Assembly (NCBI RefSeq): GCF_001522545.3
Contig: NC_031774.1
Location: 16,492,296 to 16,556,295 of the forward strand
Source: Parus major
Lineage: Eukaryota > Chordata > Aves > Passeriformes > Paridae
Reading direction: 5' to 3'
Length of the DNA: 64,000 nucleotides
The position numbers and the translations under genes were made by a program. Shown piece after piece: positions 1 to 64,000 of this stretch; position 1 is the first letter of the stretch; each line of letters begins with the position of its first letter. The notes under the pieces are model-generated. The model did not search any database, was not told the origin of the DNA, and was given only the letters and a program-made list of their open reading frames with translations.

Positions 1-773
1 AGGGCTCAGCTCCTCACTGCCTGGTAAGGCTCTGTCCTAGTCATCCTTCTCCTGCTTTCTCTTTCCAGCTGTCCTTTTTCCTGTCACTCTTCCCTTCCCA
101 TCTCCCTACCTGCTTTGTTCCTTTCAGGAAACACATCCCAGTTTTGCATTTGTGTGGCTGCTTATTCCTCCATTCCTTTGCTTTTGATCACCGTAGTTCA
201 CCAGTTTAGTCCTGGGCGTGTGCACTGTCTCTGCTTTGGATGGCGCTAATTATATTTCCCAGCAGATTTCTTGGTGTTGTGTTTTAGATGTGGGTCCCAG
301 CAAGTGTTGATAGCACTCAAGTACTTGTGATTGCTCATGAGTGCCAGCTCTGCCCTCGGGCCCCCCATGTTTTGTCCCTCTGCCAGCCAGGTAGCAGGCA
401 TAGGGTGGTCACAGGTCCATCAGGGACACTGCCAGCACAGCTGGCCCAAGGCCAGTGGCCAAGGAGACGCTGCCTACCACAGAACATCATGCTGAGCTGT
501 ACTGTGGGAGAGTAGGTCATTTATTGCAGCGTAGCAGTTGTGCTGAGACTGGCTGGATATTGGCAAGCCTTGGGATGTGGTGAGTGACTGCCATCGTATA
601 TATGGATCATCATTTGGTTTTTAGTTTTTTCCCTTCTGAAAACTGTCTCTATCTGGACATGCATGGGGCTTCCTGGTTTGGCTTTTCTGATTGTCTCCTC
701 ATATCTGATTAAGGGGAGCGAATAAATGGCCAGGCAGGCATCCTCAATTTTACCTGTGTCTTTCTCCTGGCAG
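1..773 (+). other. MUC6 intronic sequence upstream of the PTS exon
   Basis: Contains a pyrimidine-rich stretch near 1-130 and short chance open frames but no exon I can support. It should be intron, or it may hide further PTS exons whose low complexity I could not distinguish. Confidence 0.5.
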
Positions 774-1340
774 CCTCTACCCATGGAAAGTCAACTGTGC
801 CACACATTGCGCCACCTGTGACCACACAGATGACCACGGCTATCACCTCCATCAGCAGCACCTCCAAGACCTCTGTCTCCACAGAAGCCCCTCTGGAAAC
901 CTCTCCAAATCCCAGCTCTCTGCCTGGCCCCAGCAGCCCGCTCAGCACCCGGCTGCCATCCACTGCCACATCTCCATTCTCTTCTGCTTTGGCCCCATCC
1001 ATCAGCACAACATCTGTGCCTACTTCCACTTTTAGTTCTGTTGAGAGCACTACACATTCTTACTTCCAAAACACCACATCAACTCCATATGGGAAAACGT
1101 CTTCATTAGCTGTCCCTACCAGTATCTCTACTCAGTCCAGGCCAGCGTTGATCCCAACAGTTTTATCTACAACTATTACCTTTGCTCCCCATGTTATCAC
1201 TATGGCTTCTACAGAGTCGGTTGAAAGGAGTTCCCTGCAAACAACAACACTAACCACCGCTCGAACAACATCATCTCCTCCTCTCACCTCTGGCCTTTCA
1301 ACATCTCTGTCCTCTGTTGTTCCATCAACAGTGCCACACG
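774..1340 (+). CDS. MUC6: MUC6 exon: Ser/Thr/Pro-rich mucin domain
   Basis: The acceptor is the cag at 771-773 and the donor is gtaatg at 1341. The exon starts with two bases that complete a split codon and ends in phase 1. The frame opens S-T-H-G-K-S-T-V-P and continues with dense Ser, Thr and Pro and no Cys, as expected for an O-glycosylated mucin segment. No exact tandem repeat is visible, so this is a degenerate edge of the PTS region, not its repeat core. Confidence 0.85.
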
Positions 1341-4300
1341 GTAATGTATCTCATGAAATTTCCTTTATCATGGATTTGCTTTTAATGCCTTTTTTTGAGG
1401 AGTGTGTGAATTCATGTATCCTTTGTCAGTGATCCTGTTTGTACCCACTGGCTCAATCTTTTCTTTTTGTCCTTTCTGCAGTTATTTTTTGTAAAGCTAT
1501 TGTCTGATATCCTAGATTTCATACAGATTCCCTGCTCGTCAATATTTTAAACTTTTAGAAGTGTGAGTTAAAAGAGTCTGATAGGATGCACTTCAGGAGA
1601 GCCACAGAACCTTTATTCTGTCATCCTAAAAAGCAGTGTAAGAAACCTCTCATTGGGACAGGCTATCCTCTCATTACCCTCCAGCCTTCTTGTTAGCTCT
1701 TACATACTGTGCACACTTGGTGTATATATATATGTATATATATATATATGTGTGTGTGTATATATATGTGTATATATGTGTGTGTATATATGTATATATA
1801 GATGTATATATATGTATATATGTATATGTATGTATGTGTGTATATATATATATATACACACACACATACAGCATCTTAGTCTCTATAACCTTTCTCTCAG
1901 CAGGGAACCTGACTGTGCTTAAAAGATCATTGTGCAGGATCAGGTGTGAGTGGTGCATGAGTTGCCTTCATAGTTTTCAGTCTTCTTCATCTTTGTTCTC
2001 CTTAATATAAACTTCAAATACTATCTTTGAACTCCTTGGAAAACCTGTGTTTTCAGTCAGCTTCCTTCTTCATAAAGTGCTTAGTGTGATGCTTCAAGGC
2101 AGGAGAAAACACTGACACATACAATTGCTACCAACACGTAGCATTAAACATTCTCTCTAGTAAGGCAAGTTACAAACTTCTGGCTACCTATAAATACATC
2201 CTTATGAGCAAATTAAGCAATTTTCAAATAAGTCAAGTCTGTGAACCAGAAATAATTCTATCGGAATAAGCCAGCTGCTTGTTCACTTTGCATCTTTGTG
2301 TTCTCAGCAGAGGATTAGCTTTTCCATGCTGGACTGAATGTATACTATATTCTTAACAGGATTTTTTTCTCATTTGTAATTCCCACTTCTGCTTTCTTAA
2401 AAAAAAGAACTTTATTCTTGTTGTCCTCCAAGGCAAGCCTCTCCTGCAACTTTAGTGCCCAGTTTAATACCTTCTCTTGCTGTGTAACTTAACTTGTGAC
2501 TTGTTAATTATATCATGCAATAAGAATGGTTTTCCATGAAACCAAATATGGAGGCTTTTGGCATCTAACAAGGTTACTCAAGAAGACCAAAATGAATTAT
2601 AGCAGAGTTTTTTTCTTTCTACATTTGACAGAGCATTGTAGAGAAGTTGAATATGAAGAAAAAGTAACTTTCAAAGGCTGTTCCACAAATGTCACTTTGA
2701 GCCGATGTGAAGGATCATGTCCATCTTCAACAAAGTAAGGATAACTGAGGCTGTACAGTACTAGAGTTGTTTTCCTTATTTGGTCATCTCTAAGTAGGGA
2801 AATTTACGAACTACTGTGCCTTTATAATTCAGGGAGGAAAATGTGGTTAGAGTCCACCCAGCAATATATGACATTGCTGTATAAACCAGTTAATAGCAAC
2901 AATAAAGTCATTAATTACACAGGGATTTACACCTAATCAAGGAAGGTCATCTCACTCCTTTAAGTTTTTGGGTTTTTGTTTTTAAAAAAAGCCAGACATT
3001 AATGCTGCAGGTTTGGAGGGCTTTTTTGTTGTTTTGATTGGGGTTTTGGTTTTCTGTTTCCTTTTTAAAGACTGAAAAAGTGGTTTAGGCTATACCTATT
3101 TCAAATAGGTAAGACAGTAAAATAGGAAATTTCATCTAAGGTAAGTAATGTCACTTCAGTTATCTCATAGCATGCACCTAATAGTGTAAATCAGGTGTAT
3201 GTTATAATTACAGGGGTGCTATCTGTGCCTGTGGAGATCTACTGCCCATTAGGAAAATCTGACAGGAAGTCAAGGTTTCAATACAAGTAAAACAGTGCAG
3301 TAGTATTACAGTTCAGTTATTGGGTGGGAAAAAAATTGCATTCCCAACAATCCAAGCCAATACAATGTTCAAGAATGGAAAGCAATGAAGTTTTGCATGA
3401 ACTAATTTAAATTAATCCTGATGCTAAAAGTTGTCCCTTTCAAAGCACCCTTTCAAAGTGTGCCCCCAGCATTTTGAAAACTGAGTGACTAACTTTGTAC
3501 CCTGAGAGCTGACAAAAGGGCTGTCAAATTTTAGAGCCAAGGTTTGTCTCAATTGCTAAGAAAGTTGTGGTTAAAACCCAGTTTTAACTGAAACCAAGTA
3601 AACTTTTCTCTGCTTCAGAAGTTTTTCCAAAAAGTGTTTTTTCCTTAACTCTTTTCCCCCTACCTGAGTTCTGGCCTGTTATTGATAGTTTCTCACTGAC
3701 AAGGGCAGAACCAAGACTAGCAGGTGGCTGAAGAGTCAGGAATCAACAGCCTAAGAACTGTAGTAGTGTAAGGACAGTAAATCCTTACCTGCCTATTCAA
3801 GCTCTCACTTCATCTGTCTGTGCTCTGTTACTATGAATCCAGCAATTATGTGCAAGTCTTCTACCTTGTTACCTGACCTCACAACCAGAACTGGCATCAT
3901 ACAGCCACCACCTCGGATTCCAGCATTAACTGTTCAGAGGGAGAAAGGGATTTTTGTTCCTCTGTGAACTGCAAAAGGAACACACGCAATTCAGCATCTG
4001 CAGGAGACCTTTTCTAAACTCTTAAGTGGTCCAGGGCACAGCTTTAACAGATTTAATCCCTGGACACTTTACAAATATTCAGAAGGCCTAAAAGACACCA
4101 GGAGAATCAAATTCTATTAGTTTTCCAGTGATGTCTGAGGTCTAACAGATGAGATCATAGAATCAGACTATCCTGAGCTGGAAAGGTCCTATCCTATTCT
4201 AAACAGGAGGCAGCAGCTCAGTACACCAGTTTCTGCATCATGAGAACTTAAAATAGAGTAATTTCCCACATTGTAGTCCTGCAGTTGACAGAGCCGTTCA

Positions 4301-4605
4301 TCTGAGGGCTGTGCTCTTTTTTTTAAACCTCCCACCATAGGAAAGAAAGAAGTTCATATACTTGAAAAACTGTGAGACTGAAGTGCTGTAAATGAATGCC
4401 AACTGATTCTGCCTCCTTTCCACACAGGCTGGATGTTGAGAAGATGACGGTCACCACAGCATGTGGCTGCTGTAGGCCACTTGAACTTCTTAAGAAGCAA
4501 TTCCAACTACCATGCCAAGACCCAGATAACCCTGGAAGAAGGCTCACCACAGAAATAATTGTATTTAGTGGCTGTGTGTGTAACTTTGACAGTTGCACAC
4601 ACTAG
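774..4605 (+). CDS. MUC6: MUC6-type gel-forming mucin (ovomucin beta subunit), 3' end, partial
   Basis: Three exons, 774-1340, 2632-2734 and 4428-4605, join in frame through GT-AG introns and end at the TAG at 4603-4605. They encode about 189 residues of cysteine-free Ser/Thr/Pro-rich mucin domain, then a C-terminal cystine knot (CTCK) of about 93 residues with 11 cysteines. Gel-forming mucins are secreted and dimerise through the CTCK in the endoplasmic reticulum; the PTS region carries O-glycans. The PTS domain runs straight into the CTCK, with no von Willebrand D4, B or C domains. That is the MUC6 arrangement, unlike MUC2, MUC5AC and MUC5B. Position next to AP2A2, tail to tail, matches human MUC6. 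In birds the MUC6 orthologue is the ovomucin beta subunit of egg white. The large N-terminal part lies upstream of the window. Family assignment is secure; MUC6 rather than another mucin rests on architecture and synteny. Confidence 0.88.
1341..2631 (+). other. MUC6 intron between the PTS exon and first CTCK exon
   Basis: GT-AG intron of 1.29 kb in AT-rich DNA. Apart from the TA/TG microsatellite at 1721-1870 I see no repeat family or exon in it. Confidence 0.75.
1721..1870. repeat. Compound TA/TG dinucleotide microsatellite
   Basis: About 150 bases of alternating pyrimidine-purine, made of TATATA blocks broken by TGTG and TATG units and ending in a CACACA stretch. It lies in the MUC6 intron. 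It creates spurious Tyr/Val/Cys- or His/Thr-rich open frames on both strands. Confidence 0.95.
2632..2734 (+). CDS. MUC6: MUC6 exon: first half of CTCK domain
   Basis: The acceptor is the ag at 2630-2631 and the donor is gtaagg at 2735. With the G left by the previous exon the frame reads [11 protein letters not shown], then G-C-S-T-N-V-T-L and R-C-E-G-S-C-P. These are the first four cysteines of the knot, with an N-glycosylation sequon (N-V-T). The exon ends in phase 2. Confidence 0.88.
2735..4427 (+). other. MUC6 intron between the two CTCK exons
   Basis: GT-AG intron of 1.69 kb. The only recognisable content is a short CR1 remnant near 4152-4200. Confidence 0.75.
4152..4200 (-). mobile_element. 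CR1 LINE 3'-end remnant
   Basis: The + strand reads atcatagaatcagac, then tatcctgagctggaaaggtcc. This resembles the reverse complement of the tail of avian CR1 elements. Only about 50 bases are recognisable. Confidence 0.5.
4428..4605 (+). CDS. MUC6: MUC6 last coding exon: second half of CTCK, stop
   Basis: The acceptor is ttccacacag ending at 4427. The split Lys codon is completed by G, then the frame reads L-D-V-E-K-M and T-T-A-C-G-C-C-R-P. This is the paired-cysteine motif of mucin CTCK domains, seen as CSCC in many members and CGCC here. Further cysteines lie in L-P-C-Q and in the ending [11 protein letters not shown] before TAG. Confidence 0.9.
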
Positions 4606-4824
4606 CCAGACCTGATGGCTGCAGATAACATTTGTAGTAATTAAACCCTTATCATGAGTTAATCCTGCCACAGCTCATTGCTGGGTTCTCTTGTACTGAT
4701 TACACAGGACATCCTTGCTGTCAGGCTGCCTGAGCAGCTGCCTGGACTACCAGTGGAGTTACCAGATAAATTATTCCTGATCAGGAGCAGGGTGGGGTAC
4801 AGAGCAGAAAAGAACAGGCACAGA

Positions 4825-4830
4825 AATAAA
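4825..4830 (+). terminator. Candidate MUC6 polyadenylation signal
   Basis: AATAAA lies 220 bases past the MUC6 stop. A second copy at 4942-4947 is an alternative. No transcript evidence is available to choose between them. Confidence 0.45.
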
Positions 4831-5921
4831 GAATAGGCTCATGGAAGACAAGAAACTGTTTGGCCATGCTCAGGGTGATTTATTCAACCAGAGGCTAAAA
4901 CTTGGCCCATGCATTGGGCAGTAACAGAAATTAGATGTTCAAATAAAATAGAAGGAACTCAATTTGCTGATTTCTTTCTCCTTATTTGACCTGAAAAAAT
5001 ATTTTAACCAGAACTGTTTTAACTGAAGAATAGTCTATTAGGTTCAGTCAACTTGGAACTGTGGAAGAGCCCACTACTTCACTGGGAGAAGGGAAGTGAC
5101 CTGTTCCTTGCCTTTCAGGGTGGACACAGCATGTTTGCTCATCATCCACAGCTGAAAGAGTTGGAAAACAAGGTGCTACATGACCCAAAAGTGAATGGTG
5201 AGGTTTCCACAGGCACCCTTAGTGTGGTGGGACATTTCTAGGAACAAAACTAACACACACATGGAGCAGCTTTGGGATAAAGCAGGTAGCTAAGGGCTTT
5301 TCTCTGCAAGAAATCAAAGCCCACATGCACCTAACAGGACACAAATGGTTCACTCACAAGTGATTTCTACTTGCTGCCACTATAGACAATCTTGACTTTG
5401 TTTGAAAGTCATTTAAGTAAAAGATGTATGATTGCACAAAAGCTCAGAGTGCTCTGTTTTCCCTTTTAGCAAGTGTAAGGGAAGAATCTGAAGCATACAT
5501 TTAAAGCTTAAAAGAGGTTATTTAGCAGTTTAGATTACTCTTCTTCTACAGTGCCATCAACCCTGCATGCAATACAGGTGTGTGCAGCCTAGCCTCAACC
5601 CTACACCACTTTTAGGAGGAGTTTACTGCACCAAATACTGCTCATGTACTTACTGTTGTTAAACACTCAGGGGAGAAAGATTTTACATCTGGGTCTTTTT
5701 AAAAATAGAGTATTTATAACTTGTAACCAAACACAAACAAAATCACTCACTGGGACAGCAGAAATCTGTAGTCCAGGTAAGGCTCCAGTGAATGAACCCA
5801 CCAGTACTTCTCATAAAATAATCACAGCAATTGTGTTCCACAACAACCATTCCATGAGAATATTTTTTACATCTTCATGCTCCCAGACAAAAAAAGGACA
5901 GTTTCATCACTGTTCTAATCA

Positions 5922-5927
5922 TTTATT
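5922..5927 (-). terminator. Candidate distal AP2A2 polyadenylation signal
   Basis: TTTATT on the + strand gives AATAAA on the minus strand, implying a 3' UTR of about 2.6 kb. Another AATAAA on the minus strand at 8423-8428 lies only about 55 bases past the stop. A third, at 4879-4884, falls inside the MUC6 3' region. Which is used is unknown. Confidence 0.3.
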
Positions 5928-8482
5928 TAATCTTAATATGTTCTTCTGATGAATATAGTCTAATATATAGTCTTCTATATGAAAATTCTCCACTTAATTT
6001 GACAGAACTTTGTTTTATACAAATAAGACAATCACCATAAATGTTACATACTGGAGTGTAGGTCAAGAATGAACATATGCTACCTGTTTTGCTATTCAGT
6101 TATTTTCACATGTCAATGCCTGAAAATACTGCACTTAAAAACAATAACACTGTTTACTGCAGAAATTACTTTGTCTGCTTGACAGGATACATCACTGGTA
6201 AGTTAACCATCATTCACAAAAAAAATAAAATCAAGTATTTGTCTTTAATTTGTTCACTTTTCTGCTCATGGCTTCATTGAGCGGACATTTAATACAAAGA
6301 GTGAACAGTCATAAGCTTAACACAGTCACCACTGAAAAGACACTTTCCCTTACCCCCCCTCCTTCCCACATTTTAATGCACATTTTAGCACATTTGAACC
6401 AAAGCAAAGTGAAATAAAGTAGTGCAGTGTCTCAAGGTGTCCTTTAATGAGGGCACAGAACATTTTTCAGAGGGACAGATATACAACAGGATTTGGAAAA
6501 TACAAAACAGAACCTCCTCCTCTGTCTTTGCTAAGACTCCCTTTAGTTCAGCACATCAGATTTTAACACAGCAGCCAAGAGCATGGTTAACATAACAGGA
6601 CTAATAATGAGACACAGAGCATCAAGAGGAGAAAACAAAAGGTATTCCATCAGCATTTGCCAACTGCCCAACCTGACTGCAGAACCCCTCACCAAGATTT
6701 TCAATGACAATATTTATGATTAAAGAGTCTTAAGTAAGAAGAATTTGAAAGGCCTTAAAGGCGCCAATTGTTCAAGAGAACTTTTGCAAAAAAAACAGGT
6801 CTTCACCAAGTTTTCAGCTTTAATATCCATAGTTACCAGCTATTACTGGAAAAACAAAACATATCCCCCAAAATCCATACATCACAGCCAAACCTTTGTT
6901 CCTCATTTTTCACTTTTACTCAAGTACAAGCAGGAGCTTTTGGCCAAACCAAGTGATAACCTCCCAGTTGTATCATTTAATCTCAAAGCACTGAAGACAA
7001 AAAGCAAGGCACACTCGATCATGGAGAATCCTGTCCCCTGTTGAGCACTGGGCAGCATGACAGCAGCCTCATTTAAACGTATTTTCAGTGTCACCACCAT
7101 GACTCAACACCTTCATTTCCTGGGCACACTTGTCTGTATGTGTTGTGACACAGCAGTCCCAGGCTTCCCTTCAATGGCCATGAGGAAATCTTGACCTGAG
7201 GTTCCCTTCTCCTGTCAGCAGGAGCTGATTTTGTTCACCACGATCTGTAGCTCTTGCTGACACCAGCCCAGGGTTTCTAACTGGGCCACCTCACCTGCTT
7301 TGGTTTAGCAGCCTCTGTTGCACACCTCAAGGCTTGAGGAGCACGAGCCAAAACTTCTGTCCACTGACTTCTGCAGAGAGGCTGCAAAGAGTTTGATGTG
7401 AAGCAAGGTACAAAGACTTTGGCTGTAAAAACCACTAGAAAAGATGAACATTTTTGGGTCTAATACTTTCAACAGAAGTTTTCTACACCATGTTGGACAT
7501 TTATACCACTGACAGGAAGGAAACTGCTTAGATATCAGTTATTCAACCTCTTGAGTCTGAACATTAATGTACACTGGGGAAAAGATATTGATTACAATTA
7601 CATTTTCGCCTAAGAGTGCATGCCTTACAGCCCTTCAAGGGCCCATTTCTTCCCACTTCTTTTATACAATACTGCAGTTTTCTGCAGTTAATTGTATCAC
7701 ATCATTAGAACTTGTGAAGTCTGATGGCAAACAGAATGTTTAACTTCACTGAGAAACAACAAACAAGTATATACTCATTCACCCCCTACCAGAGAGGCTC
7801 ACCTCATTTTAACAGAGATAAGCAGAAGAATTAAGAATAGTTTTTGTGTTCCATCCAAATATCAGAAAACATTAAGATGTAAAATATTACAAGATTAATA
7901 CTTTTAAGACTCTGGTCCTGTGGCATTTTTCAAATACAAAGATTGGTGACACAACATAAATGTTTACTTTAATCAGATTCAAACACATCTTCAAATCTGC
8001 CCTTCCATCCATTAGACAACTTGCGGCAATGTTCAACTTTACAAAGTTTTGATTCTACATTAACATGGGAATTAACCTTCCTGAGCAGCAGTAAATCAGT
8101 TTCTTTCAGCTCAGAGCAGAGGAAGTATCTCTTAAAGGTACTGAAGCAGGTTTTTGAGCTATTTTGAGCTGAAATCCTTGATTGCCACAACTAAAACAAT
8201 TTCCCTTCAACAAGTTTAAAAGCCTGACCTCTGCAAAAAAAGGAGCAAAAGACAGCCCTCCCACCCTTTGTGTAACACACTAAAAGCCATTTTTAATGGA
8301 AAAAGTCACTTCCCTGTACTGTACATTTTATAGTCTTAATTTCAAACAAGGGTCAAGTCCTATTAAGGCAGGGAGCTGGTATTGGTTAACATTGCAGTAC
8401 TCAGACAGTGATGTACAAGACATTTATTTGCAGTATGATGACAGTGATATAAGTGGAAAAACCAAAACTGACATGGTTAATA

Positions 8483-8560
8483 TTAAAACTGTTCTGACAG
8501 CAATTCACATAATCTCTGAGATACAGCTTCTTTACTTGTTCGTAGTGTGAGCCTATACAT
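8483..8560 (-). CDS. AP2A2: AP2A2 exon 22 (residues 913-937 and stop)
   Basis: Acceptor ttttcag before 8560. Encodes [12 protein letters not shown] through C-E-L-L-S-E-Q-F and TAA at 8485-8483. Confidence 0.97.
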
Positions 8561-11500
8561 CTGAAAAAGAACATAAAATAATACTTTTTAAACAGTTTGG
8601 CATTAAAGGAATGCACAGTCAACAGTGAAAACTAACAGTTACCTCTTACTTGCTTTGTAAGCTTTGGTAGAAAAAGATCTCAAAATACTCAGAGGGAGCT
8701 ACCCAGCAACACAGCTTTTACAAACTACTGGCTGAACCAACCCTATCTTCAAACCCTTGTTGAGAATTACTCTTACTCAAGTATTTTTTGGGTTTAACAG
8801 AAAGGTGCTGTCCAGAAAATCTGTTAAAGAGGAGCAAATGCTGTCAAAAGCCTAAAGACCCTGGACAACCACTTCTTCAGAGAACAGAAGACATAGCCAC
8901 TGAAACCTTACTTTTAATCCTTAGTTAATTTTGATAACACCTCTGTCAAAAAAAGCTTTAGTAAAAATACTCTTAACATTATACTCACTTATGCTTTCTC
9001 TTTTAGAAAATTACTCTTCTACAAATTCAAAATAGCAAAAGGAAGCATGCTTAACCTGGTCCAAAGAGCACACAACAATCTGGAATATAACCATCTCTTC
9101 CAAGAGGAAAGAGAATGGCTCTGAAGAAGAAGCTTACCCAGCTGGGCCAGGACCAGCTGCTAAAATTTAATTTCTTGTTGGAGTCTGCAGTCATAAGGAG
9201 CTATTGCAATAGTGATTTTTAAATATCTTAAGGATTTCAGATACACAGAGATACTTAGTTCAAACAAGAACTTATATCTAAGCTGGAGATGGTTACACAG
9301 ATACCTGTGCCTGGAGGTTGGGTTCAAGGCGCAGCAAGCATCCAATCTGAGTGGTTTTTGTGTGTATGATACCAGCACCAACAAAGTTAGCAGGATTGGG
9401 ATCTACCTCCTCAAGCAAGGCTGACCCAAATCCAATTATCTGTGAAAGAAGCACAGAACATTTAATGTGGGCAGAGGAGGATACAAGCACAAAGTACACC
9501 CAAACAGTCACCATTAAATAGCAAAACAAGTCTTAAGTCTTCAAGACAAATTCATTACTACAAATTTTTGACAGCTGATGCTGATAAATGAGCTGTTCTG
9601 TAAATAAGGCTTTTCAAAAGCAACGGAGAAGGAAGTTAAGATTTAACATCAGTCTCCTCTGGTTTTGATACAGCCATTCCTGTCTTACACAGTCATTTCT
9701 GTTTTGCCTAAGGGCAGCCAAAGAGTCAGTTTCACCTTTTCTAACCAGTACTCAAGTATAAATTAAGGCTTGAACTATCTTCTAGTTTAGTTTTAAGCAG
9801 TGAATCGGTGCTTTCTTAAGCAGCTTCAGGTCTCCAGCTGCTACTGAAGGCTGCATCTAATTCAGACCACAGCTAGAAACTGTCCAACTCAGCACTGCCA
9901 CAACCTATCACATAGCACAGACTCACATTTTCAATGGATGATCCAACTGCTGTTTAAACAAAAAAGCACAAAGACTGCTTATACCACATGCTAATTTGGG
10001 CTGGAATAGAGTTAATTTTCCTCTTAGCAGTATGGGGCTGTGTTTTAGATTTCTGCTGAAAAGAGTTGCTAACACAGGGATGTTTTAGTTATCACTGAGC
10101 AGGGGTTACACAGAGCCAAGGTCTTTTCTTCTCCCCACTCCATCAGTGAGGAAGCTGGGAATGCACAAGGAGCTGGGACTAGACACATCCAGGACAACTG
10201 AATAGTGGGATACCCTTTTCTGTGATGTTATTTTGCCTTCCCAAGTAACTGTTACACTTAATGGAGCCCTGCTGCCCTGGGGATGGCCAAACACCTTCCT
10301 GCCAGTGGGAAGCACTGAATTAATCCTTTGCTTTGCTTGTGTGCATGCCTTTTCTTTACTGACTGAACTCTCTTTACCTCAACCCACACATTTTCTTACT
10401 TTTACCCTTCTTATTCTCTGCCCCACCCCTCTGGGGGAGAGTGAGCAAATGGCTGTGTGGTGCTTAGTTGCCAGCTGAGGTTAAAACATGACCTGCCACT
10501 GCCCTGGTACACTATGAATTAAAAATATCACACCACCACCCACCTTTGCTTTCGTGATCTCTGCATCCATTGGGTGCTTTGCTTTAAAGATATTCTGTAC
10601 TTCCTGTTTTGGACTGCAAGACAAGGCAAGACAAATACATTATGAACAGCATTTCCAATAGCAATTAATTCTACTGGGAGAGCTCATGGCTTACAGGATT
10701 TAGTGTGGGATGAGGCACTGCACCAGTTACACTCACAATATACCTTTCTCTTCCCTCACCCACCACAAGAGCCCCAAGTGCAAAGTCTTACTTGCTCAGC
10801 TGCTTCCAACGCTGAAAAAAGTCTTGAGAAGACATCTCTGTTGGCTGGAAAAATTTATTCAGAGTGATGGGTAATTTTACCGAAAGATTTTGAAATGTTC
10901 CACCGTACCTGCAGATGGAATAGAAAAACCACAGTGCATGTGGCAGCCTCAGCAATGTGTCAGCAGAAATCAACCAAGCAATTGAGGAAATGTTTATGAT
11001 TAAAATCCATCAACTGCACATGACATTTCTAATACACAGTTTGAATCCACTGTTAAATAAATTTATTTTCTCTGCTTAGATTGAACATAAATTGGCAGGA
11101 CTGCTGATAAGGTTCTCTCAGTTTTAGCACAGGTTTATTCTTCTAGATATAGCACCCTAAGGGGTGAAAATATACCCCTGTGAAAACATACCAATAAAAA
11201 CCAGTCTAGACTAGAATAACAACATGTAGCCCAGAACTCAGGATTTTATAAAACTGAGCTGATGTTGAGTGGACAGTACAAGATTCTATTTCTGGTTGCA
11301 TACGCTTCCAGGCCAAGTTATTTGCAGAAATGTTCTTGGTTTCCAGAAGAGAGAAGTTACTGCGTATATTCCTGTCAAGATTTCTTAAGCAAACAGGAAG
11401 ACAGCTGTTTTATATAGATAGCTGACACAGAAGTCATGGAGACATTTTATCAGTAGGTGCTTCTCAACTGTTTGGTTTGGCTGGGGTTTTAAACCACATT

Positions 11501-14500
11501 GTTCCAAGTGGATTCTCCCTAGCACCTTAAAGCTCAATCAGATCAAATTTTCAAGTTGTCTACCCAAGAGAGCTTTGTGTGTCCGTATTTTGCATTCAGT
11601 CACAGGGCCATGCCAAATTTAACATCTTTCATCTAATTAATTCACTAACATTTGAATCCTTTGTTTTACCTGAACTGAATGTTCAGGATGGGAGCTTCCA
11701 TGAAGTCTGACACACATTCGATGTTCACAACTTGCTGAACCTGTGCACCTCCATCCACTGTGGGGTCAACAGGTTTTGTCTGAAGATTCAGGCATGGAAA
11801 AGTAGTTAAGGAAACAGATCAACAAACTGACAATTTAAAAAATACACATCTTCAAATAAGCTCTATGAGGAATTAGCATCAGGTTTTCACTCATTCTCTT
11901 TGTGCTACTGAACATTTAAAGCTCAGTTTTTGTACAAGAAAAGAGTTTGTCGGAGTTTAGGGTTTTTTTTATATTGACATATCTACAAGCAATAACCCTG
12001 AAAATTCTCAGTTAATTGGATATTCTTAAAGAAAGATGCCCTTAAAAAGGTGTGGAGGCACAGAGACTTCACAATAAAAGCCACAGGACTATTTTGAACA
12101 TGACAGAGACGCCTTGAGTCAAACAAGCCTGACTACTTAATCTCCCAGAAATCCTAAATTTGTAATACCAAGCATTAAGGACCATCCATGAATTAAGATC
12201 TTATTTTGAAGTACCACTATCTTGGAACACATGTATTCCATCTCCTTGTCAAGTTTTAGGTTATCTGCTAATGCATTACTCGAAGGACACATTTCTACCT
12301 CTGCTACTTCATGTCAGTGGTGAAAGCTACAGTTCCAGTACATATTTATTCAGCTTAATTTCTTGTTATTTCAGAAGTAAAATTTTATAACCAGGGCTTT
12401 GAGGAAAGAATCTTTCATCCCTGCTCAACACTTTTCTTTCCACAAGAACTTTAGAGAGGTATCAACAAGTTTCTCATTTCTTCATGTTCAAGGACACCGT
12501 GCCTTGATCCAACAGATTTATTATATTGTTCAGCAATAAACCACAAAAACCTAATAAGAACAGACACATGCTACTACATTTAAGGATATTTGACTGAAGG
12601 TCATCTGAGCAGATTACTGTTGGAGTAAAATTCAAGAACTGTGTTGATGTCTTATTACCATAGAATATGAACATACGTCCTGGAAAGAGAAGAACAAGAC
12701 ATCAGAATTTCTAGGTCATCTAATTGCATTGAACTACTTGTGCTTTAATTCCCTAACACATTTTCTACCTTTCCTTAAAACCACTTTTAAGAACAAAATA
12801 CAGTTTACATGGTTTATCTAACCAAGACATTCACAGTTCAAAATGCAGTGATTTAACCAAGCCATTCCATTAGATCTCTCCTACAGTAGTGGTCACACAG
12901 GCAGTTAAATCATCAGCAGGAGTTTTCAATTGCTGGAAAATTTTGTTAAGATGCTACTATGGCACCAAGTGTTTTACAGAAAGGGAGAAGCAAGCAATTC
13001 TATTGCTAGCCTGTATTCAAATCCCATCTCTTTTCTAGATGGTTCCAGTATCTTGTGCATTCAATCTGATCTGTCTTGTGTCTTGTATCATTACAATAAA
13101 CCATACTGCAAGATATAAATTTTGAGCAGAATGGTCCTTTATAAACCTGGCTGCACCAGCCATACAATCAGGCAGCAAGAGCTGGAGCTTAACACTCCTA
13201 TTTATATCAGCTACCAAAACAATCAAAAAAATTCAAGGAAACAAGAACCCATACAAAAGCCATGGATGCACAACAGTGGGAGTTGTAAAAACGTTTATGC
13301 CCATAAAGCTACTTCCCTCTTCAGTAGCTGAAAAGGGAGTCCTGTCTAGAATACCATGCTGGCATTGTGATTGATAATGCAACAGCCAACCACAACAAAA
13401 CAGATCTTACCCAGGTTCTGTCGAAATTCAGACTTCAAACCAATTTGTAGCAACTGATTTTCAAATAAGACTCCATTATTTTTACACACAAACCTAGGGG
13501 AAGAGAGGGAAAACATGTTTTAAACTGAGCCACATTAAACAATATTTAGAACCACAAAATTCAGGGTTTACACAGAGGATGAAGATTGCGGTTAACCTAG
13601 AATGCATCAATCTGTGAGAGAGGCCTTTGCAGAAAACTGCAGAGTTAGAAAAGACACTTTCACAACCAGAACCACCATTTGTAGGACACTAAAAGAACTG
13701 ACACTTTTATTTGATAGGATGTCTGAGAAACTATGAAGGAAACCACAATATGCTATATACACACACACTGTCTAATAAAGGACCAGGCAACAGATCAGGA
13801 TTTTTCTTATTAGTCTTGAGGACTTGTGAAACTCATTAGGTTGATGCACAATTGCAAAGTTTGAAGCTTTGACTACTTAAACCTGAAAGAAAAAACCCCT
13901 CCTTATCAATTCTGTATCACCTAAGCCAACTGAGAGATGTACTTTTTCCATTTTGAGAGAGGAAGCCCATTCTATTCTCCAGTGATCTCAGTCCTTTCTA
14001 TCACCCTTCACTTAAAAGTAGAAGAGGTGGTCAGCAAACATCTGCCTTTTGCATACAAGGCACTTAAAACACACTCCCAAATATCAGTACTTTTGACAAG
14101 TACTCTGTTTTTTATTTATTTCCAAATAGTTGCAGAAACTTAAGATAAAACTGGCATTGCCTCATTTTAGAGCAGTGTGTGATAGCACTGACTTGTAAAG
14201 GCAACTCTAACCTGTGTATTCATGAGCCTGTCACAAAATCCACAGCATCCACAGAGGTGTTCTAGTCACAAGTCTGACAGTACATGTTTCTCTAGTTTTG
14301 CTGGTATTAAGTTAATGAACAATATAGTTTTGCTTTTTAACTCTATTCTGGAAATTGAATACTTTGCCCAGCCTTGCAAGGTTTTAGTATTGCTTACTTG
14401 TGAAAAAGCTCATCAGCATCATGCACAGTATCAGCTGGTTCCTCAGAAACTACCTCAGATGAAGCCAGGTCAGGGCTAGTTCAGGCAGCACAAAGGAAGA

Positions 14501-17500
14501 AAGGCAGTAGCGACAGAGACAGCAGGAGTTAGTAAAGACAGCTTAGAGCTTAGTTACTTCTTTTACCTCCTTCCTCAAAAACGGCACTGCTGAGCTTAAT
14601 GCATGAGAAATTGATTAGCTGCCCTAGCTCAGTATCCTAGAAAGGTTTTAGGCATTAGGCAATGTTTTCCCCCACTTATCTCCCCCATCCCACCCCAACT
14701 ATTAGAAAACAGCAATTCTTCACGAAGACTGCTGAAGGTGTTCAGTAAATGTAAACCTCTTAGAGAACCAAGTCCTTTTAGGTGTTTAACTGTGACAGCA
14801 GAAGTGTTTAAGTTCAAAATCAAAAAGGTAGCTGCATATTAACTGCTACAAAGGTGTGTTTAAAAGCAGAGGCCTCATCAACCTTAGCGACCTTTCTAAT
14901 GATAGGTGCACAATCAGTTCCTAAAAACATACAAGTATTAAGCATAGGAAAGAGTACACAGGCACACAGAGAATGACTTACCCAAGCAACAGATTAGAAA
15001 CAAAAGTGACAACAGCACTAAAAAGAGGCAGGAGACTGTAAAAAGCAACTTCTCAGTATAATTAGAGAAGCATTTCATCATCTACAGACAGACCAAGGAG
15101 TTGGGCATTGCTATACTTTCTTCTGCAGAAATAAAAACTCTTTTTAAGTAACATCTGCTTATGAAGCTACTAGCATTGGTTCCTTTAGTTACCCCCTTAA
15201 AACAAACAAAAAAAAAAAAAAGCAAAAAGCATGAACAAGCTTGTGTAGCTTCCTAAAGTCCTGGTTTTGTGTTGTATGATCAAGTATCACTTCTGATTTT
15301 CCAGGAGAAACACAGTATCAAGTATTAATCACTGCAAACCTGCAACAATGCATTGCCTGGAATAAAATTTTGATGAAAGTGTCAATGATCCAGGCAGATC
15401 AGTTTCCCTAATTATGTCTTTTATATTAAGATGCATAGAAAATGTGTTGTGCCAACATTCAAAATTTAGTCCTTGACAGCAGTAATACGTTCTTGTTGGC
15501 AGGACAGCTGATTTTAAAGACATTCTGTGATTTTATGTCATTCATTCCCAAAAATGTAGCCAAATAACATTTGAGAGCAGGCAGGGGCTTTTACTACTAA
15601 TGGGGTTAATAACACATTGTACCTACACTACACTTGCTAATGCAACTGTAGTATCAAATCCCCTTTGGAAAAAAAAAAAGAAAACCACTTGTTCTTTATC
15701 CCCCTTTTCACACCCCTTTGTCAGACAGTAGCAGAACAACTGAAGTGTAGCATTAAAATCTAGGGATCAGTATCTCTGGATACAATCCATCTCTCTCTGT
15801 TTCAACAGCAGCTTGCCATAAGAGGAGACACAAGAATACTTTATGAAAAGAAAACAGAAATAAATGTATTTATATCAGGACAGATAATCCCCACTGCAAG
15901 ATGTATAGAGATGTACAAGCAGCTTAATTTAATGAAACAAAACCAGCATGAAAAACCAGACACTACTGTATGGCAATTATCCTCAGGTTGAGTACTACAG
16001 ACTCAGTTTTTTGATTATAAGAGAGATAGAAGAGAGATTCAATAAAGCACATCCAGCAGAGTGTCCAAGAACATTTCTCTTGCTGCAAAAACGCCACCCA
16101 GGAATACACTCAATGTGCTGGAACAAAATCAGAAGTTATGTTTTTCCTTCAATCCTGTTTTAACAGACAAATTCTCCTTCAAATTCCTTTCAGGGTGACT
16201 TAATTACCTCGCAAAGTTGTCATCAGAACCAGGAGCAAGAGGTGCAACTTCAGAAGCTGAATCTAAAAATACATCCACGAGCAGGCTACCAATACCGGCA
16301 GGTGGGGGAGCTGGATTGGTGACAGGGGCAGCACCCAGACCCAGCAGATCCGCCGATGGAGAAGGAGTAGACTAAGGAAGACAAGACACTTTGGTGTTAC
16401 ACTGCAACAAAACTACAACAAAGCTGTCTCATTTGCATAGACAACTAAGGTATGGTAAAGTGCCTCTCCCCACCCCAAATCAAGGTTTGAATGACTGTAA
16501 AATAGTTCACAAACACAGCAGTTACCACGCTGAATTTCAACTTAAGGTCATTTACAGATGTGGTTTTCTTTTTTTCCTTTGAAGAGAGTTATGTCCATCT
16601 AACTGTTAAATAAAACAAAACCAAAATTCATCTATCTAAAATCTGGTTCTGCAGAAGAAAGATGACAAAGATGACAGCTTTTCCTCCCTCTCTTTTCCCA
16701 TCAGTTTCAAGACAAAGTAAGTACTGTAAGGAATAAAATTCACGTGCTGCTTTTCTTTCATGAAGAATCCATCAAGAAAGCAAGTGGCTTTTACACAAAC
16801 CTAAACCACAGGTCATCACAGCATCTTCAAAATTGACTGTCAGTTTAATCTTGGATTTCTGAAGCCTAGCAAATCTTAGAAAGAATGTGAACCCTACCAG
16901 CAAAAAAAAAAGCAGAGCCTGTAGCCAGTTCAAGCTGCAAACACTAGAGGAAGAGATAAGATGTTTAAACTGTTTTTCCCTCAAACAGAACAAATCAAGC
17001 AGCCAGTACACAGAATCATGCAAAAGAGGCTGCGTATATGTGCCCAAGTCGCATGCAAGAACAAAGCACAGACTGTTAACCAAAATGATAATGTATTAGA
17101 CATTAGCAGCTTCCACTATGCCAGATTTGAGGATGACTCATGAGATGTGTCTGGATCAATCTGAAATCTTGTTTTTGTAAGCCAACTCCAAGTTAATATA
17201 TATTCCATACAGTATAATGAAAAATTCCCTTGCAAAAGACTTTAAGCAGCCAATCATTATGACCTACTAGAAACAAAGGTTGGACCCAAAATTTCTAACA
17301 TTTTTGGAATCTAAAGCAGATAAAGCCACTGGTGAAGGTAACACTGTGCAGTCTGTTTTATGGCTGCAACCCATAACGTGAAGCTCATAAAGCATAATGC
17401 AGTATTAACTGCCAGTCACCTCAATTTGGTATTCAAAAAAAATTTTGCAACTTTTCTGCTGGAAAGAGATTTCTGTCCAGTCAAAACTGTTGCACTTGGA

Positions 17501-20500
17501 GTAGCTACTCTTATACACTACAGTGACTAAGTAGTAAATTATTATGCTTTAACGAACTGGGCAGGGAGCATGCTGCAGTATTTCCTTCTCTAGGTAATCT
17601 TCTACAGCATCTTAAATCTAATAGCAAGTTATTCTAGGCATTAAAACCAGAAAGAAGTATTACATTATGGGAAAAAATAACTACCAGCTTACTAGCAATA
17701 AAATGAGAAGCTTCAGCTCAGAAGGAAAAAAAAACATGTGGACTTGTCTAGCATAACTGAACTCAAACAGTACTGTCAAATAAAAAGTAACAACTTTATA
17801 CTCATTTAAGGACATTGCAGTGAAGGAAAGTGTTGTCCACTTCTATTAAAAAGAATAACCCAAACCAAGATGCAAAATGACATGTTAGACAAAGCAGAAA
17901 AAACAACTGATACTCTGAAATTCAAGTTAACTCTTTGAAATATGTTAATTTTATAACCTCACCCTCAGTGCACTTTCACCAACAAGGAAATCCACATTTC
18001 TAAAGTGAACACCAATTATTTTTCAAATAACAATGTACAAGGGATTTTTTTTAGGCTGTAGACAGTTTATCCCCACTTACATAAGATTTCCAAAGGAAAA
18101 TTGCATCCAAGCATGCAGTGAGGGGAAAGCAGCTGTATGTCCCCTGCATTATAGCAAACACCCACAGCCTTAAGTTTTATATGAAAGGTTTTAAATCCCC
18201 AAAATAGCCACTTTAAGAAACCAGTCTTTTCTCGCTTGCATACCGTCTAAATTAGTGAAATAACAGCTTTTAAACTCACCTCATCATTGGCAGAGGCAGG
18301 TTCAGCACTTCCATTCATATCAGAGCACCTCTCCTTTTTGATCTCTTCCAGGTCAGTAACTGTGCCTGGGCCTTTCTTCTTCTTCAGTTTAGCCAAAATA
18401 GAAGATTCTCTCTCTGGAAAGGGAGGCATTTCTTCCAACACGGTAGCCTTACCACAGGGGAAAAATAAAAAAAGTATTAGTTAAACTTCAGATAAAAAGC
18501 CAAACCAGCCTCAGAGCCTTTGAAGAGACACACCCTTATAGACTGCATAAAGCAGAAGTAGTTACCCACACAGAAAATTATTATGCAGTTTTGTAGTGAA
18601 GGATTGATCTCTTTTTTAAAATAAAAATTTCTTTAAAACTTTCTGAAGTCCTTCCAAAGCACTTGGTTAAGAAAACAGGAGCATATTCATATTCTCTGAA
18701 ACAGTGATATTAAAAAAAAGAAAATTTAAATAATTAGATCATAGCAGACCTAAGGGTCCTTAAGTCAGGCAGACCTAGACTTAAACCATAGAGAATACTC
18801 AAGTTTCTACTCAGACCTAAGCATTTATTAGATGTCAAAACCGAATGTGCAATGCTCTGCTCAGACCTGAGAGGTTAAATCACTGAACTTCAAGAGAAAA
18901 AAAATTACATTTTTCCTGCCCACCATCAATTAAGTCCTCAAAAGAAAGCCCCAGCCTTTTGGTATCTAAATCCTCTAGGACCCTATATTATGCCAGCTTT
19001 CCCTTGCCTCTCTGCTCCAGATTAACATGTCTCAATGGTCCTATGTCCCATTACAGCAATAACAAGTTGGAATTTAGCTCTAAATAACAGATTACTACAG
19101 CAGAATTAAGGAGACTAAAAGAACCAGCACCCACATTGTAATCCTTAATCCTGCACTGAGATTTCTGAGCAATCAGGTAAGGTTTAGTTGAGTTTCACAT
19201 GCTGACAGCAGAGTATTACATAATGAAGAAAATAAATCTTTATACCTACCAATATATCAGTACTAGCAATAGTACTGAGCCTCAAATACTCAACAGCTCT
19301 CTGCTGCAGTTCAACATCAGCATTCTTTAGCTGACTGTCACTGCGCAGCACATCTTGAATTGTAGTTTTGATTTCTGGAAACAGGTTCACAAACTTGATG
19401 TAGGTAGACAGAAGCAGAGCTCGGGTAGGAACACTACACAGATGAAACTTGGAATGTAGCAAGTTGAACTGGATGAGGGGACTTAAAATATGGGAAAAAA
19501 AAAGAGTTTGTTGAGTTTTTGTAGATATGATAATCCTTATTATTGCATTACTAGCAAGAGCCGAATGATTTTTTAATTACCCTTTAAGAATGCTAGGAAT
19601 TAAATTCTTTATAGAAAGCATTACTCCTTCAATTCACTATTTTAGAAGGTGTTTTACCTTGATCTTGGATCACCTGCTATCAGATTTCCAAATTCTCCCA
19701 AGATGTAGCCACCTACTTTTACAAGATTCTCGTGGCATGCTGGAGCTTGAAGGGCCTGTAACACATTAATAATCATTGATAGCCAATGTATGAAAAAAAC
19801 ATCTCTTCTGTCACTTCCATTCCCAGTTTTCTCATCTACTTTGCTGCAAGAGCAGACCACAGATCTAGGCACTACAGAGAACTTATGAGAAAAATATGAT
19901 GGGTGGTATAATTTCACAGAAGACTCTAGTGTGAGTATTACTTGATTAAGAGCACACCTAGCAGCACTGTGGACTTCTAATGACAGACAGAGCTCCTTAA
20001 GTTTTGTCTGTTACATCATGTGGTGCTTCCTTAATTCTTAGCTCATTTTGGAAGGGAATTCAAACAGTTACTCTCACCTCAAAAACAGTCTTTGCTGCAT
20101 ATCCTTGCACATCATCCCTGTTGATGACAATCTGAATAACTCGGTACCACACTTCTTCACTGACATAGTCACCAGCAATGCGAATCAGATTCAGGATTGT
20201 ATCCACATACCAGGTGTAATCCACTGCATACTTCTCAGCTAGAATTGCAACCTTCAGAACCTGAGCACACAAAAGAGGATACAGAAAATTGTCTAGCTCT
20301 GACTATGGGTTGTAGACACCTGCTGATGCCCCACACCGGCCCAGAAGCCTCAGCTTCAGATGCATGAGCTTGTTCACTTGTTCCCACAGCCAAGGTGAAA
20401 GGTGAACATTGAAATGCTGTGTCAGAATACAGCAGTTGCCAGGTACATATTCCTTTCCTCATAATGCATTCAAGTATGTTGTATCTTAGTGGCTTTCCAA

Positions 20501-23500
20501 TTGTGTACCTAAGTGATCAAGAGCAATTTATAGAACGTATTTTTTTTGCTATAAAAACACCATCTAAACTACCACTGAGACAGGATCAAATAGGAAATTG
20601 GAAACCTCCCTAAAAAAGGCCAAAGGAAACTCAAGATAGCAGAGGCAAATAATCACCAAGGCACAGCCCACTTTTTCAGGCTATACTCAGCTTCCTGCAT
20701 CCTGAAGCAAACAATCAGCTTCAGGGGAGACCCCACACAATTTACTATCAGTTGCCTTTACTACTACTAAAAGAACAGGTCAATAAAAGGGAAGAGAATG
20801 AAATTCTCACTATCTGCCAAGTCAGGGGACACTGCCAACAGCAACCAGACAGCACAAGAGGTAAATCAACTAACACTGTATTCCACACTCACTTCTCCAA
20901 CCAAGGGACTTCAGCACCTAACTAAGCTAAATAACTACTGTAAGTAGAACTTTTGTTTACCATCCTAAAAAGGTTTGAATATTTCAACTTTTATCCTACT
21001 GGTAGAAAGGAGACAGATATCAGACCTCCTAGCTGATTATAAGTTAGTGATTTTGTGAACCCTTAGACTGAACATTCTCAGAGCATACAAAGCTCTACCT
21101 ACAAATAAGCATTTACCACTAATTTTTGAAGCTATTCAACAATTGACTAGAGTAGGACCTAACCCTCAGAGGTACAGAATGTGTTGGCTCACATATAAAA
21201 TTCACTTTGCTTTCTATATGCACTGTCTCAGGATCAAAATCAGCTTTTAAAATTCTTAACTTTCCAAGGTTCCCCCCTGCCTCCCGGATTAGTTTAACCT
21301 AATTTTTTTGCTATTAGACTACAAAGCTGGGAGTTTTTTGTTTGTTTTAGTAGTTTTGTCTGAGTTTTTTTTAAGCCACCATGAAAAGCAATCACAGACT
21401 ACACAGCATCCCAATCAATAAATGATACTTATGGTACCAAATCCAGCTATGAAACAAATATTTAAGAAAAACACCAATAGCTTACAATTTCTTCTCTAAT
21501 GGAATAATCAGCAGTCTCCAGGTAATTGAGCATTTCAGCCACAATCTGCTGGGCATTGCTTCGGTCACACATTGCATACAGGAGATCAACAGCTCTTTGT
21601 CGTACACTTACATCTCTTTCCGTCTGCAAAAAGACAGAGTCAAAGATCAAGATGATTCCATCTTTGATTTCAGTACAAGCAACTTAATAGATGAAACTTA
21701 GTATAATACAGTCAAATTAAAATAAATTAATTTTTGAGATGCAGAATGAGCTCAGATACACCCTTTATAAGCTGTGACTTTCCTATGCTATTTCTCACTT
21801 TCAGTCACCTAGGAAGAGGTCAGTGGAGACTCAGCTTCCTACTTTTAAATACTATCACAAAAATTCAAATCATCAGGTTTTGTTTCTGTAGCACACTTAT
21901 TCAAATCAGTGCAGGTGCTGAAAGAATGGAGTTTGTACAGAACACTTCAGTATTACACTGAACTGAGTAGGGTGACTGAATCTGTGGTCCATTATGCACT
22001 GAGCAACTGGTACCAGCGGCCATAAATGCACCATAACTGGCTGAAATTGTTAAATTGTTACCAGTCCAAGGAGCATTTAGCTAACTGCAGGTTTAGTGCT
22101 GGGCATGCCTTGTAACAACTGAAGTCCAGCTAGAACAAATACATACTTTGAACTTAGACAAATGTATAAATATGCCACAGCACAAACTTGGAAGAAAACA
22201 AAGCATTTAAACTTTCAAGTGTGCAAGTAAATTTACATGCAAATCAGTCTTACTCTTTTGACTTCTTCTTTGTCACATAAACATGGCCTGGGAACGTGTC
22301 TTTCTGGTTTCTGGTCTTTTACAATTCTGCAGTGCAAGCTGATCTGCTCTAGCACTCCCCATAAGGTACTACAGTGAAGGAACAGTGCCCACTACCATCA
22401 AGACAATAGTAAACTGTCTTCCCAGCATTCTCAATTTTGAAATTGCACATTTTTAAACAATTATTCGTCTTTAGCCTTCACTTGAGCAGATACCAGTGTT
22501 ACAGGGGACACAGCTACAGGTATCAGATTCACCATCAAGATGCAGAAATCAACAAAATCTGACCTCTGTAACTGCCAGCACAGCAAAATTTTGCTGGATT
22601 GAGGTAAAAAACTGAAGCAGACTTCAAAGAATAATTCATTTGGTCCCTAAGTATTATTAACTTAATTGGGGACAGGGAGCTTGGGGCAGTAGGGGAGAGG
22701 GCATTGAGGCAGGGGAGAAGACAGCACTCAAAAACAGACCACACACTTTAATATTTACCTTCAATGCATTGATAACTGTTTCTATGTGTGTTTTCACAGC
22801 CTCATGTGAGAATTCAGAGCTGGCAAGCGTGCACATGCTTTCCAGTGCTAGGTAACGCAAATTAGTTTCTCGGTGCTGCAAGAACTGACCTAGCTGGTTA
22901 CAGGCACGGACTAGTAGGTTTGGCTCACTGCACAGAACAGAAGAGAACGTGAAAGGGTTAAAAGCAATAGGTTTGAGAATACTCAATTCAGAATACTATT
23001 TCTGCAGTGGAAAATTCTTAAAATGCCTTAAAGTGTCTGCTAGAATGCTTTGCTAGTGAAATTCTAATTCAGATACTGTGAGCAAATAATCTCTGTTGGA
23101 TTAGAGCAGTGGGGTCAATACAAAACATCAAATAAAGAAGCAGCAAAACCCAAAGCTACACAGTTCATTAACACCGTTCAGTTACACTGCTGTTGTTGTG
23201 GTCCAATCCAAAAAGCAACTTCGTATTCTTTTCCCCTCCACTCTCTCCCCCATCTGGTTCAAGACAAAGTCCCAGCTTTTCACTCCAAAAACCCCTCTGA
23301 TAAAGAAGTGTTGTCCCAGCTCACCTGTCATGATGTATAATTAAGCTTATTGCCTCAAACAGGACAGCATTCTTCGCATTTGAGTGTTGCACTTTCTTTG
23401 ACTTTGGTGGCTCCTGTGCTTTGTTGAGGATGGTTTCCAGGCATTCTGTCAGACGGCCACGTACCGCGGGGTCTTCTGGAGAAGACAGAGCCATTGGACA

Positions 23501-26500
23501 ACTTCATTTTGCTCCAAACCCTAACCCCTACTAACCCCTGGCTAAATCGAAATTAACTAAACTATTCAGAGACATTAAAAACATTTACACTCCCCAACAC
23601 ACACAGGAAAAGAATTCCAAGCCACAGTCCTTCTGGGTGAGAACAAAAGCCAAGCACAATCTGCACTACAAGACACTTCAAGGCTTTAATATAGTTGATA
23701 ATATTAATGACTGATTAAAATGGCAGCTGCCAATGATCTGTAAGATGCACACTGGTTAGACATTTTGTTAAAATTAAACACAACATAATTCAAAAGGCCA
23801 AGTAGCTTAAAGCTACCAGAAACACTCAAAAGTACAAACTTCAGTATCTTTGCCTTAAGACAATGTGCTTGCACTCTAAGCTATAATAACACTGCAGTGC
23901 AGTAGCATTTTGGAGCCAGAGTATTGCAGAAGAGAAATGACCACTGCTGTGATTTGTGCATTACCTGGAGGTGGATAGCACTGTAACAGCCTTAGAAGCT
24001 TCACAGATAGCCAGGGAGCAGGAACAAAGTAGTATGTATAATCCTGAAGGTCTGTTGATGCAGAAGTTACAATCTGCAAAACAATCAGCTGCTTAAGTTA
24101 ACTGATTCACAATCATGAAAAGGACTCAAAGAACATTGTAGGTCATCTCCAACAGAAGCTTAAAAAACTGTGTCACCAGCAATGTCTAGTTCAGTAGATT
24201 AGTAAGGTGCAAGCTACCATACTAAGAGTACACCACAGTAAATGCTAGTAATGGAAATCCAGTTTTGCAGATACAGTAGTCTAGGAAGTTCCTTCTGAAA
24301 GACTACTTGTTTAACCAGTAGCTTGACTTTCTCTGTTCAGAAACAGATTCAGCCAATAATCTGGTGGCTGCTGATAGGTGGGCCTGCAATTCAAGCACAA
24401 GATGCTATGGTAGACTGATCTAGAGCAGAAGGACCAACACCTTCAGTAATATCCATACAGCAAAGCAGAAGAGACAACATTCAGAGAAGAGGTTTATATG
24501 CATAATGAAATGTGATACAGATTAGATTAGATTATCCCTCTTCATAGGGATCTTCTTTTACCCCTTTTACTCTAGGGAAACCATGAGTCTGGCACTAGCT
24601 TTGCTCAAAATAATTCTACCTAATTCTTACTACTCCATTACAGAACAGATCTTCACTTCTCTCAGCACTCCCTTGCTTTTAAATATCAGAAAAAAATCTT
24701 CATATTTGAAAAGAAAGTAAACTGTGACCTACAAAAAATTTGGGTATAAGACTGCATAAAATTGGGTGTAAAATACATTTGTGCAGTAGTAGCATCCCTA
24801 GTCTTGCACACCCTTCCAAAAGGAAGGGGAAAACAAAATCAAACAAAACAGTGACATCAGTTTTCCTGCATGGAAATGGTGACTTACAGACATGTCCCTC
24901 CACTCCTCCCTGCCCCTGCTAAACCCCCTACATCACTTACATTTATCAGATGCTTCTGATTATTAACTTAGCAGCAGCTCAAAAGAAGGAACAGGAAGGC
25001 AATTCATCTTTTAAGAAGCTTAGATAAAGTTAAAGCTACCGTCTGTGTATTTGAGGGGTCTGTGTGAAGTCTATAGAATCAGTCTTTCATCCAACTATTC
25101 TTTGGTATTACAGTAACAAAGTGAGGATTACTACCTGGAGCACAGCAGAGATTAAACCAAGAAAGCTTGGGCAAGCCAATACAGCCTTCTATCCTGGTAA
25201 GCAGCAAGCATTTAAAGAGGTTACCTGAAGCACACACATGAAGTGACACTGAATCATCTTCACATTTAATGGTACAGTAAACTAATCTGACCCTAGAAAG
25301 CTGAACAGGAAGCTAAATTTATCTAGAAAGCTGAGTAAATTAATCAACAGTGAAGTATTATCAGGGTCATCATTGGACTCACTCTGCTTAATCTAGACAC
25401 TGCCAAGGAGACTGAAGTCTTAAACTCTTCCGGGTTCTTCTGTGCCAAAGTGGTGATCAGACTTGTAGCTGCAGTAACCACACCCTAGGAAAAAACAAAA
25501 CAAAACACAAAAAAAACCCCACGTTCAGTTTTGTATCAGTTTACAATGCTGCCTGTTAACACCTTTCAATTTAACTGTTTCTTAATATACAAAAAGAAAA
25601 AATAAATTTTCCCCATTACAAAGCTCTACACTAATAAACCTTTTCTTTGGCTAGCAGCTAGACTAATTACACACCTGCAGAATCCAACAGAATTTTCAAC
25701 AACATGATACTGCCATGCTTGCAGAGCATTTTATGCTACTTTTTGTATTAGCTTTGTCTCATGTTTGGATAGCACATCTAAAATAAAAGAGCTGTATTAA
25801 AATTAAGTCTGGACACAAACTGTCTTACTATACAAGAGAAGCATAAGCACAAGAAACTCAATGCAGCAGATCATCCAGGAAAGAATTCTTACAACCCAAC
25901 ATGAGGAGAGGGCTTTGTATAACAACCACTGGATATTACTACTGCAGACTAAAGCACTCATTACTGTTGAACCACAGTATTATTAGCCTTATTTTCATTA
26001 AATAACTGGACTGGGGAAAAAAAACCAGAGTCTACTTTCTAAAGTAATACGATTTTTTAAGCATCAAAGAATGCCATGGACATGACCTTAGGACAAAGTT
26101 AAGCAAATCACAAATCAAGTCTTGAATTTTTAGTGCAGATCTAATCTTAAAAGGCCTATGAAAATTCATATTACACCTATGCAATGTGACTTAGTGTAAC
26201 AAGGCACAAGATTAATTTATTTACAGCCAGAGGAAAATAAGAACTTGTACATACCATTCTTCTATCTACAGTGAAAAGGTAAACAAAGCTTTATTAAAAA
26301 TCAGTATGTACAGCAACTAAAAAAGGACAACTCCCTCCATTTTCTTCCCAAAGCCTGAAGACAACAGCAAGCCACTTGCTTGGAAGACTCAAGAAGAAAT
26401 AAATTGTGTATTTAAAAGCAGAAGTCACATCATTCCCTATACACACTAGACCCAAGAAGCATAATGAAGCTGATTTACCAAGTGCTGGTCATTGAGGAGA

Positions 26501-29500
26501 TGAACCACTCGAGATGTCCAGTCTCCCATGGGAACAAGGTCAGGAGAAGTTCTGTATAAACGCAGCAAGCATAAAGCAGCACTTTGCTTCACACTATCCA
26601 TAGTGTCCCTGCAAGACATACATACAGATTTAAATACAGAGGTTAAGGCACAGCAATATGTGCAGAACAGCTTTATGCCAGATTTCACACTCAGCATCCT
26701 TGGCCAGGCTTTATCTTTTCAACAGTTCACTGAAGTTTTCTTACGCTGAAGTATTTGTTCTTCTTAATTTTTCCAGTAGGTTTAATTAGTCAAGTTTTCA
26801 ACTATTATAGAGGCTACTAGACATATGTAATGATTCTTTACAACTTGGTATGAGATTTCACATCTTTTTCTGAGAACTGAAAGTTCATCTCATCTGATCA
26901 CAAGAACAAGGTTGTTCCAGGCTGACTGAAATCAGACAGTTCAGATACATTACCTTATCAATGTGACCAAAGCTCAATCTCCTGATAGGCCCGGCATGTC
27001 AGATAGAAATCATGAACTACTCAACAGCTTCAGCACCTACCACTAGAATGTAAGGTGGCTGTCACCAAGCACACAACCCACAAATCCATTCACCTTGCAA
27101 TCCCTGCTGCTGACAAAGAAATGGACTATTTTAAGAGTGGCATCCAACTATTCTAGTTCAGTGAACTCCTTTTCACAAAGTAGTTGATTAAGCATTTTGT
27201 GGGATGCATAGACAACAGCTATAAAATGTACAGAGCACTACCAATAAAAGTTTTAAGAGCTTATAATCTGCAGTCTTGGTTAAATGTTCGGAAACCTCTA
27301 TAACCCCAGTAGAAGCTCAGCCCAGCTATTCTTCATTACTTTATCAGTTTTCCATGAGATCAAGTTGTACCTGAGTTAAAAACCACAAAACAAAACCACT
27401 AACCAATTCCTCCCCGTCTCTCATTTAAGTTTAAGCCAAGAGAGCTACACTGAATTTGCAATGTAACTGACAATGCTCAGTTCTGCCCAGGTCACTTAGA
27501 CAAGACAGGCACACCAATGTATTTCATATATGTTATCTTAGAAATGCAGAAAGAATGAGACCCTAAAGAGTGATCTCAGAAAACATAAACACACCTTGAA
27601 ATTTAAGCAAGTCTGACCTGAAGGTGCTGTGCTCTGTCTGTGGTTAGTGACACCAACTGAGATTTTTGGAATTTTTTAAGGTTATCTTATTAAAACCCAA
27701 TGACTCATCACTGCAGTATTGTCTCCACTATGCTACATGGAGAGCAGCACCTGGCAAGGGCAGTGGCCTGACATTTAGAGTATTAATAGTTTTTACACCA
27801 CATGTCAATTTTATATTAATGCAGGACAGTTACTTGATATAAAAAGACTCATGCATATTCTGAAACATTTCATATCCATAAGAGTTTAAATGCACTGTTT
27901 GCTCTCAGACATTTTAAGTCTCAAAATAAATTAGCCCTACAATCAGAGGTCAAACTTTACACTGACTTAACTATAGTTTCAGACATTTGCCAGGTCTGTT
28001 TAGAAACTTTCAGCTATACCAAAGTGAGGAAGTTTGTGGTGACTATTTGCCATTTACACAAATTGCTGAGTACATGGCTAGTAGAGGAAGCAAGAAAATT
28101 CACAAATCACGAATCAGTATTATCATGTTCCTTATGAAGTCAGTACATTTACATTTACATAAGAACTTCAGTTTACAACAAAATTTGTAGTATAAACATC
28201 TATTGAGATTAATTTATTTCTTTTTTCATCAGGAGAGGTAAGAAAAGTATAACAAATGCATTTCAGGAGTATTCAGTACCACAGATTAATCCAAAACAAA
28301 AATCAGATCACAACAAGCCTGTAAAAACCTATTCAAGACACTGAAAGTCTTTATTTCCATGGAGTCTTACACTCCTACAAGCATCTCCACACTCAGGCAA
28401 GTGAAAGTACCTTCAGCTATTGGAACTGTCACTATACTGCAAGCCTAGGGCTGTATATCCCATGCACAGATTAAAGTGCTGCAATGGAACCAAGTTGCTG
28501 AAAAGTTTATTGATGGTGTATTTGAAAGAGGCATGTCATACCTACCCAGCCACAAGAATTTTGGGAATTTCTCCAGCAAATGCTTCTGCCATCTCCCGGC
28601 TGCCTACGTTGGCAATGCAGTGCAGGGCAAGGCCCATGAAGGTGGGGTTCCGGCTGGCCAGGTCGTTCTTGATGGCATTGTTTATCAGGCGAATGAGCTC
28701 GCTGTTGGAGTTCACCAGCACGGAGATGAACAGATAGCCCTGGGAGTCACAGCATGGAAAATCTATTTTACCTGACTTCATTCATTGTGGCATTAACAGG
28801 AAACATGACTTCTGTGACACATACACTTTTCTCCAATACCATATGGGCAGAAATGGGTATTTAAACAGAGCAAAGGCTAGAAAGATTAAGTGAATTAAAC
28901 AAAAATGAGAACGTTCAGTGTTACCCTAATTATCTGGTTTTAAGTATTTTCTCAGCCTATTCTGGCATATACACAAAAGATAAGTTTTAGATTAATGGGG
29001 ACCAATCAAGATTTTGGCTTATTGTTCAAATACTAGTAAGTTACATGCACCTGATAAACTCAACCTTACCTAGGGAGATGGAAAGATACGTTCGGAAAAT
29101 TAAAAGGTTACTTACTGTTTAATGCAAGACTCAAGGCAGTTGATTAACATGAGTAATAATTTTATGCAGAACACACATTTTTGACAACTAGTTCAAGACT
29201 AGTTCAAGATTTCAGAGAGCCAAAATAAGGCTTTAAGCCAGGGCAGGGGGAATGAAGAAAAATTCTTTACAGACTCCACAGTTGAGGCAGGGTATTAGAC
29301 AGACCAGCCTATCTTTTATAGAGCCCAAGTTACTCACTATTTGTTTCTCTGTATATCTATTGGAACTGAGCAGGTTTACAGCTTCCATGTGACCAAAGTC
29401 AATGTCATGCCCCAGCAGAAAGATGAAGAGCAGTTTGCAGACATATTTTTTCTTACTGTAACCATCCAGAGCCTTGTCACCTGAAAAGCAAGGAAACAAA

Positions 29501-32500
29501 CAACAATTAAGTCTGTGTTAAACTTTTACCTGGTTACCTAGTGGTAATTCCATCTACCATTATCTATATGCTAAAGGATGGTGATGAAAGGATGGTTAGG
29601 AAATAATGCTACCATCTAGTCCTTGAAGTATCCTGCAGTGTCCTTAGAGAACGTCCTTACTAAGAGGCACCACATCCATGTTCGTTCCATTTTGATTTTC
29701 CCACTTCAGTTAAGAGCGTTTATGTCTTCCATGCACATTCTCCTCTTAAACCAATTATCAAACCTTTATTTCAGTAAAAGTGTTAACATACTTTTCCAAG
29801 TGCACCACTGTGGAGAACTCAGCAGCAATAAAAATACCCCCCCCAGCAAGTTGTTTTAGAAAGATCAGGTGACAATGGTCTATCCCAAAGACTCAACGAA
29901 ACACATGAAATGAGGTTACCATGAGATCTTTGAAATTTTTATAAAATGAAAGTATTCACAAGTGTTCCAGTTTTAGAAGAAAAATGCACCATAAATAGGT
30001 TTGGCCATATGTTGCAGTACTGATTTTAGAATCTTGCAAAAACAACACGGAGCAGTGCAGCTTCCAGTTCATCGCAAGACCATTGCTTTTCCTGAAGGGA
30101 AGAGCTACATATGAACATTACCCTTTCTGTGTTACATTCTCTCCATACCTCAAATCAGGAAATAAAAGGGTATCCACTAAATCAGGCATGACTGACTGCT
30201 AGGTAGTCAGGGTAGCAAAATTCTAATATATACTACTGACTAAAAGGCTATAAGCTCCTTCTCCGCAGCACTCTGGGCCCAAAACTGATCTGTCACATCA
30301 AGTGTGTATTCCTTAATATGGGCAAGTTCACCCAGAACAGCACTCAGAACAGCATACACTAAAGCTTCAGTAAGACATCCCTTACTCACTGCCCTAAAAA
30401 ACTCTAAGTTGCCTTTTTATTTTATATTCAGCTGCGTATTACATAAATCTGAAGTTGAAAAAGAATCTTAATAGTAGAGAGGTTGCTCCTTCTTCCTTCT
30501 CATGAACTGATACAGAGGCGTATTAGATTTGCCAGGTCACATGAACCTACAGCTCTCATGGATTTCACACTACATTCAGCAACCAGATAAAAACCAAGGA
30601 AACCTTACCACTACTAAACTTACAGTTAGTGAAGGAATGAGGACTGCCATCTCTGTGTGAAGACAAGTAACAGTGTAACACGTAACAACAGAAAGCATAC
30701 TGGCCCACTGAAGTACACAATGCCGAAAGGTTATGCCTACAGGCTGCAACTATGCATTTTGGGGGTTGCCTTCTATTTCGACCCTAAAATATTCTTCTAT
30801 TTAATCTTATTTCAACTGAGATAAATTTAAGCAAACCACTGCTATTTTAATGCAGACAATGATACCTTTCTAATTTGGGTTTTTAGGTACCTGTTGATTC
30901 TTTTTTTCCACTGGCACAGACAGTGCATCAGCTGCCAACAAAAAGCTTCACCTTAAAGCTATCTTTATGTTGTGCAAAGAGGAGTCATCTTCAGGTCCAT
31001 ATTACAGAAGCCAATATATGTCACATTTTACTTCAATACAGGAAGCAGCACTACTGAAGATACCAATGGCAGTGAAATCCTGCTATACTGGATCCTGTCA
31101 ACATCCTCTGACAACAGCCAGCTCTGCAGAAAGCTGCCTGAAGACGTATTTTCTTCAAGCCACTTTTAGAGCTTGCTACCATAAGGCTCTTTTCCTGCAG
31201 AGTCAGCAAACAAATGTAGGGAATTTCGCTCTCCTAGACATTAGAACTATTATCAGAAGAACCAGAGTGAAACATCCAGTGGGAAGTATTTTTTTTTTTT
31301 CCTTCTCTGGAAGCAATATGGCCAGAGGAAAGAGAAGATACTCAACCATGTCTGCCCAGCTGCTGTGACCTTCAAACTATGGCATACGTAGCAATGGAAT
31401 ATTCTGCATAAATATTTTCAGCTATACTATTTTCCCAATAAAATGGCACTCAAGAGCAGAAGCTTCTTCCTATTCCACCATGGCAGGGAGATGCAGATCA
31501 AAGACACCTCTCCTTAGGAAAGGCAAGGAAAAAAACACAAAAACAAAACACAGGAAAACACAGTGATAGCTTTAGTTTTCTAGTATTTTTTCAGCTGCTT
31601 AGAAGTGTTTCTACTAACTCTTAAGATTTGATTTTAATTGGTCATCTACATGAGATCCAGAAGGAAAAAAAATAATGAGTGACTAAACCAGTGGGGTTTT
31701 ACATAACCTAGCAACAGAAACAACTCCAACTCCTGACAAGCCAGCTGTTCCAGGGGACTGATGAAAGGAATTGTGATGCTCAATACCATTAATAGATATT
31801 ATTACGTTTCACTAAATAAGCTGAATCCATTTTAGTCAGTCTAGCTCTAGCGGCCAAGCTCTACATAATTGTGGACTTACTATGGTATTGAGTATCATTA
31901 ATACCACTAGTTGCTTCTCTGAGATTCAGATACACCAAAAGACATCAGAAAGTAATTTTCACATGAACTTTACCACAAGTGAAGACATCTCAACCAGTCT
32001 CCAATACAGAATTCCCAGCAGGCTAAGAGGCTGATCTGCAGCTGCCTGTCAGTATACAACCCATCAGCAATATACAAAAGTCAGAAGTATTAAATCTAAT
32101 CTCTTATATTCTCAAATGACTGGTGTTGGCTTTGTGATACCAGAAGGGAAGAGGGAGTACAGAATGCTGCAACCAAACTGCTTAAAGAAGAACATAAGTG
32201 GATGAAAATATGTATACTTTGAACAACATCAGCTTTCACAACAAGCTATTTGTCAGAGTTTGGAAATTCCTTTTTTAGGTTTAGGACCCAGCTATTTAAA
32301 ACATTATATCCTTCCAAGATACCAGTATTTTAAGAGCTCATATTAGCAAGTTCCTTGGACCTCAGGGCATTTGAAGAATTTTTCATAGAAGCTATGCCAC
32401 GCAATCAAGCACAAAACGTATCACCATCCTACTAAGAAGCAACTTCCTTCTCCACCATGTGGTATCAAAGAAAAATAGTGTAAAATTGGTACCTGAAACA

Positions 32501-35500
32501 CCTTTTCTGAAGACAGAAAAAAATGCTACACTGAGTGCTTTCAAAAGCTCCTGTTCCTTGTAGACGGAACTGAAGGCTGTGTGACTGTTCTCAGGCAAGC
32601 TTATAAACTAGGCCAAGTTAAAGTTACTACAGTTCTTCTCCAAAGTCTTAGCAGTTTCCAGCAAAAACAGAATATTAGGGATTTTAAAAATTTTTGTTAT
32701 TTAATTATCTGAGCAATTTGAAAAAAGAGCACTTCAGTCAAAGGTCTCACAATAGTTGTCTAACTCCAGCTGAGTTTTGAAGATGTCTGTGACTCAGATT
32801 TTTATTGAAATTTTAACTATTCCTCTCCCTTCCATGTTGCATTTACAAAGAGTTCTGAAGGTTCTATTTTAAACACTAATAACAAGCCTCATTGCTTAAG
32901 TATGTGCCAAAATAGTACAGCTTCCCCCAGTCCCAAGCAAACATCTGAACAAGAGCAGAAGGAAATGTCACATGTTCTGTTATCTTTATTGCAATACACA
33001 ATCATTTCTTTTAACTCAGCTCATTTACAAATGCTTTCAGGAACATTTGCAAGTGCTGCAAATCAAGTCAGCAGAAACAGGAAGGATTCACAATACATGT
33101 CAGCAGGTTTTGAGCCGAGTGGACATTTCAAAGTCTACTTGCTTTCCCTGAAAAATTTATGAGTTATTTTGCTAAGAAAGAAACTATTAACAGTTGATTA
33201 ACAATGAGCATTATTAAGAAATAATTACTACTTCCAAAATTTCTGTGTATCACCTCCCTAGCATTTCAACACAGAAATTGGTCTTCATTGCTCATACATA
33301 TTTTTCACACAGCCCTGTGAAAAGAAAGAAATAAGGCAAGAAAGTATTCTAAGACCCTTTGGTTCTCAGGCAGCAGCTTCCAGCTGTATTTTGGAACGTA
33401 AGTTAAAAAGTAGTACCTGCTTTTCAATCTAACTCAGTGTACCTAAAAACTAGTGTGCTGCACTGTTACTCAGCCTGCTTACTAGCGAGAGGGTCAGGAA
33501 AGCAGTTTAGTCCTTGGGATGTTCTCTGGGGGTAGATAAGGAAGTCTGACAAGTCTAATCTCACTAGCTTTCACATGGCTGACTGCTACCTTAGTATCTT
33601 AGCTTTTAAAACCACAGTAATGGCTTTTGCAAAACAGAACGGACAACACTGTTTCTTTGCTTCCTTCCTACACTGACCTCTGTTCATGCAGTTGGCAGCA
33701 ATCCAGGGATATACTGTATCAGAAGGCCACTACTACATTAGAGGCCAAGAAAAAAGAATTTGATTTTTATGCACATTTTATACACTTTGAGACATGATCT
33801 GGATTTCTGTAGGAGTGACAGCCCAAGACCTCTACATCAAACACTGAGTACCTGGGACAAACAACCCATACAAATCCATACACTAGTATTTATTTTGAGA
33901 TTTGCTCAAATATGGAAAATCAAGTCAGCAGAAGGAAAAAAAAAAAAAAATAAAATAAACCACAGCTATTTACAACAAAGTACAACATTGGGGCACTTCT
34001 GCCCAAGCTGAAAAGAAGATACACAAGCATGTCTGAAATCTAGCAGCCACTCTTGAAACACAAACCCTACTAAGCAATCAGAACAAAACTAAATTCTAAG
34101 GCCAGAGCAGGAAAAAAAAAAAAAAGTCTGGATCAAGCAGAGAACACAGCTCCTCTGAGCATGGAAACAGCGTACAGATTTGTGGGCAACTTCAGGAATA
34201 CACAAATTCTCGTTTGAGAGATCAAAGTGATACAACAATTTAATAAACCTGATATTTTTTCACTCCCAGAACAGCTACTGCTTTGACACTGAGACTTCCA
34301 ATTTGGTTCAAGCATAGGAGCAAAATCAGCTTACAGTCTGAACATGTAAAACAAAAGCTATAGCATCTCTGCACACTTTACTCCTACAACTTCTCCTTTA
34401 TCATACTGGTGTCGTTTCTCTCTACTACATTCTTCTTATCTCAGTTAATGCAGAAGCATTTAAAGCAACTGTCAAGGACACAGTGACCTCAGCAATGGAG
34501 CTTCCTCATGCTTATACAAGAGACATGGTCACCTTAAGTACAGAGATTCTAAATTCCTGCTGAGCTTGCTGTACAAAAGCTGGATCAGAACCCAAAGCCA
34601 TAGCACAAGTTCCATCAGTTCACAGAAAGTACTGCTTGTCCAGAGATGTGAAACCTTATCCCAGCCTTGTTAAATACAAGGGTATTTTAAACACCAAGTT
34701 ACCCAAACATAAAGCAGGTATCAGGCTTGACAGGTATTTGCAGGAGGTTCTGTCTGCAGCAGTGTAAGAATACACCTTGCAAGCTACATGGGATGGGTGT
34801 CTACATACTGCAACAGCATGTGCTGAAGCACACAATGGCCCAGAGGTAGACCAGACTCCTACACTAGTGTCAAGCAAGAACTTCTGACAAGAGGTCTTGT
34901 TTCTTGGAGCTTTCCCTGATTACAGCCATGCAGCCAGTCCAAAAGCTGCATCTTTGGCCAGGCAGGGCCAGTAACTCAGGGCACCAGTATTCATCACACT
35001 TATTTAGCAAAGGACATCATCTTAAATTCACAATCACACATTTGTCTTAATCCAAACTATTTAAAAACATTTTAAGGTCAGGGCTACGTGAAAAGAAACT
35101 GGGTTAAACTGAGTAATTGCCACTTAAAGGTCTCTTAATTTTTATATAGCCCTTCTGCAAGGAAGAACCACACAGCTTGAAGTCCATGTGAGACTCCTGC
35201 AGCAGAAAGATAACACAGCTATCAGCTCCTCACGCTCTCAAGGCCTCAAGCAGTTACACAAGTTGTCTAAACACAATTTTTTCCAAATTGTGACATTTAT
35301 GTTTTTGCTCAGGCTTCATCAAATTATTGTCTTCAGGCAATCAAAATTTTCCATCCAAAATCCATATAGATTTAGTAATAAACTATAATGAAGATCAGCT
35401 ACAAGAAGGTTTAGCCATCTTCCACTCAAGCTATTGAATGAGCATATACTGACCTTTATTCAAAGGTATTTAAATAGTGCTTAAAGGATGTTACACAAGG

Positions 35501-38500
35501 TATGCAGGCTAAAGTTATGAATGACACTTCTGAAAGCACCCCTATTCTCTGATCATCACCTGATCTATGGTTCTATATATCCAGAGAGTCCTATAATTTC
35601 TCCCCTGCTTCATGAGTAAGCAGAGAAGAATTAACTGTTTACGTACTTTTGCCTTTTTTTCTAAGAGAAAAGTATAAACACAGAGGCATGTGATGGCTTT
35701 TAATTTAGAAGAATGTCTTGAGTATCTTGCACTGTGGTTAACTTTTCCCTTCTAAGATGTTGATGACACTCAGGTTTCTAAAGGTCTTCATACACCTTTA
35801 AGAGAGATACCACTTAAAATGAAGCCACAGATCATACAAAGTCCAGGAAAATTATTTGTTAAAGCATCATGTATTCCAAACAGATATGCTATTCTAAGCC
35901 AGGATAGCCAATAAGGTAAACAAATTTACTACAAATCCAGCAGATTCTGAAGGCACATACATGATCTCCACATTGCAATGCCTTACCTAACTACACATAC
36001 TGCCCCATAACTATTTAAATGGAACTTGCCACAGCCACTGCTAACTCCATTTAAAAACATCCCAACTGCCCCTCAGAATCTTTAAACTTTGAAACCACGT
36101 ACACAACTTGAAACAGCTAACAGCATGTGTTTTACATTGTGTTGTTTAATATTAATTACTGCCTCTTGGAATTAGTTACTGCATATCCTTTGTTTCATAT
36201 GAATAATTTGTACTGCTGTGCTGTTGTTTGTGGTCAAGATGTATAGCTTCAGCAACTACACCTTTCAATCTTAATTCTGCTAGAAGACACCCTAACTCAT
36301 TACTTCCATAAAGGGCTCAGGGCTGAAGAGCAGGGAAGGAAGAAAAGTTCAAACAGGTGCTGTTTTACTAGAAATAATCATATCCACCCATATTCCTTCA
36401 ATCTATTCACAGTCACACAGTCTTCTGGAAACAGTCCGAGTAGTCACATGGTTAGGAGGCCAAGTGTTAGAAAGAGTTTGTGACCAGTAGCCCAATTCTT
36501 TGGTAGAAAAGAGAGTTTGATTCTGTTATGGCCAAGAATCACAGGACTGTCAGAAGGTTCTGTAGTTAAGAGAACATTTTCAACTGTTATTCCAACAGAT
36601 TGCTCTAGCGTTTTGCTTGAGTCAGCAGTTGACAAAAGAAGTCCAAGCATGTAAAAACAAAACTCCATAAAAGAAATGTCATATGGAAATATATATAGTG
36701 TAGTATGATCAAGTCACTTACCTTTAAATTTTGACCGAATATTTGCTAGTTCTTTATTTATCCTCTTTATCTCTGCCTCTTTACTTTTGCCTGAAATGAA
36801 AAGAAGAACATCTATCAGGACACAGTGATTTGGACATCCCTCTACCACCCAAAGCATCTTTTCACCCAAACAGAAATATACATTTGTGAACATACAAACA
36901 TCAGGAGGAGTTATTACTCTCCATTTCCATCACAGGAACTAAAGGCAAACAGAGGTAACTTAAGCATCACTTTATACAGGAATTTGAGAAGCTCTAAGGA
37001 CCTCCCTGTTTCAAGAAGCTTTGCAGACTTTAGATGGTGTCACTTGCACATAACCTGAGATGCCACTGTTACTGACTTTCACAAATGCTCCAGTTTTTCT
37101 GTTCCTGAAACTGCCCAGAGAAAAGTGAATTTTACTTCCTATGTGATTACTAAGTTGACAGTGCTTTGAAGGAGTGAATCTCATAAGCACAATCTTATAA
37201 ACATGTTATTCCTCACCTTAAGGACAAGCCAATTTATTGTTTCTCTCTTGAACGCTTATTCAGTTCAACAGCTTTAAAAACATTCTTAACAGACTGAAGA
37301 GGAAACGCAGACTCACAAGGAGTCCCAAGACTCAAGACCCCACACAGTTAGGATACAAGTGCAGACTTCCTATGTACCTCATGAAAGTCACTTGAAAACC
37401 CGAAATATTTAAAATTCACACTTTATTAGATGGTTTGGCAACCTTATGCTTCTCAGCACCATCAGTATTTCATATCAACTTTTGATTCCATGAATAGGTA
37501 TTGGAATTTCTAGTACCAATTCAAGTTACATAGAGAAACAGCTGTAGTTTGAATTCTGATAAAGCAAACTTATTCAAATAATATTTGCATTGTCCAAACC
37601 CAAATGGCTTATTACTCTTTAGTATTTTAGTTTTTGGTGACTGAGATTCTACAGACATCTGGGTCCATTGTCTCCTACATGTCTCCTACATGAGTAGGAG
37701 CACAGAAGGGCAAAACAGCCAGCTCCGGCATTGTGATCAGCTGCCTTTCATTTGAGGGAAGCAAGCGAAGTACATTTCAGCAATGCAGAACTGGCCATTT
37801 AGTTCTGTTGTTAACGCAGACCTGTACCTACTCAAACTTTCGACAAGTCTAAAACTTTTGTCCATTTTCCAAAAGCTTCAAGCAGTTTCAAGTGTTATAT
37901 GCATCAACTAGCAGCAGAAAATGACAGCTTCTTTCCCTCTTCATCACATATATTTTCTACAAGGTTATGAGTAAAAGTCTCCTACCCTTGGTTCAAAATG
38001 GTCCAACCGTATGAGTAGTGGGAATCACATGCCCTGTGTTCACACAACACATTTCCCCACACCACTGGGATCACAGCTACATCCATGAATGTGCAAGCAG
38101 GGGATGTGACAAGGCTTGAAGAGCAGATCATGACCAGCATTCCAAAGCACCTCCAACCCTTTCTTCAATAGAAACATCTCACAGTATTTAAATATCCCAC
38201 TACGTTTGCATGCCCAAAAGCCTGTCACCCTATGACTGTTAATCCGCCCTTAACAATTCCTTTGGGGATCTTACAGCAGGCCCTATGAAAGGTGACTAAG
38301 CAACTTAAGAAAACAAGTGCCTCAAGATAGTTGAAGAGCAAAGTATAAAGGAATATATATATATATATATATATAAAAGAATCCCTTGCCAAAATGAATC
38401 TAGATTTTGTAATTTCTTCACTTAGACTCAAATAAACTGAGGTTAAGCGCTTCTGAAACCAACTCTTGCATAAGCTGCAGAGAACGGGTTTGTATTAATC

Positions 38501-41500
38501 TGGTTCTAACAATGGCCACAAGAGAACAGACATGGAACAGCCACAGCACACTGTACAAATGGAAATGTTAGGCCCAAAACAGAAGCAACTACTTCAGTTT
38601 GCCTTGTCCTTTTAACAAAATACCTTCAGACCCACATATTCGCTTAAAATGGAATTTTTCCATTCCATAGTGTTTTGTAAGGGCTGCTGCCCAAAAGACT
38701 GAAATGCAGAGTGCCTTAGCAGGCATTCCACAGAGCAAAAAACAACTCATAACTTCAGAGCTTAATAATTTACAATACCTGTTCTGAAACAAATGGTAGT
38801 TGCTATCTGTATGCACCTTGATTTCCAGATAAAGCAGAAGATAATGTCCACAGTTTAAATTTGACCTAGAACTTCCAATTCACTTCTAGAATGACAAACT
38901 AGAGAACACAGTGTAGTTCCCTCAGTTTATAAAGATGCATCTATTGGAATCACAAAGCTGAATCAGTTTTCACTAATATATCATGCAACACATAATGAAT
39001 TTTGGTCTGATTTAATCTGTCAACCTAAAGAAAGCTGATTTTAAAGTAGTAACACAATTTATTGAGTAAATGAGCAGCAAGACGTACAATCTAAGACCTG
39101 TAGCGTCTTTCTTTATAGATTTTAGATTTGTCATAATTGGATTATTTGTCCTGTGCACACAGCAGAGGCACTCAAGTGTTTGCTTCTAGGGCACTTGCTA
39201 GCATTAGGAGTTCATTAATAGACTGAAGCAAGTTGTTTTCTTCAGGGTCCACCCTCTGAGAACAGGAGCCTCAGTAACATATCCCAAAAGGGTGCAAATA
39301 TGTAAATAAACAACACTCCAATTTTGCAATCCATTTCTTTTTAAAGACTTGAAAACACTTCCCTTATTTTCAGCCATGCATCTGCTTCTGATGAATAATT
39401 TAGTCTCCTAAAGCTATTAGCTTATCTTCCCTTTTACCATGGGAAGAGCACATCTCATTAAGACAACCACAGAACCTGGAGATTTTGTACTTACATTAAC
39501 AGGGCAGAGAATATAGACCTCAGTCTGGGACAGTGCTAGCCTGAGTAGGATATTTAGTTACTTAAATCTAGAAACTAGGTCTTTGCTCTGTATTGTTAAC
39601 TTATGTTTGTAAGGAAAGTGAACTGCTTTAGTTTGAATTATTAGAAATTGTTTCTCTAATCTTAGCAAGTGTGGCAATAATCACAATTTTAAAATGTTAA
39701 AAATGGGGTGAGGAAAGGGCAACAGTAATACATACCAGCCAGCTTTTCTTATCCCAAGATGAAATCAAGGCTATCTTTTACTTTTTTAAAACCACCAAAA
39801 CCTCCTGGCAAACCTTTCAAGCACCATTATTTACCTGCTACACTCACAGATTACCAGTTACTGCTAGAAATTGGGTGCTTTGTGTCCTAAGCAAGCAACA
39901 GAGCATTAAGCAAAGCCTGACTAAAATACTTCAGGAATTTGTGAAGTCAGCACCTTTGGTAGAAATAGTCTGCAGGCTCAGCAACACAAACGTGGAAATC
40001 CCACCCCATGCACACAGCTGTAACAGCAAGATGACAGGAACACCCAGAGTCACATCTGAAGGTTTATTCTCTCAAATTTTACATCTTGCTTAGCGTATGA
40101 ACAAAAGCCTATTTCTAATAATTCCTTCAGGCTATTCTATTTTGAAGGCAGTATATGATCTCATCCACACTGTGACCAAACATAATCAACATAGCAATTA
40201 GCAGGCGATAAAAAGTTTAACTCCATATATTGGATTTCACATTGAACAACTAAGTTTTCACCTTATTACTAATTACAATTGATGCAAGCCTGCAATTGTA
40301 GTTTTAAAGAACAGCACCAGCACACAAGTGTTAAGTGTCACTGAGGACAATCACAATGCTGAGGACAACTCACATGTTAAAACCAGGCTGAAGTATCTAA
40401 CCCCAAATTTCCTCAACTCCAGCAGTTATACTGTATGGTAACTTATTCAAACATGATTAACTGCTTATATTGGAGGATGACAAAGCAAAACAAAACCTCA
40501 CAGTGGAAGGCAACTTCCATTGTAAAGGACAAAAGAAAATAGAAGTTTCATAAACCAAGGGCCAGTTTCTAGCTAGATCTTCTGTCCCACTAAGTGTGGA
40601 AGGAAGGGCACGGTTAAAATGCATTGGATTAACTGAGAAGTTTTAATCACATTACTCTGACTTGCCAACGCTCACTGAATTTCTATATGCGTATTTTATT
40701 TTTACCATCACTAGAAACACACAAGTAGTCTTGAGGACAGTAAAAAGTATGATGATGATAGCTGAAGGAGTGCTGTACTGCAGCAATAGAGGTTTACATT
40801 TCAGAGTTAACAAAGACAATTGCTCTGCCACACTTTCAGGCTGTTACCCAGCTCCCAGTCTCATGAAATTATCAGAGGTATATACCAACAAAATGTTCTG
40901 TAACCACACTATTCAGCTTGGAGAGGCTTTAATAAAGGTCATGTCATGTATACAGACTGCTGGGTAGGACAATAGTTAAGCCAGAGCACAAGAAGATTAT
41001 GTTCCATATGAGTTCAGGCTTTATCCTTCTCACTTTCACTTATTCAGAATTTTACCATTTTAACAAACTATCATTAAATATCCATAATAAGTTATTAAAA
41101 GAGGTGAGTGCAAGTCAGTGTGTGAGTGCAAGCTTTGGGTTGCTGTTTTTCTGCAAAGATGCGTAGCGTTTGTAGCCTTACAGTCCTAGTGTACAAGCGC
41201 TGCTCATCTTCTCCAAGATGAGTACTGAGCACACAGGTACCCAGCCACAACACAGTCCAAGGTGCTCATGAGTGATTACTTCATATTTGGCAGTTTGTCA
41301 GGCTTCAGACTCCATCATGCTGCCTACTGCCTTCATTAGACAAGGTAAATTTAGTCTTCAGAGCAGTATTATCTTTAATTACCATCTTGTTTAATAAAGA
41401 TAGAGTAGGGAACATTGTAAGTCACGCAGCTCATCAAAGAACCAACTACTATTCTTGTATTTCCCAGTAATCCAGGCTATAGTCAGCACTTCAGTACTGC

Positions 41501-44500
41501 ATAAATACACCTCCATTCCTCTGTTTGAAGCTCTGCATTACAACCTAAAGAATGAGAAAACAGAGTTACAGGAAAGGGGTTTGTTAAGCCCATTCATCTG
41601 AAAAGAACACCTGGCATATCTTAATAGAAACCCGGAAGCAGGGATGCAAGGTTAAGTAAGTGCTTCAAGGTTAGAATTAGTGGGTTGCTTTGGCTCACTC
41701 AGCCAGTGATCTGCTCCATCAGGATTAACTTGTTGCTATACTAACTGCAGACTGTTTAAGGCAAGTTTGAGGCACACAACCCACCTGTGCTAACTAGAAC
41801 TGCTACTAGTTCTTAAATTTCATACAAATCATTTGATATACTTCTGACCAACCCTACACATTTATTTCCCAAAGGAACAGAGACGCATTTTTTTTCTATA
41901 CAGCAGCTATACAAATACTGAGCAGAGCAGACTTCTAGAGGCAAGGCCTTGAGACACAGGCATATTGTCAACACTTAAAGCAGTAAATAAATAAATCACT
42001 TCAGAAAAGTTTAGATGTTGCCAGTACTCATCTGTTTCCAATCTTCTTATGGCCAGCAGCCGGTGTAATTGAACCCAGACAATAATTCATTTGTTTTGAA
42101 TTCATGTACAGGTGAGAACTGCTACACTGTGTTATCTCTCAGCCTTACCTGCCCTATGGCCATCTGAGAATGTATGATTACAGATGCACCACTGCTGGTA
42201 TGAGCAGCCATAAAACAGTGGGTAGGAGGCTCTGATAGCACAAGGAAAAAGCCTGCCACAATTCTGTCATGCTTCCTGAAGGTCAGTTAGTAGTGTAATG
42301 ACTTTTTGTGGCACTATCGTAAGTCTAATATAACATGAACTCTGTTCACGTTCAATTATGAAACAGGCCTTGAAGAGAGAGGAGAAGTCTACTTTTCTGT
42401 TTAGGAGAGAGAATACAAATACTACCAAGGTTAGAAGCAGGAACTTCTCCAAATTCCTTAATAGCTAAGAACACTTGGGAAGAACACAGTTCTTACACAA
42501 AAGACAAATTCTCCATTTTAAAGGTGATGTTAGACATCTTGCCTGAGAGCTGCGAGTCGTTGTTTTCCAAACATAAGAATGTTTCTGGTTATGTTTTCCT
42601 CATCCTCTGCATTAGGAGCATCCAAGCTGACCGGCCTCTTCGATGGGAGACACAGCACAGTCAAACTGCTATGCTTCAGCAAAACATTGATAGCTTGAAA
42701 GTCATTTTGAGTCAAGGCTATGCTTCTTAAGAGACAGCTACAGATAGCTTCTAAACACTGCTCTCACCCTGGCATACACATTCCTGCTACTACCTTGTAT
42801 TGCTGCAGGTCAGTTGGGAGACAAACAACCAAAAGCAAGATGGTTTTATCCAAAGGCTAAGTCATGCCAGCTTTACTACAAGCAATAGTGCCAGCAGAAG
42901 ACATGACCAGGTATAGAGCAAGTTCACCCATTTACTGTCTAAACACACTTTAGTTGGCATAAAGCAACCAAATGACCCACTTACCTTTTCTATTGCTAAA
43001 ACAGCATGCAAGCATGATGCAAAGACTACACTACATTCTTGAACCCTGCTGTCAGGAAACAGAAAGAAACTGCTTGAAAGATAGGGAAAATCAAAACGAA
43101 TACTAGTGTCTCTACCGTAAAAATGGTAGAGATAGAGGAAAATATGCACATAAAGGCAATCAGTGCCTCCATTCTTGCCTTTGTGAAAGAGCTTTTACAG
43201 TACTTATAATACTTACTCGTATCAGTAAATTAAACCACTACTTTTACCTCCCAGCAGGACAGATACTCATGTTACACCTCTACAGGATAGATTAGCCATT
43301 TGCCATGCAGATCATGATCTTCATGAAGTAAAACACCAAATCCATCCTCCAGCTCTCCCTAATCTCTCAGCTGGCTCTTAAGCACATCAGGGAAGAGGGC
43401 AAAAGAAAGGCAGGCAGGTTGCACAGCAACGCATTAGAGTGGTCTGTTTTCCCATCCTCACACTGTTGATCTGTCTATATAAATCCCTTCATTTGGTTAA
43501 ACTATTTAGGGTGCTACAATAGAGCTGAAAGCTCCAGCTCCACCCAAGTAATCTGAAGGAGCTCGTTGGTGATATTGTTTACAAACTCACTGCACAACTA
43601 ATCCAAAGAGACTACAATAAAATACTGAACTCCTTTACAAAATGTTAGGATGGCTTCACTTTTGGTCTCAAACCAACCTGTTGAAGGCTGCAGAACAAGG
43701 AGCTTTTTGTTTACTGATGTGCTAACATGCTGTTATGAAGAAAAACAGGAGTGCGTGCTGTCCTTCCACAAGATCTGTTTGATCAGAAGAAAGAAGTGCC
43801 TGTCTGTCATGTTGAAGATCATGAATGGCACAAAGGCAGTTTAGGAGTGTTGTGTCTTGGGACATCCTGCTGTGATTAGATATCTAAAGGCAGAGACCAG
43901 TGACCTAATGATATTTTAAAACTTTGTAGAGTACATTTTCTAATATTCTGTACAGTAAGTGGTCCATAGAACTGACTTCTTCCTCTGCTATGCCACCACA
44001 GATTTGCACCTGTAACAACACTTCTCAGGAAACAGCAGGGTGTCACAGGCTTTACTGTAATCCACTAATCCATTAACTCCTTGTCCTCACAAGAGAAGAG
44101 AAATAAGAGCACAAAAGCAGCTTTCAAATCCAGATGTAATAAATTGCAAAAATTTAATACAAGTTTAATGATTTTAGATGCTTACCGTGGCTATTTCTTT
44201 CTAACTGAGCACCACAAGTTAAGAGAAAATTTGGGAAGTAACCAGGTAACAGCATCTAGACCAGATTTTTCCCCAAAATAACTGAAAGCTTACTGGAAGT
44301 TCATATCCAAGTGACTTTGTGACATACAGAACATATATCTGGCAGTTTAGGTGGCAAAACGACATTGACTCCTATGAAAAGAGAAGCTTTAAGCCAAGAA
44401 GATATGTAAACAGTAAGTGCAGGGTTAGGCTTGTACATAAAGCAGCTCTTCCTCCTTCCTCAACTGAGCAGCACCCACGTAGTCATTTCCTTGACCAGTC

Positions 44501-47500
44501 TTTTCACACTGGTAGAGCTACACTCCCTTCAACAAGATAAGGCAGTATTTGCACTGATTTACTACAAGTCACTGTGGACTCTCTACTACCTTTGTTCATG
44601 TTCAAACAGAAGAACAATTTGAGGCCTATCCTAGTTTAGTCATCACTGCTAAACCACTGTTTCAGGGACCTTAAAATTCTTTCAAGCTCATTAATTGATG
44701 CAGATATGTAATAATCTGTGCAATAGTCCTTAATTTCCTCTTATCAGTTCTGATGAGCAGTTTTTATCCAAAGGATTTCAAATTAAGCAGTCCAGGGTAT
44801 CTAATGGAGAGATTGGATGTCACATGAAAGATTCTAGCTCTTTACTATCTCTCCTCCAATTACTCTCTCCTAAGCCAAACCTGCACAAATTAAACAAGCG
44901 TAAAAAAACCACACCCAAACAAAAAAAGCAACCAAAAAATCCCAGCCCCTCAGAGCCAGGGGATGATAGAGCAAGCCAAGACAGAGAAGCCATTGGAAGA
45001 ACAGCAGTTTTGTTCTAGAGATCCTCCTCAGACTAATCTCATGCTAATTGTGTTTTCCTTAAATCACTCTCCTGCAAATAGTAGCAAGTGATGCAAGACT
45101 TAGTGCTTATTATAGCTCTAAGCAGCACGTTTGTAGGGCTGTTTTTTTAGGACAGAAACTGACCATATTAGATGTGCTGCCACAGCCTTGCAAAAGCAAT
45201 AGGAGAGCAAACCAAGATGCCTTGTCTTCCAATTTCTTCAAAAAGGTAAGTAATCTAAGAATACATGTAAAAAAAGTCTCTTACTGTCCAGAGAAGTATT
45301 TCAAGTCCTACTTTAGCACTACACACAATGCAAACAAGAACTCGCATCTCAGAGGAGCAATGCAGTAGCTTTAGCCTACACAGTGAAAGCTTGTTACTGA
45401 CATATAATAATTACTTACAGCTAACTAAGCCAAGCTGTATGTGCTCAACTCGCTCGCTCTATGTTTAGTTTGTTTCACTGGGTGGCTGTTCTTACAGATA
45501 ACAACTCTGCACATACCCATGTAGTCATTTAATCCATGTATATGCCCCTCCCACCTACACCTGCAAGGCACTTCATAACCTACCATCCATTCAAACAGAG
45601 TGAGCATCATATGGTGAATTTAATGAACCATCTTTATTCAATCCCCACTTGCTGATCTTTAACCTGATACACCAGTCCTAACGCAGCAAAGCAAAGATAC
45701 AGTCTGAGAGGTTCAACTTTGGGACACTATCCCTTGTCCAGTACAATGAAAATTTAATGTGTTCAGTTCTATGAGAAGAGATAGACTTTTGTTTATTATA
45801 TAAGTTGCATTCTATTTAAGGAAAAAGTATGGCCTGAGGAAAAATAAGTAGTAATTTAGAAGAAAACATACAAAGAAACATTTGGAGACTGGGGCAAAAC
45901 TGAAAAGGTAGGACAGTTACTTAGCATGGGAAATTACGAACTGTCTTGTCCTCCAAACCTGTGACAAAAGCAGCTTTTGCCTCTGTGTATTTCATCAACC
46001 CAAGAGGAACTGGATTCCCAATTTTACTGTGGAGCATGGGGTTACCAGTAACACATTTAATACTGTAATAGAAACTGTTTCCACATTACAGCCTGCAAAT
46101 GGAAGGAGAAATGCAAGCTTTCCTGGTTTTCAGGGTGAATAGTAGATAGCACTGCTGCTGCAGCAGAATAGGTTGAGTGACAAATGACTTAAAAGTATTT
46201 CATTGTGAGATAAGCATAAAGCTGTACTCAAAAAAATGAAAACAGACTCCTGATGATGTATCTGTCAGCTAAGACAGCTAGAGAGTTTATAAAGCACCAT
46301 CAGCATAAGCAAAATAGCTTCAGCAGCTCTGCAGTACATACACATGAAAAGATAACATACTATTTAAGAATAAATATTTCTTGCAGGAGTCCATATGCTT
46401 ATAACACAAGCAGATCTTGTTAGGTTTTAGTTCATGAGGCACATAATCCTTGCAGTGAGTGACAAGGACTCCTGACCTGAACTCCTAAGTTTGAGTAGCA
46501 CTTCACCAGACCACAGGGTTCAGACCTTTCAGCTCCACTCCACCACAATCTTTTTGTACAGCATAGCCACACCTAACTATTTTCTCAGTCACACCAACCA
46601 AGCACTAATTAACTGGGCTATCCTAATCAAGTACTGCAGTTTGGCTTTCAACCTGTAGCCTCCTTGTCTCTTCCCTGGTGTCTATGAAAGATAAGCTAAA
46701 AACCTACTTACTGTAGTAATTAATATATGTTACAAAACAATCCAAATGAGCAAGTCTCTAGAAAGTCCATACATCTACTGGCAAATTGACAGACATCTAA
46801 AAGGGTTATTTTCTATAAAATACTTTTATCTGCCATCTGCACTAGGACCTCCATATGCAAAATGCAAAGCCTACAATAAGAAGCTGCCCTGAAACAAAGT
46901 TCTGGAGAGCTATAAGAAACTGAAGGATAATCCATTTCCTTGCATTATCATATTTTGAAAATTCACTTGATCTTTGTATGAATAAAGAACACTTCATTTT
47001 GAAAGAAGACATTCAATATGACAGCTTCACAAAGACTAGAGCAAAGTCAAAGTGCTAAGAAGCCTCTCTTGGCCTTGAAATATTTTACAGTTGCTGCTAC
47101 AAGTAGTGTGCCAACTGTTTTTAATGAAAAACATCACAGGGTTTTGAGAAATCAGTGTACTTTAAAACAGTCTGCTTTAAAAATTACATCTGACATAGAA
47201 GTATTTAAGACAAAAATCAAGAAGCTTAATAGATAAACCACGTGCCAAAAATATGTCTAAACAACACAGAAGTGACAACCAAGCTTTTAAGTATTAAAGA
47301 CAGGCTGGTAGAGCTAGATGTGTGTTCACAATCAGCTACAGTTGTAAGCACTGAAAACTGCTACCAAGTAAGACTTATGTGAAGCCTGTAGCAGACTGGT
47401 ATAAAGACAGGCAAGACAGGCATCACCCCCAAACCAGTAATACATCCAACCTGTAAAAGAAACCTGCATTATTTAGTGCTGCAGACATCGTAGATACAAA

Positions 47501-50347
47501 TGTCCAAAAAATAAATACTGATGTAAGGAGATCAAGCATTTCCAAAGGTAGACAGTCAAAATTTACATAAGTACCCCCAGAAGTTTAGGATACTTGAATT
47601 ATTTGAAATCATATGCTGTGCATCCACCTGAACACAGTCAGCACACAACAACTGCACTTTCATTTTTCAGCAGGATCTATAATGTAGAACCTTTATCTGT
47701 GCAGAGTCTTTCAGAATACCCCTCCATACACACCACGTTTCACCATTACTCATAATCTGGAAAGGCTATTGGCAAACTAAAAGCACCAGGCCTTTGTGTC
47801 AGTATTAAAAATAGATACAAGAGTCCAACAAAGCAAAAATTTGGACTGAAATTAAGAAAGCCAGCAGAACTTTACATGTCACTGCAACTACCAGATATTT
47901 AGTCCAATTTCAAGGCTAGAAATAGAGGTCAAGAGCTACACATGGTATCTAGCCTCCCTCCCTTCTCAGGAAAGGGACGCTTGCTTTCTTTGCTGAGTCA
48001 AATGATGCTGTTCACCTCAACAGCTGCTATTTTGTTTTTGACAACATCTAGCTCCTCACTGAAGAGGCAAAGAGGGAGCTTTAGCCAACAGGGCTGCCTG
48101 CAAAGCCCAGGGTCTCCAGAGAGTACTTTTGTGAATACCGCAGGAATTATTTTTCTGAATCTTACTCTATGTACACTAGCCCATGGGGTTAGCTGGCAGC
48201 ACTCAGATCCACTAAAGGCTCAAATGCCATTCACAGCTATTTGGAAGCTTCATACATCACCTGCTAGTGGGAACACCAGCTCTTGTGCAGCTGTGTAGAA
48301 GATGCTGGTATTTTTTCATTATGAAGACAAGAAAGATATACAAGTAATTACAGCTCCCAAACATCCGTCTGGACAGAGACAAAACATTAGAGAGATACCA
48401 CAGTTTTTTTAAAGAGTCGAAGTGTTAACATTTTATTTGTATCACCAGTAAGTTACAACTTTGTGTCTCCTGCAGATAAAGAGAGCATGAGAGGTTTGTT
48501 ATCCCATCTGGACCGAGGTAGCTTCAACTCTGTTCCCACACTGCCTACTAGGGAAATAAGACCTAATTTGTAAAATCCTACAACTTTAAATTTTGTAATT
48601 CCACATTGAACACAGCTTACAAAATTAAGATCCTGAATGTTTTTCTTGTATTTACTTTTAGTGAATTCCACTGAAAACAAGAGCAGACAAAGTTAAGCAA
48701 CCGCAAGACATAAGACACTGATGAATCAAATCATACTGCTTCTAGCTAAATCAACGAAAACAATGATTAAAAAAATAATTGTGAATTGTATTGGCTAGTC
48801 ATCAAGTCTTAACTGCTATGACACCAAGGGGAACTACGTTACACACGTAGCTTGCACAGAACATCAGGACACTGGAAAATGCTCACTAAACAGCAAGGCC
48901 AACAAGACAAAGCACAAGAGCATTTGCGTAATTTTGAGCTGCTACACTGCACATTTTATAAGCCATCTTCAACACACACCAAAGTGAAGTGTAAAGCAAC
49001 TTAAGGACCTGCAACTCTGTTTTGAGAAAGAAAAACCACCCCATTCAAACAGCTTCTGCTCTAAGGAAGATTATAAACCTTGAATTTTACATATAAAGCC
49101 CCTGTTCACATGTCTAGAAGTCCAAATTGCCTGATTTTAAAGACACTGTATTTAAATGGTCTCATTTTACCAGTATAATTATTTGCCAGGTTTTTTGTAT
49201 TACAAGCCATCAATATGAAGTTTTCCAAGCCAATGTAGTTAAATAATCCCAATGCAAGCCCAGTTAGAACAATATAATTTGCAATAAAAAATTATCCAAA
49301 TCTATTTATATCTTTAGAGAGAAGACCTTACCATTCCTCCATTGCTTTTAAAATAGCCTCAAGTGATCTACAGAGACACACAGGTGGACAAAATAGAGCT
49401 GTTTCATCACACCAGCCGCAGCGACCTTAGCCCTTCCCCAGGCAATTCCTGCCACATCACACACTTAGATCTCTAACTCTGATTAATATTAAACTATTGT
49501 ATGCAATTCTCGGACAAAAAGGAAGACTGAGCAGTGAGGTGTGCCCCCACACATACCCCTTCCCCCGAGACCAAGCAGCAGCAGATTTGTACTCCTCCTC
49601 TCCCGCTGCACACTCACAGACATACTCCCTCCCATGTCTTGGGGTGGGCACTTACTCGCACCCTCCTCCATCCCGTTCTTAATTACCCTGATCCAAAGCG
49701 CTGATTTCCGTCAAAGCAGAATCTTAAAGCCAATTTAAGCCAAGCCTAGGCATACGCACTGAGGGCCCTGCTCTCAGGCGCCTACAGAGGCCTGTTTTCC
49801 ATCAGTGACGTGATGAGCCGAGAGCCGCTCAGGGATCTGGAAGGAGCCCAGGGACGCCTCTCCCTGCCCCGCCGCACACCCACCCGCGCCCCGGCACCGC
49901 TCCGGCGCATCGCGAACAACGGCGGCACCGACCCCCGGCACCCCCTCCGCCGGGGCGGCCACCGCCACACTCAAGGACGGGGGAAGGGGATGACAGGGGT
50001 GGTGAAGGGGGAGGGAAACACCCCAAACCCACCCACCCAAAACGCACAAACCCATGGGCAAATGCTTCATGCTGCCCCCCCCTCCCCACCGCGCCGCCCC
50101 CCCCGAGCGCGTCGCCATTTCGTGAGACAGGAGCGCTCCGAGCTGCCCGCTGCGGGGATCAGGGGGAAGAGGGGAGCACCGGGGAGGGGATTGAGGGGTG
50201 AAGCCCCGGCCCCACGGGGCATCAGCCCATGGCGACGGCCGGCGCGGCCCAGCCCAGGCCCCGGCCCCGGCGCCACTCACAGTTGCGGATATCGGAGATG
50301 AAGACCGCCAGGCCTCGCATGCCATCGCCCTTCGACACCGCAGGCAT
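8483..50347 (-). CDS. AP2A2: AP-2 complex subunit alpha-2 (complete coding region, 22 exons)
   Basis: Alpha-2 large subunit of the AP-2 adaptor, which binds PtdIns(4,5)P2, cargo and clathrin at the plasma membrane during endocytosis. Exons read from 50347 down to 8483; lengths sum to 2814 bases, giving 937 residues plus TAA (human 939). Domains: HEAT-repeat trunk about 1-620; flexible hinge about 620-700, rich in Lys, Pro and Ala; appendage (ear) about 700-937. Conserved landmarks: Arg21, which lines the acidic dileucine pocket; the basic PIP2 cluster Lys55-Lys56-Lys57-Tyr58 and Lys61; and Trp839 in F-F-Q-R-W-K-Q-L-S, the DPF/W-binding Trp840 of mouse alpha-C. The start ATG at 50347 lies in a CpG island and gives the family N-terminus [12 protein letters not shown]2A2 rather than AP2A1 is supported by the [18 protein letters not shown] region and by synteny. 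Intron 17 is U12-type. Confidence 0.97.
9305..9439 (-). CDS. AP2A2: AP2A2 exon 21 (residues 868-912, ear)
   Basis: Acceptor tcacag, donor gtatct from 9304, phase 0. Encodes [14 protein letters not shown] through R-L-E-P-N-L-Q-A-Q; fully conserved with mammals. Confidence 0.97.
9990..10494 (+). mobile_element. ERVL-type solo LTR, degraded, antisense in AP2A2 intron 20
   Basis: The + strand follows the layout of a common avian ERVL-class LTR. A left part carries ggctggaatagagttaat, then a gttgctaacacagggatg block and a cactgagcaggggttacaca block. A U5-like right part carries caacccacacattttct, then ggctgtgtggtgcttagt and ggttaaaacatgac at its end. The middle looks shortened: the promoter/TATA segment expected in the family is not visible. 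No internal retroviral genes flank it, so it is a solo LTR. Its right end lies about 50 bases from the exon 20 donor. The left boundary is approximate and the family was named from memory. Confidence 0.75.
10544..10613 (-). CDS. AP2A2: AP2A2 exon 20 (residues 845-867, ear)
   Basis: Acceptor ttgcag, donor gtgggt from 10543, phase 0. Encodes [16 protein letters not shown] and ends I-T-K-A-K. Confidence 0.96.
10792..10908 (-). CDS. AP2A2: AP2A2 exon 19 (residues 806-843, ear)
   Basis: Acceptor tgcag, donor gtaaga from 10791. Encodes [11 protein letters not shown] through F-F-Q-R-W-K-Q-L-S. It includes Phe836 and Trp839, the platform-domain residues that bind DPF/W motifs of accessory proteins. 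Confidence 0.97.
11670..11793 (-). CDS. AP2A2: AP2A2 exon 18 (residues 765-804, ear)
   Basis: Encodes [15 protein letters not shown] through A-P-I-L-N-I-Q-F; donor gtaaaa from 11669. The 5' boundary at 11793 is inferred: it is the position that restores frame and family length after the U12-type intron, 12 bases past the branch-point A. Confidence 0.8.
11794..12589 (-). other. AP2A2 intron 17, U12-type (minor spliceosome)
   Basis: The 5' end reads ATATCCTTAA (12589-12580), matching the minor-spliceosome donor consensus. TTCCTTAAC at 11813-11805 matches the U12 branch-point consensus. The inferred last two bases are AT (11795-11794), giving AT...AT ends. Frame and length were checked: the exons on either side give DDLQ-S-S-LNLQTK where human has DDLQ-P-N-LNLQTK. 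Confidence 0.75.
12590..12679 (-). CDS. AP2A2: AP2A2 exon 17 (residues 735-763, ear)
   Basis: Acceptor ttccag before 12679. Encodes [12 protein letters not shown] through D-D-L-Q-S, then one base of a split codon. The donor is not GT but ATATCCTTAA, a U12-type 5' splice site. No GT donor nearby keeps frame with exon 18. Confidence 0.85.
13411..13493 (-). CDS. AP2A2: AP2A2 exon 16 (residues 707-733, ear)
   Basis: Acceptor cctag, donor gtaaga from 13410, phase 1. Encodes [13 protein letters not shown] through E-F-R-Q-N-L, the first strands of the appendage sandwich. Confidence 0.96.
16208..16371 (-). CDS. AP2A2: AP2A2 exon 15 (residues 652-705, hinge to ear)
   Basis: Acceptor cttag, donor gtaatt from 16207. 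Encodes [13 protein letters not shown], a Pro/Ala-rich linker, then L-L-V-D-V-F and D-D-N-F-A. This is the least conserved part of the protein and accounts for the two-residue difference from human. Confidence 0.95.
18280..18447 (-). CDS. AP2A2: AP2A2 exon 14 (residues 596-651, trunk end and hinge)
   Basis: Acceptor gtaag, donor gtgagt from 18279, phase 0. Encodes [13 protein letters not shown], then a lysine run (K-L-K-K-K-K-G-P) and the variable acidic/basic hinge. Confidence 0.96.
19250..19481 (-). CDS. AP2A2: AP2A2 exon 13 (residues 519-595)
   Basis: Acceptor ttaag before 19481, donor gtaggt from 19249, phase 0. Encodes [11 protein letters not shown] through [10 protein letters not shown], near the end of the trunk. 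It has Asn where human has His in the Q-F-H-L-L motif. Confidence 0.96.
19658..19755 (-). CDS. AP2A2: AP2A2 exon 12 (residues 486-517)
   Basis: Acceptor taacag, donor gtaaaa from 19657, leaving AG of a split Ser. Encodes [12 protein letters not shown] through I-A-G-D-P-R-S. Confidence 0.96.
20078..20260 (-). CDS. AP2A2: AP2A2 exon 11 (residues 425-485)
   Basis: Acceptor gctcag, donor gtgaga from 20077, phase 0. Encodes [11 protein letters not shown] through A-K-T-V-F-E in the C-terminal trunk. Confidence 0.97.
21486..21623 (-). CDS. AP2A2: AP2A2 exon 10 (residues 379-424)
   Basis: Acceptor tgcag, donor gtaagc from 21485, phase 0. Encodes [12 protein letters not shown] through Y-S-I-R-E-E-I. 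The two bird-specific-looking differences from human here are Gln in S-N-A-Q-Q and Asn in M-L-N-Y. Confidence 0.97.
22759..22927 (-). CDS. AP2A2: AP2A2 exon 9 (residues 323-378)
   Basis: Acceptor gtgcag, donor gtaaat from 22758, phase 0. Encodes [12 protein letters not shown] through V-I-N-A-L-K. Confidence 0.97.
23325..23475 (-). CDS. AP2A2: AP2A2 exon 8 (residues 273-321)
   Basis: Acceptor ctccag, donor gtgagc from 23324. Encodes (E)[11 protein letters not shown] through S-L-I-I-H-H-D and leaves AG for the next Ser codon. Confidence 0.96.
23965..24073 (-). CDS. AP2A2: AP2A2 exon 7 (residues 236-271)
   Basis: Acceptor tgcag, donor gtaatg from 23964, phase 1. Encodes [16 protein letters not shown] through Q-C-Y-P-P-P. 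Confidence 0.97.
25383..25484 (-). CDS. AP2A2: AP2A2 exon 6 (residues 202-235)
   Basis: Acceptor cctag, donor gtgagt from 25382, phase 0 at both ends. Encodes [12 protein letters not shown] onward to R-L-S-R. It was missed by simple open-frame listing and found by matching the family sequence. Confidence 0.96.
26479..26608 (-). CDS. AP2A2: AP2A2 exon 5 (residues 159-201)
   Basis: Acceptor ttgcag, donor gtaaat from 26478, phase 0. Encodes [12 protein letters not shown] and ends N-D-Q-H-L; trunk HEAT repeats. Confidence 0.97.
28546..28739 (-). CDS. AP2A2: AP2A2 exon 4 (residues 94-157)
   Basis: Acceptor ag at 28741-28740, donor gtaggt from 28545, phase 2. Trunk HEAT repeats; begins [12 protein letters not shown] and is nearly identical to mammalian AP2A2. 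Confidence 0.97.
28740..36721 (-). other. AP2A2 introns 3 and 2
   Basis: Introns lie at 28740-29337 and 29481-36721. Intron 2 (7.2 kb) holds several chance open frames, the longest 133 codons at 30967-31368 on +, and A-rich tracts near 33938 and 34115. None resembles a known protein or repeat. Confidence 0.65.
29338..29480 (-). CDS. AP2A2: AP2A2 exon 3 (residues 47-93)
   Basis: Acceptor tttcag, donor gtgagt from 29337, phase 0. It carries [10 protein letters not shown], whose lysines (55-57, 61) form the alpha-subunit PIP2 site in AP-2 structures. Confidence 0.97.
36722..36790 (-). CDS. AP2A2: AP2A2 exon 2 (residues 24-45)
   Basis: Acceptor ttcag before 36790, donor gtaagtg from 36721. It encodes [12 protein letters not shown] followed by [10 protein letters not shown], a basic first trunk helix. 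Confidence 0.96.
36791..50280 (-). other. AP2A2 intron 1 (13.5 kb)
   Basis: The long first intron, typical of a gene with a CpG-island promoter. It contains an (AT)n tract at about 38352-38375 and otherwise unremarkable AT-rich sequence until the CpG island starts near 49.8 kb. No alternative first exon or RNA gene is supportable. Confidence 0.65.
38352..38375. repeat. (AT)n microsatellite
   Basis: About 12 uninterrupted AT units in AP2A2 intron 1. Confidence 0.9.
50281..50347 (-). CDS. AP2A2: AP2A2 exon 1 (residues 1-22 and part of Cys23)
   Basis: ATG at 50347-50345; donor gtgagt begins at 50280, phase 1. It encodes the N-terminal stretch ending [12 protein letters not shown], including Arg21 of the dileucine-motif site. 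Confidence 0.96.
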
Positions 50348-50561
50348 CTTGGCGCACGACCACGGCCGCCCTGGGACGCGACACGCCGAACCCCCGCAGC
50401 CGCCGCCCGCTCTCCCCGCGGGCTGCTTCAGGCCGCTCCGCCGCCGCCGCCTCCGCAGCGCGCAGGCGCCGCCGGGGCTCCCGCGCCCCCGCAGCCGCCG
50501 GGCGGGCGCTGCTCGGGCGCCACCTGCCGTGCGGAGGCGGGAGTGCCGCGGGTGCGCGGGG

Positions 50562-50580
50562 AGATGTGTATAAGAGACAG
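50562..50580 (+). other. Tn5/Nextera mosaic-end sequence (probable adapter artefact)
   Basis: The bases AGATGTGTATAAGAGACAG are an exact 19/19 match to the hyperactive Tn5 mosaic end used in Nextera libraries. Translations across it give the peptides MCIRDR, MYKRQ, SLIHI and LLYTS, which I recognise as frequent adapter-derived contaminants of protein databases. The reverse-complement half of a mate-pair junction is absent, and the bases to its left do not match the Nextera read-specific adapter arms. Confidence 0.95.
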
Positions 50581-51576
50581 GTCCCCGCCTGTCCCCCGGG
50601 ATGTGCCCGGGGTTGTGCCCCTGTTCCCGGACATCCCCCGTGCGACCCTGAGGCCCAAAAGGGCTGGCTGGCTGGAGGGCGGGCTCCGGGGATCGGCCGT
50701 GCCGCTGCTGGGACGCGATTTCCAGCAAGTGCCCGTAGGGGCAAACGGGCCCGGGCCGAGGTGGCAGGGCGGCGTCAGCCGCTGTGTCCGTGGGTGAATT
50801 CACTGCACGCTCTCTGCTCGGGAGCAGCCTAATCCCTTCCTCTCCTCGTGACCCTAATGGCCGAGAAGTTTGATGATTTTTGAAGGTGAAACACCGGGCT
50901 CCGCAGGCGCCTCAGAGGATGTAACTGCTTAGGGAGGAGAGGGACGGCTGATCTAGATACTGGAAAATTGCACTTCATCGCTAAGCAGTGAGCAGACTAT
51001 TGACCTGCAATCTTATTTCCAAAATATGAAGGGCAAGGTAGAGTAGTATCGTCCATAAGAACATGCTTTCCACAGGGTGGACTGAAGAAGGCTGTGCCCT
51101 GGTCTTCCTCCTCAAAAGGGACCCCAAAAAAGTGCACGGGATCTACTGCCCCTGCTCTGCACGGCCCCTGTGAGCACTGAGAAGCCCGGAGGCTGCTGTG
51201 TGCAGCTGCATCCTTAGACACATCCCCCTTGTGAGCCTGCCATCGCTTGTGTGAGTGGCGTAGTTGCTCTGTGTTCATGTAGAGATTCCCACTCCTGACT
51301 CCCTGGGCACGCAGGTGTGCAAACCCAGGGCCACTTGTTCCTCCTGATGGCTGTAAACATGCAGAGTGACATAGTCCTACACCGCATCTACTCCTGAGAC
51401 TGGAACACATTTCAAGGTTAAACTGCCTTAAACATGGCAAAGAGGTGGGACTGTGTAGAGTATTTAATATCTTCAGCTGAAAATAGGTTCAAATGGTCTC
51501 AAAACTGGCCTAGACTCCCTAGCCAAAAGTATGCTGGGGGCTTTAGTCGTGATGTAAGGGATTACAGTGGAGAATA

Positions 51577-51960
51577 ATGACTTGTAGAATCATGGGGCTT
51601 AGGGTTACTGGAGATCAATCAGTCATTTCACCTCAATTTCAAGCCATTTCATTTCATCTGATTTACCCCCCCCCCCCCCAGTGAACTGAGCCCAATATCT
51701 AGGCTTTAGCTACAGACTCTTCCAGAAAGGCACTCAGTCTTGCTCTGACAATCAAATTCACTGTTGCCCTGGATAGTTTACTCCCATGGTTAATTCTCCT
51801 TGTTTACAGCTTGCATCTTGTTTAGATTCATCAACCTCCAGTACTTTTAATTTTGTGATACATTTTTCTCTCATAAAGATCTACATAATACTTGATATCC
51901 TCTGTCTGACAGTGCCTGTACACCTCAGTTAGGTCACCTTTCAAGGGTCTATTCTGGGTG
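51577..51960 (-). mobile_element. Old CR1/L3-like LINE 3'-end remnant
   Basis: The + strand begins tgtagaatcatggggc and ends taggtcacctttcaaggg. In between runs a degenerate order of blocks (aaaggcact, ttactcccatggttaattct, ttgtttagattc) resembling the reverse complement of ancient CR1-clade 3' ends. It contains a run of 14 C at 51666-51679. Diverged, so only moderately sure. Confidence 0.45.
51666..51679. repeat. Poly-C tract (C14)
   Basis: Uninterrupted run of about 14 C on the + strand, prone to length errors in sequencing. Confidence 0.85.
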
Positions 51961-54255
51961 TTTTCAGGATACATTGTTATATGAATGCTTTTTCATAGTG
52001 CAAGTATCTATGAGAAAGGCAGGATGACAGCATGTGGTAGTCACGCAATTATCCCTTTGTCCCTGGATCCATTTTGTAGACCAAGTGCAACTACAGGCAG
52101 TCGTGCACAATTAGTCTATTATTCAACTCAGATTATTTGTAGGCTTTCATGAAGAACACTCTCCTTTTTCACAGCTTTACAAATAGATTTTGATGCTTAA
52201 TAATAATTTACACACACCTTTGAAGATGAAAACTCCCCATGTCATCAAATGAAGCCTTTTCTACAATCAGAAAAAAAAATGTATTTTTAGCTAGCCAAAA
52301 TGTTGAGCTAATTTCTACTCTTAAGAGCACAGTGACACCTAAAGGCTCAGTCTTTCAGTCCTGTCTGGCTGTATTCCTGTCAATACTGCAAGTCATGCAG
52401 GTATCCAACTGCCTTTTCAGTGGTGCCTTAAATACTGCCAGCAGAATAACTGTGCCAGTACCAAGCTAAGCATGAGATGGAAATTCTTCTTGAAAAGTGG
52501 TAAAATATCCAAGTGGTTAACACATGTGGATGCCTCTAGTTTTGTAGCTGTACAGATAAATGTTTCATTTGAAGGGGCCCAGTATGCAGTATACATACCC
52601 TGATTATTTTATGTCAACCTCCTTTGACTGGCTTTCGAGACTTCACTCTATTCACCTTGTTTCCTTGTCCTTTTGCCTCAACAAAGGCTTGTGCAATCAA
52701 GACTGTATGTCTGTCCTTACTGCCTCATAACTTAGAACTTAGTAGTGCTGTTCAGATGTTTTGGTACGGAAAAGGTAGAAATTTTATGTGAATTATAGGT
52801 CCCTAGAGGAAAGAGAGTCTGTAATGGTCTCTAGATGCATCCTGGCTGAAAGAAACATTGTAATGTGAACTCAGCTGTTACTCAGCATAGAGCTTGCACC
52901 AGGCACAACCCTCTGTAAACACACAGAGTTGGTAATTCTGTAAAATAAAACACCAGGCTGCCTAAAAACAAACATAAGTGGTTCTATCCATCACAAGATG
53001 TTATGATTATATAAGATATTTATAATTTCTGTAAAATCAGCATTAAAGGGGAGATCGTACTAAGAAATATTTTTTTATACATAAAACGCTTGGCATCACA
53101 TTTGTTTGCCAACAAGTCCACAATGTTTGTCCCCTCCTTCCCATTTTATATGGGAGTTATTTCAAATATTTTTTTCAGGATTTCATTGCTCTTTGTTATA
53201 AAGGCTTTAATAATTGCACTGACCCTCGTAAAACTATTACTATTCACCTGAGTGTTTTCAGCTGGTGAGGATCCAGTTGTGGGAACTACAAAAAAGGAAT
53301 TGTTCCTTTTCCTCTGTTACTTCTCTCACATTTGTCTCACCAATTATTTTTTTCTTCTGCTCCTCATGATCATTCTAGCCATTACTGGAAGCAAAAGAAC
53401 TCAGGAGTAAACAGAATTGGTGGCTCCACGATGCATACATGGTTGTGTATGTGTTTCTGTACTTGACATCTAACGTTCATTATCCCTCAACAGAGACCAC
53501 AATGCCTTCTGCCATGCCAGAGTATCAGATGTGCTGCTTTCAACACTAGAAAACTCAAAGTTAGTATAATATCATTATCATGAAACTCTAAATTTACAGA
53601 AATTTGGGATGGATCTGGTCATAGAAGACCATACATCTGCTTCACTGGCAAGACTTTTATTCAGAGGAAAAATATTTCCATTTTTCTTTCCAGAAAAGAA
53701 GAATGCTCATGAAGATCTTCATTGCACAAGAGGGAATGAAAGAAGAGGGCAGTTCAGCAGAATAAGGCAACCTTCCAGTTCAGCTTCTAGAAGGTTGAAC
53801 CAAACTGTAACCAAGACAGAAAGCAGGTCACAGGAAGGCTTCTGTTGGGAAGTGCACTGCTAGGATATGCTCGCCTTGCCACTACATCATGATATAACAC
53901 ATTTGGCTTTTTATCAGGTCTTTTGATAGGGTATTTAGTCCCTGCAAGCAGCCTGTGAAATAACAGGGTTATACCAAAACTTCTGCTGCAGTAAAAATAG
54001 CAGTAGTACAAGCCATGCTGCACACAAAAACACAAACTGTAGAAGGTCTAAACAGAAGAAAATAAAACTCAATTTAAAACGTAATCTTTTATTTTAGAGC
54101 CTGTTAAAAGCTGTCTGAGATTTGACTCCTCCTTTCTGCACGCCCAGTTAGCAGTACTGCCTACAGACTCTCCACAGCCTTTCCCATACGATCATTTTGA
54201 CTCCAGGTGGGAGTGTGCATTGTAGCCCCAGCTCCTGATTTACCCACACTATTTC

Positions 54256-54605
54256 TCAGAATCACAGAAACAATTTGTTTCGAAAAGACCTCGGGGATCA
54301 TCGCATCCAACCTGTGATCAAACATCACTATGTCAACTAGACCACGGCTCTAAATTTTTCTTAGACACCTGGGACAGTGACTCCACCACCTACCTGGGCA
54401 GCCCCTCCCAATGTCTCATCACCCTCTCTGAAGGAATTCCTCCTCACATCCAACCTGAGCATTCCTGGCATAGCTTAAGGCCATTTCCTCTCCAGTTGCT
54501 GGCGGCCTGTGAGAAGACGCTGGTCCCAACCAGGCTACAGCCTATTTTCGAGCAATTGCAGTGAGCGATAAGGTCAGCCTTGAACCTCCTCCAGACTAGA
54601 CCTGG
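54256..54605 (-). mobile_element. CR1 LINE, 5'-truncated 3' end
   Basis: The + strand reads like the reverse complement of the avian CR1 3' region: tcagaatcacagaa at the left, then ggggatcatcgcatccaacc, gactccaccacctacctggg and cagcccctcccaatg. It goes on through aaggccatttcctct and gcgataaggtcagc to cctcctccag. About 350 bases, the usual size of a truncated insertion, so the LINE itself points to the minus strand. Confidence 0.88.
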
Positions 54606-54689
54606 AGCTGTATCAATTCGCTATAGCTTGGGCTAAACCAAGAGGCTCTTTATGGGCATTTAGAATCACACCATTATTAGCATTTCCCT

Positions 54690-55140
54690 TCTTCTGCTGC
54701 TGCTGAGCCCCAGAGCACCGCGCCCCGGCTCGGGCCGGACCATCCCAGGGGCGGCTGTCCGTGGGGCCCGGCGGGATGTGCCGCCACTGGGCCGGCCCAG
54801 AGCGCAGTGAGCCGCGGCCGCCGCCTCTCCCGCCCCGCCATGTTGGCGCAGCCGGCGCCCTGCCGGCGCTGCCCGGAGCCGGCGGGGCGGGGCGCTGCCG
54901 CCCTCCCGCACTTCCGCGGCGGCGGCCGGTACGTGCTGTCTGCGGCCCGCCAGGGCTGCGGAGCGACGGAGGAGAGGGGAAAGGGCGGCGGTGAGGCCGC
55001 GCTCCGGCGGGGCGGGGGCCCGGCCGTGCCGCGGTGGGGGTGACGCGGGGGCCGCCCCGCCGGGTCCGAGCTCGGGGGAGGCCGCGGCGGGGCTGGCGCT
55101 GAGGCGCTGATGGCACAGCAGCTGGCGAGCTTTGGTATCT
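54690..55140 (+). promoter_or_regulatory. CpG island / CHID1 promoter region
   Basis: GC-rich, CpG-dense block upstream of CHID1 with no TATA box. It contains a YY1-type element (cgccatgttggc, 54836-54847) and an ETS-type cacttccgcgg at 54909-54919, both common at housekeeping promoters. Transcription should proceed on + toward the coding exons. Confidence 0.7.
54800..54928 (+). other. Putative non-coding first exon of CHID1
   Basis: CHID1 needs a 5' UTR exon upstream because its start codon lies in an internal exon at 57965. Within the CpG island a donor gtacgt begins at 54929 and an alternative gtgagg begins at 54991. The start is only a guess near the YY1 element. Confidence 0.35.
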
Positions 55141-57880
55141 CGAGAGTCGGGCGAGTGTGGGAGGGAATTCTGAACGTCAAAGTGGAGCACGTTACAAGAG
55201 GGGAGGGTTTATTGTTTACACGGGTTAGAAACAGATTTGTCCTCACTCTTCACTCCCCAGTATAGCTTTTATTGCTTTCATTTAAAAACGCATCAGCGGT
55301 ATGCTCCCTGGGCTTCCTTCACGAAGTGATGCCGGCTCTTTCTGCAAGTGTAGTTAGAATCTAGTTTCTTCTTTATAAATACACTATAAACATTAACTCA
55401 GTGTTGTGTACCATCCATTTAATTTCTTTGCTTGCTTATTATGGACAGCCTAAATCTGTGGTAGCTTTACTCGCTTTTAAAAATGAAGACAAATTTAAAA
55501 CAGCTGACCAAAAGTATGTTACCTCATGTGTAGGCTGGGGTTAAGCAACATCTGTGACCTGGCTAAGAGAGAAAGAAACCTGGGCTTCAGATCAGTTTGT
55601 CAAATGATGTTTTAAGCTTTAAATTCTCCATAGTATCAGTTTGACAAGGACATAGACAGGCATTCGTCAATTCTATTTGCATTTTGCAGTGATGGAGGAG
55701 ATAAACAAAGAGTGCCAGGCTCAGGCAGTTCTACTGAGTTCAGCTAATTTGAGAAGTGTTAAAAATGGTGGAGGGTTCTTAGAAGAAAAGTTTGATGAGG
55801 GTTTAGTTTTGTAAACCTTGCAAAATGCATGCTTATGTTTTCCATAAAGACCATTTAAAGTTTGACCAGTTCATCTTCTGTGTTACAGTGATGCCATCTA
55901 CTTAAATTTTCATTGATGTTGTTAAAGAACAAGCTATTAAAATAAGCGTCCAACAAAGAGTTGATATGGACTGTCAGTAGCAGAAACCAATTTGCCACAG
56001 GCTCAGTGCTTCCCATAAATCTAGGAGTGGATGTTGACTTAACAATAATTGACAGGTGGGTACGATCCTGTCAAGGAAATGAGCACATTTTGATGTCTAA
56101 TTAGAGTTCTGTGATGGTTTTTTAAACTTCTGTTCTTCAGCTGTTAGATGTTATCTTCTTTTCAGGGAAGTGGACACTGTTGCTGATTGTTTCTGAAAGT
56201 GAAATCAAACACCTCCAAATCAATATATACGAGCTTCTGGGAGAATTGATATTCTGTCCAAATAGTTAAGACTTGTATTGACTGTTCAGGCTCTCAATTG
56301 TTCCTCTCTGCAATAGTTTATAGATCTTGCCAAGCTAGATGGAACATAGGAGATACTATCAAAAACAACCTGCTTTGTCTTATTTTTTAAAATGTGGAAA
56401 ACAAGGGGGTTACCAGTGACCTTGAAGTCAAAGTAGAAGCATAAGACCTTAATTATTCATAATAGTGAATTTCAAGCGGTATAGCAATTTAGCTTCTGCA
56501 ACACTCTCTGGATCCAAGAAATATTAGAAGGCTTTATTCCTTTTATTTTACAGCTTCTAAAAAACTTGACTAAAATCTTCAAATAATTTTGTACGTGAAG
56601 TTTTTGATGTTCTTTGGTGATACTGGCATTGTTTTTCAAGGACTTCTGCCATCATCCTTCAGCTTTGTTGCCTAATCACATAATCCTCTCTTTTCCTGCA
56701 GAATCCCTAAATACTACAATAAATACTTCTGGTTTTTAAAATCTCATTGCTAAGTCACATCCAAATACTAGTAAGTTTTTTGGTTTGTTGTTTTTATGTC
56801 TGTTTCATTGAGTACATTTCCACTGAAGCTTTAAGGTTCTTTCTGTCACAGTATTCAGAGCCTCAGTCTGGTGTTGTGGAATCCCTCACCTGATGTTTTG
56901 TACAAAAACAAAGTACTCAAACTTTGAGCAGCACTTGTTACCAGTGCCAGTAGAACAAGTATTGTAAATATGTGTAGAAATGAACTTGTAGGTCTTCAAA
57001 GTGAGTGGTAGAGTAATATAGAAAGCAAGATAGTTTTTTAAGTTCAACAAAAATTCAGAATACTGGAAAAAATCTTTTTTCTTCTCCATCAGGATCTCAT
57101 ATTTATGAGGAGCAGCTTGATACAGATCTAGAACCCTGATTCCCCAAATGCCAAATATTTTTTTCTGTGTTTTCTTATTCACTGCTGGGAGCTAGGCTGG
57201 GAAAGCAGTGTGACTTTTAAATGGGGAGACTTTGGAAAACAAGCTCTGACTGTATTTGAATTTTTTATTTCAAGTCTTCCTATAGATGCAAGGTGTGATA
57301 GATAAATAGAACTGTTGTCTACTAATTCTCTTTACCTGGTACTAGGACAAAATGTCCAAACTATTCTTCTAGACAAAAAGGACATTCCCCCCTCCCCTTC
57401 TTTTTTTTTCTTCAGTTTCTGTGCCAGTGACTTGGCAAGGAATTGAAACAGAACTTTCACCTATTACATTAAAGGCACATAGCTGTAAGCATATAGCTAT
57501 AACTCTTTATGTCTGTTAATTAATTTATGACACACTGACCAGGCTGGATAGACCAGAAACAAATGTTATCTCTTATTTGCTATAGAAGAGGTAAGGTGGT
57601 ATAATAATTATTCTGTGCAGCAGACATTTCTCTCAGTTTCAGCTGTAAACAGTTGTACTTCTTCAGGGGGATTCTTTAAAAAGGAAGCTACAAGAGTCCA
57701 ACCCACTTCATGTGATACAGCTGTTAAAACAAGGGACAAAAAAATATGTTGGAGTCTAGAAATAAGCTCTTACAGTGATCTGCTTTCGTTGCCAGAGCAA
57801 AAGCACTATTAGACCAGTACTACCTTAATAAGTCTGATTCTAAACAGGAGAAGATAAGAAAATGTCTTTACTTTTTTTAG
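54929..57880 (+). other. CHID1 intron 1 (5' UTR intron)
   Basis: AT-rich sequence after the CpG island. Two acceptors precede the start exon: tttttttag ending at 57880 and tgttcacag ending at 57922. No repeat family or RNA gene is recognised. Confidence 0.5.
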
Positions 57881-57964
57881 ACATTAAAACTGAATGAAAC
57901 TGTTATATTCCTCTGTTCACAGAGACTCAAACCCTTATGTTCTAAGGAGAAGAGAAACCTTGAC

Positions 57965-58090
57965 ATGGGGGAAAACACCATGAAGCTTCTCTGTGCTTCA
58001 CTTTCTCTTGCCATGATATTCTGGCTAGCTGAAGGTACTCTGTCAAAAACAGATGCAAAGAAAGGAGCTACAAAAAAACTGGAGGAAAAG
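57965..58090 (+). CDS. CHID1: CHID1 first coding exon (residues 1-42, signal peptide)
   Basis: ATG at 57965 with G at -3 and G at +4; donor gtaaag from 58091, phase 0. A second in-frame ATG at 57980 also has a good context (A at -3) and aligns exactly with the human start, giving T-L-S-K-T-D-A-K-K at the same distance. The first ATG would add M-G-E-N-T. Confidence 0.92.
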
Positions 58091-61000
58091 GTAAAGGAAA
58101 TAACTGAAATTCTTGTCTTATCTAACATGTGCAGTGAATTAATTGAACTTTGGTAAGTGGCCTCTACTTCTGTTAAAACAGTGTTAATGCATTTCTGCTG
58201 AAGCTTATATTCACAGATAAAACTTGAAACTGTCCTTTCCTTCAGCTTTTCTGTTGAAAGCTGAATGTTCATTTCTTGAAACGTATGATGTAGACTTCTG
58301 CATCTATATCCTGTATGCAAGTTGCAGATGCAGGAAGTTTTTGTCCCTTCAGGGAACACACTTCCATACGTTTGGAAACCAGGATGGGGAACAGTAGTTT
58401 GGGCCAAGAGCTCTAGATCATTTACTGGTAGAATGGAGCCTTGCCAATGGGAAGGCTGTATCCTGATGAAAGAGTTTGAAGAGCGTTCTAAGCAATAATT
58501 CTTTTGCAGGCAGAAATGATTCATAGTCCCACACAGAGCCAGCATGCTGAAGTGTCTCTTCACTTGCTGAGCATGTTGTTGTTTCCTGTCATTATGCATA
58601 TACATCTGTCAATGTTTGTATTACTTGCTCAACATCTACCAGGAAGCAAATCTCATCTGCAGATAGTGAGGGTAATATAAGGTGTTAAGTCAGGTCAAAT
58701 CCCTACATTCCTTACAATGAATCAATAGATGGCTTCTACATACCCACCATGCATGTCTTACTAGATCTTCTCATTCTGTTTTTATCTGCTAGGTCAGTTG
58801 AAGCACCTTCCCTAAAGAAGAGCGTTTAAAGTCTTGACCTTCAGTAACCACAATGCAGCATTCTCAGATTAAAATATATCCAGTTTAAAATTTGTCTTCA
58901 AATTCTTGGTTAAGAACTTCTGAGTAACATGACAGAAAGCATTGATTACAAAACAGAACACCATCATCTGTCATAAATTATGTTCTTTGCTCTTATAATA
59001 TCTTGGATTTGGGGTTTTTTTAATATGCTTTTTACTTTCCAAATAAACTAAGTTTACCGATGATGACCAGTCATTTCTGAGGACTTGTGTGTTTCAGTTC
59101 TAAATCAAAGTACTCTGCATCATTTAAAAGGAGTGCTCAGAGTTTAATGAAGTGATTTGTTTTGCTGTTGTTTTTAAAGTCTGTTGCCACTGAAAGTGGC
59201 CGTTTCATATAACTGCTTCTGATAACTGTCTTCTCTCCACAGAAGGTGCATTCTGATAAAAATGTTCAGGACCGGGGATTGGTGGTTGTGGATCCAAAAG
59301 CAAAGGATATTATACTGGAACATAAAAGTTATTGCTCCAAGAAGATGAAGGAACGACATTTCTCGGGAGATGTTCTGGGATATATTACTCCTGTAAGTTG
59401 ATACATTTAATAAAATTTGTGCTTTGAATGAATATGCAGCAGACTATGCTGAACTGCAACTTTGCATCCCTGCTATAAAAATATTTTTATAGTAATGGGG
59501 GCTGCTGGTTAAATACAGTCAAATAGCCAGACAAGTATTTGAGACTTGATTTGGGGTTCAGGTGGTCTCAAGCCCTTGTTCTCCCATCTGTCTCTTGGAG
59601 GCTGTTTAGGTTTTATTATTTTTCTTCTCCCTGGCATTGAGGAATACACTTAGAGCAGGTACTGGGTGTGCAGCTGGTGTGGGAGCTGCAGGTTGTGCCT
59701 GGGTGGGAGCTGTGACCTGGTGCTGACCCTCCAGACAGCAAAGAGCACAGGGACCTGTGGCACCGGCCAGGGAACCGGACACTTGGACACAGCAGGAGCC
59801 AAGGGTTCAACAGAAAGACTCCAGACTATCCCAGGCATGGAGGGCACAAAACCTGGGCATTCCTTTGTTGGGGGTCCGTCCCCAGCAGACTAGTTGGAGC
59901 TATTTCTGTTTTACTGCACCACAAATAAATTACTGTAAGGATCCAGACATCTGGGACTGTGCCATGGGAAACCCAGGGCTGAGCCAGTAAGGAAACCCTG
60001 TCTGAGCATGGGGTGTGCAGGGAGCCAAGAGGGACACCCCTGGAGTCACTGGAATTGCCCTCAGCAGTAAACGTTTGGAGTGGTGGGAGCGTGACTGCCA
60101 AGAGTGGTTTGCAGATGGTCAGACAGGGAGGCTTCCTTAACACTGGTTTTAACAGGGATGAGAGTATTTTCCTGTCAGTGGTGAGTCAGGTGAAGTTGCA
60201 GTGAAGTAACAATTGTATGCTGCTGTCAAACTGATGTCTTTTGCTATTCTGTCTCCTTCAAAGCATTCTTTCTTGAATGATAAATATTTCATCCTTTTTT
60301 TTTCAGAGGATAGTTTTCACTTGTTTTTGTCTTATACTGCTCAAAAGACAAATAGGTGCCCTATAAATTTTCACCTTTCTCAAGTTCTCTTGAACATAAA
60401 TTCAGAGTCTGTAGATTCAAAACTGTGTGGGAATCTACAAGCAACTTGCTTAGTTCAGTTGAATTAGCACAATTTGAAGATTGCCTTTAATGTAGCTGTT
60501 AGAGCTTCCAGAGTACTTTCTTATTTAAATTAAAGCAATATCCCATAAAGATATAAAGTTTCCTCAAATGAATGAAGAAGGATCTAGGAGATGATTATAC
60601 TTCTGTTAAAGAGTTTATATTGCTCAAAAGTGAAGTGAACTGCATATTTTGCTTCTGAGTCTCTCATGTTTTTTCTCTCCTTTGTTTTTCAAGTGGAACA
60701 ACCATGGCTATGACATTGCTAAAATTTTTGGGAACAAATTTACGCTAATCTCACCAGTTTGGTTACAAGTGAAAAGGAGAGGGAAGGAAAGGTTCCAGTT
60801 CACTGGGCTCCATGATGCTGATCAAGGTGTTATTTTCTTTTTCTTTGAATATCAATTGCAGTATTGTTGTGACTAGGTAGGTTTGGCATATTAGGTGGGT
60901 TTTGCTGGCTCTGCCTCATGGTGAAGTACCTTCATCCACTCCATATTTTGGGGTTTTCTTCAGAGTGAACGTCTTTCTGTCTTCATCTGCTTCCACATGT

Positions 61001-63244
61001 GTACATAGTTTATTTGTCAAAAAATGTAAGTAGCAAGGTTGGCTTTTCCACCATGCTATCCACAAAGCTCCTCTTAAAAGAGGAAAGGGCAAAGATCCTG
61101 TACAGTCTTGGTGTTGCATTGTGCAGCTATTTGCCTGTTGTGGGTTTTGTTTTATTTCTTAGCAAAAACCTTTAGGCAAATTTGTTTTAGAAAGGGAAGA
61201 TAAATTTAATTTGAAGAGAATTTTTTCCCTTCATTGTGAAGAAAGTGGCAGCAAATTTAAATTTCAGCTAGTATGTACTACTTCATGGTTTTGAAGTTAA
61301 TTGAATGTGAAATTTCTTTTGAAATAGCTATAATTCTAACCATGTTAGTGCCTACTAAAAAATTCATCCTAGTGCAATGACTGCCAAAAAGAGTGGATGG
61401 GACACTTTGAAGTACCATCTGAAAAAGTAAAACATTCCTCCCAGGTGATGCCTGGTGGCTGCAGAAGTGTTGTTCTAAGTAGGGAGTAGGGTAGTTTCCA
61501 TGATGAGGCAGAACTAAGCAGGAAGGGGCTGGGTGAGGAGTATTTTAAGGCTGTAGTGAATGCTGTGGTGCAGGTTCATGGCTTCAGATTCTGTGCATCA
61601 CGGGATGTTCTGTCTGGGTGAATTATGAACTGCTAGTCTGTGGCAGGAAGATATGTATAATGAAACTATGGTACGTCATTTGAAGAATGCTTGAAAATAC
61701 GTTGCCATTGTCAGCATCATTTATACTTTATCAGCTGTCTTACTTGATACTGTTTGACAGGCTGGATGAAAGATGTGAGAAAAACCTCCAAAAACATCAA
61801 AATAGGTGAGCCTCTGGTTTATTATGATTTTTTGCTTGCTTTTTATCTTCTTTAGCTGCTGGGAGAGAAAGGAAGGCTTTCTTCCAGGTCAGTATGGCAG
61901 GAGGGAAGATTACCTTAGCACAGCTGTATGGAGAAGATGTCTGAGAAGAAAAATTAAAGCAGTTAACTGTAGATAGTTAGGTAACTAAATGTTGACCTTC
62001 TTGATGCCTTTATATTTTGCCTTAGCTTCTTGTCTCTGAATAAATCCTGGGTTACAGTGCCCTCCCTGTAGGGATACTAGTATATAACACTGTGTACCTC
62101 CCTGGGGAAAGAAGTCTTCAAACTTGTTGCTTGGGGTTCTGTGTAGTTAAAAAGAAAAAAAAAAATAAATCCACATCTGAGTCAGTCAGACTTTCCTGCA
62201 TAATAGTAGAAAAGTCCTGTTTGTTTCTTCTCCCCTTGAAGCTGGGAACTCATGGGATGTGCTACAGTGTGTCTTTAGGGAAAATTGCAAATACTGCTGT
62301 AGAGATTCTGCTGTGCTAGACTTCTTTTATTTGTTTATAGCAAGAATTATATGGAACTGTGAAATGCTTCTTGATTCAGAAGGGAGTATGAAATTTGAAA
62401 TGTATTAGATAAATTGAATTCTCAGTCAGATATTTTAACATACTTCAGCTGCCAGAGGATAAAGCTTTTGAAATCACTCTATACTTTTCTAAAGCACTCT
62501 TTTACAACCATGGTAGTTAGAAGGGGCTTAGACACAGCTCCATAAAATCCATTGCCTTTTCCTTTGGGCATGATTGTTGACTCTTCCAACAGTAATTTTT
62601 CCCTATCTATGTTTTTAATGTTTTGTGTTTTTGGAAAAATAAATTACACAGGCTCAAATGCTTTCCAAAGGTAAAAATTTGTCTTAGGGCCTTGAGTTGA
62701 GTGGAGGAGTGAAGTGATATTGGGCTATGTATGGAGTAAATTAGAATTTGAGGTGAACTTTTGTACTTCATTACTGTGGTAGAAGAGATGCACAACTTAA
62801 AGATTGGTATCTTGTGTAATTGCTAGTTTAGTACTCTACTTGAGGCCCTAAGTGGTAGTTCAATTAAGAACGTTCAATCAAATGAAGGTATTTTCTCTTA
62901 AAACTTGTGTCAGTGCTGATCATTAACTAAACTTAAAATGAAGAAGAATGTTCAACGGTGTCAGTTTATCTATGCTGCTGAAGTTGGTCAGAGTGAAAAA
63001 GCAATTATCTCAGTTATGGGATATGATATTTACTGGCATCTCTGCTTGTATCTGCTGTATTCTGTTACTGCAGAAACATTCCCGTGTAGATAATAAATTC
63101 TTAATTTTCACTACTGATTGACTACTTTGCCTTATAGTGCCTCGAATTTTGTTTGATGGCTGGACTTACCAAGACTTTGAGAGTGTTTTTGGTAGTGAAG
63201 ATGAGATAGAGGAACTTTCCAAGAACATGGTTCTGCTAGCCAAG
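57965..63244 (+). CDS. CHID1: Chitinase domain-containing protein 1 (stabilin-1-interacting chitinase-like), 5' part
   Basis: Five coding exons (57965-58090, 59243-59392, 60694-60826, 61761-61805, 63138-63244) join in frame for 187 residues, roughly the first half of a 393-residue family protein. CHID1/SI-CLP is a secreted and lysosomal GH18-fold lectin-like protein that binds stabilin-1 and saccharides. Residues 1-24 form a hydrophobic signal peptide (M-K-L-L-C-A-S-L-S-L-A-M). The GH18-like domain begins near D-R-G-L-V-V-V-D and continues V-L-G-Y-I-T-P-W-N-N-H-G-Y-D and F-T-L-I-S-P-V-W-L-Q. The region equivalent to the GH18 catalytic motif lies downstream of the window. The gene is divergent from AP2A2, with the two start codons 7.6 kb apart. 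Identification rests on strong match to the mammalian protein and on synteny. Confidence 0.95.
59243..59392 (+). CDS. CHID1: CHID1 coding exon 2 (residues 43-92)
   Basis: Acceptor ctccacag ending at 59242, donor gtaagt from 59393, phase 0 both ends. Encodes K-V-H-S-D-K-N-V-Q-D-R-G-L through S-G-D-V-L-G-Y-I-T-P, the start of the chitinase-like barrel. Confidence 0.95.
59560..60160. mobile_element. Possible LTR-derived block in a CHID1 intron
   Basis: A stretch of GC-richer sequence unlike the AT-rich intron around it. It contains a TG...CA imperfect inverted repeat (tgttggggg ... tccccagca, 59866-59887), as found at retroviral LTR ends. An AATAAA follows near 59926-59931. I cannot name the family or fix the ends; other repeat types remain possible. 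Confidence 0.3.
60694..60826 (+). CDS. CHID1: CHID1 coding exon 3 (residues 93-136)
   Basis: Acceptor tttcaag ending at 60693, donor gtgtta from 60827, phase 1. Encodes W-N-N-H-G-Y-D-I-A-K-I-F-G through T-G-L-H-D-A-D-Q. Confidence 0.95.
60827..63137 (+). other. CHID1 introns after the third and fourth coding exons
   Basis: Introns lie at 60827-61760 and 61806-63137. Both are AT-rich, with an A-run near 62152-62164. No repeat family, exon or RNA gene was recognised. Confidence 0.6.
61761..61805 (+). CDS. CHID1: CHID1 coding exon 4 (residues 138-151)
   Basis: A 45-base micro-exon: acceptor tttgacag ending at 61760, donor gtgagc from 61806. Encodes (G)W-M-K-D-V-R-K-T-S-K-N-I-K-I, matching the human segment G-W-M-R-A-V-R-K-H-A-K-G-L-H-I. 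Too short for open-frame listing; found by frame and family match. Confidence 0.93.
63138..63244 (+). CDS. CHID1: CHID1 coding exon 5 (residues 153-187)
   Basis: Acceptor cttatag ending at 63137, donor gtaaaa from 63245, phase 0. Encodes P-R-I-L-F-D-G-W-T-Y-Q-D-F through D-E-I-E-E-L-S-K-N-M-V. Confidence 0.95.
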
Positions 63245-64000
63245 GTAAAAAAACTATTTATGATGCTTATAAAATAGTGTGAGATGATACTTGATTGCTT
63301 TTGTAATATATGTTTTCTCATTTCTCATGATTTTGCATTCTACAAAATAGAATTGGATCAAAAGAATAATGAGGCAGGATTCTTAATAGTGTGTCCAGTT
63401 CCTATAAATATGAAATGTAGCAACACTTAAGTATGGGTGACTACGAGTCTAATGTGAGACTACATCAGTCTGATCAACGTAACCTTGTTGTCATTGGCAG
63501 CTGCACTCATGATTTTTGCCTGCTTTAAATTTCTCTTATATTTCTATTAAAAGTATAATTATTGAGCTGTGGCTAAACTGCTTAGTGGTATTTTCTGGTA
63601 GGCAGAAAAAGTGTCATGGGTGCAATGAGTATTGTTTTCTGCACAGGAATACATTCAGGGTCTGTGTGGTAAAGCTAAGGAGCCAATTTTAATACCAAGA
63701 ATCATTCACTGGATATGTTTTACTGAACAGTTTTGCTCAGGTGTGATCAACCAGTTTTCTCAAAATGTTCAGAAACTAGGGACAGGAGAAGAGGAATTTT
63801 TCTAAGATTTCTGACCAACCCCTTTCCTAGTGGCTTTAGAGCTATCCCATGTGTGGGACTAGACAAGTTGCACCCAAAAGATATTCGGCATTGGTTGTTG
63901 ATTTGTGGCAGCCTGTTTATTGTCAGAATAGGAGTTCTCACTTGCTACATGACATAAAGAAATCTAAAGTGCTCTAGAGGAAGTTGGATGTAGAGTTAAA
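63245..64000 (+). other. CHID1 intron continuing past the window end
   Basis: The exon that would encode the N-Q-H-F-D-G-F segment of the family is not present before 64000, so this is intron to the edge. Confidence 0.7.

Follow-up and report, generated by a model that had tools for sequence, protein, structure and literature searches.

We identify an exact copy of the Tn5 mosaic end (ME) in the GC-rich island 5′ of AP2A2 and interpret it, with a probability of about 0.96, as a residue of a Tn5/Nextera-type adapter that is foreign to the animal's genome. The sequence, AGATGTGTATAAGAGACAG, agrees with the ME at 19 of 19 letters. It occupies positions 50562–50580 on the plus strand of the window (the whole stretch of DNA that was analysed, 64 kb in length), its 5′-to-3′ direction is rightward, and it lies 215 bases from the AP2A2 start codon (ATG at 50345–50347, minus strand), as a preliminary description of this DNA had stated. 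That description had also regarded the 19-mer as adapter sequence embedded in the assembly and the local promoter sequence as suspect; both claims are supported by the same evidence, namely the exact match, the estimate of chance matches and the behaviour of the 19-mer in public contigs. At this locus the ME is most likely an artefact that marks a faulty join rather than biology. The site and its surroundings are laid out as follows.

50562–50580, plus strand: ME, read as a Nextera-type transposase adapter residue (exact match)
50561–50562, no strand: probable false join of a left-hand sequence end to a right-hand piece that starts with the adapter (from the orientation of the ME)
50362–50561, no strand: left flank, island core of 83–88% GC on the 5′ side of AP2A2 (from composition)
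50581–50880, no strand: right flank, where tagged genomic DNA would start (from the orientation of the ME)

The mosaic end and its surroundings

The ME is the sole match to this 19-mer with three or fewer mismatches on either strand of the 64-kb window, for which shuffled sequences give an expectation of 0.02. It sits inside an island with a GC content of 0.82 over 50400–50599, rising to 0.88 over the adjacent 100 bp left of the ME and standing at 0.73 over the adjacent 100 bp on the right. This setting supports the adapter reading: according to a comparison of bird assemblies, traditional NGS assemblies commonly under-represent GC-rich regions (PMC7757076). The data of that comparison included Nextera mate-pair libraries, and its locus was not this one (PMC7757076).

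A changepoint test on GC content did not place a seam in composition at the ME itself. Over two ranges the best position was 50601, with log-likelihood gains of 4.9 and 3.9 (ME: 4.1 and 3.1); over the widest range it was 50795, with a gain of 22.3 (ME: 13.3). No run of N occurs anywhere in the 64-kb window; a gap that had been closed would show only in reads. When the exact 14-mers of 50301–51000 were sought throughout the window on either strand, the only repeat was one of 15 bases, rich in C and G, inside the island. The first 9 bases of the right flank outscore the reversed left flank as a Tn5 target, a result that is uninformative because the score ranks no higher than the top 26% among 9-mers of the island.

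Read forward, the three frames through the ME give MCIRDR, DVYKRQ and RCV*ET; in reverse they give LSLIHI, CLLYTS and VSYTHL. Two of the adapter peptides named in the preliminary description, MCIRDR and SLIHI, are encoded here, and the third, MYKRQ, is not, the frame in question reading DVYKRQ. The preliminary description had called these peptides known from contaminated protein entries. A literature search found no paper naming MCIRDR as this adapter peptide, and the matches for the other three adapter peptides deal, by their titles and abstracts, with other subjects; this negative does not make the claim wrong.

The same 19-mer in public contigs

Scans for the exact ME returned at least 119 stretches in genome_contigs and at least 120 in viral_contigs; because these figures are lower bounds, the stretches are samples, and non-random ones. 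As a control, the reversed 19-mer gave 1 match in viral_contigs, versus the at least 120 stretches for the ME. The authors of SKESA, who compared the most frequent suspect k-mers of 224 trimmed read sets with Illumina adapters, report that 204 of these k-mers were exactly this 19-mer (5/5 in one set and 199/219 in another); those data are microbial reads, different from this locus (PMC6172800).

The matches listed hold 260 ME copies in 239 loci. Among them, the 5′ side of the ME lies within 100 nt of the end of the locus in 246 of 260 copies and the 3′ side in 0 of 260, with distances measured on the fetched loci, whose ends may differ from contig ends. In the public copies examined, the ME thus marks the end of a sequence on its 5′ side, and the orientation of an embedded ME shows which side that is, a rule that provides a cheap screen of assemblies and a way to locate a faulty junction. 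Because of these counts, we place the break in the window at 50561/50562, probably to the left of the ME, towards AP2A2.

Listed copies preceded by 8 nt or more carry a Nextera tail there, at one mismatch or fewer, in 196 of 206 cases (97 R1 and 99 R2); a further 54 listed copies have less than 8 nt upstream. The 10 tailless copies among the 206 comprise 7 beside an N gap and those in loci L072, L038 and L180. Fourteen of the copies listed are internal, and in 9 of these 14 an N lies 5′ of the ME at a distance of 30 nt or less (8/12 in genome_contigs, 1/2 in viral_contigs). Just 1–4 letters separate the N from the ME in 7 of these 9; L063 is of this kind: four letters stand between an N run and the ME, and sequence follows. 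Among the other five internal copies listed, four have a tail (two in L040, plus L078 and L239), and one, in a Myxococcales MAG contig (L072:3073–3091, minus strand), has neither tail nor N; the sequence around this last copy appears to resemble coding sequence.

In actinomycete scaffolds with Doro1 in their titles, internal MEs at the very edge of N gaps are preceded by TCAG or CAG (L010:4346–4364, L042:6916–6934, L063:6001–6019 and L079:6305–6323). TCAG is the 454 key sequence, and these copies look like untrimmed 454-Nextera read starts.

Gene order across the site

The ME is flanked by AP2A2 on the minus strand and CHID1 on the plus strand, divergent and collinear, one on each side.

50281–50347, minus strand: AP2A2 first coding exon, 22 aa, with a GTGAGT splice donor next to it (tblastn with the human protein)
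18370–36788, minus strand: further AP2A2 exons, in order (tblastn)
57980–63244, plus strand: CHID1 coding exons, in order (tblastn with human CHID1)

The AP2A2 query consisted of the first 621 residues of the human protein, and the matches run down to 18370, where the query ended. The frame at 29236–29517 has a 52-residue match to solved chains of AP-2 alpha-2 (PDB). For CHID1, tblastn gave 5 collinear matches of 42–73% identity, three with E values no higher than 1e-10 and two weak ones (E 0.014 and 0.29); a few chance matches to the AP2A2 and CHID1 proteins arose elsewhere (E 1.9–7.4). AP2A2 exon 1 and the first CHID1 exon were identified by tblastn with human proteins. In the PDB, neither AP2A2 exon 1 (22 aa) nor the frame of 91 aa that contains the first CHID1 exon found a match, the queries perhaps being too short or lying outside the solved chains.

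Human AP2A2 and CHID1 are likewise divergent neighbours. Because the two genes flank the ME in divergent and collinear order, misplacement at the kilobase scale is very unlikely; as judged from the sequence, the order on both sides of the ME looks right at that scale, and what stays possible is therefore a local fault. The preliminary description had warned that the sequence on one side might be misplaced or missing. The first part of this warning is very unlikely to hold at the kilobase scale, CHID1 being divergent and in place, and the second stands as a possibility: to the left of the ME the assembly may lack a very GC-rich portion of the AP2A2 promoter, with the left flank (50362–50561) the most likely place of any loss.

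The first coding exons of AP2A2 and CHID1 are about 7.6 kb apart, and between them lies a second GC-rich stretch (54600–55199, GC 0.62–0.82 in 200-bp windows), perhaps the CHID1 promoter island. Elsewhere in the window, 1721–1856 is a TA-rich tandem array with TG interruptions. A fragment of a bird-type CR1 element gave no match, a negative that does not decide the clade. A 239-codon open frame at 713–1429 on the plus strand, rich in Thr, Ser and Pro at its start, is possibly part of a mucin-type gene; human AP2A2 is adjoined by such a gene.

Origin of the join and alternative explanations

In the origin that we propose, the Tn5 transposase adapter would have been left over from a Nextera-type library, possibly a mate-pair one. 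A short-read contig or gap-filling read would start with the ME at 50562 and run right into genuine AP2A2–CHID1 intergenic sequence, and a scaffolding, gap-filling or chimeric-read step would then have abutted AP2A2 promoter sequence to the ME at 50561/50562, without Ns. We infer the library and the software step behind the join, for which gap filling is a plausible cause.

A second route to an artefact is unlikely but deserves some weight, and it overlaps with the first, since the artefact is the same: the ME could be the circle junction of a Nextera mate-pair library, or belong to an inverted chimeric read, with both flanks derived from one circularised or folded molecule. The head-to-head form of such a junction survives in public contigs, in 7 stretches of viral_contigs, and short inverted arms surround the ME in the window, 7 bases long if one ME letter is included and 6 otherwise; placed at random, the ME would have arms of 6 or more bases in 0.8% of cases, by a test picked after the arms had been seen. 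This route is opposed by the end of the inverted match after 7 bases, by the correct gene order on both sides and by the presence of a single ME. Two head-to-head MEs were not found at the site, where the best match to the 38-mer agrees at 26 of 38 letters (12 mismatches), and 19 of the 26 agreeing letters are the ME itself.

It is very improbable that the 19-mer is genuine, heritable AP2A2 promoter sequence that matches the synthetic ME by chance. Such an origin would fit the lack of a tail, an N or a sharp composition seam beside the ME, as well as the continuity of gene order across it, but base composition predicts only 8.6e-7 (about 9e-7) exact copies per 64-kb window, 2e-11 in 500 bp with the composition of the island and about 0.016 in a genome of window composition and an assumed size of 1.2 Gb. 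Moreover, the 19-mer has G or C at 7 of 19 letters amid flanks of 88% and 73% GC. By the composition estimate, the shuffles and the control 19-mer, chance does not explain the exact 19-base ME.

A remnant of a real engineered Tn5 insertion (a transgene, or a cloned fragment sequenced by transposon priming) is more improbable still: the orientation of the ME is that of an engineered Tn5 end facing right, but there is no second ME in 64 kb at three or fewer mismatches, neither a second inverted Tn5 end nor a 9-bp target duplication was found at the site within the 64-kb window (the two 9-base stretches that flank the ME agree at 3/9, which argues against a duplication), and 50581–51200 has no match, in near mode, in the plasmids collection, the sole collection searched.

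With the ME read as adapter residue, the proximal promoter of AP2A2 and its 5′ UTR carry a quality flag in this assembly and should be kept out of work on motifs, transcription start sites, CpG islands or conservation until checked.

Comparison with known Tn5-derived systems

The window site shares its identical 19-mer with the Nextera/Tn5 ME residues of public contigs, in which the ME points inward at the start of real sequence. Public internal copies in scaffolds often stand at gap edges, whereas the window copy is internal without an N run. It also differs in having no adapter tail of 14 or 15 nt: directly 5′ of the ME no Nextera tail was found, 5/14 and 8/15 letters matching. The window copy is untypical in this respect, because nearly all listed public copies with enough upstream sequence carry the tail, which is usual for adapter residue but not obligatory; 1 of the 14 internal public copies listed, that in L072, looks alike. 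An R2 tail hidden by errors was considered and set aside, as the agreement of 8/15 letters is unconvincing; 4% of island positions reach it.

Compared with the Nextera mate-pair junction adapter, the window has one ME half in common and lacks the second. The natural outside and inside ends of Tn5 are similar 19-base ends with 3 and 4 mismatches to the window site, and it is the mosaic form, which is synthetic, that the site reproduces in full.
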